The translations under genes and the position numbers were made by a program. Below, piece after piece: positions 1 to 64,000 of a stretch of DNA of 64,000 bases; position 1 is the first letter of the stretch, and every line of letters begins with the position of its first letter. Where the stretch lies: positions 744,001-808,000 of the forward strand of contig NZ_AP019720.1 of NCBI RefSeq assembly GCF_006739205.1, in the 5' to 3' direction. This DNA comes from Streptococcus mutans (GTDB lineage Bacteria; Bacillota; Bacilli; Lactobacillales; Streptococcaceae). The notes under the pieces were generated by a model. That model made no database searches. It saw only the letters and a list, made by a program, of their open reading frames with translations, and was not told where the DNA came from.

Positions 1-1594
1 AGAAAAAGAACAGTCTCCTGTTGTAGCTGTTGTCGAAAGTCACACACAAGGAAATACAACAACGACAACGTCTCAAGTTACTTCTAAAGAATTGGAAGAT
101 GCTAAGGCTAATGCTAATCAGGAAGGTTTAGAAGTCACTGAAACTGAAGCTCAAAAACAGCCTTCGGTAGAAGCTGCAGATGCAGATAACAAAGCACAGG
201 CACAAACAATTAATACAGCGGTAGCTGATTATCAAAAGGCAAAAGCTGAATTTCCTCAAAAACAAGAACAATATAATAAAGATTTTGAAAAGTATCAGTC
301 TGATGTCAAGGAGTATGAAGCTCAAAAGGCAGCTTACGAGCAATATAAAAAAGAAGTTGCACAAGGTTTGGCATCTGGGCGTGTTGAAAAAGCCCAAGGA
401 CTTGTGTTTATTAATGAACCTGAGGCAAAACTTTCTATTGAGGGTGTTAATCAGTACCTAACAAAAGAAGCACGTCAAAAACATGCAACTGAAGATATTC
501 TTCAGCAATATAATACTGATAATTATACAGCTTCTGATTTTACCCAAGCAAATCCATATGATCCAAAAGAAGATACTTGGTTCAAAATGAAAGTGGGAGA
601 TCAGATTTCAGTTACCTACGATAATATCGTTAATTCAAAATATAATGATAAAAAGATTAGTAAGGTAAAGATTAATTATACTCTCAATAGTTCAACGAAT
701 AATGAAGGCAGTGCACTGGTCAATTTGTTCCATGATCCAACTAAGACAATTTTCATTGGTGCACAGACATCTAATGCTGGCAGAAATGATAAAATCAGTG
801 TGACGATGCAAATTATTTTTTATGATGAAAATGGCAATGAAATCGATTTAAGCGGCAATAATGCCATTATGAGTCTCTCATCGTTAAATCATTGGACGAC
901 TAAGTATGGCGATCATGTGGAAAAAGTAAACCTTGGGGATAATGAATTCGTTAAAATACCGGGCTCATCTGTTGACTTACATGGAAATGAAATCTATTCG
1001 GCTAAGGACAACCAATATAAAGCTAATGGTGCAACCTTTAATGGTGATGGAGCAGATGGCTGGGATGCTGTCAATGCTGATGGAACGCCACGTGCTGCGA
1101 CGGCTTATTATGGTGCAGGTGCTATGACTTACAAGGGAGAACCCTTCACCTTTACTGTTGGTGGTAATGATCAAAACTTACCAACAACCATTTGGTTTGC
1201 GACTAATTCAGCTGTAGCTGTGCCTAAAGATCCGGGAGCTAAACCAACACCGCCAGAAAAACCAGAGTTGAAAAAACTTACTGTGACTTGGCATAAAAAT
1301 CTTGTTGTTGAAACTAAAACTGAGGAAGTTCCTCCAGTGACACCACCAACAACTCCTGATGAACCAACGCCAGAAAAACCAAAAACACCAGAGGATCCTC
1401 AATCACCTGTCGTAGCTAAGTCAGTAAGCTTTAGAACGGCAAGAAAAGGAGAAATGCGTGTTAGAGAGCGTGATTATCAACCGACTCTTCCACATACTGG
1501 GGCTGCTAAACAAAATGGTTTAGCTACTCTTGGTGTTATTTCAACTGCATTTGCTGCGGCTACTTTGATTGCAGCTAGAAAAAAAGAAAACTAG
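1..1594 (+). CDS. gbpC: Glucan-binding protein C, cell-wall anchored (5' end outside the window)
   Basis: The reading frame is open from base 2, so the signal peptide and N-terminus lie upstream. The visible part starts with a Lys/Glu/Gln-rich, coiled-coil-like stretch (to about base 420). A globular GbpC/Spa-type glucan-binding domain follows (about 420-1200), then a Pro-rich wall-spanning segment with PEKP/PTPE repeats, and a sortase signal LPHTG near base 1490 followed by a hydrophobic stretch and the tail AARKKEN. GbpC is a surface lectin that mediates dextran-dependent aggregation of S. mutans. LPHTG is a variant of LPxTG. Gene identity rests on recognising the protein family; it is the best species marker in the window. 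Confidence 0.9.
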   Translation, partial: EKEQSPVVAVVESHTQGNTTTTTSQVTSKELEDAKANANQEGLEVTETEAQKQPSVEAADADNKAQAQTINTAVADYQKAKAEFPQKQEQYNKDFEKYQSDVKEYEAQKAAYEQYKKEVAQGLASGRVEKAQGLVFINEPEAKLSIEGVNQYLTKEARQKHATEDILQQYNTDNYTASDFTQANPYDPKEDTWFKMKVGDQISVTYDNIVNSKYNDKKISKVKINYTLNSSTNNEGSALVNLFHDPTKTIFIGAQTSNAGRNDKISVTMQIIFYDENGNEIDLSGNNAIMSLSSLNHWTTKYGDHVEKVNLGDNEFVKIPGSSVDLHGNEIYSAKDNQYKANGATFNGDGADGWDAVNADGTPRAATAYYGAGAMTYKGEPFTFTVGGNDQNLPTTIWFATNSAVAVPKDPGAKPTPPEKPELKKLTVTWHKNLVVETKTEEVPPVTPPTTPDEPTPEKPKTPEDPQSPVVAKSVSFRTARKGEMRVRERDYQPTLPHTGAAKQNGLATLGVISTAFAAATLIAARKKEN

Positions 1595-1988
1595 AGTGTT
1601 AATTTCTATAAAAAGAGGTTGGGACAAAAAAGTGTTCCGCCCTTTTTATTGTATAGTAGTTGATTAGATTAGACTCAAGCCTTTAATAGTCTACTGAACT
1701 GTTAAAGGCTTGAGCAGCAGTTCTTGTTAATACCTAGTCAATTTTGCGGAGGTGGGACAGCAGAATTGAAATCACAATTTCATTACGATCTACCGATTTT
1801 TATTCCGCTCTTTGTGGTTTTTGTGATGGGTAAGTTCACTATAAGTATTATGGAGATTTTGAGTTCACCAAAAAGATCCTATGATTTTATAGTGAGGTTA
1901 AATGGGCTATCGTTGTTTGATATGCAAAATATAGGAATTTTCAATAATAATTGAAAAATATTAGTAGGTGAAGCTAGAGGAAAGTATT
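1595..1988. other. Intergenic stretch with streptococcal extragenic repeat remnants
   Basis: No convincing gene is seen. Just after gbpC comes an AGAGGTTGGGACA motif (about 1614), and a related GGTGGGACAG motif lies near 1750. GGGACA motifs of this kind are common at the edges of streptococcal extragenic repeats. A weak hairpin (GGGAC/GTTCC, about 1620-1640) followed by CCCTTTTT may terminate gbpC. An open frame at 1724-1954 starts with TTG, has no ribosome site and resembles no protein I know, so I treat it as non-coding. Confidence 0.5.
1674..1714. repeat. Perfect 13-bp inverted repeat
   Basis: CTCAAGCCTTTAA (1674-1686) and TTAAAGGCTTGAG (1702-1714) are exact reverse complements separated by 15 bases. 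No T-run follows, so it is not a classical terminator. It could be part of an extragenic repeat family or an RNA processing stem. Confidence 0.7.
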
Positions 1989-2117
1989 ATGACAGATCAA
2001 GAATTAGAACATTTGATAGTGACTGAACTTGAAAGTAAAAGATTAGATTTCACTTATTCTAAAGATATAACAGAATTTTTTGATGAAGCATTTCCTGAAT
2101 ATGATCAGAACTACTAA
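1989..2117 (+). CDS. Small hypothetical acidic protein (42 aa)
   Basis: An ATG at 1989 is preceded by a good ribosome site (AGAGGAAAG, about 1976-1984). It opens a 42-residue frame beginning MTDQELEHLIV and ending PEYDQNY before TAA. The peptide is strongly acidic (many Asp/Glu) with no signal peptide or membrane segment. I do not recognise it. It could be a real small protein or the remnant of a longer gene. The support is the ribosome site and the charged, low-complexity-free composition. Confidence 0.45.
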   Translation: MTDQELEHLIVTELESKRLDFTYSKDITEFFDEAFPEYDQNY

Positions 2118-2285
2118 TGATTTATAAAATGATTTATAAGATATGCTCATTGCTTTTTCAATCTTGTAGGATTAAGGTTATAAGTCAAAGTGTGAGAATT
2201 TCAATTAATTACTGCGTCAAACTGCTAAGTCTGATAGATTTAAAAGAGACTGGATTTTTGTCTTAGAACGACTGTTAGATAATAT

Positions 2286-2324
2286 AAAGACAGGATAAGG
2301 TTATGGTAAGCCCCTGTCTTTTTT
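2286..2324 (+). terminator. Rho-independent terminator upstream of lepA
   Basis: AAAGACAGG (2286-2294) pairs with CCTGTCTTT (2313-2321) and runs into TTTTT. It would end transcription coming from the small-ORF region before lepA. Confidence 0.75.
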
Positions 2325-2326
2325 GT

Positions 2327-2332
2327 TATAAT
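2327..2332 (+). promoter_or_regulatory. Probable lepA promoter, extended -10
   Basis: TGTTATAAT gives an extended -10 box (TGnTATAAT) directly after the terminator T-run and 34 bases before the lepA start. The -35 position 17 bp upstream (TGGTAA) is poor, which is tolerable with an extended -10. Confidence 0.5.
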
Positions 2333-2365
2333 AAAGCTACTGATTAATTTTAACAAGGATAAAAA

Positions 2366-4201
2366 ATGACTATAGAACAACTTAAAAATCGTCAGGAGAA
2401 AATTCGTAATTTCTCTATTATTGCCCATATAGACCATGGGAAGTCAACGCTGGCAGATCGTATTTTGGAACAGACAGAAACTGTTTCTAGCAGAGAAATG
2501 CAAGCTCAGCTTTTGGACAGCATGGACTTAGAACGTGAGCGTGGTATTACCATTAAATTAAATGCGATTGAGCTTAATTATAAGGCTAAAAATGGTGAAA
2601 CTTATATTTTTCACTTGATTGACACGCCAGGACATGTTGACTTTACTTATGAAGTGTCACGTTCTTTGGCAGCCTGTGAAGGTGCCATTTTGGTGGTAGA
2701 TGCTGCACAAGGTATTGAAGCGCAGACCTTAGCCAATGTTTATTTGGCTTTAGATAATGATCTGGAAATTTTACCTGTTATCAATAAAATTGACTTGCCA
2801 GCAGCTGATCCTGAACGTGTGCGCACTGAGATTGAAGATGTCATTGGACTGGATGCTAGTGAAGCTGTTTTGGCTTCCGCCAAAGCAGGCATCGGAATTG
2901 AAGAGATTTTGGAGCAAATTGTGGAAAAAGTACCAGCTCCAAAGGGGGATGTTGAAGCCCCACTCAAAGCTCTTATTTTTGATTCTGTCTATGATGCTTA
3001 TCGCGGCGTTATTCTGCAAATTCGGGTCATGGATGGTATGGTCAAACCCGGAGATAAAATTGAACTCATGAGCAATGGCAAGACTTTTGACGTGACAGAA
3101 GTAGGAATTTTCACTCCTAAGGCTGTTAATCGTGACTTTTTGGCAACGGGTGATGTAGGTTATTTAGCTGCTTCAATCAAGACAGTGGCAGACACTCGTG
3201 TTGGTGATACAGTGACTCTGGCGGACTGCCCTGCCGAAGCACCTTTGCATGGTTATAAGCAGTTGAATCCCATGGTTTTTGCAGGAATTTATCCTATTGA
3301 TTCCAGCAAATATAATGACATGCGTGAAGCCCTAGAGAAATTACAGCTTAATGATGCCAGTCTTCACTTTGAACCTGAGACTTCTCAAGCCCTTGGCTTT
3401 GGTTTTCGTTGTGGCTTCTTAGGTCTTTTGCATATGGATGTCATTCAAGAGCGATTGGAGCGTGAGTTTAATATTGATCTCATTATGACAGCGCCATCTG
3501 TAGTTTACCATGTTTATACCACAGATGGGGAGAGGCTTGAGGTTTCTAATCCATCTGAATTTCCTGATCCAACTAAGGTTGATAGTATTGAGGAACCTTA
3601 CGTTAAAGCCCAGATTATGGTGCCGCAAGAGTATGTGGGAGCTGTCATGGAATTATCACAACGTAAGCGCGGCGACTTTGTGACTATGGATTATATTGAT
3701 AATAACCGAGTCAATGTTATTTACCAAATCCCTTTGGCTGAAATTGTTTTTGATTTTTTTGATAAACTAAAATCCTCTACCCGTGGTTATGCTAGTTTTG
3801 ATTATGATATTTCTGAGTATCGCAAGTCTAAGCTGGTAAAAATGGATATTTTGCTCAATGGTGATAAAGTTGATGCGCTTAGCTTCATTGTCCATAAAGA
3901 GTTTGCCTATGAAAGGGGGAAATTAATTGTTGAAAAGTTGAAGAAGATCATTCCGCGGCAACAATTCGAAGTTCCCATTCAAGCAGCGATCGGTCAAAAA
4001 ATTGTGGCGCGTTCCGATATTAAGGCCTTGCGGAAAAATGTTCTTGCTAAATGTTATGGCGGAGATGTTTCCAGAAAGCGTAAACTTTTGGAAAAACAAA
4101 AGGCTGGTAAAAAGCGGATGAAATCAATTGGTTCAGTTGAGGTCCCTCAGGAAGCCTTTCTCAGCGTTCTGTCCATGGATGATGACGATAAGAAAAAATA
4201 G
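2366..4201 (+). CDS. lepA: Elongation factor 4 (LepA), ribosome-associated GTPase
   Basis: This 611-residue protein has full family length. The N-terminal GTPase domain carries G1 AHIDHGKST (about residue 20), a G2/G3 region with RGITIKLNA and DTPGHVDF, and G4 NKIDLP. Domains II, III and V and the LepA-specific C-terminal domain follow, with the Lys-rich tail [12 protein letters not shown]4 back-translocates or remodels stalled ribosomes under stress. The ATG at 2366 has AAGGAT upstream. The gene stands behind its own terminator and promoter, and the hydrolase gene follows 28 bases later and may be co-transcribed. Confidence 0.97.
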
Positions 4202-4229
4202 TTTTTAATAGTGGCAGCAGGAGATTGCA

Positions 4230-5057
4230 ATGGCAGCACTTAATAAAGAAATGGTTAATACTTTGCTTGGTCCGATTTATACTTGTCACAGAGAGGGTAA
4301 TCCCTGTCTTGTCTTCTTAAGCGGTGCTGGTTTTTTCAGTACGGCTGACAATTTTGCTAATATTATTGACAAATTGCCTGATAGCATTGGCATATTAACC
4401 ATAGATGCCCCCAATAGTGGCTACAGTCCTGTTAGTAATCAAGTGAATGTTGGACTCAGAGATTGGGTCAATGCTATTTTAATGATTTTTGAACACTTTA
4501 AATTCCAATCGTATCTTTTATGTGTTCATAGCATTGGCGGTTTTGCAGCTTTGCAAATAATGAATCAATCATCAAAGGCTTGTTTAGGCTTTATTGGGCT
4601 GGAACCAACGACTGCTATGATTTATCGTGCGGGTTTTTCTTCGGATCTTTATCCTCAATTGGCCCTGCGGCGGCAAAAATTAAAAACAGCAGCTGATAGG
4701 CTTAACTACCTTAAAGATCTTAGTCGTTCTCATTTTTCTTCTCAACAGTTTAAGCAGTTGTGGCGGGGCTATGATTATTGTCAGAGACGATTAAATGATG
4801 TCCAGTCTTTGCCTGATTTTAAAATAAGGCTTGCTTTAGGAGAAGAGGATTTTAAAACTGTTATTTCTGAAAAAGTTCCTTCTATTGTTTTTTCGGAGTC
4901 TTTTCGTGAGAAAGAATATTTAGAATCTGAATACCTAAATAAGCATACACAGACAAAACTTATTCTCTGTGGTCAGCATCATTATTTGCACTGGTCAGAA
5001 ACAAATTCCATTTTAGAAAAAGCTGAACAACTGCTGTCAAATCATGAAAAGTTGTAA
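4230..5057 (+). CDS. Alpha/beta hydrolase fold protein
   Basis: This 275-residue protein has an N-terminal LVFLSGAGFFS segment that would form the oxyanion strand-loop, and a nucleophile elbow reading CVHSIGGFAAL at about residues 98-108. The likely catalytic His lies in GQHHYLHW near residue 250. The first Gly of the usual GxSxG elbow is replaced by Val, although the HSxGG core is kept. The substrate is unknown; esterase, lipase-like or peptidase-like activity is possible. CAGGAGA lies before the ATG. It follows lepA by 28 bases, so read-through from lepA is plausible. No signal peptide is seen, so it is probably cytoplasmic. Confidence 0.75.
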   Translation: MAALNKEMVNTLLGPIYTCHREGNPCLVFLSGAGFFSTADNFANIIDKLPDSIGILTIDAPNSGYSPVSNQVNVGLRDWVNAILMIFEHFKFQSYLLCVHSIGGFAALQIMNQSSKACLGFIGLEPTTAMIYRAGFSSDLYPQLALRRQKLKTAADRLNYLKDLSRSHFSSQQFKQLWRGYDYCQRRLNDVQSLPDFKIRLALGEEDFKTVISEKVPSIVFSESFREKEYLESEYLNKHTQTKLILCGQHHYLHWSETNSILEKAEQLLSNHEKL

Positions 5058-5135
5058 AAAATAGAAGAGGTAGAAGCTAGACAGCTGCTTTTTGATACTA
5101 AGTTTCAAAAGATATAAAAGAAAAAGGAGACTTCT

Positions 5136-5612
5136 ATGTCTATTAGATTGGCACAAGTTACAGATATTCCTGTTCTGAAAGAGCTTTTAAATCAGATTTT
5201 TCAGGTTCATCAAACGGTTCGCCCAGATCTCTTTAAGAATACAGACAAGGGAAGTAAATATTCTGAAACAGAATTGAAGGAACTTTTACAAGATGAGTCA
5301 AAACCTATTTTTGTCTATACGGATGGTAAAAATAGAGTCCTAGGGCATTTATTTTTGGTTATAAAGGAGACTGAGGGATCTTCGGTATCAAAACCCTTGA
5401 AAACTCTTTTTATTGATGATTTATGTGTATCAAAAGAAGCCAGAGGACAAAAGATTGGTCAGGAGCTTTTTGAATTTGCCTTAAAGTATGCGAAAAAATT
5501 GGGCTGCTATGATCTTACTCTTAATGTCTGGAACGACAATAAAGGAGCCTTGGCTTTTTATGAACGTCAAGGATTAAAAGCCAGAGAAACGAAAATGGAG
5601 AAAATTCTTTAA
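5136..5612 (+). CDS. GNAT-family N-acetyltransferase
   Basis: This 158-residue protein has a typical GNAT layout. Strand 4 with the acceptor-side acidic residues reads TLFIDDLCVSKEARGQKIG, in which the RGQKIG segment is the acetyl-CoA pyrophosphate loop (Q/RxxGxG/A). The C-terminal NVWNDNKGALAFYERQGLK is the usual motif B. It transfers an acetyl group from acetyl-CoA to an unknown amine. The start is well set by AAAAAGGAG eight bases before the ATG. It stands as a single gene between the hydrolase and the membrane protein. Confidence 0.88.
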   Translation: MSIRLAQVTDIPVLKELLNQIFQVHQTVRPDLFKNTDKGSKYSETELKELLQDESKPIFVYTDGKNRVLGHLFLVIKETEGSSVSKPLKTLFIDDLCVSKEARGQKIGQELFEFALKYAKKLGCYDLTLNVWNDNKGALAFYERQGLKARETKMEKIL

Positions 5613-5691
5613 AAAACCTTTAAAGCACTATTTTTTTCATGAAAAATTGTGTAAAATAAGAAGAGTAGAATAAGAAGATGGAGGGATTCTC

Positions 5692-6300
5692 ATGCCAAGA
5701 CGTCGTGCTAGCCGTAGGAAATCAAAAAAGAAGGCTGTTTTTAGTATTTTATTAACGGGTATTACTCTTATTATTATTGGTTTAGCCGTTTATTTTATTT
5801 CAGCCTATTTTACAAATACAAAGAAAACAGCAAATAAAGAAAAGACACAGACACATATTGTTAATCCTAAGAAGGATCCAGAAGAAAAGAAGGAAGCAGA
5901 TTCCTCTTCAAAAGCAACATCTAAGTTTGATTTAACAACTATTGCTACAGGAGATTACAGTTCAGCTGCGGGAACTTGGCAAAATGAACTGGGCGATCAG
6001 CTTAAGTTTAATGCAAGTGGTCTTGAAAGTGCCACTATCCAAAATGCAACGGATTTCACCATTTCATCTGGACAGGCAACAAATGATGGCCTGTATCAAG
6101 CAACTTTGACTTCAGCAGATAGTACAGTGGTTTATAATTTGCTCTTTGTTAAAGGCGGGACAGCAATACCTGAAAATTACTTTACGACAGGTTATAGTGA
6201 TACCTCAGATACTTCTCGTGATCGTCTTTATATCAGCTCGCAAACGACTTTTGGCAGCGATGATTTCAGCAAGGGAATTTTCTATAAATCTGAAAATTAA
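5692..6300 (+). CDS. Membrane-anchored extracellular protein, DUF6287-like
   Basis: The N-terminus is very basic (RRRASRRKSKKK). One hydrophobic helix follows (about residues 17-40), then a charged Lys/Glu linker and a soluble domain of about 125 residues, starting near DLTTIATGDYSS, that resembles the DUF6287 family of streptococcal surface proteins. It would be a type II membrane protein facing outside. There is no lipobox Cys. GGAGGG lies just before the ATG. It is a single gene ending at a bidirectional terminator. Function unknown. Confidence 0.7.
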   Translation: MPRRRASRRKSKKKAVFSILLTGITLIIIGLAVYFISAYFTNTKKTANKEKTQTHIVNPKKDPEEKKEADSSSKATSKFDLTTIATGDYSSAAGTWQNELGDQLKFNASGLESATIQNATDFTISSGQATNDGLYQATLTSADSTVVYNLLFVKGGTAIPENYFTTGYSDTSDTSRDRLYISSQTTFGSDDFSKGIFYKSEN

Positions 6301-6307
6301 GCAATAT

Positions 6308-6339
6308 AAAAAAGTGAGGAAATGAAATCTCACTTTTTT
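6308..6339. terminator. Bidirectional terminator between convergent genes
   Basis: AAAAAAGTGAG (6308-6318) and CTCACTTTTTT (6329-6339) are exact reverse complements with T-runs on both strands. They separate the gene ending at 6300 (+) from the one ending at 6365 (-). Confidence 0.9.
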
Positions 6340-6364
6340 GTGTTTTTAGGTTTAATTGAAAAAA

Positions 6365-7021
6365 TCAGGACATGTTCAAAGAGGAATTGTCAGTCACTTG
6401 CCTCTTTTGACCAATCATTTGCTTGATTCCCAATAGAATATAGCCAAAGAGTAAGTACAGTAGTGCAATAACCAAGGCATTGATTAACACTTGCTGTGCT
6501 CCGTATTTATTCATATTAATGAAAAAATATGGGAAGGGACTATCAGCAGTACCAGGGATTGGCCATTTTAAGAGAAGTCCATTGATAAGCGCAAAACCAA
6601 AGTAAAGTAAGGGAAGACAGGTCCAGATAATAGGGTCAAACCAACGATATATTTTGCGACGATCACAAATCAAGGTATCAAAAATAGTACTAAGAGGAAC
6701 AATGTAATGAACAAGGAAATTGCGAATAGTGTAGTAATCGTAAGATCTTACCTTAGGTGCTAATAAAAAATGATAGACCATAAAAGTAATCATAATTGTC
6801 ATGGTTACACCACCCTTGAGGCGTAAGAGCTTAGGATTGGAATTGATAGAACCGTTACGCTTTTCTTTAATGACAAGATAGGTCAGAAAACTAAAGACAA
6901 TGACATTTGAAAGAGTTGTATAATAAAGGAGCATTCCCCAACCGGATTGTTTGATTTGAATGCTGACGCCGATAAGACCTAAAAGGGCAATCAGACTTCT
7001 GAAAGCTTGTGTTTTGGACAT
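6365..7021 (-). CDS. Pr6Pr-type integral membrane protein
   Basis: This 218-residue, very hydrophobic protein has about six predicted membrane helices: around residues 8-24, 30-52, 72-90, 100-120, 140-160 and 175-198. The spacing and the loop motif YYTTLSNVIVFSF resemble the Pr6Pr (FAR-17a/AIG1-like) membrane family found in many Firmicutes. The role is unknown. The start is supported by AGAAAGG before the ATG on the minus strand. Confidence 0.65.
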   Translation of the reverse strand: MSKTQAFRSLIALLGLIGVSIQIKQSGWGMLLYYTTLSNVIVFSFLTYLVIKEKRNGSINSNPKLLRLKGGVTMTIMITFMVYHFLLAPKVRSYDYYTIRNFLVHYIVPLSTIFDTLICDRRKIYRWFDPIIWTCLPLLYFGFALINGLLLKWPIPGTADSPFPYFFINMNKYGAQQVLINALVIALLYLLFGYILLGIKQMIGQKRQVTDNSSLNMS

Positions 7022-7339
7022 GATAAACCTTTCTAAGGGACAAAACCTTTATTATCATACCATATTTTCATTGACCTGTAAGTAAAAACTTTGTAAAATG
7101 AAGACCTTAAAGCAATTGTAGAAATGAGACGATGTGACAGAATTTTCTAAAAAATTTAAAATAAGCAGCTAGAACATAATGTGCATTTCACTCTCTTAAA
7201 CTCCTAGAACCTGCTCACTAGCTATAATTAACATGAATGGGAACGTGTTTTTTGAGTTTTTCTTTTATCTTAAAATAACAGCGTTTACATAAAAATGATA
7301 TAATAATGAAGAATAATACTTTATTTGGGAGGAATTAAT
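7022..7339. promoter_or_regulatory. Divergent intergenic region with the promoter of the carboxykinase gene
   Basis: The clearest signal is TGATATAAT (7296-7304), an extended -10 box (TGnTATAAT) 36 bases before the ATG at 7340, with a weak -35. A GGGAGGA ribosome site lies just before the ATG. The rest is AT-rich with no gene seen. The minus-strand promoter for the membrane protein must also lie here but is not obvious. Confidence 0.5.
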
Positions 7340-8980
7340 ATGGTTACACGCCAACATTTTTCAGAAGATTCAATGCGTAAAAACAATTCTTATTTTTCAG
7401 CATTAAAAGCTACTATTGAAACTGCTTTTTACGAAAATCATGTGGTGCCTTTGAAGGAGTTGGCAGAAGCTTATCGGTTAGCTGCAAAATCTCCTAACAC
7501 TATTGTTTTAGATACACCCGTTGCTCATGCTGAGGATCTAGGTCTTCCGAAAGATGCAAAAATTTTATTGGAAAATTCAGGCGGAATTGTTGGACGTACT
7601 GCCAAGGCTCGTCGAATTTTTGGACAGGATAGTAAAGAAGACGCAAAAATTCTTCAAATTATTCGTGAAGCCATTTTTCAGGCTAGGCATCGTACTTTTT
7701 ATCGCGCAGATGCAGTTGTAGGGCTTGATGAAGCTTTTATGTTACGTGCTCATCTAATGGTACCACAAGATGATATTAATAATCTCTACTCTTGGCTTAA
7801 TAATTTTCAAGTTCTTAATGATACTTATCGTGAGCGTTTAAAGAAATCAAAACGCTATGAAGAGACTGATATTTATATTTTTTCTGATCCAGAGTGGAGT
7901 CATCCTGATTATCCAGATGGTTTGGTTTATTTTGATACCAATCACAATTGTGCTGCTATTCTGGGACTCCATTATTTTGGAGAATTAAAAAAAGCAACCT
8001 TGACTTTGGCTTGGGGAACAGCTAATCGTAATAAATATGTTGCCTGTCATGGTGGTTTGAAAATTTTTGAAAAAGAAGGACAAAAACCTTATGTGGCCTC
8101 CTTTTTTGGCCTATCTGGTTCTGGCAAGTCAACTCTCACACATGCTAAACATAATGGGAAATATCGGATAGATGTCTTGCATGATGACGCTTTTGTTATT
8201 TCTGAAGAGGACGGCTCAACAATTGCCCTAGAGCCTGCTTATTTTGATAAGACAAATGACTACCCAGCTGGTCATCGCGAACAGAAGTATTTTGTAGCGG
8301 TTCAAAATTGCGGTGCGGCTTTGGATAAGGAAGGGCATCTTCGCCTTGTTACTGAGGATATCAGAAATGGAAATGGCCGGACCATTAAGTCTCGTTTTTC
8401 AACACCTAACCGTGTGGATCGTATTAATCACCCTATTCAGTCCATTTTTTGGATAATGAAGGATGATTCTTTACCACCTCTTATTAGGGTTACCGACCCT
8501 ATTATGGCTTCAATTATGGGGTGTACTTTGGTTACGACGCGATCAACGGCTGAAAATACGACTGACAGTTTAGATGCGTTAATTATTGAACCTTATGCTA
8601 ATCCTTTCCGTGTCTATCCATTGGTGGAAGATTATATTAAGTTTCAACATTTATTTGAATCAGGAGTAAACTGTTATATTATCAATACAGGTTCTTATTT
8701 GGGACAAGATATTCCTAAAGAGACTACGTTGGATGTTATTGAACAAGTGGTTGATGGTACTGCAAAATTTGAGTCTTTTGGTTCCGTTAAAGGTTTTGAG
8801 TACCTTTCTTCTTCTCACTATAAGATTCCTAATTTTGATAAGGCTTATGTCAAAATTATCCGCCAACGGATGAAAATCCGATTGCAATATTTGGAAGCTT
8901 TTAATCGAAAAAATCCTAAATTGTCTTTGCCTGATGAAGCAATCTCACATTTGAAAGATGTCTTGGCTAATTTAGGTTAG
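7340..8980 (+). CDS. Phosphoenolpyruvate carboxykinase (ATP)-family protein
   Basis: This 546-residue protein has the ATP-dependent PEP carboxykinase signature. The kinase-1a P-loop is FFGLSGSGKSTL (about residue 260), followed by the metal-binding kinase-2 segment LHDDAFVI and a downstream RNGNGRTIKSRFSTPNRV arginine segment. PEP carboxykinase interconverts oxaloacetate and PEP using ATP/ADP. Streptococci lack gluconeogenesis in the classical sense, so an anaplerotic or different kinase role is possible. I chose the ATG at 7340 over an upstream TTG because GGGAGGA sits six bases before it. It is a single gene. Confidence 0.72.
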   Translation: MVTRQHFSEDSMRKNNSYFSALKATIETAFYENHVVPLKELAEAYRLAAKSPNTIVLDTPVAHAEDLGLPKDAKILLENSGGIVGRTAKARRIFGQDSKEDAKILQIIREAIFQARHRTFYRADAVVGLDEAFMLRAHLMVPQDDINNLYSWLNNFQVLNDTYRERLKKSKRYEETDIYIFSDPEWSHPDYPDGLVYFDTNHNCAAILGLHYFGELKKATLTLAWGTANRNKYVACHGGLKIFEKEGQKPYVASFFGLSGSGKSTLTHAKHNGKYRIDVLHDDAFVISEEDGSTIALEPAYFDKTNDYPAGHREQKYFVAVQNCGAALDKEGHLRLVTEDIRNGNGRTIKSRFSTPNRVDRINHPIQSIFWIMKDDSLPPLIRVTDPIMASIMGCTLVTTRSTAENTTDSLDALIIEPYANPFRVYPLVEDYIKFQHLFESGVNCYIINTGSYLGQDIPKETTLDVIEQVVDGTAKFESFGSVKGFEYLSSSHYKIPNFDKAYVKIIRQRMKIRLQYLEAFNRKNPKLSLPDEAISHLKDVLANLG

Positions 8981-9138
8981 TTAGTATTGCTATTAAGCTT
9001 ACTCGTAAATCTATTTCTCTTCTATTGATTGCCTTCTTTTTTGCTCGTTAGTCTTTGTCGAGCCGCTAACAGCAGCCGTTCCCCTTACTGCTTAAGAAAA
9101 GTGATAAAAAATAGGCGGCTTTTGAACAAATCTATCAA
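8981..9138. other. Short intergenic stretch
   Basis: This lies between the carboxykinase stop and the terminator. A GC-richer patch (about 9055-9090) carries short self-complementary pieces, but no gene or promoter could be supported. Confidence 0.4.
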
Positions 9139-9180
9139 AAAAATGAAAACAGAGCAATCACCAACTCTGTTTTCATTTTT
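9139..9180. terminator. Strong bidirectional terminator
   Basis: AAAAATGAAAACAGAG (9139-9154) and CTCTGTTTTCATTTTT (9165-9180) form a perfect 16-bp stem with a 10-base loop and U-tracts on both strands. It serves the upstream plus-strand gene and the minus-strand helicase, whose stop codon lies within the stem. Confidence 0.92.
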
Positions 9181-10255
9181 TATGTAAAATCTGATTTTTA
9201 AGATAGACTTCTGAAACGTGTGCAAATTTTTTCAGTTTTTTAAGTTCTTCAGGATGACTAATAAAGGTAACAACAATACCATTTTTTCCCATGCGTCCTG
9301 TTCGTCCGGCACGGTGATTGTATGCATCTTTATCTCTTGGTAAATCAAAGTTGACAACTGTTTCGAGAAGCTCAATATCAATGCCGCGCGCTACTAAATC
9401 TGTTGCCAGCAATAGAGAGATTTCATGATTTTTGAATTTTTCTAAAATGACTTTGCGGAATTTAATATTAACATCACTGGCAAGTGAAACAGCAGAAGCA
9501 CCGCTAAATTGTAGACGCTCTTCATTGGCTCCTAAGTCTGACAGCCTGTTAAAGAAAACAAGTCCCCTAAAGTTAGGAATGTTAGAAAATTTACGCAGCA
9601 ATTCTCCACGTTCACGCTTAGCAACAGTGATATAATAATGAGAAATGGTGTCTACCGTTTGTTTTGATAAGTCAATCTCAAGGGTATCATCAGTCAAAAA
9701 TGTTCTATCAATGCTATTTGTTGCACTCATATAAATCATCTGATGGTCACGAGGAACACGTTTCACAATATTTTCAACAAAGTGAATTTGAGATTTACCA
9801 AGTAAGTCATCAAATTCATCTAGAACAATTGTATTAACGTTCATCATCTTAATCTTTTTGAGTTTCACAAGGTCAAAGACACGCCCAGATGTGCCAATGA
9901 TAATTTCTGGTCCTTTTTTTAAACGTTCAATTTGTCGTTTTTGACTGGAACCTGATAAAAAAAGCTGAGCTGTTAAATTAAGAGGTTGAGCCCATTCCTT
10001 GGTAACTTCAAAGATCTGTCCAGCTAACTCGGTATTAGGAGCTAGAATGAGCAATTGTTGAGCTTTTTTAGGTGTGAGAGTGAGTAAACTAGGCCAAAGA
10101 TAGGCTAAGGTCTTACCACTACCAGTGGGGCTGATACCAAGAAGACTCTTACCATTTTTAATAGGGTCAAAAGCAGCTTCTTGAATGGTCGTAAATGCTG
10201 AAAAATGTTTTTGGCTGAGTTTATCTTGCCAAACGCTTGGAAATTGTGTTTTCAT
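9173..10255 (-). CDS. DEAD-box RNA helicase, short form
   Basis: This 360-residue helicase has motif I SPTGSGKTLAY (about residue 42), a DEAD-box motif II in the variant form DEFD (VLDEFDDLL), motif III SATNS and motif VI HRAGRTGRMG. It has both RecA lobes but no C-terminal RNA-binding tail, so it is near the minimal size for the family. It would unwind structured RNA, for example during ribosome assembly or mRNA decay. Its ATG overlaps the stop of the upstream oxidoreductase by four bases, so the two are translationally coupled. Confidence 0.9.
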   Translation of the reverse strand: MKTQFPSVWQDKLSQKHFSAFTTIQEAAFDPIKNGKSLLGISPTGSGKTLAYLWPSLLTLTPKKAQQLLILAPNTELAGQIFEVTKEWAQPLNLTAQLFLSGSSQKRQIERLKKGPEIIIGTSGRVFDLVKLKKIKMMNVNTIVLDEFDDLLGKSQIHFVENIVKRVPRDHQMIYMSATNSIDRTFLTDDTLEIDLSKQTVDTISHYYITVAKRERGELLRKFSNIPNFRGLVFFNRLSDLGANEERLQFSGASAVSLASDVNIKFRKVILEKFKNHEISLLLATDLVARGIDIELLETVVNFDLPRDKDAYNHRAGRTGRMGKNGIVVTFISHPEELKKLKKFAHVSEVYLKNQILHKK

Positions 10256-11232
10256 TTTTTGTCTGCCTCAAATACAATACCGGCACTTTGACGCATCTGA
10301 TAGAGAATTTGACTAGCCGTTTTAGTATCCTCTAACCAAGTCTGGTAAATGACCTCATTTTTATTGTTCATCATTTCAGCAAAGTGCTTTGCTTCTTCCA
10401 ACATGAGGTGTTCAATGTCAGGAAGGGCTAATTTTTCGCGGCTACCATCATGTTTTTGGAAAATAGCAGAGCTGATTCCTTGAATATGATTCAGTCGGAG
10501 AGTTCCCTCACTGGTATAAATTTCAGCGTATTCTAAGGTGTTGTAATTCTTTCCTGCCCTAATGGAAACATGAAAATCAGGATAAATCAGATTGCCATTG
10601 CCGTTCAAATCAATGGTGTTTTCCAATTGTGTCGCTGTGTAGTTGACACTTTTAGGCTTTCCAAAAAGTTTGATAGCAGCGTAAATAGGATAAATTCCCA
10701 AATCAACTAAAGCTCCTCCTGAAAACTTATCTGAAAAAACATTGGGCAGCTTGCCTGCCAGTAAATCCTTCATTTTTGAAGAATACTTAGCATAGGAAAA
10801 GTCAGCCCCGATAACTGTTTTGTGGGATAGGAATTCCTTAATAAGAAGGAGAGATTCTTCATGATAATTACGAGCAGCTTCAAAAAAGAACAGTTGTTTT
10901 TCTTCTGCCGAGTGGACAATATTGCTTAACTCCTCTGGAGTTGAGAAAGCCGGCTTTTCAACAATAATATGCTTTCCAGCTTCTAATGCTAATTTGGCGT
11001 GTTCAAAATGAAGGGCATTTGGGCTGGCAATATAAAGAACATCAAAAGCATCGTTAAAAAAGTCATCTAGCATATCATAGCAGGCAATATTTTGATAACG
11101 TGCAGAAAAAGCTTCTGCTGTTTCTAATTTTCGTGAATAAACCGCTGTTAATTGATAGTGCTGGCTGAGCTGAGCTGCTTCAATAAACTGATGCGAAATG
11201 GATCCTGTCCCAATAATACCAAGTTTGAGCAT
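10252..11232 (-). CDS. Gfo/Idh/MocA-family NAD(P)-dependent oxidoreductase
   Basis: This 326-residue protein has an N-terminal Rossmann fold with GIIGTGSISHQF. The family hallmark EKP is found in IIVEKPAFST (about residue 95), and a C-terminal alpha/beta domain includes GGALVDLGIYPIY. Members oxidise sugars, inositols or related alcohols; the substrate cannot be predicted. GGAGG before the ATG sets the start. It is first in a two-gene minus-strand operon with the DEAD-box helicase. Confidence 0.88.
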   Translation of the reverse strand: MLKLGIIGTGSISHQFIEAAQLSQHYQLTAVYSRKLETAEAFSARYQNIACYDMLDDFFNDAFDVLYIASPNALHFEHAKLALEAGKHIIVEKPAFSTPEELSNIVHSAEEKQLFFFEAARNYHEESLLLIKEFLSHKTVIGADFSYAKYSSKMKDLLAGKLPNVFSDKFSGGALVDLGIYPIYAAIKLFGKPKSVNYTATQLENTIDLNGNGNLIYPDFHVSIRAGKNYNTLEYAEIYTSEGTLRLNHIQGISSAIFQKHDGSREKLALPDIEHLMLEEAKHFAEMMNNKNEVIYQTWLEDTKTASQILYQMRQSAGIVFEADKK

Positions 11233-11450
11233 AGGTCGCCTCCGAATCTTTAGATTTTTATTTCATTATATCATGATTTAGTGTAAAATAAATAAGAATA
11301 TAGTTTTTAACAATAAGAAAGGAAATTTAAAGATAAAGAGCTTTAGCTTTAAAGTAGGTCAAGCTGCCTGATTATTTTTATCAATCCTTTAGACATTAGG
11401 ATTTTTAGCAAGAGCTGTTTTGATTGTATCTTTGTCTCTATCTTTTAATT

Positions 11451-12080
11451 ATGCGAAAAAAACCGATTATTATTGGTGTAACAGGCGGTTCTGGTAGTGG
11501 AAAAACCAGTGTCTCACGGGCTATTTTGGCCAACTTCCCCAATGCTAAAATTGCTATGATTGAACACGATTCTTACTATAAGGATCAGAGTCATCTGACT
11601 TTTGAAGAGCGTGTAACAACTAATTATGATCACCCTTTGGCTTTTGAAACAGACTTACTGATCAATCATTTGAAAGAGTTAATTGCTGATCGTCCGGTAG
11701 ATATTCCCATTTATGACTACACACAGCATACACGCAGTGAAAAGAGTTATCGTCAAGAGCCTCAAGATGTTTTTATTGTTGAAGGCATTCTTGTCTTAGA
11801 AGATCAGCGTTTGCGTGACCTGATGGATATTAAATTATTTGTTGATACCGATGATGACATTCGTATTATTCGCCGAATTAAACGTGATATGCAAGAGCGC
11901 GGTCGTGGTTTAGATAGCATTATTGAGCAGTATACAAGAGTTGTTAAACCTATGTACCATCAATTTATTGAACCAACCAAGCGCTATGCTGATATTGTTG
12001 TTCCAGAAGGTGTCAGCAATCTCGTTGCCATTGATTTAATCAATACCAAAGTGGCCAGTATTTTAAACGAAACACATTAA
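11451..12080 (+). CDS. udk: Uridine kinase
   Basis: This 209-residue protein starts [20 protein letters not shown]. The P-loop GGSGSGKTS, the DSYYKD segment that binds the base and sugar, and the [12 protein letters not shown] lid are all present. It phosphorylates uridine and cytidine with ATP or GTP in pyrimidine salvage. I chose the ATG at 11451 rather than the in-frame TTG at 11424, because family members begin directly with the short basic leader before the P-loop. No strong ribosome site precedes it. Confidence 0.95.
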
Positions 12081-12186
12081 TCTAGCTTAGACTGTGTTTT
12101 TTCATATCTTTAAGTGGCTAACTTCATTTTAGAATTTTCAATTGAAAAGTCATTGTTTGATTTTTCAGAAAATTTCCTGATTTCTA

Positions 12187-12215
12187 TTGACAATCATTCT
12201 AAAAAAAGGTATGAT
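12187..12215 (+). promoter_or_regulatory. leu operon promoter
   Basis: The consensus -35 TTGACA (12187-12192) and the -10 TATGAT (12210-12215) are separated by exactly 17 bp. They lie just upstream of the leucine leader peptide. Confidence 0.85.
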
Positions 12216-12247
12216 GTTAACAACATACATCGAAAGGAAAAAGTCAA

Positions 12248-12292
12248 ATGTTTACACGAAATGACGCTTTGTTGTTGAGGTGTGAGGGCTAA
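12248..12292 (+). CDS. leuL: leu operon leader peptide (14 aa)
   Basis: AAAGGA (about 12233) precedes an ATG that encodes MFTRNDALLLRCEG. It has three consecutive Leu codons, all TTG, followed by Arg and Cys, then TAA. Its place between a consensus promoter and a terminator hairpin in front of leuA is the layout of ribosome-mediated attenuation. When charged leucyl-tRNA is scarce the ribosome would stall at the TTG run. The gene name is by analogy with other leu leaders. Confidence 0.8.
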   Translation: MFTRNDALLLRCEG

Positions 12293-12373
12293 TGCAAAAG
12301 CATTAGTCCTGTTTGGCTTACCAAGCGGGAAGAAAAAACATCTCGCTTGGGTTTCTGAGTGAGATGTTTTTTT
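12286..12373 (+). terminator. leu attenuator: alternative RNA hairpins and terminator
   Basis: Three stems can be drawn. A 10-bp hairpin at the leader stop codon pairs 12286-12295 with 12300-12309, with an AAAA loop. A candidate antiterminator pairs CCAAGCG (12321-12327) with CGCTTGG (12344-12350). The terminator pairs 12333-12344 with 12361-12372 in a perfect stem ending in a T-run. The antiterminator encloses the left arm of the terminator, so the two should exclude each other. Confidence 0.8.
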
Positions 12374-12406
12374 ACTTTATTTTTTCAATTAGAAGGTGGT
12401 AATCTT

Positions 12407-13972
12407 ATGCGTAAGGTTGAATTTCTTGACACAACGCTCCGTGATGGCGAACAAACACCGGGGGTTAATTTTTCGATTAAAGAAAAAGTAGCTATTGCCA
12501 AGCAATTGGAGAAGTGGGGAATCTCTGATATTGAAGCCGGTTTTCCAGCTGCTAGCCCTGACTCTTTTGAAGCTGTGAAGCAAATTGCAGCAGCGATGAC
12601 AACGACTGCTGTATCAGGTCTGGCTCGTTCTGTGAAATCTGATATTGATGCCTGTTATGAGGCGCTTAAGGATGCCAAATTTCCACAATGTCATGTCTTT
12701 ATTGCAACCAGTCCTATTCATCGTGAATTTAAGCTTAAAAAATCCAAAGAAGAAATTCTTGAAGTAATTAAGGAACATGTAACTTATGCGCGCTCAAAAT
12801 TTGATGTGATTGAATTTTCACCAGAGGATGCCACACGTACAGAACTTGATTTCCTATTGCAGGTAGTGCAAACTGCTGTAGATGCTGGTGCTACTTATAT
12901 TAATATCCCTGATACAGTTGGCTTTACCACGCCAGTAGAATTTGGCCATATTTTCAAGTATCTCATTGAAAATGTTAAATCTGACCGTGACATTATTTTC
13001 AGCCCTCATTGTCATGATGACTTAGGAATGGCAACCGCTAATACCCTCGCTGCCATTAAAAATGGTGCTGGACGTGTTGAAGGAACGGTTAATGGTATCG
13101 GAGAACGTGCTGGTAACGTAGCTCTTGAAGAAGTGGCCGTAGCTCTTAATATTCGTGAAGATTACTATGATGCGACCAGTGCTATCGTTCTTGATGAGAC
13201 AGTGACCACTTCAGAAATGGTATCACGTTTCTCGGGTATTCCTGTTCCTAAAAATAAAGCTGTTGTTGGTGGCAATGCTTTTTCGCATGAATCCGGTATT
13301 CATCAAGATGGTTTTCTTAAGAATCCCCTCACTTATGAAATTATCACGCCTGAATTGGTTGGTGTTAAGAAAAGTTCCCTGCCGCTTGGGAAATTATCTG
13401 GCCGTCATGCCTTTATTGAAAAATTAAAAGAATTGAAGCTTGATTTTGAAGAAGGAGAGGTTGCACCTCTTTTTGCAAAATTTAAATCGTTGGCCGATAA
13501 AAAACACGATATCACAGATGCTGATATTAGAGCTTTGGTAGCAGGGACTAGTGTTGAAAATCCTGAAGGTTTCCACTTTAAGGACTTAAGGCTGACATCA
13601 AATGATGACGACACGATCACAGCACAAGTTATTATGGTCAATGAGGGTGAGGAAGAAGTAACTATCATTGCTAATGGTAAGGGTTCTGTTGAAGCTATTT
13701 TCAATGCTGTCGATAAATTCTTTAATCAAACTGTTAAGTTAGATAGTTATAATATTGAGGCTGTTACTGATGGTATTGATGCTCAGGCACGTGTGCTCGT
13801 TTCTGTGGAAAATGTTGATACGGATACCATTTTCAATGCTTCTGGTCTTGACTTTGATGTTTTAAAAGCTAGTGCTATTGCTTATATCAATGCTAATACC
13901 TTTGTTCAAAAGGAAAATGCTGGTGAAATTGGTCACAAAGTTTCAGAACGTGATTATCCAAGTAATGACTAG
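12407..13972 (+). CDS. leuA: 2-Isopropylmalate synthase
   Basis: This 521-residue enzyme condenses acetyl-CoA with 2-oxoisovalerate, the first step of leucine synthesis. The catalytic TIM barrel begins [15 protein letters not shown]. The metal ligands lie in [15 protein letters not shown], and [12 protein letters not shown] follows. A C-terminal regulatory domain (from about residue 390) fits leucine feedback control. I chose the ATG at 12407 because GAAGGTGGT lies just before it; the upstream in-frame extension falls in the attenuator. It is first gene of leuABCD. Confidence 0.96.
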
Positions 13973-13981
13973 GAGAGGAAA

Positions 13982-15016
13982 ATGAAAAAAATCGTAACGC
14001 TGGCAGGAGATGGTATTGGTCCAGAAATTATGGCAGCAGGTTTAGAGGTTTTTGACGCTGTTGCTCAAAAGATTAACTTTGACTATGAAATTGAAGCAAA
14101 AGCTTTTGGAGGTGCAGGAATTGATGCCAGTGGGCATCCGCTTCCTGATGATACCTTAGCAGCAGCAAAAACTGCTGATGCGATTCTATTGGCGGCCATT
14201 GGCAGTCCGCAATACGACAAGGCACCTGTTCGTCCGGAACAAGGTCTGTTAGCTATACGTAAAGAACTTAATCTTTTTGCTAATATTCGTCCAGTGCGTA
14301 TTTTTGATGCCCTCAGGCACTTATCGCCTTTAAAAGCAGAACGTATTGCTGGTGTTGATTTTGTGGTTGTTCGTGAATTGACTGGTGGTATCTACTTTGG
14401 TCAACATACTTTAACTAAAAATTCGGCATGTGATATTAATGAGTACTCAGCTAGTGAAATCCGTCGAATTATGCGTAAGGCCTTTGCCATTGCACGTGGT
14501 CGCAATAAAAAAGTAACCAGTATTGATAAGCAAAATGTTTTGGCGACTTCAAAGCTTTGGCGACAGATAGCAGAAGAAGTAGCAAAAGAATATTCAGATG
14601 TCACTTTGGAGCATCAATTGGTGGACAGTGCAGCCATGGTTATGATTACTAATCCAGCTTGTTTTGATGTTGTAGTGACTGAAAATCTTTTTGGGGATAT
14701 TCTGTCCGATGAATCCAGTGTACTGCCTGGCACCTTAGGGGTCATGCCGTCTGCCAGTCATTCAGAAAGCGGTCCTAGCCTTTATGAACCCATTCACGGT
14801 TCAGCACCTGATATTGCTGGAAAAGGTATTGCTAACCCAATTTCTATGATTTTATCAGTTGCTATGATGCTGCGTGACAGTTTCGGAGAAACTGCTGGTG
14901 CTGAAATGATTGAACACGCTGTTAATAAAACCTTGACGCAGGGGATTCTAACGCGTGATTTAGGCGGTTTGGCTAATACAAAACAGATGACAGCTGCTAT
15001 TATTGCTAATCTCTAA
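13982..15016 (+). CDS. leuB: 3-Isopropylmalate dehydrogenase
   Basis: This 344-residue enzyme carries out the NAD-dependent oxidative decarboxylation of 3-isopropylmalate. It starts with LAGDGIGPEIM. VRELTGGIYFG, the Lys-containing SIDKQNVL and the metal-binding NLFGDILSDE follow, with the adenosine site EPIHGSAPDIAGKGIANP. GGAGAGG precedes the ATG, nine bases after leuA. Confidence 0.96.
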   Translation: MKKIVTLAGDGIGPEIMAAGLEVFDAVAQKINFDYEIEAKAFGGAGIDASGHPLPDDTLAAAKTADAILLAAIGSPQYDKAPVRPEQGLLAIRKELNLFANIRPVRIFDALRHLSPLKAERIAGVDFVVVRELTGGIYFGQHTLTKNSACDINEYSASEIRRIMRKAFAIARGRNKKVTSIDKQNVLATSKLWRQIAEEVAKEYSDVTLEHQLVDSAAMVMITNPACFDVVVTENLFGDILSDESSVLPGTLGVMPSASHSESGPSLYEPIHGSAPDIAGKGIANPISMILSVAMMLRDSFGETAGAEMIEHAVNKTLTQGILTRDLGGLANTKQMTAAIIANL

Positions 15017-15141
15017 TGCCAGTATTTTTTTGGTATTTGTTAAGAGAATAATTGTTTATCATCAGATAAAAAAGATTTTTGATTAAGCTATTTGGTAATA
15101 GATATAGGTATGATTGTAATGACAATTTTGGAGAGTCTAGT

Positions 15142-16527
15142 ATGAGTGGAAAATCAATTTTTGATAAATTATGGGATCGCCATGTGATTACCGGTAAGGA
15201 AGGAGAGCCCCAACTCATGTATGTGGATCAGCACTATATACATGAGGTGACTAGCCCGCAAGCCTTTCAGGGCTTGCGAGATGCTGGTCGAAAAGTGCGC
15301 CGTCCTGATTTAACTTTTGGAACATTTGATCACAATGTACCGACCGTTAATATTTATGATATTCGTGATGTTATTTCTAAGGCACAAATGGATGCTCTTG
15401 CTAGAAATGTTATCGAATTTAATATTCCTCATGCAGACCATGGTTCTGAAAATCAGGGAATTGTCCATATGGTTGGCCCTGAGACTGGTCGTACACAGCC
15501 GGGTAAATTTATCGTTTGCGGAGATAGCCATACGGCAACACATGGCGCTTTTGGTGCTATTGGTTTTGGAATTGGAACTACCGAAGTTGAGCATGTTTTT
15601 GCGACCCAGACTATCTGGCAGGTAAAACCTAAAAAGCTCTTGGTAAAATTTACAGGAAAACCACAAAAGGGTGTTTATTCCAAGGATTACATTTTAGCCT
15701 TAATTGCTAAATATGGTGTGGCTTTAGGTGTTGGTTATGTTGTTGAGTATATTGGTGATGCTGTTGATGCCCTAAGCATGGAAGAACGAATGACTATATG
15801 CAATATGTCCATAGAATTTGGTTCTAAAATGGGAATTATGAATCCTGATCAAAAGACCTTTGATTACCTTAAGAACAAAGCGTGTGTCCCTGAAGATTTT
15901 GAAACAGCAGTGGCTGATTGGAAGACTTTGGTTTCTGATGAAGATGCTCATTACGACAAGGTGATTGAATTAGATGTTTCTCAATTAGCTCCCATGGTGA
16001 CTTGGGGAACTAATCCTTCAATGGGAGTCGCTTTTGGGCAAGCTTTTCCTGATATTAGAGATATGAATGATAAGCGGGCTTATGATTATATGGACATGAA
16101 GCCGGGTCAAACAGCAGAGGATATTGAACTTGGTTATGTTTTTTTAGGTTCTTGTACCAATGCGCGATTAAGTGATTTGAAAGTGGCAGCTAAGTACGTT
16201 GCTGGTAAACATATTGCTCCTAATTTGACCGCTATTGTGGTTCCGGGCAGCCGTCCTGTCAAGCAGGCTGCTGAAAAAATTGGTCTGGATAAAATTTTCT
16301 TAGATGCTGGCTTTGAATGGCGCGATCCGGGCTGTTCCATGTGTCTTGGTATGAATCCTGATAAGGTACCTGAAGGCATGCACTGTGCTTCAACTAGCAA
16401 TCGTAATTTTGAAGATAGACAGGGAGTTGGAGCGAAAACACACCTTTGCAGCCCTGCTATGGCAGCAGCAGCAGCAATTGCTGGTCGCTTTATAGATGTT
16501 CGTCAATTACCGGAGGCACAAGTTTAA
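15142..16527 (+). CDS. leuC: 3-Isopropylmalate dehydratase large subunit
   Basis: This 461-residue subunit binds the 4Fe-4S cluster through Cys residues seen in FLGSCTNAR and in [28 protein letters not shown] and HADHGS are also typical of the aconitase fold. With LeuD it isomerises 2- to 3-isopropylmalate. The ATG at 15142 follows GGAGAG; an upstream in-frame extension was rejected for lack of family similarity. A 125-base gap after leuB holds no clear terminator. Confidence 0.95.
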
Positions 16528-16528
16528 T

Positions 16529-17119
16529 ATGGAAGAATTTACAATTTATACAGGAACAACGGTTCCTTTAATGAATGATAATATTGATACCGATCAAATT
16601 TTGCCTAAGCAATTTCTGAAACTCATTGATAAAAAAGGTTTTGGAAAATATCTGATGTATGAGTGGCGGTATTTGGATAATAATTATACAGAAAATCCAG
16701 ATTTTATTTTTAATCAACCAGAATACCGCGAGGCGAGTATTTTAATTACAGGTGATAACTTTGGAGCAGGTTCTTCAAGGGAACATGCAGCTTGGGCTTT
16801 GGCTGATTATGGGTTTAAAGTTATTGTAGCTGGCTCTTTTGGAGATATTCACTATAATAATGATTTGAATAATGGTATTTTGCCCATTATCCAGCCTAAG
16901 GAAGTTCGAGATAAACTGGCTAAATTAAAACCGACAGATGAAGTAACCGTTAATCTTTTTGAACAAAAAATCTATTCTCCCGTAGGAGATTTTTCCTTTG
17001 ATATTGATGGGGAATGGAAACATAAACTATTAAATGGACTTGATGACATTGGAATCACTCTTCAGTATGAAGACCTGATTGCACAGTATGAGCAAAACCG
17101 TCCAAGCTATTGGCACTAA
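16529..17119 (+). CDS. leuD: 3-Isopropylmalate dehydratase small subunit
   Basis: This 196-residue swivelling subunit partners LeuC. The landmarks are [14 protein letters not shown] near the N-terminus and [17 protein letters not shown] in the middle. The ATG at 16529 follows the leuC stop by one base, with the ribosome site CGGAGG inside the end of leuC, so the two are translationally coupled and made in equal amounts. It is the last gene of the leu operon. Confidence 0.95.
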
Positions 17120-17168
17120 AAAAGTAGATAAAACAATCATTGAGTGATGAGATATGCTATCTAGAAAA

Positions 17169-17221
17169 AAATAAGAGAGGCCTTATGATGCTTTAGCAAT
17201 CAGAAAAAGCTCTCTTTTATT
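17169..17221 (+). terminator. Probable leu operon terminator
   Basis: AAGAGAG (about 17172) can pair with CTCTCTT (about 17211), followed by a T-rich run. The loop is long, so the strength is uncertain. Confidence 0.5.
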
Positions 17222-17292
17222 TTCTTTAGAATAAATTAAAAATATCTTGAATGTGGCGTAGGAGTAAGTTGGAATAGTTTTTGTCGGACTGG

Positions 17293-17829
17293 CTATCTTT
17301 GATTTTCTCCTTGGGAAGTGGTTAGGTAATCTGTAATAATGCCATTGACACCCATCAAAATCATCCCTGTCATTACTGATTCATTGTTGACTGTCCAAGC
17401 GTAAATCTTCTTATGATTGGTCAGCAGTTTGGTCATGAAATTTTGGTCTAAGGAAAAGTATTCCATCGTATAGCCGTTGGCTTTGGTTCTGGAGAAGATA
17501 GACTTATAAGGAAGGATGAAGTAAGCGACAAGAGATTTATCATATTTTTTAACCTTATCAATGAGATGGTAATCAAGCGAATGAATCTGATGTTTGATTG
17601 GTTTAGCGTATTTGTTGAGAAAATGTGCCATTATCTTCTTTGAATCTTGAGAAGATGTTTTGATTTCAATGAGTAATTTTTGTTCTAACTGATTTGCTTT
17701 AGTGAGATAGTCATCAAAGCTTGTCATTTTTGTGCTATAACCATTTTCCGAGACAGTAATTTGCAAGAACAGCATCTTTAGAAGACTATAAACTTGCCTT
17801 TTGGGAGGAAAATAGCGTTTGATTTTCAT
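17293..17829 (-). pseudogene. Glycerophosphodiester phosphodiesterase, 5'-truncated
   Basis: The 178-residue frame matches only the C-terminal half of a GDPD (GlpQ-type) barrel. The segments ENGYSTKMTSFDDYL, KLLIEIKTSSQDS, LVAYFILPY, YAWTVNNE and GVNGIITDYL all follow family order. The N-terminal HRG and ExD metal-binding segment, and the membrane domain usual in streptococcal homologues, are missing. The first 25 residues (basic, MKIKRYFPPKRQ) do not belong to the fold. Without the metal ligands it should be inactive, so I call it a decayed gene. Confidence 0.7.
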
Positions 17830-17893
17830 AGGACTTACTGCTATAATAGAAGTTGTCAGAAAATACAGATATTAACTAGAAGAGGAAATTTTT

Positions 17894-18679
17894 ATGACTA
17901 AACATATCCATTGGGATGGCAATCTTTCACAAGAAGGCTTTGAAATTGTTAAGGGCGAAGGCGGTGTAATCGTTTGTCCAACTAAGGTTGGCTACATTAT
18001 CATGACTTCAGATAAAAAAGGTCTCGAACGTAAATTTGAAGCTAAAAAGCGCAATCGCAACAAACCTGGGGTTGTCCTTTGCGGCAGTATGGAAGAATTG
18101 CGTGCCTTAGCCCAGTTAACACCAGAAATTGATGCCTTTTATCAAAAACATTGGGATGAAGATATCCTTCTTGGCTGTATCTTACCATGGAAAGCAGAAG
18201 CTTACGAAAAATTGAAAGCTTATGGCGATGGACGTGAAGAACTGATGACAGATATTCGCGGCACCTCTTGTTTTGTTATTAAATTTGGCGTGGCTGGCGA
18301 GCAAATTGCCAAAGAAATGTGGGAAAAAGAAGGCCGTATGGTTTATGCTTCCTCTGCTAATCCATCAGGTAAAGGGAACCGCGGTAAAGTGGAAGGTATT
18401 GGTGAACGTATCGAATCCATGGTTGACCTTGTTATTGAAGCTGATGATTATGTCGCTTCTATCCAGCCTGATAAGACAATTGAAACGCGCTATGAGCAAG
18501 GTGTTATGGTCTCAATGGTTGATAAAGACGGCAAATTAATCCCGCAACAAGGAGCGGATAGCCGTTCAGTAGAGCCGTGCCCTGTTGTTATCCGTAAGGG
18601 TCTTGATATTGATAAAATCATGATGCACCTATCAGATCAGTTCAACTCTTGGAATTACCGACAAGGTGAGTATTATTAA
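17894..18679 (+). CDS. Sua5/YciO/YrdC-family protein
   Basis: This 261-residue protein has the fold hallmarks VCPTKVGYIIMTSD near the N-terminus and YASSANPSGKGN (SANxSG motif, about residue 153) in the middle, with KPGVVLC between them. The family includes the threonylcarbamoyl-AMP synthase that starts t6A tRNA modification. The PTxxxYG segment is not canonical, so this could be a paralogue with another role. AGAGGAAA lies before the ATG. It is a single gene with its own terminator. Confidence 0.75.
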   Translation: MTKHIHWDGNLSQEGFEIVKGEGGVIVCPTKVGYIIMTSDKKGLERKFEAKKRNRNKPGVVLCGSMEELRALAQLTPEIDAFYQKHWDEDILLGCILPWKAEAYEKLKAYGDGREELMTDIRGTSCFVIKFGVAGEQIAKEMWEKEGRMVYASSANPSGKGNRGKVEGIGERIESMVDLVIEADDYVASIQPDKTIETRYEQGVMVSMVDKDGKLIPQQGADSRSVEPCPVVIRKGLDIDKIMMHLSDQFNSWNYRQGEYY

Positions 18680-18686
18680 AAAGCAG

Positions 18687-18706
18687 CAGTCCTTAGGACT
18701 GTTTTT
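18687..18706 (+). terminator. Terminator after the Sua5-like gene
   Basis: CAGTCC (18687-18692) and GGACTG (18696-18701) form a short perfect stem with a TTA loop, followed by TTTTT. Confidence 0.75.
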
Positions 18707-18796
18707 CAATATTAAAATAGGTAATGTAAAATCACTCCGCAAGGGTGTTTTTGCTATAATGAAAAGGTAAAATTCAAAAAGGGAAATGAATAAAGG

Positions 18797-19402
18797 ATGG
18801 TCAAAGACTTATCAGATATGAGTTTAAAGGAACTCTGGCAATTATTCCCTATTTTTCTTGTTGAACACAAAGAGGAATGGGAAGATTGGTATGAAGAAGA
18901 AAAAGAACGGCTTTTACACTTGCTTCCAAGTCAAAGTATCAAAAGTATTTCCCATATTGGCAGCACAGCTGTTCCTGACATTTGGGCTAAAAATATTGTT
19001 GATATTTTATTAGAAGTTCCTGAAAAGGAAGATTTACAAGATTTCAAGAAGCGGTTGCTGGATGCTGGTTATCTCCTCATGTCTGAAGGTGAGAAACGGT
19101 TATCTTTTAATAAAGGTTATACAAAAGACGGCTTTGCCGAGAAAGTATTTCACCTTCATTTACGTTATCAAGGGGATAATGATGAACTGTATTTTAGAGA
19201 TTACTTAAGAGAGTATCCGGAAGTTGCTAAAGACTATGAAAGGTTAAAACTTGGCTTATGGGAAAAATATGAGCATAATCGTGATGCTTATACTGATGCT
19301 AAGTCTGACTTTATTAGGAAATATACACAAAAGGCTAAGAAAAATGATAAAGGGAAAGACAATGTCAGATGTTTTGAACTGCTCTCTGCCAATGGACAAT
19401 GA
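18797..19402 (+). CDS. GrpB-family protein (nucleotidyltransferase fold)
   Basis: This 201-residue protein contains the family core SISHIGSTAVPDIWAKNIVDILLEV (about residues 50-75) and the C-terminal block YLREYPEVAKDYERLKLGL. GrpB proteins share the minimal nucleotidyltransferase fold, in which the GS and D-x-D-like segments bind NTP. The biological role is mostly unknown. The last 25 residues are Lys-rich and not conserved. It is the last intact core gene before the IS-rich island. Confidence 0.85.
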   Translation: MVKDLSDMSLKELWQLFPIFLVEHKEEWEDWYEEEKERLLHLLPSQSIKSISHIGSTAVPDIWAKNIVDILLEVPEKEDLQDFKKRLLDAGYLLMSEGEKRLSFNKGYTKDGFAEKVFHLHLRYQGDNDELYFRDYLREYPEVAKDYERLKLGLWEKYEHNRDAYTDAKSDFIRKYTQKAKKNDKGKDNVRCFELLSANGQ

Positions 19403-19675
19403 AATAATAAAAATTAAGAAATGGCCTTGTTCCTCATTTCAATAAGTGATCTAAAGCCTGTCTGGAAGAAGCGGAATCAATTGTCAGTAGAGAATGAACG
19501 AGAGGTTGCTTTTTGATTTTAAGTGAGTATTAGTTATGGGAAAAAGGTGTCAAATCAACAGAATTTAGTTTGAATCTAAGCTCTATTTTTAAGTTTGTAG
19601 ATTATTTAATAGGAGATATAGGCTGTACTTTTTTGAAAAAAGTGTACACTAAAATCACTAACTTCAGACTGCCCC
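19403..19675. other. Intergenic boundary before the mobile-element region
   Basis: No gene, terminator or promoter could be supported. The stretch is AT-rich, with stops in all frames, and ends at the candidate IS30-type terminal repeat. Confidence 0.45.
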
Positions 19676-19732
19676 AAAGTAAGTTCTCCCTATCTGGCAA
19701 TTTGGTTGAGACAGAACCTTTCTATTTAGTTG

Positions 19733-20240
19733 TTAATTTGTTATGAGTTTGATTGCGACTAGAGAGGGTTTATGTTGGATAAGTTTTAGTGATTGAATGA
19801 TATTCTCAGGATTTATAGGAGAGATGCCAAGTAACTTAGCTAATTCTTCAATGTAGACAAAGGTAAAGATATCATAGGCTGATTGATTATTCAGAGTGGC
19901 ACGCCTAACGCCGTTAACATGTGGGTTAATAATCATCTTGTGTTAAGTTAGCAAAAGAAGTTCCTTTAGGCAAATTATCCCGAATGAGGGTGTGGCTTTT
20001 CTCAATATGTCCTTTCTAGTCAGGACGATTGAGGCACAGAAGAGTAGTAGCTTAGACTCTTCTCTCACATCAAACTTGATATTATCCACCCTAGTGAACT
20101 CTCCCACGTTGTCAGTAAGAATAACAGGAGAAAGCTTCAAAGAAATCCTTATTCCCTTCATAACCACGATAAAGGCGTGAAAGCTTATGTTCCACCTTGT
20201 CCTCTTCTGGTCATTTTTTACTTACAATAAGTGATCCAAT
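19733..20240 (-). pseudogene. IS30-family transposase, C-terminal fragment
   Basis: On the minus strand two frames together give an IS30-like C-terminus. LSPVILTDNVGEFTR corresponds to the usual TDNGSEF Asp segment, and IINPHVNGVRRATLNN with AYDIFTFVY corresponds to the block near the end of the integrase domain. Frameshifts and a G-to-V change at the catalytic Asp segment show that it is dead. Confidence 0.65.
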
Positions 20241-21114
20241 AGTGGTCAATGATACACTCCTCATATAGTGGACAGTGAAAAACCAAAAATTCACTAGAAG
20301 TTATAAGGGGAGTTTTCTTATGTCTAAAAGAAGTTCAAAGTCTGTAGCTGAAAAACTGGAGATTGTTTTGTTGTACTTGGAACGAGAGAGATCCATTTCA
20401 ACCTTAACAAGGCATTCTGGAGTAGATCATCAAACCATCAAAGATTGGGTTAGAAAATACAAAGGATCAGACATAGAGGGTCTCAAAGAGTCTAGAATTT
20501 GAAAGAAATATAGTCAAGAACTGAAGGAACAAGCCATTCGGGATTACCTTGAGGGTCAAGGAAGTTTAGCTCAATTGTTGAAAAATATGGGGTCTCTAAT
20601 TTTCATGTTCCATAAGGTGGATAAAACGGTATACTAGTGGTGAAACATTACCAACCACTCGTAAAGAACGGACTCGTATGAAACAAGGACGCAAGACAAC
20701 TTTTGAAGGACGTATTGAAATTGTCACTTTCACAATGGTTCACAATAAGAACTATCACGCGGCGGTTGAGAAGTATGGGGGCTCTTACCAACAAGTTTAC
20801 TCATGGGTGAGAAAGTTTAAGAAAGATGGCATCAATGGACTATTAGACCGACGTGGAAAAGGTCTTGAAAGCAAACTAATATCCGTCGTTATTGTGGCTA
20901 TTGTACTAAGACCAGTTTGATAAACATTGAAGAGAATAGTCTCAATTGTGACTTCACAGCTGAAGCACCGAATCAGAAAAGGTGTACAGGTGTTACCTTC
21001 TTGCAATACGATCTTGCCCCTCTTGAAAAGAGAGACAAGGCCGTTGAAAAGAACCACTTATAATGGACAGTATAAAAAAGTTATATACTGTTCTTATAAG
21101 GAGGTTCTTTTCAT

Positions 21115-21372
21115 ATGGCCAAAAAAGGAAGCAAGTTCACTAAGTATTCATCAGAATTCAAATTACAGGTCGTAAAAGATTACCTTAGTGGGAAGAGTGG
21201 AGGGATGCCTTCCATTGTCAAAAAATATGGGTTAAAATCAGATAATCAGGGACTAACTTGGACAAGGAAATACCGCGAAAACCCAGCCCTACTCACACAA
21301 GATTTACGAGGCACTAAGTCCACTGGTCGTCCTAAAACGAGAAATCTAGATGAGATGTCACTAGAAGAGTAG
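21115..21372 (+). pseudogene. IS3-family OrfA, prematurely stopped
   Basis: This 85-residue helix-turn-helix protein (KFTKYSSEFKLQVVKDYLSG) is typical of IS150-group OrfA. After the TAG at 21370 the frame continues with OrfA-like residues for about 20 codons, which shows that the stop is a mutation. Confidence 0.7.
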
Positions 21373-21507
21373 AATGCTTATCTACACATGGAGAATACTA
21401 TTTTAAAGACCTTAAGGCCTCTCCTCAGAAAGTGAGAAGAGGCCATCTTTATCAAGTCGTTGATCGGTTAAAGAATCGTTACCCTGTCTCCTCTTTATGT
21501 TCCTATT

Positions 21508-22299
21508 TTGGTTTCCCAAGGTCATCATACCTACCTCTGGTTAAGCAATGGGAAACCTGAATATAAGCAGTTTGATTCAAACCTCGCTCAAAAGGTTACA
21601 GACCTCTTCCATGATACTCAGAAAGGTTATCGCTTCATCTGTTATCAACTCTTCCGTAACCCAAAGACTATTTTACGCTATATGCGTATTCTTGGTCATT
21701 ACTCACCTATTCGTAAGAAGACGTATCATTCTTGTACTCAACGAGAGATAACTGAAAAGGCAAGACACGTCCACTACAACGTGCTTGCCCGAAACTTTAA
21801 AGCAGAACGCCCTCCCCAGAAACTAACAACGGATGTCAGCTACGTTTACTACAACTATGGGAGGATGTTCCTGAGTGTCATAAAAGATTGTTATGACAAT
21901 TCCATTTTAGACTATACGCTATCCGATTTCAATGATAACAAGTTAGTTTTTGATAATATAGATCTTGTATTTAATAATTTCTGGGATTCAACTAAGGTCT
22001 GCATTCTTCATTCTGATCAAGGATTTCAATACACCAATCAACAATATCTTCGAAAACTAGACCAATATGGAGTGACCATTTCTCATTCTGGTAAGGGAAA
22101 TAGTTACGATAATGCAGCCTGTGAGAATTTCTTTTCTCACTTGAAGAGTGAGTCCTTAAGACCATTTCCACCTAAAGACAAGGGAACACTCATCCGTCAA
22201 ATTAGGGAATACATTAACTGGTATAACTACCACAGATCACAAGAGAAATTAAAAGGTATGACTCCTATGGAATTCAGGAAGCCATACCTTACTAAATAA
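21508..22299 (+). CDS. IS3-family transposase OrfB (DDE integrase)
   Basis: The 263-residue frame has all three catalytic residues in family context. The first Asp is in KLTTDVSYVYY, the second in LHSDQGFQYTN and the Glu in ACENFFSHLKSE, followed by YINWYNYHRSQEKLKGMTP. In an active element OrfB is made as an OrfAB fusion by -1 frameshifting. Here OrfA is broken, so the catalytic domain is intact but probably not expressed as a working transposase. The first 5 to 10 residues are outside the usual family start. Confidence 0.8.
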   Translation: MVSQGHHTYLWLSNGKPEYKQFDSNLAQKVTDLFHDTQKGYRFICYQLFRNPKTILRYMRILGHYSPIRKKTYHSCTQREITEKARHVHYNVLARNFKAERPPQKLTTDVSYVYYNYGRMFLSVIKDCYDNSILDYTLSDFNDNKLVFDNIDLVFNNFWDSTKVCILHSDQGFQYTNQQYLRKLDQYGVTISHSGKGNSYDNAACENFFSHLKSESLRPFPPKDKGTLIRQIREYINWYNYHRSQEKLKGMTPMEFRKPYLTK

Positions 22300-22379
22300 T
22301 ACGCTTTTTATACTGTCTATTTTAGATGGGGCTTGACAGTTGCCTAATCTTTTATTATTTCATTGTCCACTTGACAGGG

Positions 22380-23012
22380 AGCAGTTCATTATAGTCTCTA
22401 AGAGTCCTTTTTGATTCTCTTTAACAGCTAAGCAACAGTCTGCCTACTTCTTGATAATCTTATTGGCAATGACTTTCTGAATGCCCATAGCGTCAATACT
22501 AATTAGGCAACCTTTTACTGATAAGTGTTCTAATAAATCTGGTATAGCTGTGTTTTCACTTCCCTTATCATCACAGTTACCACTTGATCATAACAGATGC
22601 CCAAGTCTGTCGCATAAGCAGAGACAACATGTAACGCTTTTTGGACTGGCATTGCCTCTCATTGTTTTGCCATCAAAAGCCAGCAGCAAAGGTTGGGAAG
22701 GTTTTAGCTGATAACTCTGCTTCTTGAAGCATTTCTGACTACATCAGAGTTGACCCTCACAAGAACTTGATTATCTAAGGTCGCAAACACGCCTTGCAGC
22801 GTATCATGGATGGAATACCATTTTCTAGCTTAAGAACACGACGTAAAGAAGACCAGACCCATAGGCTTTCCAAAGTCTTCAATATCTTACCATTATCGGC
22901 TGCTGTCAGGTGAGCAAAGAAAATCAAAAGAACTATTAGACAAACAGTGTTTGATTTTCCAATTCTTACGATCATCATGTACCGCAATCAGAAAATTAAG
23001 GATTTCAGTCAT
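22380..23012 (-). pseudogene. ISAs1-family transposase remnant
   Basis: On the minus strand, broken frames give MTEILNFLIAVHDDRKNW at the start. ISAs1-like blocks follow: NGKTMRGNASP, TAIPDLLEHLSVKGCLISIDAMG and AVKENQKGL. Several frameshifts and stops are present. The IDAMG block carries the Asp typical of this DDE family. It sits inside the split IS30-type element. Confidence 0.65.
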
Positions 23013-23039
23013 TCAAAACATCTCCTAAGTCTATTATCC

Positions 23040-23273
23040 TTAAGAGGAGAGTTTGTGCTTGTGAAATTATTCTCTGAAAACAGTCTTTTCTTCATGCATT
23101 TGACGTGCTTCATAACAGTTATTCTTGATGAGAGGTGCTTACGAATTTCTTTAGAAACAGTTGAAAGAATCTTGCCAATTTGTGATCCGATCTCATGAAA
23201 AGTCTTTTACCGTTCGATGCCCATTGAATGTCATTACGACGGTGTCTGAGAGGGTTAAATGTTTGTGTTTCAT
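23040..23273 (-). pseudogene. IS30-family transposase, N-terminal fragment
   Basis: The minus-strand frame starts MKHKHLTLSDT, which matches the usual IS30-type start (KHLTLSDR). It then continues through frameshifts and stops to KNNCYEARQMHEE-like sequence. It is the missing front half of the fragment at 19733-20240. Confidence 0.6.
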
Positions 23274-23412
23274 CTTAGTAAGTCCTATTTGTCCCAGACT
23301 AAGTTCTACACTATTTTGTCATTTCAGTCTAACTTCTTGTTTATGATGAAAACTAGAACTTACTTTAGGAATTATCCTTCTATTTTCTTTATGCGATTGG
23401 CGTGATTTTTTC

Positions 23413-23441
23413 TTGACATTATTCTTTAATTTTTATACAAT
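23413..23441 (+). promoter_or_regulatory. Strong promoter of the methyltransferase-transporter operon
   Basis: Consensus -35 TTGACA (23413-23418), a 17-bp spacer and -10 TACAAT (23436-23441). It is the best promoter in the island. Confidence 0.85.
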
Positions 23442-23442
23442 A

Positions 23443-23476
23443 AAGTTTGAAATATAAATATAAATATTTCAAACTT
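23443..23476 (+). promoter_or_regulatory. Candidate TetR-type operator, perfect 13-bp dyad
   Basis: AAGTTTGAAATAT (23443-23455) and ATATTTCAAACTT (23464-23476) are exact reverse complements around an 8-bp AT core. They start two bases after the -10 box and cover the expected transcription start. A repressor bound here would block the promoter. The core TGAAAT...ATTTCA recurs at the TetR gene at 28458. Confidence 0.7.
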
Positions 23477-23504
23477 ATGTAAAAGGAGAATTTTGTAATT
23501 TTAC

Positions 23505-24104
23505 ATGTTGATTCATTATCTTATTAAGCAAGCTAAAAAACCTAGCGGTGCTGTTGGCCGAGTAATTACCAAAATCTGGTCTTCCTATTTTAAAGATCTC
23601 AGTCTCTGGGTGATCAGACAGACGGCTATCTCAGACAATAGTCGGATTTTAGAAGTAGGCTATGGTGGAGGTAGTACCATCAAAAATCTTATCGCTTTAG
23701 GTAAGAATCTTGAGATTCATGGAATAGATATCTCTAAAGAATCCTATCAAACTACAAAACGGATTAATCGAGAGTCAGTACAGAATGGAAGTGTTCAACT
23801 TAAAATTGGAAGTGTAGAGGCCTTACCCTATCAAAATCAATATTTTGATGTCGTATTCGCCATCCAAACCCATCTTTTTTGGAAGGATCTAAAAAAAGGT
23901 TTTCAAGAAATTTACCGAGTGATGTCCAGCCATTCTATTTTGGTTGTCGCTTCTGAAAAAGATAAAATAAACTATCACATGACAATGTATCAAACAAGCC
24001 ATGAGCTGAGTAAATTGCTAAAAAGCATTGGGTTTTCAAAAATTGAAAAAAGTAAAAATCAGGATTGGTTTTTATATACTATCTATAAATCTGAAGAGAC
24101 CTAA
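23505..24104 (+). CDS. SAM-dependent methyltransferase, class I
   Basis: This 199-residue protein has motif I ILEVGYGGGST (about residue 48). The acidic motif II end HGIDIS, a YFDVVFAIQTHLFW motif IV and EIYRVMSSHSILVVAS follow, so it is a Methyltransf_11-type enzyme. The substrate is unknown. It sits 12 bases before the first copy of the ABC transporter genes under one strong promoter, so methylation of, or resistance to, the island's product are possible roles. AAAGGAG lies 16 bases before the ATG, a long spacing. An in-frame TTG closer in is followed at once by a stop. Confidence 0.8.
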   Translation: MLIHYLIKQAKKPSGAVGRVITKIWSSYFKDLSLWVIRQTAISDNSRILEVGYGGGSTIKNLIALGKNLEIHGIDISKESYQTTKRINRESVQNGSVQLKIGSVEALPYQNQYFDVVFAIQTHLFWKDLKKGFQEIYRVMSSHSILVVASEKDKINYHMTMYQTSHELSKLLKSIGFSKIEKSKNQDWFLYTIYKSEET

Positions 24105-24116
24105 TCGGAGGAAAAG

Positions 24117-24818
24117 ATGAACATTATTGAATTTAAAAATGTATCGAAAAGATACAAAGTAGGAAATCAGGAAATTGAAGCAGTAAAGCATGTTTCATTC
24201 AACATTGAATCCGGAGAATTTGTAGTTGTTTTAGGAGCCAGTGGCGCTGGAAAAAGTACTATTCTTAATTTATTGGGGGGAATGGATACAGTATCTGAAG
24301 GTCAAATACTTGTTGAAGGACAGGATATTGTTAACTTCAGTGAAAAGGAATTAACAAAATACCGTGCTGAAAAAATTGGTTTTGTTTTTCAATTTTATAA
24401 CCTTATATCAAATTTGAATACCCTAGAAAATGTGGAATTTGCCATAGAGGTATCCCAAAAATCTCTGAATCCAAAGGATATTCTAAAAAGAGTAGGATTG
24501 TCTGAACGATTAAAGAACTTTCCTTCACAACTTTCAGGAGGTGAACAACAAAGGGTATCAATAGCACGAGCCATTGCTAAAAATCCTCTGTTATTACTCT
24601 GCGATGAACCTACAGGAGCTTTAGATTATGAAACTGGGAAGGAAGTCCTTCAATTGATTAAGGAATTAAACGAAAGTACCAAAAAGAGCGTTGTTTTAAT
24701 CACTCATAATAGTGCTATTTCAAAAATTGCCGATAAAGTCATTCATGTTCGAAGCGGACAAATCGAGAAAATTGAATATAATTCAGATAAAATTCCAGTT
24801 TCAGAGTTAGAGTGGTAA
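24117..24818 (+). CDS. ABC transporter ATP-binding protein, copy 1
   Basis: This 233-residue ATPase of the MacB/LolD type has Walker [10 protein letters not shown] (about residue 40), the Q-loop FVFQFYN, signature LSGGEQQR, Walker [13 protein letters not shown] and the switch His in LITHNSA. It would power the permease encoded two bases downstream. GGAGG precedes the ATG. The protein is identical to the copy at 33093. Transport of the island's lipopeptide, or immunity to it, is the natural guess from the neighbours. Confidence 0.92.
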
Positions 24819-24819
24819 T

Positions 24820-27165
24820 ATGATGAAAATTTTATTAAAAAAATTATTTAGAGATATTCGTACCAATATAGCACAATTTATAACAATTATTTTAATTGTT
24901 TCTATTGGTTCTTTTCTTTTTGTTGGCTTGTCTAGTGTTGCCAGTAGCTTAAGAGATTATACAAAAAACTACTATCATGACTATCACCTGAGCGATGCAA
25001 CAGTAAATTTTATTTCGCTTACTTCAAAAAAGATAGATGCTATTAAAGATAAATATACTAATATACAAGAGGCAGAGGGACGTGTTAATTTTGAAGGAAA
25101 ACAAACTTTCAAAAATTATAGCTCTGCTTTAACAATTTCTAGCTTTTCTCCTACTTCTAAGCTAAATCGTTCTTATATTGTGCAGGGAAGAAAAAAACTC
25201 AATAACAACGAAATCTTGTTAGATAGTGATTATATTAAGGCGCATCATTATAAGATGAATGATTCTATACAAATTCAAATCAATAGTAAGAAGTTCACTT
25301 TTAAAATCGCAGGAATTATTGAGAATCCTGAGTTTGTTATGAAAGTATCAGGAAATAATTTAACACCTGAGCCTCAAAAATTCGGCATAGGTTATATCAC
25401 AGAACAGAAAGCTTTCGATATTTCAAAAAAAAATCATTCTTATAATCAACTTCTTTTAAAGATTAAGGGTAATAATAGTAAAAAGGTTCTTCAAAAACTT
25501 TCTGAAGATTATGATACAACTTATATTTCTGGTCTTGTTACAACTGAATCAAGTAACTACACTAATTTAAAAAGTTTAATCACAACCGATGAAAGTCTTA
25601 GCAGGGTTATTCCTATCTTATTCTTTATTGTTGCTGCGGTCATTACTTTTATTTCAATGACACGGCTCATACAACAAAACAGAGTACAGACAGGAATCAT
25701 GCGCTCCTTAGGTAAAAGAATTAGATACATAAGAAGTTATTACTTATTCTATACTTTATTGACAAGTTCTATTGGGACATTTATTGGAAGTGTGCTAGCT
25801 TACTTTGCTTTTACTGATATTGGTGAAGCTCAAGTATCTTCATTGTATGCTTTACCAAATTATCATGTGAAGATTGAGTTACAATCTTTGATTCCTTCTT
25901 TTTGCCTTGTTTTATTATTTGGTTTATTAGCTATTTATTTTTCAACGCGAAAAGTTTTAAAAGAGAGACCAGCAAATTTGATTAGACAGGAGCCTCCTAA
26001 AAATATTAAAGGTATTTTATTAGAAAGGATTCCTTTCTTATGGCGGTATTTATCTTATGGAAGTAAATATGTTATTCGGAATATTTTCTTAAATAAAATA
26101 CGTTTTTGCCTTAATTTACTAGGTGTTGCTTTATCTTTTTTGATGATTATATTAGCTTTTGGTTATTATAACGCTATGACTACTGTAGTTAATACGGAAA
26201 TTAATGATGTCAATACTTATAATATTAGTATTATTTCTCCTAAAATTAACTCTATACAAGATAAATTATCAAATAATCCACATCTAAAGTTTGAAAAGTT
26301 AGATATTCAAAAGTTAGAACTTGGACAAGGAAATAATAGTATTGCAACGACTTTATATGCTAGTAGTCAAAAAGAGCATTTTATGAAAGTTTATAAGAAA
26401 AACGGTCAAGAATTGTCTCACTATTCAAATGGCATTGTCATACCAAAGGTTTATGCTAATAAGCTTCATTTAAAGATTGGGGATAAAGTAAGATTAGCCC
26501 TTTCAAATACTCAACAATCTCCCATAAAAGTTAGAGTAACAGCCATATCAACCCAATATTCTTCTAAATTTATTGTTGCTGACGCTGACTATTTGAAAGA
26601 ACAAGGCGTTACCCTTCACCCCTCAATGCTATTAATCCAAAAAGGAAAAAATAGTAATGAAAAAACATCCCAATTAATTCAATCGGCCAAAGTTATTGAT
26701 AAGGATTTAACTTATACAACTAAAAAGGATGTTCGATCAAATATGAATGCTATTTTATCAACGACATTTCCAATGGTTGTTCTATTTCTTATTTGTGCCA
26801 TGTCATTAACAGTAGCGACTATTTATAATATTTCATCTATTAATATTTTTGATCGAACTAGAGATATTGCCACACTCAAAGTGTTAGGCTACTCTAAAAA
26901 TAAAGTGAATAACCTTATTTTTAAGGAAAATATAATTATTTCTTGTGTAGCTATGGGCTTTGCTTTACCTGTCGGTCATTCGCTCTTTATCCTTTTTATT
27001 AACGCTATGACGACAGAACTGCAGGCTATGCCGAACGAATTACCATATTGGTGTTTTGCTTTAGCTATTGTCTGTGTTTTAGGAATCACCATTTTATCAA
27101 ATTTACTTTTGCATCGAAAGGTTAAAGCCATTGATATGATTGAGGGGTTAAAGAGTGTTGAATAA
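24820..27165 (+). CDS. ABC transporter permease, FtsX/MacB type, copy 1
   Basis: This 781-residue membrane protein has one N-terminal helix (about residues 15-38), an extracellular domain, and a first FtsX-like helix group (about 265-385). A helix near 435-455 and a second large extracellular domain follow, then a second FtsX group (about 660-775). This layout is seen in permeases that extract or export hydrophobic peptides and lipids. It pairs with the ATPase just upstream. ATG codons at 24820 and 24823 are both possible. It is identical to copy 2. Confidence 0.9.
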   Translation: MMKILLKKLFRDIRTNIAQFITIILIVSIGSFLFVGLSSVASSLRDYTKNYYHDYHLSDATVNFISLTSKKIDAIKDKYTNIQEAEGRVNFEGKQTFKNYSSALTISSFSPTSKLNRSYIVQGRKKLNNNEILLDSDYIKAHHYKMNDSIQIQINSKKFTFKIAGIIENPEFVMKVSGNNLTPEPQKFGIGYITEQKAFDISKKNHSYNQLLLKIKGNNSKKVLQKLSEDYDTTYISGLVTTESSNYTNLKSLITTDESLSRVIPILFFIVAAVITFISMTRLIQQNRVQTGIMRSLGKRIRYIRSYYLFYTLLTSSIGTFIGSVLAYFAFTDIGEAQVSSLYALPNYHVKIELQSLIPSFCLVLLFGLLAIYFSTRKVLKERPANLIRQEPPKNIKGILLERIPFLWRYLSYGSKYVIRNIFLNKIRFCLNLLGVALSFLMIILAFGYYNAMTTVVNTEINDVNTYNISIISPKINSIQDKLSNNPHLKFEKLDIQKLELGQGNNSIATTLYASSQKEHFMKVYKKNGQELSHYSNGIVIPKVYANKLHLKIGDKVRLALSNTQQSPIKVRVTAISTQYSSKFIVADADYLKEQGVTLHPSMLLIQKGKNSNEKTSQLIQSAKVIDKDLTYTTKKDVRSNMNAILSTTFPMVVLFLICAMSLTVATIYNISSINIFDRTRDIATLKVLGYSKNKVNNLIFKENIIISCVAMGFALPVGHSLFILFINAMTTELQAMPNELPYWCFALAIVCVLGITILSNLLLHRKVKAIDMIEGLKSVE

Positions 27166-27229
27166 AATCACAAATTTGGGCAAAAACTAGTCCTTAAGTA
27201 AAACCACATCTGTTTTGACGGCTCTCACC

Positions 27230-27957
27230 AAAAAGAGTCTGAGACAAATAAACCACCCGCTATGCGGGTGCGCATTGAATGTTATACAAAAAATCTCCAA
27301 ACGCGATACAATAAAGGTGTTCAAGCCTATTGTAAAGCGAAAGGAGCAAAAAATGGCACAAAAGGCACATAGTTTATCACATACAAAGTGGATATGTTCT
27401 ATCACCTTGTGTTCACCCCTAAGTATAGACGAAAAATCATCTATAATCAATATCGAAGTAGTTTAGGCGAGATATTCCAACGATTATGCAGTTACAAAGA
27501 TGTTGAAATTATCGAAGGCCATCTGATGCCAGACCATGTTCATATTGTTGGTCAGCCTTCCACCAAGAATAAGTGTTTCAAGTTTCATGGGCTATTTAAA
27601 AGGTAAGAGTGCTCTTATGATGTTTGATAAACACGCTAATCTCAAATATAAATTTGGGAATCGCCATTTTTGGGCAGAGGGCTATTATGTGAGTACAGTG
27701 GGACTTAACGAAGCCACAATAAAGAAATATATACAAGAACAAGAAAAACATGATAGCGCACTTGATAAATTGAGCGTGAAAGAATATGAAGATCCCTTTA
27801 GGGATAATGGCAAGTAATACCATAGCCCCTTTGAGAGGTAAGTGACGAGTCAAAAGCAGTTAGGCTTGAACAAAGTGAAAGCCAGCGTCTTTAGGCGCTG
27901 GCTGGTGATGTGGGCTTATAGCCCTCGTCCAAACCACCCGTTAGACGGGTGGTTATG
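27230..27957 (+). mobile_element. IS200/IS605-type element, degenerate
   Basis: The hairpin ends typical of this family are present. On the left CACCCGC/GCGGGTG (27254-27270), and on the right AACCACCCG/CGGGTGGTT (27932-27954). Between them lies a broken Y1 transposase gene. There are no inverted repeats in the usual sense, as expected for single-strand transposition. Confidence 0.75.
27353..27817 (+). pseudogene. IS200-type Y1 (HUH) transposase TnpA, frameshifted
   Basis: Three frames read together give a TnpA protein. It starts MAQKAHSLSHTKW, then YHLVFTPKYRRKI and the HUH motif within HLMPDHVHI, then FWAEGYYVSTVGLNEATIKKYI with the catalytic Tyr helix. Frameshifts near 27393 and 27560 disrupt it, so it cannot make a full enzyme. 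Confidence 0.8.
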
Positions 27958-27989
27958 ATTTGAAGGGGAGGGTGTCTAGATTGGGTGTC

Positions 27990-28395
27990 AGGGAAAAGAC
28001 CAGCATTTGAAGTTTAGATGGGGTTATATCCTTATATCCATGCAGGAGATCGTTGCCATAGCCAACGTGGCAAACTCATCAAACCTGTTCAATTTTGGTT
28101 ATTTTTGGACAAGCAAGAACTTGTTTTCTCAAATGACCGACTATCTTAAGACGTAGTACGGACACTATGGTCTCAAAAACATGGTTATTATCAACGATGA
28201 TTCAGGCTACGAAGCCAACAGGTTTGAGGAGTTGTTGGGACGGCATAAGAGCTTTGCTTACTGCTTTGATTCTTACCACGTGGTGAAAGTATGTCACAGG
28301 CAAGTACTGCTTTAGAGATGCACTTGCACCCCGATTGGATAACTAAGGAAATGGATTTAAGACTTTAGAAAACTTTCCGAGGGAAACTTGGTACA
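27990..28395 (+). pseudogene. Transposase fragment, possibly ISLre2 (UPF0236) type
   Basis: Broken plus-strand frames contain KLIKPVQFWLFLDKQELVF and, further on, LKNMVIINDDSGYEANRFEE followed by FAYCFDSYHVVKV. The pattern of a D-SGYE segment followed by a D-x-YH segment resembles ISLre2/UPF0236 transposases. There are several stops. The family assignment is from memory and uncertain; that it is dead is clear. Confidence 0.45.
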
Positions 28396-28400
28396 AACAA

Positions 28401-28441
28401 AAATGAAATTTGAGCAATATATTTCATTTTTATGTTATAAT
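28401..28441 (+). promoter_or_regulatory. Promoter and candidate autoregulatory operator of the TetR gene
   Basis: TGTTATAAT (28433-28441) is an extended -10 box. Just upstream, AAATGAAAT (28401-28409) and ATTTCATTT (28421-28429) form a perfect 9-bp dyad with an 11-bp spacer that overlaps the -35 region. The core TGAAAT...ATTTCA also occurs in the dyad at 23443-23476. Confidence 0.65.
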
Positions 28442-28457
28442 GATGGCGAGGTATTCA

Positions 28458-29039
28458 ATGAATCAATATCAAAAAACAACAGAGAGAAAAAAACAAGCTA
28501 TTATTCAAGCAGCTTTGCATTTATTTAAAGAAAAAGGTTTTAAAGGGACGAGTATCAAGTCTATTGCAAAGGCAGCACAAGTATCTCCTGTTTCCATCTA
28601 CAATTATTTCGAAAGTAAAGAGAGTTTAGTAGATTTATGTGTTAATAAACTATTTGAAGAAATTACACAGGAAGCTGAAAACATTTTAACCAGTGAAATA
28701 GATTTTAAGATGAAGTTATGTCAAGCTTTAGCGTTATGTCAAAAAAAAATGAGTCATCAGATTTCTGTCTATTTTAAAGAAAAAACGATAAAAGATCCTA
28801 CTTTTTCAAAATTATTAACGAAAGCCATTGTTGCCAAAAAACGTGAGATTTATCGTTCTTATATTAAGCTAGGAAAAGATGAAGGAGTTATCGCTAAAGA
28901 TTTGTCAACAGAACTTATATTAAACGTTATGGATGCTCTCAATAGTATTGGAAATCAATTATCAGAAAGTGAGAATTTAGGAGAAGAAATTGAACAAATT
29001 CATCGGCTTTTCTTGTATGGAATTTTTGGAAAAATTTAA
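28458..29039 (+). CDS. TetR/AcrR-family transcriptional regulator
   Basis: This 193-residue protein has an N-terminal helix-turn-helix (KKQAIIQAALHLFKEKGFKGTSIKSIAKAAQVSPVSIYNYFESKESL, about residues 10-56) and a helical ligand-binding domain. I chose the ATG at 28458, not the earlier in-frame start, because the -10 box lies at 28436-28441 and GGCGAGG sits just before this ATG. TetR proteins usually repress neighbouring transport or modification genes and their own promoter. Targets inferred from shared dyads are its own gene and the methyltransferase-transporter operon. Confidence 0.85.
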   Translation: MNQYQKTTERKKQAIIQAALHLFKEKGFKGTSIKSIAKAAQVSPVSIYNYFESKESLVDLCVNKLFEEITQEAENILTSEIDFKMKLCQALALCQKKMSHQISVYFKEKTIKDPTFSKLLTKAIVAKKREIYRSYIKLGKDEGVIAKDLSTELILNVMDALNSIGNQLSESENLGEEIEQIHRLFLYGIFGKI

Positions 29040-29419
29040 GGTTTTAAAACAACCGAGAAAGGCCAATAATATCAGTAAGAATCGTGTAGCCATGATTTTT
29101 CTAACCATTCATAAAAGTAGGGGCTTTCTTAGTTCGCCTTATTAGTTTTGTACATGATGTCAAGTTCAAGTATCAAGTTTTAATAAGACATATTCACTTT
29201 AACATAATTTATAAGTAGTGAAGAATTTTCCAGATAGAGTTTTCCAGATAGAGTTTTCTTCTTTTTGATAGGTTAATTTTTTTCTCAATTCCTGCTAATT
29301 TCATATTAAAATTATGTTATTAGTCAGATTGAAAATAAACTTTTTTTGGGGTGCTTTTCTATTAATACTCAGAAGGATCAATTAAACAAACCTTAAATAA
29401 AACCAAAGGGCATGACTAA
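29040..29419. other. Non-coding stretch with a short tandem repeat
   Basis: No gene is supported. Two exact copies of TTTTCCAGATAGAG lie in tandem (29226-29253). The rest is AT-rich and may contain remains of older insertions. Confidence 0.5.
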
Positions 29420-29788
29420 AAATAGCTTCTATAAAGTCTTTATTTTGGAAACGACAGCTGCCATTCCTTACCGTAAGTAGTAAAACGGTGCATGTTATCG
29501 GCTAAAGTCAAACGGAAAAACCAACGGTAGGCATTGTTCACCTCAATCTCTTTAATGGTTTATGGAGCGAATATGGAAATACTGAAACAGAGGAATTTTA
29601 ATCAGCATGATAAGGTCAAGACTGTGACGATCATTATCGAAACTATAAGTATTTTCTACCAAATCATAGATAAATGAAAAATTAACTACATCCACTTGTA
29701 TGAGAAAATGGTCATCTGGAACAAGGTCAGCTAGGATGTAGAAGCCATATTGCTTGCGATTATAATCAGGATTTTCCTTGTGAAACAT
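29420..29788 (-). pseudogene. IS1182-family transposase, N-terminal fragment
   Basis: The minus-strand frame starts MFHKENPDYNRKQYGFYIL, then LVPDDHFLIQVD and LIMLIKIPLFQYF, which match the conserved N-terminal domain of IS1182-type transposases. After a frameshift near 29570 it continues with RWFFRLTLADNMH-like sequence. The catalytic domain is missing. Confidence 0.65.
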
Positions 29789-29878
29789 ATGAGCATTATG
29801 GCACTAGTCCCATAAAATGGGACAGTAGAAAAACACTTCTGTTGAAATCTAGTAAACTAGAAACAGGAGTGTTTTATT

Positions 29879-30169
29879 ATGGTCAAAAAAGCCTATTCAG
29901 TGGAAACTAAGTTAGCCTGTATCGAAATGAAAAAGGCGGGTAAGTCTAACAAGGTCATTAAGGAGACTTTAAGAATTAAGAATGATAGTCAAATCTACAC
30001 TTGGATGAGATGGTATGAAAACGACGAATTGCACCGTTTTCATCAAGCTGTAGGCAAACAATATACCTACGGTAAAGGTATGGAGGAACTATCTGAAGTA
30101 GAACAACTACAACTACAGGTGGAATTCCTAAAAAAGTATCGGAACTTGGTAAGGCAACCGACAAAGTAA
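29879..30169 (+). CDS. IS3-family OrfA (helix-turn-helix protein)
   Basis: This 96-residue protein has an HTH of the IS3-family type (KLACIEMKKAGKSNKVIKET, then YTWMRWYENDE) and a C-terminal helical segment EVEQLQLQVEFLKKY that serves as the leucine-zipper-like end of OrfA. CAGGAGTG precedes the ATG. It seems intact, but its OrfB partner is broken. Confidence 0.7.
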   Translation: MVKKAYSVETKLACIEMKKAGKSNKVIKETLRIKNDSQIYTWMRWYENDELHRFHQAVGKQYTYGKGMEELSEVEQLQLQVEFLKKYRNLVRQPTK

Positions 30170-30183
30170 ATCTTATCAAGCCA

Positions 30184-30990
30184 GTGGAAGACTACAAGAA
30201 TGTCTACCCAGTGTCTATCATTCTAGACTGTTTCGGCGTCAAACGCTCAACTTTCTACCGTTGGAAAGCAAAAGGCGAAAAACCTGAGAAGAGAGACAAG
30301 ATTGTAGAAAAAATCGAGCAACTCTGTATGAAAAATCATTTTATCTATGGCTATCGTACCATCACCCGATTACTCAAGAAGATGTATGGTCTCATCGTCA
30401 ATCCTAAAAAGGTCTACTGCATCATGAAGGAAAAGGGCTGGCTCTGTCGGACACGTCCCAAGAAGGTGCCAAATCTAGGTAAGCCTTACTATGTGACAGA
30501 GAATAAGCTAGATCGTGATTTTCAAGCAGAAAAGCCAATGGAGAAGCTTGTCACAGACATGACCTACCTCTACTTTGGGAATTGTAAGCTTTACCTATCC
30601 TCCATCATGGCTCTCTATAATCGTGAAATTGTGGCTTATACTATTTCGGATTGCCAAGATATTGACTTTGTACTGGATACGCTCAATCAATTGGAATTGC
30701 CTAGGGGAGCATTTTATACAGTGATCAGGGCTCTGTTTACACCTTAAAAGCCTACTTTCAGACCTGCACAGAAAAAGGCATCATCCGCTCTATGTTCCGT
30801 AAAGGAACACACACCTACAGATAATGCCTGTATCAAATGGTTCCATTCTGTCCTAAAGTATGAAACCTTCTATCTCCATAATTGGAAAAACTTAACCAAA
30901 GATAGTATAACAGATATTGTCAAAATGACATCACGTTTTATAATGAAACTAGAATTCAACATAAATTAAACGACCAATCTCCCATAGAGT
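30184..30990 (+). pseudogene. IS3-family OrfB transposase, frameshifted
   Basis: The first part is intact and has the first catalytic Asp in KLVTDMTYLYF. A frameshift near 30715 then turns the expected SDQGSVYT block out of frame (read as AFYTVIRALFTP). The remaining blocks YFQTCTEKGIIRSM and TDNACIKWFHSVLK follow in another frame. It cannot be an active enzyme. Confidence 0.75.
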
Positions 30991-31028
30991 ACAGAAGGTC
31001 GGCCGCCTATGGACTTGTCAAGAAAAAG

Positions 31029-32015
31029 TAGACAGGAAGTTAAGTGGATTAGTGATTATTTTTTTCAAACTCTATTGGTAATTGATACCCCAAGGCCGAG
31101 TGGATACGTTTCGGATTGTAATAGGTTTCAATCTATTTAAAGATTTCAAGTTGGGCTTGTTCAATGGATGCAAAATGCGCATCGTTGACAAGCTCTCTTT
31201 TTAAGGTCTTGTAAAAGGATGCCATGAGTGCATTATCATATGGATTACCTTTTCGACTCATACTAGACTGACATTTTTTCTGCGTCATCAGATCTTGAAA
31301 TCGTGCTTCAGTCTATTGAGAACCTTGATCTGTATGGACTATTAATCCTTTCTTAGGTCTTTCTCTATGATAAGCTTGATTAAAAGCATCTGTTACCAAC
31401 TGGCCTTGCATATGATTTCCCATCGCCCAACCTACAATCTTTCTTCTATAGATATCTATAAAGACGGATACAGATAAATAAAGTGTTCCTGCTTTTGTCG
31501 GAATATAAGTGAAATCCCCTAGCCAGATTTCATTTTTACCTTTTGTTTGAAAACACGGATTAATCAAATTTGGACGTCTCAATGAGGAACGTCGACGGTT
31601 ATAGTACTTGTATTTATAGCGGGCTTCCTTTAGTATAGAGACAAAGTTCATGAAATAGTCTAGCAATACGTTTGCGATTGACCCTTATTCCTCGTCGATA
31701 GCGTTCTTTATGTTCATAGAAAATAGTCTTAATGATTTCCTTTAACGCTTCATTCTCTATCTGTCTTGAAGATGGCTTACGCTTTGGGCATGACGAAGAG
31801 CGCTCCCCTGTCCTGAGAACGCTCTTTCTCCATATTTTTCGTCTTCTTGAATCCAGCGATATAAACGATTTTTGGATGAACTCTAAAGTTGAACTAACCA
31901 TTTTTACAGACTGTCCTTCCTCTAGAATGAGTTTAACTGCAGCTATTTTGAATGCTTTATCAAATACTTCTCTTGGCATCATATTTTTCCTCGTTTTCAC
32001 TTAACTTCCTGTTCA
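31029..32015 (-). mobile_element. IS3-family element, inner, degenerate
   Basis: The ends TAGACAGGAAGTTAAGTG (31029-31046) and CACTTAACTTCCTGTTCA (31998-32015) are inverted repeats with one or two mismatches. The minus-strand OrfA (31614-32000) has a frameshift. OrfB (31313-31666) keeps LGDFTYIPT and HTDQGSQ but stops right after, with ASFYKTLKRELVND-like sequence beyond the stop. No target duplication was clear. It lies inside the element 29801-32076. Confidence 0.7.
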
Positions 32016-32076
32016 CTTTATTATACCAAGTCCACTAATAGTGTTTTTCTACTGTCTCATTTTTGGGGTGCAGTGC

Positions 32077-32164
32077 CTTACCTTACAATTCTTTTTTATT
32101 ATACCGTAAAACATAAAGAGAAGCCCTTGAAAAATGATTTCTAAGAGCTTTGTCTTCAGTCTAA
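32077..32164. other. Short spacer between IS and TetR gene
   Basis: AAGAGAAGCCCTTGAAAAAT and the TTTCTAAGAGC stretch are partly self-complementary and may act as a terminator for the minus-strand TetR gene. Nothing else is seen. Confidence 0.35.
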
Positions 32165-32740
32165 TTATTGGTTTCTCTTCTTTTTATAGGTAATTTGAAA
32201 TTGAGTTTGATACATCAATAGAAATTTTTTTGTAAAAATATCAGGAGATTCTGGTATTGGCTGTGTGATCCATGTTTCAATAGTTGCTAAAATACTATTG
32301 ACAAATATATCAGTTAGCATTTCCTTAGGAAATTTTATATTAAATAACTGCAGTTCTAAATTATCGTTTACCCAAGATAGATATTGCTTTTTCAGAGCCA
32401 TGCGCCAGACAGCTCCTGAAGCTGTAGAATAAAGCACATTTAGCCAAATTCTATAATGAAAGAGCAACGGAAAAAGATAAGTACAAATATTATCTAAAGG
32501 TTGCATATTTAAATGGTTCTTTGAACATATTTCAAGTGCCTCCATTATTTTTTTATTGATTTCGTAACATATAGAAGATACAATTTCATCTGGATTATTA
32601 AAGTGGTTCTTATAGATTGTTTGTCTTGAAATACAGGCTTCCTCAGCAATTTCAGAAAACGAAAAATTGGTTCGTTTTGGATACTTAGAAGCTAGTCTAA
32701 AAAAAGCATTTATAATATTTTCCCTTGTTCCCTTAGTCAT
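32165..32740 (-). CDS. TetR-family regulator, divergent from the biosynthetic operon
   Basis: This 191-residue protein has an N-terminal DNA-binding domain (RENIINAFFRLASKY, then FSFSEIAEEACISRQTIYKNHFNNPDEI) and a helical ligand domain. AAGGAGAGGG precedes the ATG on the minus strand. It is divergent from the transporter and NRPS operon across a 350-bp region, the usual position of a pathway-specific regulator. It is clearly a different protein from the TetR at 28458. Whether it represses or activates the operon cannot be told. Confidence 0.82.
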   Translation of the reverse strand: MTKGTRENIINAFFRLASKYPKRTNFSFSEIAEEACISRQTIYKNHFNNPDEIVSSICYEINKKIMEALEICSKNHLNMQPLDNICTYLFPLLFHYRIWLNVLYSTASGAVWRMALKKQYLSWVNDNLELQLFNIKFPKEMLTDIFVNSILATIETWITQPIPESPDIFTKKFLLMYQTQFQITYKKKRNQ

Positions 32741-33072
32741 AAAATCTTCCCTCTCCTTACTTAGTAGTATAAACTATTTTTTATCAAAAAACATTACAAT
32801 TTGTAAACAAAATTTGTAAACAATAATTATAAAAGAATAATTTTAAGTACGAATCATAGTTTTAATATTAGATTACAAAATTTATTAATCTCATAAGATT
32901 TTAGCAACTTGCTATTAGTATATATGGTCTGTGAAAGTATTTATTCTATATTATTTAAATATAAATAGATAATGATTATGTACAAACTGTCAAAAAAAAG
33001 AACTAGAGAAAAAAGAAACTGAATGATATTATGATAATAAATTCAGGTTAATAATCTAGTCATAATGAATTT
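32741..33072. promoter_or_regulatory. Divergent regulatory region with a 13-bp tandem repeat
   Basis: AATTTGTAAACAA occurs twice in perfect tandem (32798-32810 and 32811-32823); each unit contains the near-palindrome TTTGTAAACAAA. This suits a dimeric regulator such as the TetR protein next door. Plus-strand promoter boxes before the operon are weak: candidates near 33030-33045 have a poor -35. No gene is seen in the region. Confidence 0.55.
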
Positions 33073-33092
33073 AGACCTAATCGGAGGAAAAG

Positions 33093-33794
33093 ATGAACAT
33101 TATTGAATTTAAAAATGTATCGAAAAGATACAAAGTAGGAAATCAGGAAATTGAAGCAGTAAAGCATGTTTCATTCAACATTGAATCCGGAGAATTTGTA
33201 GTTGTTTTAGGAGCCAGTGGCGCTGGAAAAAGTACTATTCTTAATTTATTGGGGGGAATGGATACAGTATCTGAAGGTCAAATACTTGTTGAAGGACAGG
33301 ATATTGTTAACTTCAGTGAAAAGGAATTAACAAAATACCGTGCTGAAAAAATTGGTTTTGTTTTTCAATTTTATAACCTTATATCAAATTTGAATACCCT
33401 AGAAAATGTGGAATTTGCCATAGAGGTATCCCAAAAATCTCTGAATCCAAAGGATATTCTAAAAAGAGTAGGATTGTCTGAACGATTAAAGAACTTTCCT
33501 TCACAACTTTCAGGAGGTGAACAACAAAGGGTATCAATAGCACGAGCCATTGCTAAAAATCCTCTGTTATTACTCTGCGATGAACCTACAGGAGCTTTAG
33601 ATTATGAAACTGGGAAGGAAGTCCTTCAATTGATTAAGGAATTAAACGAAAGTACCAAAAAGAGCGTTGTTTTAATCACTCATAATAGTGCTATTTCAAA
33701 AATTGCCGATAAAGTCATTCATGTTCGAAGCGGACAAATCGAGAAAATTGAATATAATTCAGATAAAATTCCAGTTTCAGAGTTAGAGTGGTAA
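33093..33794 (+). CDS. ABC transporter ATP-binding protein, copy 2
   Basis: The protein is identical to the one encoded at 24117-24818 and has the same GGAGG ribosome site. Here it is the first gene of the biosynthetic operon: permease two bases later, then thioesterase, acyl ligase and the assembly-line genes. A lipopeptide exporter or self-protection pump is the likely role. Confidence 0.92.
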
Positions 33795-33795
33795 T

Positions 33796-36141
33796 ATGAT
33801 GAAAATTTTATTAAAAAAATTATTTAGAGATATTCGTACCAATATAGCACAATTTATAACAATTATTTTAATTGTTTCTATTGGTTCTTTTCTTTTTGTT
33901 GGCTTGTCTAGTGTTGCCAGTAGCTTAAGAGATTATACAAAAAACTACTATCATGACTATCACCTGAGCGATGCAACAGTAAATTTTATTTCGCTTACTT
34001 CAAAAAAGATAGATGCTATTAAAGATAAATATACTAATATACAAGAGGCAGAGGGACGTGTTAATTTTGAAGGAAAACAAACTTTCAAAAATTATAGCTC
34101 TGCTTTAACAATTTCTAGCTTTTCTCCTACTTCTAAGCTAAATCGTTCTTATATTGTGCAGGGAAGAAAAAAACTCAATAACAACGAAATCTTGTTAGAT
34201 AGTGATTATATTAAGGCGCATCATTATAAGATGAATGATTCTATACAAATTCAAATCAATAGTAAGAAGTTCACTTTTAAAATCGCAGGAATTATTGAGA
34301 ATCCTGAGTTTGTTATGAAAGTATCAGGAAATAATTTAACACCTGAGCCTCAAAAATTCGGCATAGGTTATATCACAGAACAGAAAGCTTTCGATATTTC
34401 AAAAAAAAATCATTCTTATAATCAACTTCTTTTAAAGATTAAGGGTAATAATAGTAAAAAGGTTCTTCAAAAACTTTCTGAAGATTATGATACAACTTAT
34501 ATTTCTGGTCTTGTTACAACTGAATCAAGTAACTACACTAATTTAAAAAGTTTAATCACAACCGATGAAAGTCTTAGCAGGGTTATTCCTATCTTATTCT
34601 TTATTGTTGCTGCGGTCATTACTTTTATTTCAATGACACGGCTCATACAACAAAACAGAGTACAGACAGGAATCATGCGCTCCTTAGGTAAAAGAATTAG
34701 ATACATAAGAAGTTATTACTTATTCTATACTTTATTGACAAGTTCTATTGGGACATTTATTGGAAGTGTGCTAGCTTACTTTGCTTTTACTGATATTGGT
34801 GAAGCTCAAGTATCTTCATTGTATGCTTTACCAAATTATCATGTGAAGATTGAGTTACAATCTTTGATTCCTTCTTTTTGCCTTGTTTTATTATTTGGTT
34901 TATTAGCTATTTATTTTTCAACGCGAAAAGTTTTAAAAGAGAGACCAGCAAATTTGATTAGACAGGAGCCTCCTAAAAATATTAAAGGTATTTTATTAGA
35001 AAGGATTCCTTTCTTATGGCGGTATTTATCTTATGGAAGTAAATATGTTATTCGGAATATTTTCTTAAATAAAATACGTTTTTGCCTTAATTTACTAGGT
35101 GTTGCTTTATCTTTTTTGATGATTATATTAGCTTTTGGTTATTATAACGCTATGACTACTGTAGTTAATACGGAAATTAATGATGTCAATACTTATAATA
35201 TTAGTATTATTTCTCCTAAAATTAACTCTATACAAGATAAATTATCAAATAATCCACATCTAAAGTTTGAAAAGTTAGATATTCAAAAGTTAGAACTTGG
35301 ACAAGGAAATAATAGTATTGCAACGACTTTATATGCTAGTAGTCAAAAAGAGCATTTTATGAAAGTTTATAAGAAAAACGGTCAAGAATTGTCTCACTAT
35401 TCAAATGGCATTGTCATACCAAAGGTTTATGCTAATAAGCTTCATTTAAAGATTGGGGATAAAGTAAGATTAGCCCTTTCAAATACTCAACAATCTCCCA
35501 TAAAAGTTAGAGTAACAGCCATATCAACCCAATATTCTTCTAAATTTATTGTTGCTGACGCTGACTATTTGAAAGAACAAGGCGTTACCCTTCACCCCTC
35601 AATGCTATTAATCCAAAAAGGAAAAAATAGTAATGAAAAAACATCCCAATTAATTCAATCGGCCAAAGTTATTGATAAGGATTTAACTTATACAACTAAA
35701 AAGGATGTTCGATCAAATATGAATGCTATTTTATCAACGACATTTCCAATGGTTGTTCTATTTCTTATTTGTGCCATGTCATTAACAGTAGCGACTATTT
35801 ATAATATTTCATCTATTAATATTTTTGATCGAACTAGAGATATTGCCACACTCAAAGTGTTAGGCTACTCTAAAAATAAAGTGAATAACCTTATTTTTAA
35901 GGAAAATATAATTATTTCTTGTGTAGCTATGGGCTTTGCTTTACCTGTCGGTCATTCGCTCTTTATCCTTTTTATTAACGCTATGACGACAGAACTGCAG
36001 GCTATGCCGAACGAATTACCATATTGGTGTTTTGCTTTAGCTATTGTCTGTGTTTTAGGAATCACCATTTTATCAAATTTACTTTTGCATCGAAAGGTTA
36101 AAGCCATTGATATGATTGAGGGGTTAAAGAGTGTTGAATAA
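33796..36141 (+). CDS. ABC transporter permease, FtsX/MacB type, copy 2
   Basis: The 781-residue protein is identical to copy 1, with the same topology: one N-terminal helix, two extracellular domains and two FtsX helix groups. The last 11 bases overlap the GTG start of the thioesterase gene, so translation of the two is coupled. That overlap suggests that copy 2 is in its original downstream context. Confidence 0.9.
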   Translation: MMKILLKKLFRDIRTNIAQFITIILIVSIGSFLFVGLSSVASSLRDYTKNYYHDYHLSDATVNFISLTSKKIDAIKDKYTNIQEAEGRVNFEGKQTFKNYSSALTISSFSPTSKLNRSYIVQGRKKLNNNEILLDSDYIKAHHYKMNDSIQIQINSKKFTFKIAGIIENPEFVMKVSGNNLTPEPQKFGIGYITEQKAFDISKKNHSYNQLLLKIKGNNSKKVLQKLSEDYDTTYISGLVTTESSNYTNLKSLITTDESLSRVIPILFFIVAAVITFISMTRLIQQNRVQTGIMRSLGKRIRYIRSYYLFYTLLTSSIGTFIGSVLAYFAFTDIGEAQVSSLYALPNYHVKIELQSLIPSFCLVLLFGLLAIYFSTRKVLKERPANLIRQEPPKNIKGILLERIPFLWRYLSYGSKYVIRNIFLNKIRFCLNLLGVALSFLMIILAFGYYNAMTTVVNTEINDVNTYNISIISPKINSIQDKLSNNPHLKFEKLDIQKLELGQGNNSIATTLYASSQKEHFMKVYKKNGQELSHYSNGIVIPKVYANKLHLKIGDKVRLALSNTQQSPIKVRVTAISTQYSSKFIVADADYLKEQGVTLHPSMLLIQKGKNSNEKTSQLIQSAKVIDKDLTYTTKKDVRSNMNAILSTTFPMVVLFLICAMSLTVATIYNISSINIFDRTRDIATLKVLGYSKNKVNNLIFKENIIISCVAMGFALPVGHSLFILFINAMTTELQAMPNELPYWCFALAIVCVLGITILSNLLLHRKVKAIDMIEGLKSVE

Positions 36142-36853
36142 AACAGAGAAGGTTGTCCTATTTTGTATTCCTCATGCTGGAGGTAATAGTAGTAGCTTTA
36201 ATAAATGGAGAGGATACATGCCCGATAATATTATTTTTAAACCAATTGAATTAAGTGGTAGAGGAAAGCGTTTGAACGAAAAATTAGATGCTAGTTTTGA
36301 AGATATGATTGATGATGTTTTTAATTCTATCAAAAAAATAATGGTTAATTTTGATATGGATTATTATATTTTTGGTCATAGTATGGGAGCTTGGATAGTG
36401 TTAGAATTACTTTATTATTTTAAAGAATACCATTTACCTTATCCAAAAGGTGTAATATTTTCTGGGAATATCCCACCTTGTTTTTATCATAAGTCTACCC
36501 CACCACTTCATTTGTTACCAGATAAAATATTTCTAGAAGAAGTCTCAAAATTGGGAGGGATACCTGGAAAAATAATAAAAGAAAAACAATTTGTAGAATA
36601 TTTTGTTCCTATTATAAAAAATGATTTTAAATTGATAGAGAACTATTATTTTCAACAGAAGCAGGAAAAGTTTCCTGTAAAAAGTCTGATTTGTAGTGGT
36701 AAAGATGATAAATTTCGGGTAAAGGATTTGGTACAATGGGAAAATTACTTTATTGATAAGTGCTCAATATCTTTATTTAAAGGTGGCCATTTTTACATCG
36801 ATGACAATATTGCTAGTCTTTGTAATCAAATAAAAGATTTTATTTATATGTAG
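36131..36853 (+). CDS. bacT: Type II thioesterase of the assembly line
   Basis: This 240-residue alpha/beta hydrolase of the GrsT/SrfD type has CIPHAGGNSSSF near the N-terminus, catalytic Ser in FGHSMGAW (about residue 84), a likely Asp in SGKDDKF and the His in KGGHFYID. It would clear wrongly loaded carrier domains. The GTG start at 36131 lies seven bases after GAGGGG inside the permease gene and overlaps its stop. The symbol is the legacy UA159 name, from memory and gene order. Confidence 0.88.
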   Translation: MLNKTEKVVLFCIPHAGGNSSSFNKWRGYMPDNIIFKPIELSGRGKRLNEKLDASFEDMIDDVFNSIKKIMVNFDMDYYIFGHSMGAWIVLELLYYFKEYHLPYPKGVIFSGNIPPCFYHKSTPPLHLLPDKIFLEEVSKLGGIPGKIIKEKQFVEYFVPIIKNDFKLIENYYFQQKQEKFPVKSLICSGKDDKFRVKDLVQWENYFIDKCSISLFKGGHFYIDDNIASLCNQIKDFIYM

Positions 36854-36864
36854 AAAGTAGGAAA

Positions 36865-38766
36865 ATGATGTTAATACAATGCCTTAATGAAACTATTTTG
36901 AGAGAACCAGAAAAAGGGATTTATTATTTAGAAAATGGTAAATATAAGTTTGAAACCTATGAACATTTACGAACTAATGCTCTTAACTATTTAGGTGCAC
37001 TGCAAGAATTAGGAATTGAAGAAGGACAGGAAGTTGTTTTTCAGACTACACATAATAATAAATTCTTATATTTGTTGTGGGCCTGTTTCTTAGGGGGATA
37101 TATTGCCATACCAACTGGGTTTGATTCCATAGAATATATTCAAGGAACAAATAAAGTTATTAGTAAGTTAAAAAAGCCAGTCCTTATAACAGAGTTAGAG
37201 AAGCAGTGTGAAAATATAGTATTGAAAGATAAATTTTCTTTATCTTCACTTGATACTAAAAAAATAACAGGTAGGGTAACCCAAAATAATTCAAAAGATA
37301 GAATTGTTATGGTTCAATTTTCTTCAGGTTCAACTGGGGAACCAAAAGGGGTTATTTATACTGATAATACATTATCTACTAATATGTTTTCTATTTTAAA
37401 ATCAACCGAATGGAAAACTGAAGAGAGGATTCTAACTTGGTTAACATTAACTCATAATATGGGACTTGCTTCAGGACATTTGGCTCCTTTAATAAAGGGA
37501 ATGAATCAATATTTAATGCCGACACGTGAATTTATTGTACATCCAATAAATTGGCTATATCAAATTGATAAATACAAAATTAATATTGTTTCTTGTCCTA
37601 ATTTTGCCTCAAAATTATTGATAAAAACATTAAATACAACCAAAATTAATGACGTAGATTTATCTAGTATTAATATGATTATTAATGGTTCAGAACCAAT
37701 AGATTATGGATTATGTGAGGAACTTACTAAGCATTTGTCTAAATATAAGTTGAGGGAAAATTGTATTTACCCAGTGTATGGATTAGCAGAAAATACAGTA
37801 GCAGCTTGTTTGCCTAAAGCTCAATCACCATTAAAAACAATAACAATAGGACATGAAGGGGTGACAGTCGGGGAACCTGCTATTATAAGAAAAGAGTCAG
37901 AAGGTTATAGAGTTGTTTCTGTAGGAAAAGCCATATCGGAAACAGACATCCGAATTGTTGATAATGATAATAAAATTCTTCCCGAAGGATATTATGGAAA
38001 TATTGAGTTAAATGGATTGAGTGTTACACCAGGTTATTACAATAATGAGAAAGAGTCAGAAAAAATATTTAGTGATGATGGGTGGTTAAAAACAGGAGAT
38101 CAAGGTTTAATTTTTGATAATGAATTATATATATTTGGTAGGGAAAAAGAAATTATCATTATATATGGACATAATTATTATCCAAATGATATAGAACAAA
38201 CTATTGTTCAAAAAATTCCAGAGTTATCAGGAAGAGTTGTAATTATTGGTGTCAACAATTCTAATTCAAATGAAGAAGTTTTTTGTTTTATTGAAAAAAG
38301 GCAAAGTGAAAATATTTTTGATTTATACAAATATGGTAAAAAAATAAAGAAAATTGTAAATAAATTTAAGAAATTACAAATTAATGAGGTATATCCAATT
38401 TCTGTAATTCCTAAGACACGAAGTCAGAAATTGAAAAGAGTTGAGTTAAGACAAAGAATACAAGGTGGCGAGTTCCTTGAATATAATGAGTTGTTCGAAT
38501 TATTAAATCTTTTCGAAGAACAAACGATAGAAAATACAATAGAAAATTTTATTATTTTATTTACAGAATACCAACTTGGCCTGAAAAATATTGAACTAAA
38601 TACAAATTTTTTTGAACTCGGGTTCTCCTCAATTACTATTATGAAATTTGTTGAAATGATTAATCTTGCATTTGATACTGAAATTAGTGAAACTGATATT
38701 TTCTTTTATGAAACTCCTAAATTGTTAGCAGAGTATATTGAAGAGCAAATAAGACTATTGAGTTAA
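36865..38766 (+). CDS. ituA: Fatty acyl-AMP ligase fused to an acyl carrier protein
   Basis: This 633-residue protein has an N-terminal FAAL-type adenylating domain (about residues 5-535) with A3-like QFSSGSTGEPKGVIYT (about 150), YGLAENT and GREKEIIIIYGHNYYP. The C-terminal ACP (about 560-630) carries the phosphopantetheine Ser in FFELGFSSITIMK (about residue 586). It would activate a free fatty acid as acyl-AMP and load it onto its own ACP, starting the chain. The ligand chain length cannot be read from sequence. It follows the thioesterase by 11 bases. The symbol is the legacy UA159 name from memory. Confidence 0.88.
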   Translation: MMLIQCLNETILREPEKGIYYLENGKYKFETYEHLRTNALNYLGALQELGIEEGQEVVFQTTHNNKFLYLLWACFLGGYIAIPTGFDSIEYIQGTNKVISKLKKPVLITELEKQCENIVLKDKFSLSSLDTKKITGRVTQNNSKDRIVMVQFSSGSTGEPKGVIYTDNTLSTNMFSILKSTEWKTEERILTWLTLTHNMGLASGHLAPLIKGMNQYLMPTREFIVHPINWLYQIDKYKINIVSCPNFASKLLIKTLNTTKINDVDLSSINMIINGSEPIDYGLCEELTKHLSKYKLRENCIYPVYGLAENTVAACLPKAQSPLKTITIGHEGVTVGEPAIIRKESEGYRVVSVGKAISETDIRIVDNDNKILPEGYYGNIELNGLSVTPGYYNNEKESEKIFSDDGWLKTGDQGLIFDNELYIFGREKEIIIIYGHNYYPNDIEQTIVQKIPELSGRVVIIGVNNSNSNEEVFCFIEKRQSENIFDLYKYGKKIKKIVNKFKKLQINEVYPISVIPKTRSQKLKRVELRQRIQGGEFLEYNELFELLNLFEEQTIENTIENFIILFTEYQLGLKNIELNTNFFELGFSSITIMKFVEMINLAFDTEISETDIFFYETPKLLAEYIEEQIRLLS

Positions 38767-38792
38767 TTTAGTCTAATAGAATGGAGCAGATT

Positions 38793-39998
38793 ATGAGATT
38801 AGTAGCATTATTTTCTGGTCAAGGAGTCAAAAAATTAGATTTTTCTTCTTTTTTTTTAAGTGAAAAGAACTTAAAAGAAATAATTGACAAAGGGAGTTCT
38901 GTTTTAGGAATAAATTTGAGAACAGAGATTATTTCCGAAGAACCAAAAACTATTTTGAATGATCCCTATCTTTCTCAAATTGCAGTTTTTTTATATAGTT
39001 TATTGGAGTTTAAAGATTTTGAAAGAAGAAAAGATATTGATCCAATTTATTTTGCAGGACAAAGTCTTGGTGAACTAACAGCTTTAGTATGTTCTAGAAA
39101 AGTTGATGTTGAAACAGGTTTTTATTTAGTAAAAAATCGGGCAAAATTTATGCAAGAGTGTATTGCTAAAGATGAAGGGAGTATGTATTCTCTCAAAAAT
39201 GTGCCTATCAGTCGAATTGAAAGGTATATAAAAGAAATTAAATTAGAACAAAATATTTTTATTTCTAATATTAATTCGAGTAAACAAGTAATTGTTTCAG
39301 GAGAAAAACATTGTGTTGAGGAATTTATCTCTTATTTAGCATCTAAGAATGTTTATTATATGAAATTGAATACATTAGGAGCTTTTCATACAAAATTGAT
39401 GGCTCCTGCTGCCAAAAAACTATTTAATCTATTGGGAGAGATTAATTTTGTACATAATGATAAAGTGTTATTCTCTAATGTTACAGGTTCGATATATGAT
39501 AAAAGTAATTATAGAGAATTGCTTTCTCGCCAAATCTGCGAACCAGTTCAATGGCAAAAGATTATTGAAAATCTTCAATCTTATGGTCTCTCTAACTTTA
39601 TTGAAATTGGAGGAAATCGGATTATAGCTAATTTATTAAAAGAATCAAGAATGAGTTTTAATAAATTAATTCCAGAAAATATTGATCCGAATGATCGGTT
39701 ACAAGCATCGAGAGAAGTCATTTTATCATTTTGTCATTTTGGTATTAATCAAATGGTTATTAATAAAAATAGTAACCATTTATATGATCAAGAAATTATT
39801 AAAATTTACAAATATTTAGAACAAGCAAAAGAAAAGTTTTCAATTGAAGAGGAGATAGCTTTTTTAATTGAACTAGATGAAATTTATAATGAAGTCAAAA
39901 AAGCTTTAGTTTTAAAAGAAGTTAGTAATACCCAATTAGAACGATTTGATGAATGCTATTATACTTTTAAAAATGAAATTAATCACTATTTGAGGTAA
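38793..39998 (+). CDS. fabD: Discrete malonyl-CoA acyltransferase, FabD-like, with C-terminal extension
   Basis: This 401-residue protein has the AT start LVALFSGQGVKK and catalytic Ser in FAGQSLGELTALV (about residue 91; Gln replaces the usual His of GHSxGE). ANINSSKQVIVSG-like and GAFHTKLMAPA (His about 200) segments follow. The ketosynthase protein has no AT domain, so this enzyme would load malonyl units in trans. About 100 C-terminal residues, mostly charged helix, go beyond the usual FabD length. I prefer the ATG at 38793, six bases after GGAG, to the ATG at 38781. The symbol is the legacy UA159 name. Confidence 0.87.
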   Translation: MRLVALFSGQGVKKLDFSSFFLSEKNLKEIIDKGSSVLGINLRTEIISEEPKTILNDPYLSQIAVFLYSLLEFKDFERRKDIDPIYFAGQSLGELTALVCSRKVDVETGFYLVKNRAKFMQECIAKDEGSMYSLKNVPISRIERYIKEIKLEQNIFISNINSSKQVIVSGEKHCVEEFISYLASKNVYYMKLNTLGAFHTKLMAPAAKKLFNLLGEINFVHNDKVLFSNVTGSIYDKSNYRELLSRQICEPVQWQKIIENLQSYGLSNFIEIGGNRIIANLLKESRMSFNKLIPENIDPNDRLQASREVILSFCHFGINQMVINKNSNHLYDQEIIKIYKYLEQAKEKFSIEEEIAFLIELDEIYNEVKKALVLKEVSNTQLERFDECYYTFKNEINHYLR

Positions 39999-40003
39999 CA
40001 AAA

Positions 40004-43000
40004 ATGTCAGAAACAATGAAAGAAGATATTGCTATTATAGGAATGTCAATAAAAGTTGCACAAGCAGAAAACTTGGAAGAATTCTGGGATCTATTGAAAG
40101 AAGGAAAAGAAACTATATCTTCTTTCCCACAACAAAGAAGTAAAGATGTACATATATTGGAGAATAATAATATGAAATTTGAAGTGGGTTCTTATTTAGA
40201 AGATATTGCTTCTTTTGATCCTTATTTTTTTAATATAACTCCTAGAGAAGCAGAATTGATGAGCCCTATTCAAAGATTAACTTTGGAAAAATGTCTAGAA
40301 GCTCTAGATGATGCGGGTATTAGCAAAAAGACTTTAAATGATTCTAAAACAGGAATTTATCTCGGCCATATTGGAGATTTAGAGGGCTATAAATATAAAA
40401 ACTGGGTTAACAAATTTTATAATAACGATCCAATGGCCATTCCAGGAAATTTGAATTCAATTATTCCTAGTCGAATATCGTATGTCCTCAATTTAAAAGG
40501 TCCAGCTGTTTTAATTGATACAGCATGTTCTTCTTCACTCGTAGCGATTAGTGAAGCGTGTAAGAGCATCACCAATAAAGAATGCGATATGGCTATTGCT
40601 GGGGGAATTCGCATCTCTTTTTGTCCAGAAACAAGTTCAGAAAAATTAGGAATAGAATCTAGCAATAGGCAGACTAGGCCATTTGATTCTGAAGCAGATG
40701 GTACAGTCCTTGGTGAAGGAGTAGGAATTGTCGTTTTAAAACGATTGGCAGATGCAATAAAAGATGAAGATCACATCTATTCGGTAATAAAAGGAGTAAA
40801 TGTAAACCAAGACGGCTCATCTGCAGGAATTACTGCACCAAATGGTAAAGCACAGGTGGATTTACTGACAGAATTATGGAAAAAGTATGATATTAACCCA
40901 CAAGATATTGATTATATTGAAGCACATGGAACAGGAACAAAGCTTGGAGATCCTATCGAAATAAAAGCATTAACTCAAGCAGTATCTAAATTTACACGTA
41001 GGAAACAATTTTGTGGTATTGGATCAGTAAAATCAAATATTGGTCATTTATTTGAAGCCGCAGGTGTTATTTCAGTAATTAAAACAGCCTTAATGATTGA
41101 GAAACAGCATTTAGTTCCTTCAATTAACTTTTCAAGACCAAATAGAAATATTTCGTTTGTCAATAGCCCATTTTATTTAGTAAATGAATTTCAAAAGTGG
41201 GATGTAGAAAAAAATAAATTGAGAACAGCTGGGGTTAGCTCTTTTGGTTTTTCAGGTACGAATTGTCATATTATTCTACAAGAATTTTATCCTCCAGAAA
41301 ATTTTTCCGATACTTCCAATACACATCAATCTGAACTGTGTTTTTGTTTTTCTAATCCAACAAAAAAGGGTTTAATTGCTTCATTAGAAGCGATGCACCA
41401 ATTTTTACTCTTAAATAAAAAGATTAATTTAGAAAAATTATCGTTAAATCTTCTGTATAGAAAAAGTCATTATAAGAATCGGTTGGTAATCATTTCAGAA
41501 AATAAAGTGGAAAAACTTATTGAGAAAATTAATTTTACAATTAATAATTTGATTACTAAAAATAATGATACTTTTGTAAAAGATGAAAAAATATTTTTTT
41601 CATCAGAAGTTGGAAATAAAGCTTTAGAAGAAAAAGTGTTGACAGATTTGGAAAATTTGGCCACTAACTTTTGTAAAGGAATAGAGTTTGAAAAAAGAGT
41701 TCCAAAGTTAGTTCCAATGCCTTCAATCAAATTTTCAAAAAGCAAATTTTGGATTAACGCTGAAAACCGAAAAAATATGAGTCTTATTGTTGATGAAAAA
41801 GACAGTCGAAAAACATTAGAGATTATCATACAAAATACTTTTGGATATACAGATGTTAATTATCATGAAAGTTTTTTAGATCTAGGAATTGATTCTATTG
41901 GAATGATGAAAATCATTAATGAAGTTTCGGAATACTTTTCAAAACAATTAACTATAAGAGATCTTTATAAGTATAATACTATAAATGATTTGTCGGAATT
42001 TTTAAACTCTTCTAATGAATCCTCGAAGTTAAATAAAGAAAGTATTTCTAAGATTAAAAAAAATGATTTAAATGAATACACTACTTCCCCTCAACAAAAA
42101 AGAATGTACATTCACCAAATAAGATATCCAGAAAGTACTTCTAATAATGTGACTGCTCTATTGGAAATGAAAGGTAATATTCAGAGGGAAAATCTTGAAG
42201 AATCCATAAGAAAAGTTTTACAGAATCATGAAATTTTTCAAACAGTCTTCATGAATCACAATGAAATTAAGCAAAAAATTTTACCAAAAGAATCAGTAAA
42301 TTTTTCATTAGAAACGATTTATTTAAATGATCCTAAGACAGAAGTTACCAATTTAATTGAGCCTTTTAAGTTATCTGATTTGCCTTTATTTCGAATTTAT
42401 CACTTAGTATCTCTCTTGGATGCCTCAGAATATTTATTTATTGATTTTCATCATATTATTTGTGATGTTACTTCAATGGATATTTTTGTTAGAGAATTAA
42501 TTACTGCTTATGAAGGAGGAGAAGCAGACCATTTCGATACAGAATATAAAGACTATGCACAGTGGTTAGATGATCATTTATTAAATACCATTTCTTATAA
42601 AAATCAAGAAAATTATTGGAAAAAAGAATTTATTGATTATACCTCCTATAATAATAGAGAAAGAATAAGTGAACGAGCTCAACAAAGGGAGGTAATCTTT
42701 GAAGCAGAGAAATATCAAAAAATCAAGACATTTTGCCAGAAAAATAGAATAACAGAGCATGTATTTTTGAATACAATGTTTGCATTGACATTGTATTATC
42801 TGGAGGAGCAAAATGATCAAATAATTGGGAATCCGGTCAGTGGTCGAGTGTCAACAAGTGTTGATCATGTTATTGGAATTTTTACCAATACTATTGCAAC
42901 ACGAACAAGAATTACAAAAGAAGATTCAATTATTCACTTACTGAAGCATACTCAAAGCAAAATGCTTGATTATTTAGATAATCAGGATTATCAGATTAAT

Positions 43001-43357
43001 GATTTTGTTTCAGAAGTAAGAGATAAAAATGGAAACAGAATAAATATCAGTAAAATTTTTGCATTTCAAATTTTACCTAAAATAGTAATTTCTGATGGTG
43101 AGTTTATAGATATACCAATAAAAAATATAGAATCGAATTTTGAACTTGCTTTAGTTGCCTCACTAATTGGTGAGCAATTAGCTTTTAGAATAAAATATTT
43201 AATTTCTATTTATGATGAAAGCGATATTACTTTGCTATTTGAAACTTTTAATTCATTTATCGATGAGTCAATAAAAAATCCTGAATTGAAAATTTATCAA
43301 TTGAAAGAAAAGTTTCAAAAGCAAGAAACAAAAGAAATAGCACAATTTGATTTTTAA
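40004..43357 (+). CDS. Hybrid PKS/NRPS protein: KS-ACP-C
   Basis: This 1117-residue protein begins with a ketosynthase (about residues 8-430) with Cys in DTACSSSLVA, His in EAHGTGTKLGD and His in SNIGHLFEAAG. After a linker comes a carrier domain (FLDLGIDSIGMMK, Ser about 629), then a condensation domain (about 690-1110) starting SPQQKRMYIHQ. There are no KR, DH or AT domains, so the extended chain should keep its beta-keto group. The C domain active motif reads HHIICDV, with Val in place of the Gly of HHxxxDG. It would add one malonyl unit to the starter acyl chain and pass the product to the first amino acid. Confidence 0.9.
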   Translation: MSETMKEDIAIIGMSIKVAQAENLEEFWDLLKEGKETISSFPQQRSKDVHILENNNMKFEVGSYLEDIASFDPYFFNITPREAELMSPIQRLTLEKCLEALDDAGISKKTLNDSKTGIYLGHIGDLEGYKYKNWVNKFYNNDPMAIPGNLNSIIPSRISYVLNLKGPAVLIDTACSSSLVAISEACKSITNKECDMAIAGGIRISFCPETSSEKLGIESSNRQTRPFDSEADGTVLGEGVGIVVLKRLADAIKDEDHIYSVIKGVNVNQDGSSAGITAPNGKAQVDLLTELWKKYDINPQDIDYIEAHGTGTKLGDPIEIKALTQAVSKFTRRKQFCGIGSVKSNIGHLFEAAGVISVIKTALMIEKQHLVPSINFSRPNRNISFVNSPFYLVNEFQKWDVEKNKLRTAGVSSFGFSGTNCHIILQEFYPPENFSDTSNTHQSELCFCFSNPTKKGLIASLEAMHQFLLLNKKINLEKLSLNLLYRKSHYKNRLVIISENKVEKLIEKINFTINNLITKNNDTFVKDEKIFFSSEVGNKALEEKVLTDLENLATNFCKGIEFEKRVPKLVPMPSIKFSKSKFWINAENRKNMSLIVDEKDSRKTLEIIIQNTFGYTDVNYHESFLDLGIDSIGMMKIINEVSEYFSKQLTIRDLYKYNTINDLSEFLNSSNESSKLNKESISKIKKNDLNEYTTSPQQKRMYIHQIRYPESTSNNVTALLEMKGNIQRENLEESIRKVLQNHEIFQTVFMNHNEIKQKILPKESVNFSLETIYLNDPKTEVTNLIEPFKLSDLPLFRIYHLVSLLDASEYLFIDFHHIICDVTSMDIFVRELITAYEGGEADHFDTEYKDYAQWLDDHLLNTISYKNQENYWKKEFIDYTSYNNRERISERAQQREVIFEAEKYQKIKTFCQKNRITEHVFLNTMFALTLYYLEEQNDQIIGNPVSGRVSTSVDHVIGIFTNTIATRTRITKEDSIIHLLKHTQSKMLDYLDNQDYQINDFVSEVRDKNGNRINISKIFAFQILPKIVISDGEFIDIPIKNIESNFELALVASLIGEQLAFRIKYLISIYDESDITLLFETFNSFIDESIKNPELKIYQLKEKFQKQETKEIAQFDF

Positions 43358-43402
43358 TATTACTAGTGGTTATATTGATGATTTAAAAGAAAGGGATTAA
43401 AA

Positions 43403-46400
43403 ATGGAAATTTTATTTGAGCAAAATGAAACGAGAAATATTGAAAAAATAACAAAAAAAGATCCTTTATTGACGCAGATTCTTTTTTCATCGCTCATAAA
43501 AATGATAACTTTTAAAAGATATGGAGAAATAGGATTTGATACGGGTATTGTAATGGACAGTCAGAAGCTGGTACTTTTAGAGTCGGAAAACATGGATCCA
43601 CAACAAACCCTTAAACAAATTATTTTGGAAGAAAGGGAGATTATACTAAAGAATAATCAATCATTTCTTAGGAAAAATGTTACAAATGATATTTTTCAAA
43701 GGTATATCATTGATTTTAGAAAAAAGAAAGCTAGTTCTATTAATGATGAACATAGCAAGAATAATGTATATTTAAATTTTTATTATCAATTAGACATGCT
43801 GAATTGTAGTATAACTAATTCAGAAAATGAAGAGAATGGTCTTTCTGAAATGTTTCATTTGATAAAAACAGTTATATCTGAACTCCCTCAAAATATTAAT
43901 CAGAAGATTAAGGATATTGCTTTAATCACAAATGAAGAAAAAGAAAGTATTTTAAAGATATCAAGGGGCAAAGAATTATCAATTGAAGCTCCAACCTTTT
44001 TAAAGTTATTTCAAAAAGTTACTGATAGATTAAAAAACAAAGTAGCTATTTCGTCAGATGATTGGTATTTAACTTATGAACAACTTAATCAGGAATCAGA
44101 GAAACTTTCTCTTTATTTAAGTAAACTCTTTGAGCCAAAAAGTATTGTTCCCTTGGTGATGGATAATAGTTCAGAAATGTTTATTGTTATTTTTGCCATA
44201 TTGAAAAGTGGTTTTGCTTTCTCACCCATTTCTTTAGATTATCCTCCAGAAAGAATAGAGCATATTATAAAAGAAACTCATTTAAATAGTGTTATTGTTC
44301 CAGAAGAAGCTAATCTTCAAATTTCTAAGGAAATAAAACAATATGTAGCTAAAGATTTGTTAAATAAAGCTCCAGTTGAAGTAGATCAATTTTCAAATGC
44401 TGTAAATGTAAGAGGAGACGACATTGCTTATGTTATTTTTACATCAGGGACAACAGGAACACCTAAAGGAGTAAAAGTTTCTCATCAATCATTGATGAAT
44501 CTCATTACTTGGCATAATGATAATTTCTCAATAACTTCTGAAACTATAGCTGCTAAATACGCTGGTGTGGCTTTTGATGCAAGTATTTGGGAATTATTTC
44601 CTTATTTATCAATTGGAGCAAAAGTTTATGTTGTTTCAGAAAAAGATCGTTTTGATGTTAAAAAATTAAATCAAAAATTTATTGAAAATAAGGTTAGTAT
44701 TGCTTTTTTACCCACAGTAGTCTTTGAAAAATTTAGCAAGGTGCAAAATCCATATTTGAAAATTCTTTTAACCGGTGCAGAAAAGCTACACTATTTTTCA
44801 GAACAAGCTTACGAACAATATAATAATTACGGTCCAACAGAGTATACTGTTGTAGCCACATCTTTCAAGTTAGAAAAACACATGGATAATATACCAATTG
44901 GTAAACCTATCGCCAATACAACTGCTTTAGTAATGTCAAATGATCGTCACTTTCTCCCCATTGGTTTTAAAGGTGAACTATATTTGGGAGGAGATAGTTT
45001 ATCTTCTGGTTATTTAAATGATTCTAAAAAGACAAAAAATAGTTTTATTGAATTAGAACAAATTATGGGACAAGTTTTTTACAAAACAGGAGACTTAGTT
45101 GCATATACTGATAGTGGTGAGTTACTTTATTATGGAAGAATTGATAATCAAATTAAAATTAATGGATATAGAATAGAACTTCAGGATATCGAAAAAAATA
45201 TATTAGAAATAATAGGACAGGATTCAGATTGTTCTGTTGTTGTTATTCCAGTCTCTATTAATGGCTTAATATCTCTTCATGCATTTTATGAAGGAGTTAC
45301 GGGATTTGACTCTAATCCTAATCAAGTCTTAAAACAACTTACAAATAAATTACCTTCATATATGGTTCCTAGTACTATTGAGTCTTTGTCACAATTTCCT
45401 TTAACTTCTAACGGAAAGGTTGATCGAAAATATTTGGAAAAAATAGTACTAAATAAATCGACATCTGTTAAAGAAATTAATAATGATAATCCTTTATTAG
45501 TTAAAGTAATGAAAATTATTACTGAGATTTTAAAAGGTAGACAAATTAATCCTGATGAAGATTTTTTCCAAATGGGTGGAAATTCTTTAACTGCTATTGA
45601 ATTAGCCAATAAATTACAAGAAGAACTAAATAAAAAAGTAACAATTGATGATATATTTAAATTTAGAAATGCTATTAACCTTGTTGATAATTTAACAAAT
45701 AGGGAAAACTTAAAACCGCTAGAAACTAGTATCCAATCTTCGGAGGAGATTTCTTATGAATCAAGTCCAAGTCAAAAAGCAATTTTTATTGAACAAAAGA
45801 TTGATGAGAAGTCTTTGGCATATAATATGCCAATTGTTTACAAAATTAATGGAGAAATAGATTTTGAAAAATTGGAATCTAGTTTGGACAAAGTAGTAAA
45901 AAATAATGAATTATTAAGATCTCACTTTTATTTAAAAGATGAGCGTGTTATGGTAAAAACCCCTAAGGTAAAAGATTATTATCATGTTATGGAAAGGAAA
46001 GAGCTTAGTGAAAAATCTTTTGATTTAACAAAGGAATTTAAAAAATTTGTACGCCCATTTAATCTTGAAAAAGATGTTCTTATCAGAGCGAAAATAATAA
46101 AAACTTCGTCTCAAAAATATCTCTTTTTAGATAGCCATCATATTTCTTTTGATGGGGGAAGCTTGAATCCCTTTATTAATGATTTTAAAAAGGCATATGC
46201 AGGAGTAGAACTTGAAAGAAAAGCTTCGTATAGTCAATATGCTTTACAAACACTATCTCCTCATTTCTTAAAAGCAAGTCATTCACATTTTGAAAAGGAA
46301 TTTGGAACACTTGTGGAGCCACTAAAATTATCTGATTTTGGAACTATTGATCATCAAAAAAAGGCTGGTGTGAGTTTCGATAGTGAATTTTCTTATAAGA

Positions 46401-48340
46401 TAAGAAATATCGCTTTGAAAAATAAGGTAACAGTATTTAATCTGTTGTTTTCAATTGTTGGATATTTACTCAGTTGTTTTTCAAATCAAAAAGATATTTG
46501 TATAGGTGTTCCAGTAACAAATAGAAATAGAAGTCAGTATAAAAATATTATTGGTATGTTTGTTAATACTCTACCTGTTAGATTGAATTATGAAAATTTA
46601 CATACAGTTGAGGAAATGAATAAATATGTAAATAATCAATTTATCGAAGCTTTAAAATATAAAGAATTTTCTTTAGAAGAAATTATTAAAATTAGTAGAG
46701 ACAAAACAGAAAATGATATTAGCCAATTATTTAATGTACTATTTGTAATGAATGAAATTGAAGATTTTAATTTTTCTATTGATAATACAACTTTCGAGAA
46801 AATGTCTGCTGATAATAAAGATGTGAAATACGATTTGTTATTTGAAGTTTTAGATAATACAAAGGATAATACTTTTTCAATTTCTTTAGAATATGATAAT
46901 AAAAAATATTCGAACCAATTAGCAAATAGACTATTACAAAGTTTGCAAAAGATTTTGATGGAAGTAGTTGACAAGCAAAAAAATAATTTATCGGATATTA
47001 AAATTATTTCTGAAATAGAGGAACAGACACTACAATCATTTCTAACGTGGAAGCAATTTACAGGAAAACAGCAAAAACTCCATGAACCCTTTGAAAATTT
47101 AGTCAAGCAATTTCCTAATAAGATTGTTGTTAAAGATAAAAATACTTCAATGACTACAACCGAACTTATGCAGAAATCAAATATTGTTGGTAATTTTTTA
47201 CAAAGACAAGGAGTGAATAACAATAAAAAAGTTGCTATTATTGTTAATAAATCAGTAAATATGATGGTAACTATACTAGGTGTTCTAAAATCTGGTGCAG
47301 CTTATGTTCCTATTGAACCGTCTTTACCAGAGGAGAGAGTGAAATACATTTTAGATGACTCCTGTTGTGACTTCATTATTAGTGAGGAACCATTTTATAA
47401 TGGAAAGATTAATTCTGAAACAATATCAAATATTCTAAATGAAGAACCAGATATTTCTAAAGTTGAATCAGACAGTACCTATAAAGATCTGTGTTATATC
47501 ATCTATACCTCTGGTTCGACAGGAGATCCTAAAGGAGTTATGCTAACCCATGAAGCTGTTATGAATCGATTGCTATGGATGCAAAATGCTTATCCAATTA
47601 CAAAGAATGATATAATTTTGCAAAAAACTTCATTTGGTTTTGATGTATCTATTTGGGAATTATTTGGCTGGACTTTTGAAGGTGCAGTATTATATTTTTT
47701 AGAAAATGGAGAGGAAAAAGATCCTCAAAGGATTATTGAGTTAATAAATAGCCAAAATATTTCAAAACTTCATTTTGTTCCATCAATGTTAAATGTATTT
47801 CTTGAATTTTGTGAGAGAGAAAACAAAGATTCTTTAAAAAGTCTTAGCATAGTTTTTTCGAGTGGAGAAGCACTGACAAAAGAACAAGTAATCAAGTTTT
47901 ATAGTATTTTTGACAACGACAAGCCTCAATTAATTAATTTATATGGCCCAACTGAAACAGCAATTGAAGTAACTTATTTTGATTGTAGTAATCTTGATTA
48001 TAAATCTGAAGATGTTCCAATTGGAGAACCTTTGGATAATGTTGAAGCTTATGTTCTTAATGATAAAAAACAAAAATGTCCTATCGGTGTTGTTGGGGAA
48101 CTGTATATAGGAGGAATACAGGTAGCTCAAGGATATATTAACAAAGAAGATGCTACAAAGAAATCTTTTGTGAGACTACCGAAAATTTCAAATTCAAGAT
48201 TATATGCTACAGGTGATTTAGTAAAATGGACTTCAGAAGGGAAGTTAATATTCATTGGTCGTTCTGATGATCAAGTTAAAATTCGAGGTTATCGAATTGA
48301 ATTGGGTGAAATTGAAAAATATTTGAAGAAAGTAAGCTAA
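43403..48340 (+). CDS. bacA: NRPS, first part: (C-lobe remnant)-A1-T-C-A2 (cut by an in-frame stop)
   Basis: The 1645-residue frame starts with about 190 residues like the C-terminal lobe of a condensation domain, without HHxxxDG. A1 follows (FTSGTTGTPKG about 346, NYGPTE about 475); its specificity residues read D-A-W-F-L-G-N-V-V, the classic Leu code. Next are a carrier (MGGNSLTA), a C domain (HHISFDGG about 912) and A2 (YTSGSTGDPKG about 1368), whose residues D-V-W-H-F-S-L-I-E are Ser-like. A2 reaches core A8 (RGYRIELGEIE), then meets TAA at 48338, and the A2 end continues in the same frame from 48341. The two parts together span 2,724 sense codons of one gene. The symbol is the legacy UA159 name. 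Confidence 0.88.
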   Translation: MEILFEQNETRNIEKITKKDPLLTQILFSSLIKMITFKRYGEIGFDTGIVMDSQKLVLLESENMDPQQTLKQIILEEREIILKNNQSFLRKNVTNDIFQRYIIDFRKKKASSINDEHSKNNVYLNFYYQLDMLNCSITNSENEENGLSEMFHLIKTVISELPQNINQKIKDIALITNEEKESILKISRGKELSIEAPTFLKLFQKVTDRLKNKVAISSDDWYLTYEQLNQESEKLSLYLSKLFEPKSIVPLVMDNSSEMFIVIFAILKSGFAFSPISLDYPPERIEHIIKETHLNSVIVPEEANLQISKEIKQYVAKDLLNKAPVEVDQFSNAVNVRGDDIAYVIFTSGTTGTPKGVKVSHQSLMNLITWHNDNFSITSETIAAKYAGVAFDASIWELFPYLSIGAKVYVVSEKDRFDVKKLNQKFIENKVSIAFLPTVVFEKFSKVQNPYLKILLTGAEKLHYFSEQAYEQYNNYGPTEYTVVATSFKLEKHMDNIPIGKPIANTTALVMSNDRHFLPIGFKGELYLGGDSLSSGYLNDSKKTKNSFIELEQIMGQVFYKTGDLVAYTDSGELLYYGRIDNQIKINGYRIELQDIEKNILEIIGQDSDCSVVVIPVSINGLISLHAFYEGVTGFDSNPNQVLKQLTNKLPSYMVPSTIESLSQFPLTSNGKVDRKYLEKIVLNKSTSVKEINNDNPLLVKVMKIITEILKGRQINPDEDFFQMGGNSLTAIELANKLQEELNKKVTIDDIFKFRNAINLVDNLTNRENLKPLETSIQSSEEISYESSPSQKAIFIEQKIDEKSLAYNMPIVYKINGEIDFEKLESSLDKVVKNNELLRSHFYLKDERVMVKTPKVKDYYHVMERKELSEKSFDLTKEFKKFVRPFNLEKDVLIRAKIIKTSSQKYLFLDSHHISFDGGSLNPFINDFKKAYAGVELERKASYSQYALQTLSPHFLKASHSHFEKEFGTLVEPLKLSDFGTIDHQKKAGVSFDSEFSYKIRNIALKNKVTVFNLLFSIVGYLLSCFSNQKDICIGVPVTNRNRSQYKNIIGMFVNTLPVRLNYENLHTVEEMNKYVNNQFIEALKYKEFSLEEIIKISRDKTENDISQLFNVLFVMNEIEDFNFSIDNTTFEKMSADNKDVKYDLLFEVLDNTKDNTFSISLEYDNKKYSNQLANRLLQSLQKILMEVVDKQKNNLSDIKIISEIEEQTLQSFLTWKQFTGKQQKLHEPFENLVKQFPNKIVVKDKNTSMTTTELMQKSNIVGNFLQRQGVNNNKKVAIIVNKSVNMMVTILGVLKSGAAYVPIEPSLPEERVKYILDDSCCDFIISEEPFYNGKINSETISNILNEEPDISKVESDSTYKDLCYIIYTSGSTGDPKGVMLTHEAVMNRLLWMQNAYPITKNDIILQKTSFGFDVSIWELFGWTFEGAVLYFLENGEEKDPQRIIELINSQNISKLHFVPSMLNVFLEFCERENKDSLKSLSIVFSSGEALTKEQVIKFYSIFDNDKPQLINLYGPTETAIEVTYFDCSNLDYKSEDVPIGEPLDNVEAYVLNDKKQKCPIGVVGELYIGGIQVAQGYINKEDATKKSFVRLPKISNSRLYATGDLVKWTSEGKLIFIGRSDDQVKIRGYRIELGEIEKYLKKVS
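48338..48340 (+). other. In-frame TAA splitting the NRPS gene
   Basis: The TAA lies in the same frame as the coding sequence on both sides (43403 and 48350 share a frame). The residues before it (GEIEKYLKKVS) and after it (KNCLVSLQNKLS) read straight through as an A-domain C-terminal subdomain. Siblings in this cluster seem one residue longer here, so a 3-base deletion is as possible as a substitution. Confidence 0.85.
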
Positions 48341-48349
48341 AAGAACTGC

Positions 48350-51300
48350 TTGGTAAGCCTTCAAAATAAACTTTCAAAAAATAATAAGAGCCTCATTGCT
48401 TATATTGAAAGTTCAACAACTATTGATGAAAGCAAGATCAAAGAAGAACTTAAGACTTTATTACCTCAATATATGGTTCCAAGTCACATTTATATTGTCC
48501 CAGAATTTCCTATAAATAAAAGTGGTAAAGTGGATAGGAAGTTACTTGATAGTATGTATTCGTCAAAACATATTGCTCCTAAGGAAGGTCTTATTAAATC
48601 AAGTAATTTAACAGAAGATATTAAATCTGTTTGGAGTAATATATTAGATTATTCCATTGATTCTTTTTCAGAAGATGATAATTTTTTCTCTCTTGGAGGA
48701 GACTCTATTAAAGCTATTAGTATGGCTTCGAAACTCATTTCCAAAGGGTATAAAGTTTCAGTTAAAGAAATTTTGAAAAATCCAACGATAGCTCAACTTA
48801 CAAAAATAGTAGTTAAGTCTAATCAAATCGAAGAAGATTCGGAACTTGATAATAGTGTCCCATTAACTCCGATTAGTCAATGGTTTTGGAAACAAAATTT
48901 TCAAGTGCGAACTCATTGGAATCAAGCTGTAGTACTTGTGAGTAAAGATAAAATAAATGATGAATTTTTAAGAATAGCTATAGAAAAAATCATTGATGAG
49001 CATACTATATTAAGGAGTCAACTTGACAATAATTCGTTATCAATTGACAATCAAAAAGACGCTCAACGATTTTATGATTATCAAGAAATTGATATTTGTG
49101 GATGGGATGATAAAGCAAAGATCATTAATAGCTATGTATATAATATTTTATCTAAATCTTCAAAGTTAATAAATATTGTTAAATTCATTTGTGATGATTG
49201 TGAAAGAATCGTGCTTTCAATTCATCATCTTTTGATAGATACAATTTCGTGGAAAATACTTATAGAAGATTTTTGTAGTTATTATGGACAACTTAGAAAT
49301 GGACAGTCATTAAATTCAAGTTTTAAAACAACTTCATTTATTACTTGGGCTAATAGAATAAACACGTTATCTGTTAAGTTTTCTGAAAGTAATATGGAAA
49401 AGAAGTATTGGGATAATATTGTGCAAACGCCTGTCGATTTAATTAATCAAGATGGTGTTATTAATCCAGGAAGTATCAAGGATAGAAAACATTCTAGAAT
49501 AAAATTGGAAAAAGAAATCAGCTCTCAACTATCAGATATATCAGTATCAAATTCCCATGTTACCCAGGAGCATATTCTTTTGACAAGTGTTTTAATGGCT
49601 TTAAAGAAAAGTTATTCTATTTCAAATATTCCTATTTTAATGGAAGGATATGGTCGTGAAGAGTACCTTACTCAAACCACTTTAGCGAGAAGTATAGGAT
49701 GGTTTACTAATACTTATCCGCTTGTTTTTAAAGTCAAGGATGATGTTTTACAAACATTAATTCAAGTTAAAGATATCATTAATAGGGTGCCTCATAATGG
49801 TATTGGCTATGGATTACTCCATTTGGTAAATAGTAATTTACAAGATTTAGATCCTGAAATTAGTTTTAACTTTTTGGGAGAAATAAGTAGTGAATCAAGT
49901 ACACAATTCATGACTTTGGACAATATTGAGTTAGATTGTTTAATAAATAAGTCAAATAGTAATCCATATCTTATTGAATTTTCAGTATTTTTCTTAAAGG
50001 GAGAACTATTCGTAGATGTTTATTTTGACAGCACGTTAATTAGTCAAGAAGATGTGGAAATAATGAATCAGAATTTTGTGCAAACAATAAATGAGCTGAT
50101 AAATTGTTCAGAAGATATATCAACAATGCGAAGTATTTCTGATGTTACAAATGAAACATTTAAATATGAAAGTAACAATTTACCTATTGTTAATGATAAA
50201 AATATTGATAAAATTAGAAAAACATTACCAATGCAAAGTAATATTTTGTTTCTTGAACAATTTCAAAAAAATAGAAATATTTATCATGAACAATTTAAAG
50301 TAGACTTTAAAGGTAGACTGAATAAAAAAATTTTTGATAAAGCTGTGCAATTTGTAGTAGATCAGTACGAAGCTCTAAGGACTAGTTTCGATTTAACTAC
50401 ATTTGGTGAGCCTGCTCAAATTATTAAACAAAATAATACAATTAGTATAGACGCTTATACATTTGAAAGTCCAAGACAGGATAGTGAAGCTGCTGTTAAG
50501 AAATTAGAAAATGAATTCTTAGATATCCCATTTGATACTCAGGAATCAGATCTGTTTAGAATTACTATTTTAGAATTTAAAGACCAAGAAGTCAGTTTAA
50601 TTTTTGACTATCACCATATAATTTTGGACGGTTGGTCAATGTTGATTGTTTTACGTAAAATATTCACCTGTTATACTAAGCTTTTGAAGGATGCAACCTA
50701 TATAAATGAAGAAGAAAACATAAATATAGATGATTACTTTGATTATAAAGATTTATTTGAAACTGAATCAGCTAAAAGATATTGGAAAAATTTCTTAGAA
50801 AACATTGGTGAGAATTTAAATTTAGAAAATTACTTTGATAGAAATCTTGAGGGAAAAACGATTGAACATAATATTGGTGAATATAGATTCTCAATATCAA
50901 AACAACAAGATAAACAAATCAGACAATTTTGTGAAAATTTAAACTGTACTACAAATGATTTTGCTCATTTAATTTGGTCAACCATATTGTATAAATATTT
51001 AAAGAGTCAATCACAAGTATTTTTCTATACTGTTTCAGGTCGAGATGGAGATATTAATATTGAAAATGAAGTTGGACTTTTTATAAATACTATTCCTCAA
51101 GTGACTAATATCAATGATGATAGTAGTATATCAAGTATAGTCGAAAGTATTCATTTAAATATTTCTAATGCATTTGGCTATTCACAATTGCCTCTAAGTG
51201 AGATTTTACAACAATCACAAGTTTCTCATGATCAGATTAATACACTTTTGGTTTATGAAAATTTTCCTATCCATAAAGATGATTTTATAGCAGAATTGTC

Positions 51301-51577
51301 AGATTCTCAATTGGAATTTCAAACTTATAAAGCAACTGAGGCTACAACGTATGACTTGACTCTTATCTTTTCTGAGGAAGAAGAGAAGATTTCTATTCGT
51401 ATACTCTATAATCCTCATAAATATAGTAATCAGTATATTTCGATTCTAGGAAAAAATATCCAAGGAATTATTGATGATTTAGTCACTAAAAATTATTTCC
51501 GTGAGATTACTCTTCCAGATAATACTTTCAATGAGGCTTTACAGTCGGTAGAAGATAAACTAGACTTTAATTTTTAA
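48350..51577 (+). CDS. NRPS, second part: (A2 end)-T-E-C
   Basis: The frame resumes after the stop. It holds the missing A2 end with core A10 (NKSGKVDRKLL), a carrier (LGGDSIKA, Ser about 118 counted from 48350), an epimerisation domain (HHLLIDTISWK, EGYGREEY, FNFLGE, about 170-590) and a C domain (LPMQSNILFLEQF, HHIILDGWS about 755). The E domain would invert the residue activated by A2, and the final C should accept a D-residue donor. A TTG at 48350 is the nearest start and ATG 48473 the next; neither has a good ribosome site, so restart looks poor. If not expressed, the assembly line is broken here. Confidence 0.85.
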   Translation: MVSLQNKLSKNNKSLIAYIESSTTIDESKIKEELKTLLPQYMVPSHIYIVPEFPINKSGKVDRKLLDSMYSSKHIAPKEGLIKSSNLTEDIKSVWSNILDYSIDSFSEDDNFFSLGGDSIKAISMASKLISKGYKVSVKEILKNPTIAQLTKIVVKSNQIEEDSELDNSVPLTPISQWFWKQNFQVRTHWNQAVVLVSKDKINDEFLRIAIEKIIDEHTILRSQLDNNSLSIDNQKDAQRFYDYQEIDICGWDDKAKIINSYVYNILSKSSKLINIVKFICDDCERIVLSIHHLLIDTISWKILIEDFCSYYGQLRNGQSLNSSFKTTSFITWANRINTLSVKFSESNMEKKYWDNIVQTPVDLINQDGVINPGSIKDRKHSRIKLEKEISSQLSDISVSNSHVTQEHILLTSVLMALKKSYSISNIPILMEGYGREEYLTQTTLARSIGWFTNTYPLVFKVKDDVLQTLIQVKDIINRVPHNGIGYGLLHLVNSNLQDLDPEISFNFLGEISSESSTQFMTLDNIELDCLINKSNSNPYLIEFSVFFLKGELFVDVYFDSTLISQEDVEIMNQNFVQTINELINCSEDISTMRSISDVTNETFKYESNNLPIVNDKNIDKIRKTLPMQSNILFLEQFQKNRNIYHEQFKVDFKGRLNKKIFDKAVQFVVDQYEALRTSFDLTTFGEPAQIIKQNNTISIDAYTFESPRQDSEAAVKKLENEFLDIPFDTQESDLFRITILEFKDQEVSLIFDYHHIILDGWSMLIVLRKIFTCYTKLLKDATYINEEENINIDDYFDYKDLFETESAKRYWKNFLENIGENLNLENYFDRNLEGKTIEHNIGEYRFSISKQQDKQIRQFCENLNCTTNDFAHLIWSTILYKYLKSQSQVFFYTVSGRDGDINIENEVGLFINTIPQVTNINDDSSISSIVESIHLNISNAFGYSQLPLSEILQQSQVSHDQINTLLVYENFPIHKDDFIAELSDSQLEFQTYKATEATTYDLTLIFSEEEEKISIRILYNPHKYSNQYISILGKNIQGIIDDLVTKNYFREITLPDNTFNEALQSVEDKLDFNF

Positions 51578-51595
51578 AAGAAGAGAGGATATAAA

Positions 51596-54500
51596 ATGAA
51601 TACCCCAAATCATTTGATAACAGATGTTTCGACTGATTTAGTGAAAATTTTAAGAGATATATATGGAGAAAATGTAGAAACTGTAACATGTAAATCTATT
51701 AATTTGGATGAAGACTTAATGCAGGAAATAAAAAATATGACTAAAGGAAGCAAACCTGCTGAGGCTGTTCTATTCTTTACAATACTGCAATTATTAACTT
51801 GGAAATTTTCTAGTAAAACAAATTTCACGCTACCTTTTCCGTATAAAGTATTTGATTTTAATTCGGACGACATCTTATTGTACATCAATTGTCAAATTGA
51901 GGAAGAAAAGACAATGAAAGAATTTCTTAATGAGACAAAATATAGAATTTTGGAGGCTTATAAGAAATCCCTGTCAGTAAAATCTGTAGTTCAAAATGAA
52001 TTAGATTTACCAATTAGTTTTGATCTTCAAGAAGAGAGTATGTTGAAAAGAGATCAAGTTTCTTTACACTTAGAAGAGTTATATTTTATCTATAATTCTC
52101 AAAGTGAGGGAACTGTCCAAATCTACTTTTCTCCACAATCTTATTCAGAACGCTTAATAGAATCTTTGCTAAATACTATTAAAAGTATTTATAATACAAT
52201 AGTTCAAAATGTAGAAATAAAGATTCAAGATATATTAATAGAAACTGTTCAGAATAAGGTATTGGAGGTTGTTGAAACTAGCTCTCTATATACATTATTA
52301 AATCAACAATTTATAGAAAACAAAGAGAAAATTGGATTAGTAGATTCAGATAAACAACTTACATATCATGATATTGAGAAAGTTAGTAGTAATCTTGCAG
52401 ATATGCTTATTTCAAAAGGTGTTAAAGAAGGGGATAGAGTTGCAGTATATGCTACTCGATCAGTTGATGCTGTCATTATGATTTTAGGAATATATATAGC
52501 AGGTGCAACCTATATTCCTTTAGATATCGAAGCTCCAACAAAAAGAAACCAACAAATACTAGAGGATGCTCGACCTTCAATTATTATAACAGATGAGAAA
52601 AACCACTTGTTTGGTGAAGAAAGTTCATTGAAACACATGATTTATTCACAAAAGAATTTTGAAAAAATTGAATTTGAATTGCCTAAAAAGAGACGACGAG
52701 ATGTGAACTCACTTCTTTATGTCATTTATACTTCTGGAACAACAGGAAAACCTAAGGGTGTTCTGTTTAGAGATAAAGCTATGGAAAATTTGGTTAATTT
52801 TCAACAGCAAAAATGTCAGTATTCTCTTTCTAAAACAGTCTCACAATTTGCCTCGTTAGCTTTTGATGTGGCATCACAAGAAATTTGGTCAACATTGTGT
52901 TCAGGTGGATGTCTAGTTATTGTTAATGAAGAAAGCAAAAAAGATACGCTAAAATTTTTGGAGTTTTTTAACAGAAATAAGATCCAGACTAGTTTTTTAC
53001 CTACTTCTTTTTTTAAAGTTCTAATGTCTGATACAATCGGCTTGCAAGAATTTTTGTCAAACGTTGATAATATCATTGTTGCTGGTGAGGCTCTAACTGT
53101 AAATGAAGAAATAATTACTAATATTAAACAGAATAATGTACATCTATATAATCACTATGGGCCATCTGAAACACATGTTGTCTCAATTGATGAAGTTACA
53201 AATGTAGATGTTACAATAGGAAAACCTATCCAAAATACCCAATTTCATATTTTAGATGAAAAAGAAAACGAGTTACCTTTTGGAGCGCCTGGAAATTTAT
53301 ATATCGAAGGAGTACCTTTAGCTGATGGTTATTTAAATAATGAAGAAAAGACAACTGAGTCTTTTAAGTTAATTTATAAAAGTGGAGTTCCTATTCGAAT
53401 GTATAATACAGGAGATGTCGTTAGACAGTTGGGAAATTCAAAATATGAATATCTTAGACGAACAGATAAACAGTTAAAAATTAGGGGGTATAGAGTAGAA
53501 TTACAGGAAGTGGAAAATACTATCTTAAATATTGACGGAGTTGATTTAGCTCAAGTAATTCCATTTTTACAAAATAAAAATACCATAATGCTAGCATTTT
53601 ATAGTGGTTCACTTTCAGAGAATGACTTAAAGGAAAAACTATCAAAAATTTTACCAAATTATATGATTCCTTCCATCGTGAAAAAATATACTCAGATGCC
53701 TCTTAACAGAAATGGAAAAATAGATAGTCAAGAATTACTTCTACGATATCAAGACTCTTTGCGAAATACAACAATTTCTAGCCCTACCTTTTCCGATAAA
53801 ATGATGGAAAAAATTTATAATGTTTGGAAAGCAGTTTTAGGAGAGCACAATATAGGAACTGACATTTCATTTTTTGAATTAGGTGGGAATTCCATTAATG
53901 CAATGCTTATTTGTACTCAGCTAAGTAGGGAATTTTCTATATCATTAAATGTTTTAGAATTATTTGAAAATGATACGATTGAAAAATTATATCAATATAT
54001 AAATGATTCTGTTTCTAAACAGGAAAAATTAGCGTCTATCCCTCATCTTGAAGAATCTCAAGTTTATAGACTGTCTCCTGAACAAGAACGAATGTATTTT
54101 TTGCAACAGTTTGACTTAAAATCAACTTTGTATAATATTCCTTTTATTTTTAAAATTAAAGGCTTTTTGGATAGTAATAAATTGGCAATTGCTTTTCATA
54201 AATTAGTATCAACTAATGATATTTTCCGAACAACTTATCATGTTGTTGGAAATGAAGTTGTTCAAACTGTGAATAAAACAGCAAATTATAACATTGCTCT
54301 AGAAGATTTATCAGATTTAGGTAGCTTAGAAGAGGCTGAGAAGAGTTTCATACGTCCTTTTGATTTATCTAAAGATTTGTTGATAAGAATGGGTTTATAT
54401 TCTGAACAAAACTCCCAATATTTATTTATTGATATGCATCATATTAGTTCAGATGGGTTCTCAATGAATTTAATTATGAATAAATTGAGTAACTTTTATT

Positions 54501-55285
54501 TAGGAGAAGATGATAAACAGGTATCAAGGATCACTTATGGGGATTATGCTGAATATACTAAAACAGATGAATTTGAAAAAATTTTGCAGGAACAGGAAGA
54601 ATATTGGCGAAAAGAATTTGCCAATTATAGTCATTCTAATCAATTACCACACTCTCAACAAAGCTATTCAGGTGATATACAAGAATTTTCTTTTGAAGAG
54701 GGAGATTTGTTAAGAATTGATGAATTTGCTAAAAGACTTAATATAACTCGGTATGTCTTTCTTTTTTCCGTTTTCGCAAAGTTAATAAATACACTTGAAT
54801 TTCCTGTTGATATAATTGGGACACCTGTTTCAGGAAGAAATTTATCAGAGTTGCAAAATGTTGTGGGTTTATTTGTGAATACGGTTCCAATTAGAATTCC
54901 GAAAGAAGATGATTTCAATAGCTACTTAATGGAGTTTAATAATAAAATTAAAATGGCTCTTCTTAATCAAAACTATCCTTTTGATAGATTGATTCGAATA
55001 CTTCGAAGTTCTGGTCAGCTAAATTCAAGTGGTTTATTTAATTTTATGTTTGCCTATCAGATTTATGAATCTCCATTAAAACTTGGAGATATTGAACTAG
55101 TAGAACAAAAGAAAAATATATTAATTGAAAAATATGACTTAACAGCCAATGTGGTAGATTTTGGAAATAATATAAAAATTCAAATCAGTTTTAATACCGA
55201 TAAGTACAGCCATGAGGACATCAAACAGTTGTTACAAAAATATGTTGAGTTTATAAATAACATTTTAGATGGGGAGGGGATATGA
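51596..55285 (+). CDS. grs: NRPS: (C-lobe remnant)-A3-T-C, predicted Pro
   Basis: This 1229-residue protein has an N-terminal stretch of about 215 residues like a condensation C-lobe, without HHxxxDG. A3 follows (YTSGTTGKPKG about 378, HYGPSETHVV about 520), then a carrier (LGGNSINA, Ser about 766) and a C domain (SPEQERMYFLQQF, HHISSDGFS about 947). The A3 specificity residues read D-V-Q-F-I-A-H-V-V, close to the known Pro code D-V-Q-L-I-A-H-V-V. GAGAGG precedes the ATG. The stop overlaps the next ATG by four bases. The symbol is the legacy UA159 name, from memory. Confidence 0.88.
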   Translation: MNTPNHLITDVSTDLVKILRDIYGENVETVTCKSINLDEDLMQEIKNMTKGSKPAEAVLFFTILQLLTWKFSSKTNFTLPFPYKVFDFNSDDILLYINCQIEEEKTMKEFLNETKYRILEAYKKSLSVKSVVQNELDLPISFDLQEESMLKRDQVSLHLEELYFIYNSQSEGTVQIYFSPQSYSERLIESLLNTIKSIYNTIVQNVEIKIQDILIETVQNKVLEVVETSSLYTLLNQQFIENKEKIGLVDSDKQLTYHDIEKVSSNLADMLISKGVKEGDRVAVYATRSVDAVIMILGIYIAGATYIPLDIEAPTKRNQQILEDARPSIIITDEKNHLFGEESSLKHMIYSQKNFEKIEFELPKKRRRDVNSLLYVIYTSGTTGKPKGVLFRDKAMENLVNFQQQKCQYSLSKTVSQFASLAFDVASQEIWSTLCSGGCLVIVNEESKKDTLKFLEFFNRNKIQTSFLPTSFFKVLMSDTIGLQEFLSNVDNIIVAGEALTVNEEIITNIKQNNVHLYNHYGPSETHVVSIDEVTNVDVTIGKPIQNTQFHILDEKENELPFGAPGNLYIEGVPLADGYLNNEEKTTESFKLIYKSGVPIRMYNTGDVVRQLGNSKYEYLRRTDKQLKIRGYRVELQEVENTILNIDGVDLAQVIPFLQNKNTIMLAFYSGSLSENDLKEKLSKILPNYMIPSIVKKYTQMPLNRNGKIDSQELLLRYQDSLRNTTISSPTFSDKMMEKIYNVWKAVLGEHNIGTDISFFELGGNSINAMLICTQLSREFSISLNVLELFENDTIEKLYQYINDSVSKQEKLASIPHLEESQVYRLSPEQERMYFLQQFDLKSTLYNIPFIFKIKGFLDSNKLAIAFHKLVSTNDIFRTTYHVVGNEVVQTVNKTANYNIALEDLSDLGSLEEAEKSFIRPFDLSKDLLIRMGLYSEQNSQYLFIDMHHISSDGFSMNLIMNKLSNFYLGEDDKQVSRITYGDYAEYTKTDEFEKILQEQEEYWRKEFANYSHSNQLPHSQQSYSGDIQEFSFEEGDLLRIDEFAKRLNITRYVFLFSVFAKLINTLEFPVDIIGTPVSGRNLSELQNVVGLFVNTVPIRIPKEDDFNSYLMEFNNKIKMALLNQNYPFDRLIRILRSSGQLNSSGLFNFMFAYQIYESPLKLGDIELVEQKKNILIEKYDLTANVVDFGNNIKIQISFNTDKYSHEDIKQLLQKYVEFINNILDGEGI

Positions 55286-58200
55286 TGGAGCAGCAAAAGA
55301 AATTTAAAAATAATCAATTTGATTATGATAATTATCTCACTATAATTAATGAGTTCGAAAAACAGGTAGAACGATTTCCAGATAAGATTGCAATTATTCA
55401 TAATGATACAAGAATAACTTATAAGGAGCTTAATATACTAGCAAATAAAGTTGGAAATATTTTAATTTCTTCTGGGGTTGATAATGGTGATAAAGTCGCA
55501 ATTGACATGAAACGAGGAATTTCTTATATTGCTGCAATTTTGGGAATTTTAAAAATAGGAGCTATCTATGTCCCACTAGATTTTGATTTTCCTCAATCAA
55601 GAAAAGAATATATCCTGAACGATTGCCGGTCGAAAATTATTATCACAGAATCAGATATTGAATATAAAAATTATAAAAAAGTAAATTGGAACCAAATTAT
55701 AGAAGGATCTTCCTCAAAGGATTTAGTAACAGATCATTATGTCAAAGAAAGTTTAGATGAAATTGTTTATATTATGTATACTTCTGGGACTACGGGTTTT
55801 CCTAAGGGAGTGCAGGTTGGCGGAAGAGGAATTATTCGTTTGATAAAGGACAATAAAAGCTTAACAATGAAAAATACAGAAGTTATGCTACATGGTTCTT
55901 CTTTAGCATTTGATGCGTCAACATTAGAAATATATGCAGCTCTTTTAAATGGTGCATGCCTATCTATCATTGATAAGGAGGATTTAATTGATAGTCAAAC
56001 ATTAAAAGAAAAGTTGAAAAATGATCATGTCAATCGAGCCTTTTTTACAACCCCTTTATTTAATTCATTGTGTGAGCAAGATCCAAGTGTATTCAATGAG
56101 CTTGAACAAGTAATTATAGGTGGAGATAGAGCATCTAATAAACACCTAAAAATAGTAATGAAGAATAGCAAGAAAACTCAATTTTATAATGGATACGGAC
56201 CAACAGAAAACACTGTTTTTACGACCATGCATAATATTCAATACTCAGAGTTAGAAGGTGATATTCCGATCGGTAAAGCAATTAATGATACTGGAATTCT
56301 TATCGTTAATGAAAATTTTGAAGAAGTAAAAAAAGGGGAAGTTGGAGAATTAGTTGTAACAGGTGGAGGTCTTGCTATTGGTTATCTAAATCAAAAAGAT
56401 GCTTCTCAAGGTTCCTTTATTTCTCTTCCAAATCTAGGGATCAAACGTGCTTATAAAACAGGAGATTATGTTAGAGAAAATAATGATGGGGATCTCATTT
56501 TTATTGGCCGCAGAGATAGTCAAATTAAGTATCGAGGTTTTCGAATAGAACTTAGAGAAATTGAAAGTATTGCAAAAAAGATTGATCATATTAGAGAAGC
56601 TATTTGTCTCCTAATTGGTGAAAAATCTAATTCTAAATTAGTTCTTTTTGCTGAGTCTAATTCTTCTGTGTCAGAAGCTTCTATTATTGAAACACTTCAT
56701 GTTGAGCTTCCAGAATATATGGTGCCCAATGATCTTATTTTGCTAGATAATATGCCATTAAAACTTAATGGGAAAGTTGATTCTGACAAGCTTAAACAAA
56801 TCTATTTGGAAAAAATACAAAGTCAGGTTGAAAAACCTAGCGAAAGTAACACAGAGAGATTTTTCATAGAAATTTTGGAAGATGTGTTAAAAAAGCCAAA
56901 CCTTAATTTAGAGATGAATTTTTTTGAAATTGGTGGACATTCTTTAAATGCAACAATTATATCAACAAGACTATCAGAAGCATTTCATAAAAAAATTTCT
57001 GTCAGAGATGTTATGTTAAATCCAAATTTGAAAGATTTGTTTCATTTGACTAAGGTGACAGAAGATGACGCTGGCTCTAATTTAGAAGTGCTATCAAAAG
57101 CTGATAATTATGATTGTTCTCCTACTCAGTCTAGACTTTTTCTGTTAAACAAGAGCCGAAGTGACACATCTTATAATATTCCATATTTCATTAAGGTAAG
57201 TAGCAATATTGATATGGAACAACTAAAAAAGGCTATTTGGAAAGAACTAAAAGAAAATGAAATTTTAAGAACAATTTATACATTTAACAATTCCAAAATT
57301 GTCCAAAAAGTTCTTCCGTTTGAGAAAAAACTACTTAATATTTCTGTAGAATATGAACCAATAATTGATTTTGAGTATTTGCAAAAGTATTTGATTCAAC
57401 CATTTGATTTGGAAAAATCGATTCCCTTTAGGGCTTCTATCATAAAATCCAATAGTGATATCATCCTTTTTCTAGACATTCATCATATTGCCATAGATGG
57501 TTTTTCATTAAATCAACTCTTAAAAAATATTGAAAAAAACTATTTTGAAATTAAATTTACGCGTCCTAAATTTACTTATAAAGATTACTCTAATTGGATA
57601 AATAAACAGATTAGTAATGGTAAGTATATGCAAAAGAAGCAGTATTGGCAAGAACAGCTTAAAGGTTATCAGGAGAATATATTTTTAGGAATTGAAAAAA
57701 CTATAAAACCCAATTCTAAACGAACGATTTACTATAATAGAGAAATATCTTCACAATTATATGAACAATTGAGAGATTATATAGTTACAAATAATATTAG
57801 TCTAAATATACTTTTTATGACTGCACTTTACATTCTTATAGCTAAATATTCCTCAATTAATGATATAGTTATTGGTTCCCCTGTTTCAGGAAAAGTATTA
57901 GCGGATTTGGAAGAAATGATTGGTTCTTTTATTAATAGCTTACCAATTAGATATAAAGTAGATCCATCAAAAACTATCTTGGAAACGATTGAGGATGTAA
58001 AAAAGCAAGTGATGGATGCATTAGAAAATCAAGAATATCCGATTGATTCGATAGTTAGTGATAAGAACAAAGAAAATACGGAAATTGCTTCTTTGTTTGA
58101 TATTATGTTTGTTATGCAGACCAATTTCAAGCAAGGTGAACAAGAAAAATCAAATCAGATATTTTTAGACTATCAAGAGATTCCGATTGATTCTAAAATG

Positions 58201-60171
58201 AATTTAATTGTTGAAGGAATTGATTTTGGAAATACGGTAAAGTTTCAAATAACTTACCCTGTTGAACTGTATGATGATGACAGTATTATTCAGCTTATGG
58301 ATTCATTTTTACAAGTTATTGAGTCAATTATTCAAAATGATAGAAGGTATGTAAAGGAAATAGAAATTATTTCTCAAGATCAAAAAGATTTTATTGATTT
58401 AAATTATAATAAAACAGCTAAGGATTTTAAATTTGATAATCAGTGTTTGAAACAATTGATCGAAAGAAATGTAGCGAAGATGCCTAATAAAATTGCTATT
58501 GCCTGTGATGAAGAAAATATTAGTTTTGAACAATTAAATATGAGATCTAATTTTATGGCCAATAAATTAAAAGATTTAGGCTTACAAGTGGGCGATGTAG
58601 TTGGTGTCATGAAAGATAGAAATATTGAGGCAATAATCATTATACTAGCTTTAATTAAACTAGGAGTAACATATGTTCCCTTGGATTCGGGAACGCCAAT
58701 TGAAAGAGTTAAAAAGATTTTTGTTAAATCTGGAATGAAATTTGTAATAACTGATTTGGTACCTTTGCAGAAAGATATACTAATTATTGATACTAATGCT
58801 CCAGACTTTCAAGGTTTGTCTAAACAAAATCCAAAAACAGAGATCAATTTAGATCAGATGCTATATATCATATTTACTTCGGGAAGTACTGGTGAGCCCA
58901 AAGGAGTAGCTATTTCAAATAAACAGTGTATTAATACTATTTTGGATATTAATCATAAGTTTACACTATCTCCAAAAGATAATATTCTATTGATTTCATC
59001 TTTTGCATTTGATCTTTCAGTGTATGACATATTTGGTGCATTAGTTTCTGGGGCAACTTTAACTATTGCTAGTCAAAATAAAGACACAAATTATTTGAAA
59101 AAAGTCGTTCAAAATAACCCGATTACAGTTTGGAATTCCGTACCAGCGTATATGGAATTAATTTGTAATGTATTAGCAGACCAGAAGCCAATATTAAGTA
59201 TTAGAAATATTATTCTGAGTGGTGATTGGATACCATTAGAATTGCCTTTGAAAATAAAAAAAATCTTTCCTAATGCTAATCTTTTTAGTGCAGGAGGTGC
59301 TACTGAAGGATCAATATGGTCAATTTATTACCCAATTGTTAAAGTTGAACCAGAATGGAAATCAATACCTTATGGAATGCCTTTGGCTAATCAACAGATG
59401 TATATTCTGAATAATATGGGAAATGAACTTCCTATTGGAGTTATGGGAAATATATATATTGGAGGAGTAGGAGTTGCAATGGGCTACATTAATGATATTG
59501 AGAAAACTAATGATAGTTTCATTAATCATCCTAAATTAGGCAGAATTTATAAGACAGGTGATTTGGGACGCTTAACTTCCCAAGGATACATGGAATTTTG
59601 TGGAAGAAAAGATATTCAAGTAAAAGTTAACGGAAATAGAATAGAGTTAGGAGAAATTCAAGCAATTCTTCAATCTTTTGAGACCATTCAAAATGCGATA
59701 GTAACTGTAGGACAGAATGATTATCAAAAACAATTGCTGGCATATTATAAATCTGATAATGAAATTGAAAAAGATGTACTGAATCAGTTTATGAAACAAT
59801 ATTTACCAAATTATATGATTCCTAGCCATTATATTTATATGTCAGAGTTCCCATTAACTTCAAATGGTAAAATTGATAAAAAACAATTACCGGATCCTAA
59901 AAAAATAGAATCTATTAAAGAGGTAAAAGATGTAAAACCTAAAAATCAGTTAGAAGAGACCGTTTTGACAATTTGGGAGAATGTATTGGAACATCAAGTT
60001 CTTTCTGTAACAGACAGTTTCTTCTCAGAAGGAGGCAATTCATTAATGGCCACGGTCATTATAGGTCAGATAAAGGATCAATGTAATGTTGATTTATCTC
60101 TAGAGGAATTCTATGAAAATGACTCAATAGAGGCTTTAGGAAATTTAATAATAGATAAGTTACTTTTTTAA
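55282..60171 (+). CDS. bacA2: NRPS: A4-T-C-A5-T, predicted Val/Ile-like then Cys
   Basis: This 1629-residue protein starts almost directly with A4 (YTSGTTGFPKG about 166, GYGPTENTVF). Its residues read D-A-L-F-I-G-G-V-F, which suggests a branched aliphatic amino acid. A carrier (IGGHSLNA), a C domain (SPTQSRLFLL, HHIAIDGFS about 734), A5 (FTSGSTGEPKG about 1198) and a carrier (EGGNSLMA, Ser about 1585) follow. A5 reads D-L-Y-N-L-S-A-I-W with the SGDWIPL and GGATEGSIWS segments typical of Cys-activating domains. It is a normal C, not a heterocyclisation domain, so the Cys thiol stays free. The ATG overlaps the upstream stop. The symbol is the legacy UA159 name, from memory. Confidence 0.88.
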   Translation: MMEQQKKFKNNQFDYDNYLTIINEFEKQVERFPDKIAIIHNDTRITYKELNILANKVGNILISSGVDNGDKVAIDMKRGISYIAAILGILKIGAIYVPLDFDFPQSRKEYILNDCRSKIIITESDIEYKNYKKVNWNQIIEGSSSKDLVTDHYVKESLDEIVYIMYTSGTTGFPKGVQVGGRGIIRLIKDNKSLTMKNTEVMLHGSSLAFDASTLEIYAALLNGACLSIIDKEDLIDSQTLKEKLKNDHVNRAFFTTPLFNSLCEQDPSVFNELEQVIIGGDRASNKHLKIVMKNSKKTQFYNGYGPTENTVFTTMHNIQYSELEGDIPIGKAINDTGILIVNENFEEVKKGEVGELVVTGGGLAIGYLNQKDASQGSFISLPNLGIKRAYKTGDYVRENNDGDLIFIGRRDSQIKYRGFRIELREIESIAKKIDHIREAICLLIGEKSNSKLVLFAESNSSVSEASIIETLHVELPEYMVPNDLILLDNMPLKLNGKVDSDKLKQIYLEKIQSQVEKPSESNTERFFIEILEDVLKKPNLNLEMNFFEIGGHSLNATIISTRLSEAFHKKISVRDVMLNPNLKDLFHLTKVTEDDAGSNLEVLSKADNYDCSPTQSRLFLLNKSRSDTSYNIPYFIKVSSNIDMEQLKKAIWKELKENEILRTIYTFNNSKIVQKVLPFEKKLLNISVEYEPIIDFEYLQKYLIQPFDLEKSIPFRASIIKSNSDIILFLDIHHIAIDGFSLNQLLKNIEKNYFEIKFTRPKFTYKDYSNWINKQISNGKYMQKKQYWQEQLKGYQENIFLGIEKTIKPNSKRTIYYNREISSQLYEQLRDYIVTNNISLNILFMTALYILIAKYSSINDIVIGSPVSGKVLADLEEMIGSFINSLPIRYKVDPSKTILETIEDVKKQVMDALENQEYPIDSIVSDKNKENTEIASLFDIMFVMQTNFKQGEQEKSNQIFLDYQEIPIDSKMNLIVEGIDFGNTVKFQITYPVELYDDDSIIQLMDSFLQVIESIIQNDRRYVKEIEIISQDQKDFIDLNYNKTAKDFKFDNQCLKQLIERNVAKMPNKIAIACDEENISFEQLNMRSNFMANKLKDLGLQVGDVVGVMKDRNIEAIIIILALIKLGVTYVPLDSGTPIERVKKIFVKSGMKFVITDLVPLQKDILIIDTNAPDFQGLSKQNPKTEINLDQMLYIIFTSGSTGEPKGVAISNKQCINTILDINHKFTLSPKDNILLISSFAFDLSVYDIFGALVSGATLTIASQNKDTNYLKKVVQNNPITVWNSVPAYMELICNVLADQKPILSIRNIILSGDWIPLELPLKIKKIFPNANLFSAGGATEGSIWSIYYPIVKVEPEWKSIPYGMPLANQQMYILNNMGNELPIGVMGNIYIGGVGVAMGYINDIEKTNDSFINHPKLGRIYKTGDLGRLTSQGYMEFCGRKDIQVKVNGNRIELGEIQAILQSFETIQNAIVTVGQNDYQKQLLAYYKSDNEIEKDVLNQFMKQYLPNYMIPSHYIYMSEFPLTSNGKIDKKQLPDPKKIESIKEVKDVKPKNQLEETVLTIWENVLEHQVLSVTDSFFSEGGNSLMATVIIGQIKDQCNVDLSLEEFYENDSIEALGNLIIDKLLF

Positions 60172-60223
60172 AAGTACTAACTATCATTAAAACCTTTGAA
60201 TGAAGAAAGGGATTATATACGAT

Positions 60224-63200
60224 ATGACTACAAGTAAACCTCAAAATAAAATCGAAGAAACGCTTTTGATGATTTGGGATAAAGTGTTAGATCACAAAAT
60301 TGATTCTACACAGACAAACTTCTTTTCAGAAGGAGGCAATTCATTAATAGCAACTTTAGTTATTAGTGAAATAAAAAATACTTATCATGTTGATGTATCT
60401 TTTGAAGATCTTTTAAAAAATGACTCAATAGAAAAACTTGCGAATTTTATTGTTAACCAATTATGGTTATCGAAACAAGTAATTAACAATAAAACTTTAG
60501 AAAAAGAAAGTAAATCTATAGATACTTTAGAAGAAGAAAGTGGGCCTGTGGATTCATTGAAAGCTTCTCCTCAACAAAGTAGAATGGTATTAAATCAGCT
60601 ATTTAATCCTTCTTCCACAGCTTTTAATATTCCAGTTATTTTCCAATTAACTGATCAATTTGATAAAAATGAATTTGAAGATTGCTTAAAAGAAATAATA
60701 AAGAAACATCAAACTTTAAATATCAATTTTAGTATTAATGAAGACGGCATATTTCAAAAAGTGCAAAATCAAATTATTGATGTTAGAGAGATAAAAATAG
60801 CAGCATTTGATGAGACTCTTAGTAGTATTATAAGTCCTTTTGAAATTGGTAAGGATTCCTTAATCAGATTAATCTATGCCGATGCCCCTTCAGAAAAATA
60901 CTTGATTCTTGATTTTCATCACAGTATTATAGATGGTTATTCAATTGTTTTGTTACACAATGAACTTTTTAAAAAACTTTCTGATGAAAAGATCTATTTT
61001 GAAAATGTGGACTATTTTGATTATTGTATTTGGATGGAAAAATATATTCACTCACCGAGCTATAAAAAACAAGAAAAATTTTGGTTGAAAATTTTTGAGA
61101 ATTATCAATTAATTCAACATTTAAAGCAAAAATCAAATTCTACTTTTGAGGGAGATTCCATTGAATTCTCGTTCTCAAAGGATTTAAATAAAAAGATTCG
61201 TGAAACAACTAAAGAATGGGGGATAAGTATATATTCATTTTTGTTATCTATGTACGCTCAACTTATACATAAAGAACATAATTTATACGATTTTATCATT
61301 GGAACTCCAGTTTCTGGTAGAACAAACCCGAGGTTTATAAAAACTATTGGGATGTTTATAAATACTTTACCAATTAGAGTAAAGATTAATGATTCAGAAA
61401 ATTACGAGCAATATAGCCAACGAATGAATTCTAATATAAGAAAAATGTTAGAAAATCAAGACTATCAATTTGATCATTTGGTAGAGCAATTAAAAAAAAT
61501 CAATCCTCAACTACCTCGTTTGGAATTTGAAACAATGTTCAATTATCAAAATTATAGTCGTAATTGGAAATCTCTAGAGAAATTTGGCTTAAATCATATT
61601 ACAGTCCGACAAAATTCAGAAAAATTCAATTTTTCAATGACACTTGAAGAACGGGAAGACGAGATATTAGGATGCTTTAGTTTTAATGTTGAAGTTTTAA
61701 CAAGGAATGAAGCAAAATGGTATGTTGAGCAGTTTATAAATATTTGTGAAGAGGCTGTAGTTCAGAAAGATATTAATACTGTCACAACATTACAAAATAT
61801 TGAAGATACTAATATTTATTATAAAATAATGGAAAACCTTAGTGACTTTAATGGAAAAACTGCTTTAGTCTCTTATAAAAGTAAGGTAGAGTATGCAGAA
61901 CTAGATCAATTTGTGGATAATTATGTTCAAAGATTCAAACAAGAAGGAATAAGAAAATCTGATAGAATTGCTATTATGATGGATCGTTCCATTGAAAATG
62001 TTTTAGTTATATTAGCGATATTAAAAATTGGTGCGTGTTATATACCTATAGATTCAAAATTCCCTGAGTCAAGGAAAAAATTTATACTGAAGGATGCTAA
62101 CTGTAAATATATTGTTAACAATAAACAGGTGATTAAAAATGTTGAGTATGAAGCAAAAGAATTAGATAGTTCTGAGTTAAATTTAGCTTATATTATTTAT
62201 ACTTCTGGTTCTACAGGACAACCTAAGGGAGTAAAGATAACGCAAAGTAATCTTTATAGCTTTTTAAAAGCTATTTCTAACAGATTCAGTCAGTATAATT
62301 ATTCTTCTATTTTGTGTGTGACATCAATTTCCTTTGATATATTTATTCTTGAAACCCTTTTCCCAATATTTATGGGGAAAACATGTGTTTTTGCAAGCGA
62401 TGAAGAAATTGAAGATATATCAAAGTTGACTCAGTTAATAAGAATATACCAAGTTGATACAATTCAAAGTACACCATCCAGATGGGGAATTTTTACAGAA
62501 GATGAGCAGCTTATGACACTTTTGAAAGAGCGACTAAAACTTGTTTTAGTTGGGGGTGAAAAGCTGACAAAAAATATTGCTGAGAAATTACTTTCGATTG
62601 GTGGAAAGCTTATTAATTTATATGGACCAACGGAAGCAACGGTTTGGGCCTTTGCTAGTGAGGTAACGGATCCTAATCAAATTTATCTAGGTGAGCCTTT
62701 AAATAATACAACAGCTTATATTTTAGACGAGAATGGAAAAGAAAGTCCAAAAGGTGAGTTGTGTTTACAAGGTTCAGGAGTTTCACCTGGCTACCAAAAT
62801 AGACCAGAACTGACAGAAAAAAGTTTTGTAAAATCTTTAAAACATGGCAACAATATCTTATATCATACGGGAGATATTGTAGAATATACTAATGATCAAG
62901 ATTATCTGTTTATTGGAAGAAAAGATGATCAAGTTAAGGTAAATGGATATAGGGTTGAACTAGGGGAAATAGATTCAATAATATCAAAAATGTCAAAAAT
63001 AAAAAGAGCAAAAACTATTTATCAGGAAGAAACAGGGAATCTAATAGCTTTTTGTGAGTCAAAAGAGCATTGTAGTGATATTGAAACTAGAAAAGAATTA
63101 TCTAAAATTTTGCCCAAATATATGCTTCCTAATTCCATTATCTTTCTTTCTGAAATGCCGTTGATGATCAATGGAAAAATAGATACTTCCAAATTAAAAA

Positions 63201-64000
63201 ATAAATATCTTCAAATCGCTAAAAAATCACTTGTTCTGTCTGAAAATGTCGAAGAATTATCGGCGACACAACAGCACTTAATTAAAATATTTAAATCAGT
63301 TACTGGCTATGCTTTGGATCGTGACGAAAATTTTTTTGAAGTCGGAATATCTTCATTGAATATTTTAAGAGTGATTCAGCATTTGAAAAAGACTTATTCT
63401 GTTGATTATTCTAATCTTGTAGATTATCCTACTATCAGTAGCTTGTCTTCCTATTTAGATAATTTGAGTGAAAAAAAATTGGTTCGAAAAGTTAATTCGG
63501 ATAAAGATAGAACGCAAATTTCGAAAATAAATGAGCGAGAGGTATTAAATGTTGGAAGAAAAGGCATACTGCTAACAGGTTCGACAGGATTTTTAGGTTG
63601 TCATCTTTTGAAGGAACTTCTCAAACAGAAAAGACCGATTCATTTATTGATTAGAGGAAAAAATGTAGAAGATATTTATAAAAGATTAGCAGAGAAATTC
63701 TATTATTACTTCTCAGAGGATTTAGCAATTTATAGTTCTCAACTCCATTTTTACTGTGGGGATTTGGAAAAAGTTTACTGTGGACTTGAAGAATCTGAGT
63801 TTAAAAAGCTATGTACCCAAGTTAGTGATGTTATCAATAGTGCAGCAAGTGTTAAACACTTTGGGAAATATGAAGATTTTTATAAAAGTAATGTCATTTC
63901 TGTTAAAAATCTCATTACATTTTGTAAAGAATCACAATCAGCTCTATTTCATATATCAACTATATCTTTAGCAAATATCTGTGATTTAAAGGCAAATCAA
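60224..64000 (+). CDS. bacD: NRPS: T-C-A6-T-reductase, predicted Gly with reductive release (3' end outside the window)
   Basis: The frame is open from ATG 60224 to the window end (1259 codons seen). It has an N-terminal carrier (EGGNSLIA, Ser about 39), a C domain (SPQQSRMVLNQ, HHSIIDGYS about 232) and A6 (YTSGSTGQPKG about 658, LYGPTEATVW about 800). A carrier (FFEVGISSLN, about 1043) and a thioester reductase domain starting GILLTGSTGFLGCHLL (about 1115) follow, cut by the window edge. A6 reads D-I-L-Q-L-G-L-V-W, close to the Gly code. The NAD(P)H site implies release of the chain as an aldehyde. GAAAGG lies about 14 bases before the ATG, a long spacing. The symbol is the legacy UA159 name, from memory. 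Confidence 0.87.
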   Translation, partial: MTTSKPQNKIEETLLMIWDKVLDHKIDSTQTNFFSEGGNSLIATLVISEIKNTYHVDVSFEDLLKNDSIEKLANFIVNQLWLSKQVINNKTLEKESKSIDTLEEESGPVDSLKASPQQSRMVLNQLFNPSSTAFNIPVIFQLTDQFDKNEFEDCLKEIIKKHQTLNINFSINEDGIFQKVQNQIIDVREIKIAAFDETLSSIISPFEIGKDSLIRLIYADAPSEKYLILDFHHSIIDGYSIVLLHNELFKKLSDEKIYFENVDYFDYCIWMEKYIHSPSYKKQEKFWLKIFENYQLIQHLKQKSNSTFEGDSIEFSFSKDLNKKIRETTKEWGISIYSFLLSMYAQLIHKEHNLYDFIIGTPVSGRTNPRFIKTIGMFINTLPIRVKINDSENYEQYSQRMNSNIRKMLENQDYQFDHLVEQLKKINPQLPRLEFETMFNYQNYSRNWKSLEKFGLNHITVRQNSEKFNFSMTLEEREDEILGCFSFNVEVLTRNEAKWYVEQFINICEEAVVQKDINTVTTLQNIEDTNIYYKIMENLSDFNGKTALVSYKSKVEYAELDQFVDNYVQRFKQEGIRKSDRIAIMMDRSIENVLVILAILKIGACYIPIDSKFPESRKKFILKDANCKYIVNNKQVIKNVEYEAKELDSSELNLAYIIYTSGSTGQPKGVKITQSNLYSFLKAISNRFSQYNYSSILCVTSISFDIFILETLFPIFMGKTCVFASDEEIEDISKLTQLIRIYQVDTIQSTPSRWGIFTEDEQLMTLLKERLKLVLVGGEKLTKNIAEKLLSIGGKLINLYGPTEATVWAFASEVTDPNQIYLGEPLNNTTAYILDENGKESPKGELCLQGSGVSPGYQNRPELTEKSFVKSLKHGNNILYHTGDIVEYTNDQDYLFIGRKDDQVKVNGYRVELGEIDSIISKMSKIKRAKTIYQEETGNLIAFCESKEHCSDIETRKELSKILPKYMLPNSIIFLSEMPLMINGKIDTSKLKNKYLQIAKKSLVLSENVEELSATQQHLIKIFKSVTGYALDRDENFFEVGISSLNILRVIQHLKKTYSVDYSNLVDYPTISSLSSYLDNLSEKKLVRKVNSDKDRTQISKINEREVLNVGRKGILLTGSTGFLGCHLLKELLKQKRPIHLLIRGKNVEDIYKRLAEKFYYYFSEDLAIYSSQLHFYCGDLEKVYCGLEESEFKKLCTQVSDVINSAASVKHFGKYEDFYKSNVISVKNLITFCKESQSALFHISTISLANICDLKANQ

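What the first reader, a model, noticed from the sequence alone, without database searches (positions are those of the whole stretch)
48338..48340. In-frame stop codon cuts the second adenylation domain of the NRPS
A2 is intact up to core A8 in the upstream ORF, and its A10 Lys-containing end (NKSGKVDRKLL) opens the next ORF in the same frame. Without that subdomain an A domain cannot adenylate properly, so this strain may not make the lipopeptide unless the stop is read through, the halves associate, or it is a sequencing error. Sibling A domains in the cluster suggest one residue is missing here, compatible with a 3-base deletion turning TAT GTA into TAA. All other domains look intact, so the loss, if real, is recent.
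Basis: partly seen in the sequence, partly recalled or inferred. Interest (0 to 1): 0.75.

Follow-up and report, generated by a model that had tools for sequence, protein, structure and literature searches.

The report
Nonsense mutation in mutanobactin synthetase gene
In this Streptococcus mutans genome one large enzyme gene of the known mutanobactin pathway is cut by a premature stop codon, so this strain probably cannot make that lipopeptide; it looks like an ordinary, recent loss of a gene that is whole elsewhere.

Summary
TAA at 48338-48340 is in frame and splits one NRPS gene into 1645 codons before it and 1078 after it, inside the C-terminal subdomain of the second A domain. By span and neighbours the gene is SMU_1342 of the UA159-type mutanobactin (mub) cluster. 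Intact copies exist: database protein P0001 has 2724 aa, and UA159 SMU_1342 is listed at 8,175 bp, exactly 43403-51577. The window matches P0001 at 1645 of 1645 residues before the stop and 1077 of 1078 after it. So no residue is missing: the proposed 3-base deletion is wrong, and this is a nonsense change at one codon.

The 12 other mub genes with published sizes have the same length or differ by 3 to 69 bp, multiples of three. None of 65 tRNA genes found reads a stop codon. Restart codons just after the stop have weak ribosome-binding contexts. Best reading: a recent loss-of-function allele and no mutanobactin. A sequencing error cannot be excluded without reads, and frequency among strains could not be counted. 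Ordinary in mechanism; low interest.

The parts
43403..48340 (+). Upstream piece of the SMU_1342-type NRPS (inferred name mubA): A1-T1-C2-A2 core, ending at the premature stop; 1645 aa
   Evidence: ORF; two AMP-binding stretches, one Condensation, one PP-binding; 0 of 1645 residues differ from intact P0001
47090..48136 (+). A2 core (AMP-binding, PF00501), complete
   Evidence: profile positions 1-383 of 384; aligned to solved NRPS A domains up to the last few residues
48257..48301 (+). A8 motif region at the start of the A2 C-terminal subdomain
   Evidence: residues 1619-1633; motif name recalled
48338..48340 (+). Premature stop codon TAA
48341..51577 (+). Downstream piece in the same frame: rest of A2 subdomain, T2, E2, C3; 1078 codons plus the natural stop
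   Evidence: PP-binding, two Condensation stretches, TIGR01720 at residues 471-608; 1 of 1078 residues differs from intact P0001
48392..48529 (+). Rest of the A2 C-terminal subdomain (AMP-binding_C, PF13193 positions 29-76 of 76)
   Evidence: 22.4 bits, below the cut-off of 24.5; in intact P0001 the best stretch covers nearly the same positions (30-76), so the low score alone is no sign of damage
48515..48547 (+). A10-type motif NKSGKVDRKLL with the catalytic lysine (role recalled)
   Evidence: sequence, read in frame
48350..48352 (+). TTG, first in-frame restart codon after the stop; weak ribosome-binding context
   Evidence: anti-SD pairing -1.1 kcal/mol, weaker than the median (-1.4) of 407 start-like codons inside the gene
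48554..48556 (+). ATG that would start a T2-E2-C3 fragment; best-scoring of the five in-frame candidates tested, still mediocre
   Evidence: -4.8 kcal/mol, reached by 20% of 407 interior start-like codons
48617..48805 (+). T2 carrier domain
   Evidence: PF00550
48854..50164 (+). E2, probable epimerization domain (Condensation match plus TIGR01720)
50225..51487 (+). C3 condensation domain
40004..43357 (+). PKS gene of the cluster (3,354 bp, as UA159 SMU_1343c), open
51596..55285 (+). Next NRPS gene (3,690 bp, as UA159 SMU_1341c), open
55282..60171 (+). Next NRPS gene (4,890 bp; UA159 SMU_1340 is 4,887), open
60200..64000 (+). Last NRPS gene (SMU_1339 type, with reductase-like domain); runs past the window, complete in L021 as 1478 aa

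Best explanation
A recent nonsense change at one codon of the SMU_1342-type NRPS gene of the mutanobactin cluster makes a loss-of-function allele. Translation ends 12 residues after the A8 motif, inside the small C-terminal subdomain of the second A domain. Module 2 therefore lacks, on the same chain, its A10 lysine, carrier and epimerization domains, and the following C domain, so the line should stall after module 1 and make no mutanobactin. Shown: the stop, the frame, intact homologs of the same length, near-identity on both sides. Inferred: loss of product.
For: (stop and frame; 0 of 1645 and 1 of 1078 residues differ from intact P0001). (P0001 and P0002, both 2724 aa). (PMC8112672 Table 2 passage: SMU_1342 is 8,175 bp, the exact span here). 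against that table: of 13 genes SMU_1334 to SMU_1346, 9 spans are identical, SMU_1342 over its whole span among them, and 4 differ by 3, 3, 9 and 69 bp; 65 tRNA genes, none with a stop anticodon; the pieces align to consecutive parts of single A domains in the solved LgrA chain; weak restart contexts. (review PMC8210680, section 4 read): deleting the first NRPS gene in UA159 eliminated production.
Against: No reads, so an assembly error is possible. No chemistry or expression data for this strain. The review does not tie 'first NRPS gene' to SMU_1342 by tag. It also names UA140 and MT4653, but mub primer sequences printed for UA140 (PMC5440470) have no match here, so UA140's locus seems to differ and its data may not transfer. 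Two working-looking mub genes also have weak start contexts, so low-level restart cannot be excluded.
Confidence: 0.8

Rival explanations
1. The stop is a sequencing or assembly error, and the gene is whole in the living strain.
For: The window is otherwise almost identical to intact P0001, and the other mub genes compared are open, as expected if only a base call is wrong. No reads could be checked.
Against: The difference is a change at one codon without a shift of length; long-read errors are mostly indels in base runs (recalled; the platform is unknown). Genome is one contig, completeness 100, contamination 0.06. A weak outside lead: an RNA-seq table for strain ATCC 25175 lists mubH (RS03610), mubB (RS03620), mubC and mubD, but mubA and the tag RS03615 occur nowhere in the main text (PMC11933110, passages). 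This may mean a pseudogene there, or only that the gene was not selected; that the window is that strain is a guess.
Confidence: 0.13
2. The two pieces are both made (restart at TTG 48350 or ATG 48554) and work together as a split synthetase, or the stop is read through at a useful rate.
For: Both pieces are open and nearly unchanged. No Rho gene was found (two weak matches, 39.7 and 18.6 bits against a cut-off of 509.45), so downstream RNA may persist. A start-like codon lies 10 bases after the stop. Two of eight mub gene starts also score weakly.
Against: The cut lies inside a domain that is one chain in solved NRPSs. Restart contexts are weak. No stop-reading tRNA among 65. Near-identity to an intact homolog shows recency, so conserved pieces are no sign of selection.
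Confidence: 0.04
3. An old, selected gene split shared by many strains.
For: None found; but the members of P0001 cannot be opened, so some may be cut.
Against: 2724-aa homologs P0001 (100% in the region searched) and P0002 (87%), and 2731-aa P0005 (58%). No separate short form of the downstream piece was listed: best identity among the 120 listed of 2279 hits was 34%, though 90% clustering could hide one inside P0001.
Confidence: 0.01
4. A 3-base deletion created the stop.
For: None found.
Against: Codon count equals that of the intact homolog, with no gap on either side; UA159 gene length is identical; A8-A10 spacing varies from 71 to 78 in the 8 spacings measured.
Confidence: 0.01

Closest known systems
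SMU_1342 (BacA1; the inferred mubA) of S. mutans UA159, mutanobactin synthetase in genomic island TnSmu2
   Same: Same gene span (8,175 bp); 12 neighbouring mub genes in order with lengths identical or within 69 bp. UA159 DNA itself was not available for alignment
   Different: Here one codon is a stop, so the protein is cut after residue 1645
Database cluster P0001 (2724 aa, 151 member sequences, source and species not shown)
   Same: Identical at 1645 of 1645 residues before the stop and 1077 of 1078 after it
   Different: P0001 is intact; how many of its 151 members are cut is not shown
Strains that lack the UA159-type mub cluster
   Same: Predicted outcome, no mutanobactin. PMC3751929 (passage) reports TnSmu2 sequence missing in NCTC 11060, AC4446, KK23 and NN2025; PMC9112991 (passage) reports the cluster in about 95 of 244 genomes
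   Different: Here the cluster is present and only one gene is broken

Membership tests
Mutanobactin biosynthetic cluster (mub, TnSmu2) | One loading unit, one PKS module and six NRPS modules with tailoring genes | tested here: met
   AMP ligase with carrier, PKS, 7 Condensation matches (one probably an E domain by TIGR01720), six A domains, terminal reductase-like domain (TIGR01746, 189.7 bits, below cut-off 213.35), PPTase; published layout in PMC5116633 (passages) and PMC8210680
Mutanobactin biosynthetic cluster (mub, TnSmu2) | Gene order and lengths as in UA159 SMU_1334 to SMU_1346 | tested here: met
   13 of 13 matched by place and length; 9 spans identical, 4 differ by 3, 3, 9 and 69 bp; two of the 13 (SMU_1336, SMU_1337c types) were matched by length only, with no domain scan
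Mutanobactin biosynthetic cluster (mub, TnSmu2) | Sequence match to the UA140 mub locus | tested here: not met
   Printed UA140 primer pieces: 4 sought, none in the window at up to 2 or 3 mismatches; 3 of them also absent from L021, 1 also absent from the genome. The match is to the UA159 type
Mutanobactin biosynthetic cluster (mub, TnSmu2) | Production of mutanobactin | not testable with these tools
   Needs LC-MS
NRPS adenylation domain (A2), functional | Core and C-terminal subdomain with the A10 lysine in one chain | tested here: not met
   Stop between A8 and A10
Pseudogene / nonsense allele | In-frame stop absent from intact homologs of the same length | tested here: met
Pseudogene / nonsense allele | Confirmed by independent reads | not testable with these tools
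   No reads held
Stop-codon suppression | A tRNA that reads UAA | tested here: not met
   65 of 65 tRNA genes found have sense anticodons, 150 of 165 candidates were scored, and ARAGORN saw only the 14 stretches taken
Natural split NRPS | Break at a domain boundary and a proper start for the second gene | tested here: not met
   Break lies inside an A domain; weak start contexts

The most novel reading that the evidence does not exclude
Both pieces are made without Rho-dependent polarity and assemble as a naturally split A domain (or module 2 is bypassed), so that the strain makes mutanobactin or a shortened congener from a broken gene.
Probability: 0.03. Interest if true: 0.55.

Novelty: new member of a known kind. 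Interest (0 to 1): 0.15.

Why it matters
A strain that carries the mub cluster but a broken SMU_1342-type gene would be counted as a mutanobactin producer by genome mining while making none. If the strain is a common reference strain (not established here), studies of its biofilm, aerobic growth or Candida interaction should not assume mutanobactin. Mechanistically it is an ordinary nonsense allele.

Tried and rejected
So the frequency of the stop among strains could not be counted, and no codon-level selection test was possible.

Considered that the allele might be favoured in a background with weakened FtsH, since deletion of the mub locus suppresses ftsH lethality in UA159 (PMC8112672, passages). 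[quoted passage not shown] Not pursued further.

A protein search with the downstream piece listed 120 of 2279 hits, none above 34% identity. This shows no separate short form, but is weak evidence because of 90% clustering and length limits.

Tried to identify the strain. PMC11933110 (passages) gives mub gene tags of ATCC 25175, but that assembly is a 10-contig draft (PMC3751929 Table 1 passage), so positions do not identify it. Left as a guess. The species was checked with two comY primer sequences printed in PMC5440470 for S. mutans: each matches exactly in 1 of 144 genus genomes, the window's own, about 1.1 kb apart. The UA140 mub primers of the same paper do not match; I read this as a different locus type in UA140.

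Searches for a printed report of this stop: TnSmu2, mutanobactin, premature stop; one listed; mutanobactin with type-strain names; 20 of 29 listed; mubA, mubB; 1 paper, which I could not open; mubA, mutanobactin, pseudogene; 15 of 110 listed, none with S. mutans in its title. None of the listings shows such a report. The one paper holding all three terms (PMC3628994) uses 'premature stop' for another gene (passages); the one mention of NCTC 10449 in PMC8210680 is in its reference list. Most listed papers were not opened. One search (nonsense mutations and split A domains in general) listed 3 papers that I did not open.

No structure prediction was run; it was not needed for the verdict.

Full report
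What was checked. The TAA at 48338-48340 is in the frame of the ORF that starts at 43403, and the same frame is open again from 48341 to 51577. The pieces are 1645 and 1078 codons long. The first holds A1-T1-C2-A2 core; the second holds T2, a probable E domain (TIGR01720, 76.7 bits against a cut-off of 74.2) and C3. The stop comes 12 residues after the A8 motif, near the start of the small C-terminal subdomain of A2. In the solved LgrA chain the two pieces align to consecutive parts of the same A domains (residues 1230-1637 and 1659-1801, or 206-606 and 622-773), so the cut is inside a domain. The remnant after the stop matches AMP-binding_C at 22.4 bits, below the cut-off of 24.5. In intact P0001 the best stretch of that family covers nearly the same positions, so this score is no evidence of damage by itself.

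What gene it is. The genes from 36131 on, and those beyond the window in L021, follow the mutanobactin operon of S. mutans UA159. Of the 13 genes SMU_1334 to SMU_1346 whose sizes are given in Table 2 of PMC8112672 (passage), 9 have identical spans here, counting the broken gene over its whole span, and 4 differ by 3, 3, 9 and 69 bp, which start-codon choice could explain. The species is supported by two S. mutans comY primer sequences found in 1 of 144 genus genomes, this one. The name mubA is my inference from the order mubH, (one tag), mubB in PMC11933110 (passage). Primer pieces printed for the UA140 mub locus do not match here, so UA140 seems to carry something different.

Comparison with intact copies. 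The protein search with residues 1150-1645 of the first piece (the best 120 of 7987 hits listed) gave P0001 (2724 aa, 151 members, 100% identity), P0002 (2724 aa, 6 members, 87%) and P0005 (2731 aa, 3 members, 58%). Compared piece by piece without gaps, the window differs from P0001 at 0 of 1645 residues before the stop and at 1 of 1078 after it. P0001 and P0002 differ at 277 of the first 1645 when compared without gaps. So the gene here is nearly identical to an intact allele and has the same number of codons; the intact homolog has a sense codon where this genome has the stop. The tool shows no source for P0001 and not how many of its 151 members are intact.

Could the cell get round the stop? 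Infernal found 65 tRNA genes in the genome (150 of 165 candidates scored). ARAGORN, run on 14 stretches around them, named 65, none with an anticodon for a stop codon. The first in-frame restart codon, TTG 48350, pairs with the anti-Shine-Dalgarno at -1.1 kcal/mol, worse than the median of 407 start-like codons inside the gene (-1.4). GTG 48530 scores -3.9 and ATG 48554 scores -4.8, the latter reached by 20% of those. Six of the eight mub gene starts tested lie between -5.0 and -11.2; two (38781 and 60200) are weak, at -2.2 and +0.7, so a weak score does not exclude translation. No Rho gene was found: the profile's two weak matches (39.7 and 18.6 bits) lie far below the cut-off of 509.45, while 8 of 14 control genomes exceed it. 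Loss of downstream mRNA by Rho is therefore not expected, and the later mub genes may be expressed without use. RNA-seq of strain ATCC 25175 lists mubB, mubC, mubD and mubH among regulated genes (PMC11933110, passage), which shows expression in that strain, not in this one.

Expected effect. In the published scheme (review PMC8210680, section 4 read) a decanoyl starter and one malonyl unit are followed by six NRPS modules and reductive release by MubD. Here module 2 lacks a complete A domain in one chain and has its T, E and next C domain on a separate piece that is probably made poorly or not at all. The line should stall after module 1. [quoted passage not shown] By analogy with the mub deletions reported there, one would expect no mutanobactin, weaker aerobic growth and poorer biofilm maturation in air. 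These are inferences.

How sure. The sequence facts are firm. That the stop exists in the living strain is likely but unproven without reads: the single-codon change without an indel and the complete assembly (one contig, completeness 100, contamination 0.06) argue for it, while near-identity to an intact allele is what an error would also give. Frequency could not be measured: the collections searched gave no second S. mutans copy. The island is variable: PMC3751929 (passage) reports its sequence missing from four strains, and PMC9112991 (passage) reports the cluster in about 95 of 244 genomes.

Verdict. A nonsense allele of a known gene in a known cluster; ordinary in mechanism and useful mainly as a warning for genome mining and strain choice. 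I found no report of it in the listings.

Noticed in passing
24097-27167 and 33073-36143: A 3,071-bp stretch holding an ABC ATPase and a 781-aa FtsX-type permease is present twice, identical base for base, as direct repeats about 9 kb apart; recombination between them could delete the DNA in between.
   Followed up: partly
17293-17829, minus strand: A 178-aa ORF matches only the C-terminal half of glycerophosphodiester phosphodiesterase (GDPD profile positions 125-242 of 244), so it looks like a truncated gene.
   Followed up: partly
20678-22299 and 27536-32000: Transposase and integrase ORFs and fragments of several types (HTH_28, rve, IS200-like, HTH_21) lie upstream of and between the two permease copies.
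   Followed up: no
L021:301-4737 (window 60200 onward): The last NRPS gene is 4,437 bp here against 4,368 bp listed for UA159 SMU_1339, and its start as called has no ribosome-binding pairing (+0.7 kcal/mol), so the true start may lie 69 bases further in.
   Followed up: no
whole genome G000: No termination factor Rho gene by profile TIGR00767; the two weak matches lie close together at 608-612 kb and may be ATP synthase subunits, which is a guess.
   Followed up: no
window, L021 and genome G000: Primer pieces printed for the mub locus of strain UA140 (PMC5440470) have no match here, which suggests that UA140 carries a different cluster under the same name.
   Followed up: partly
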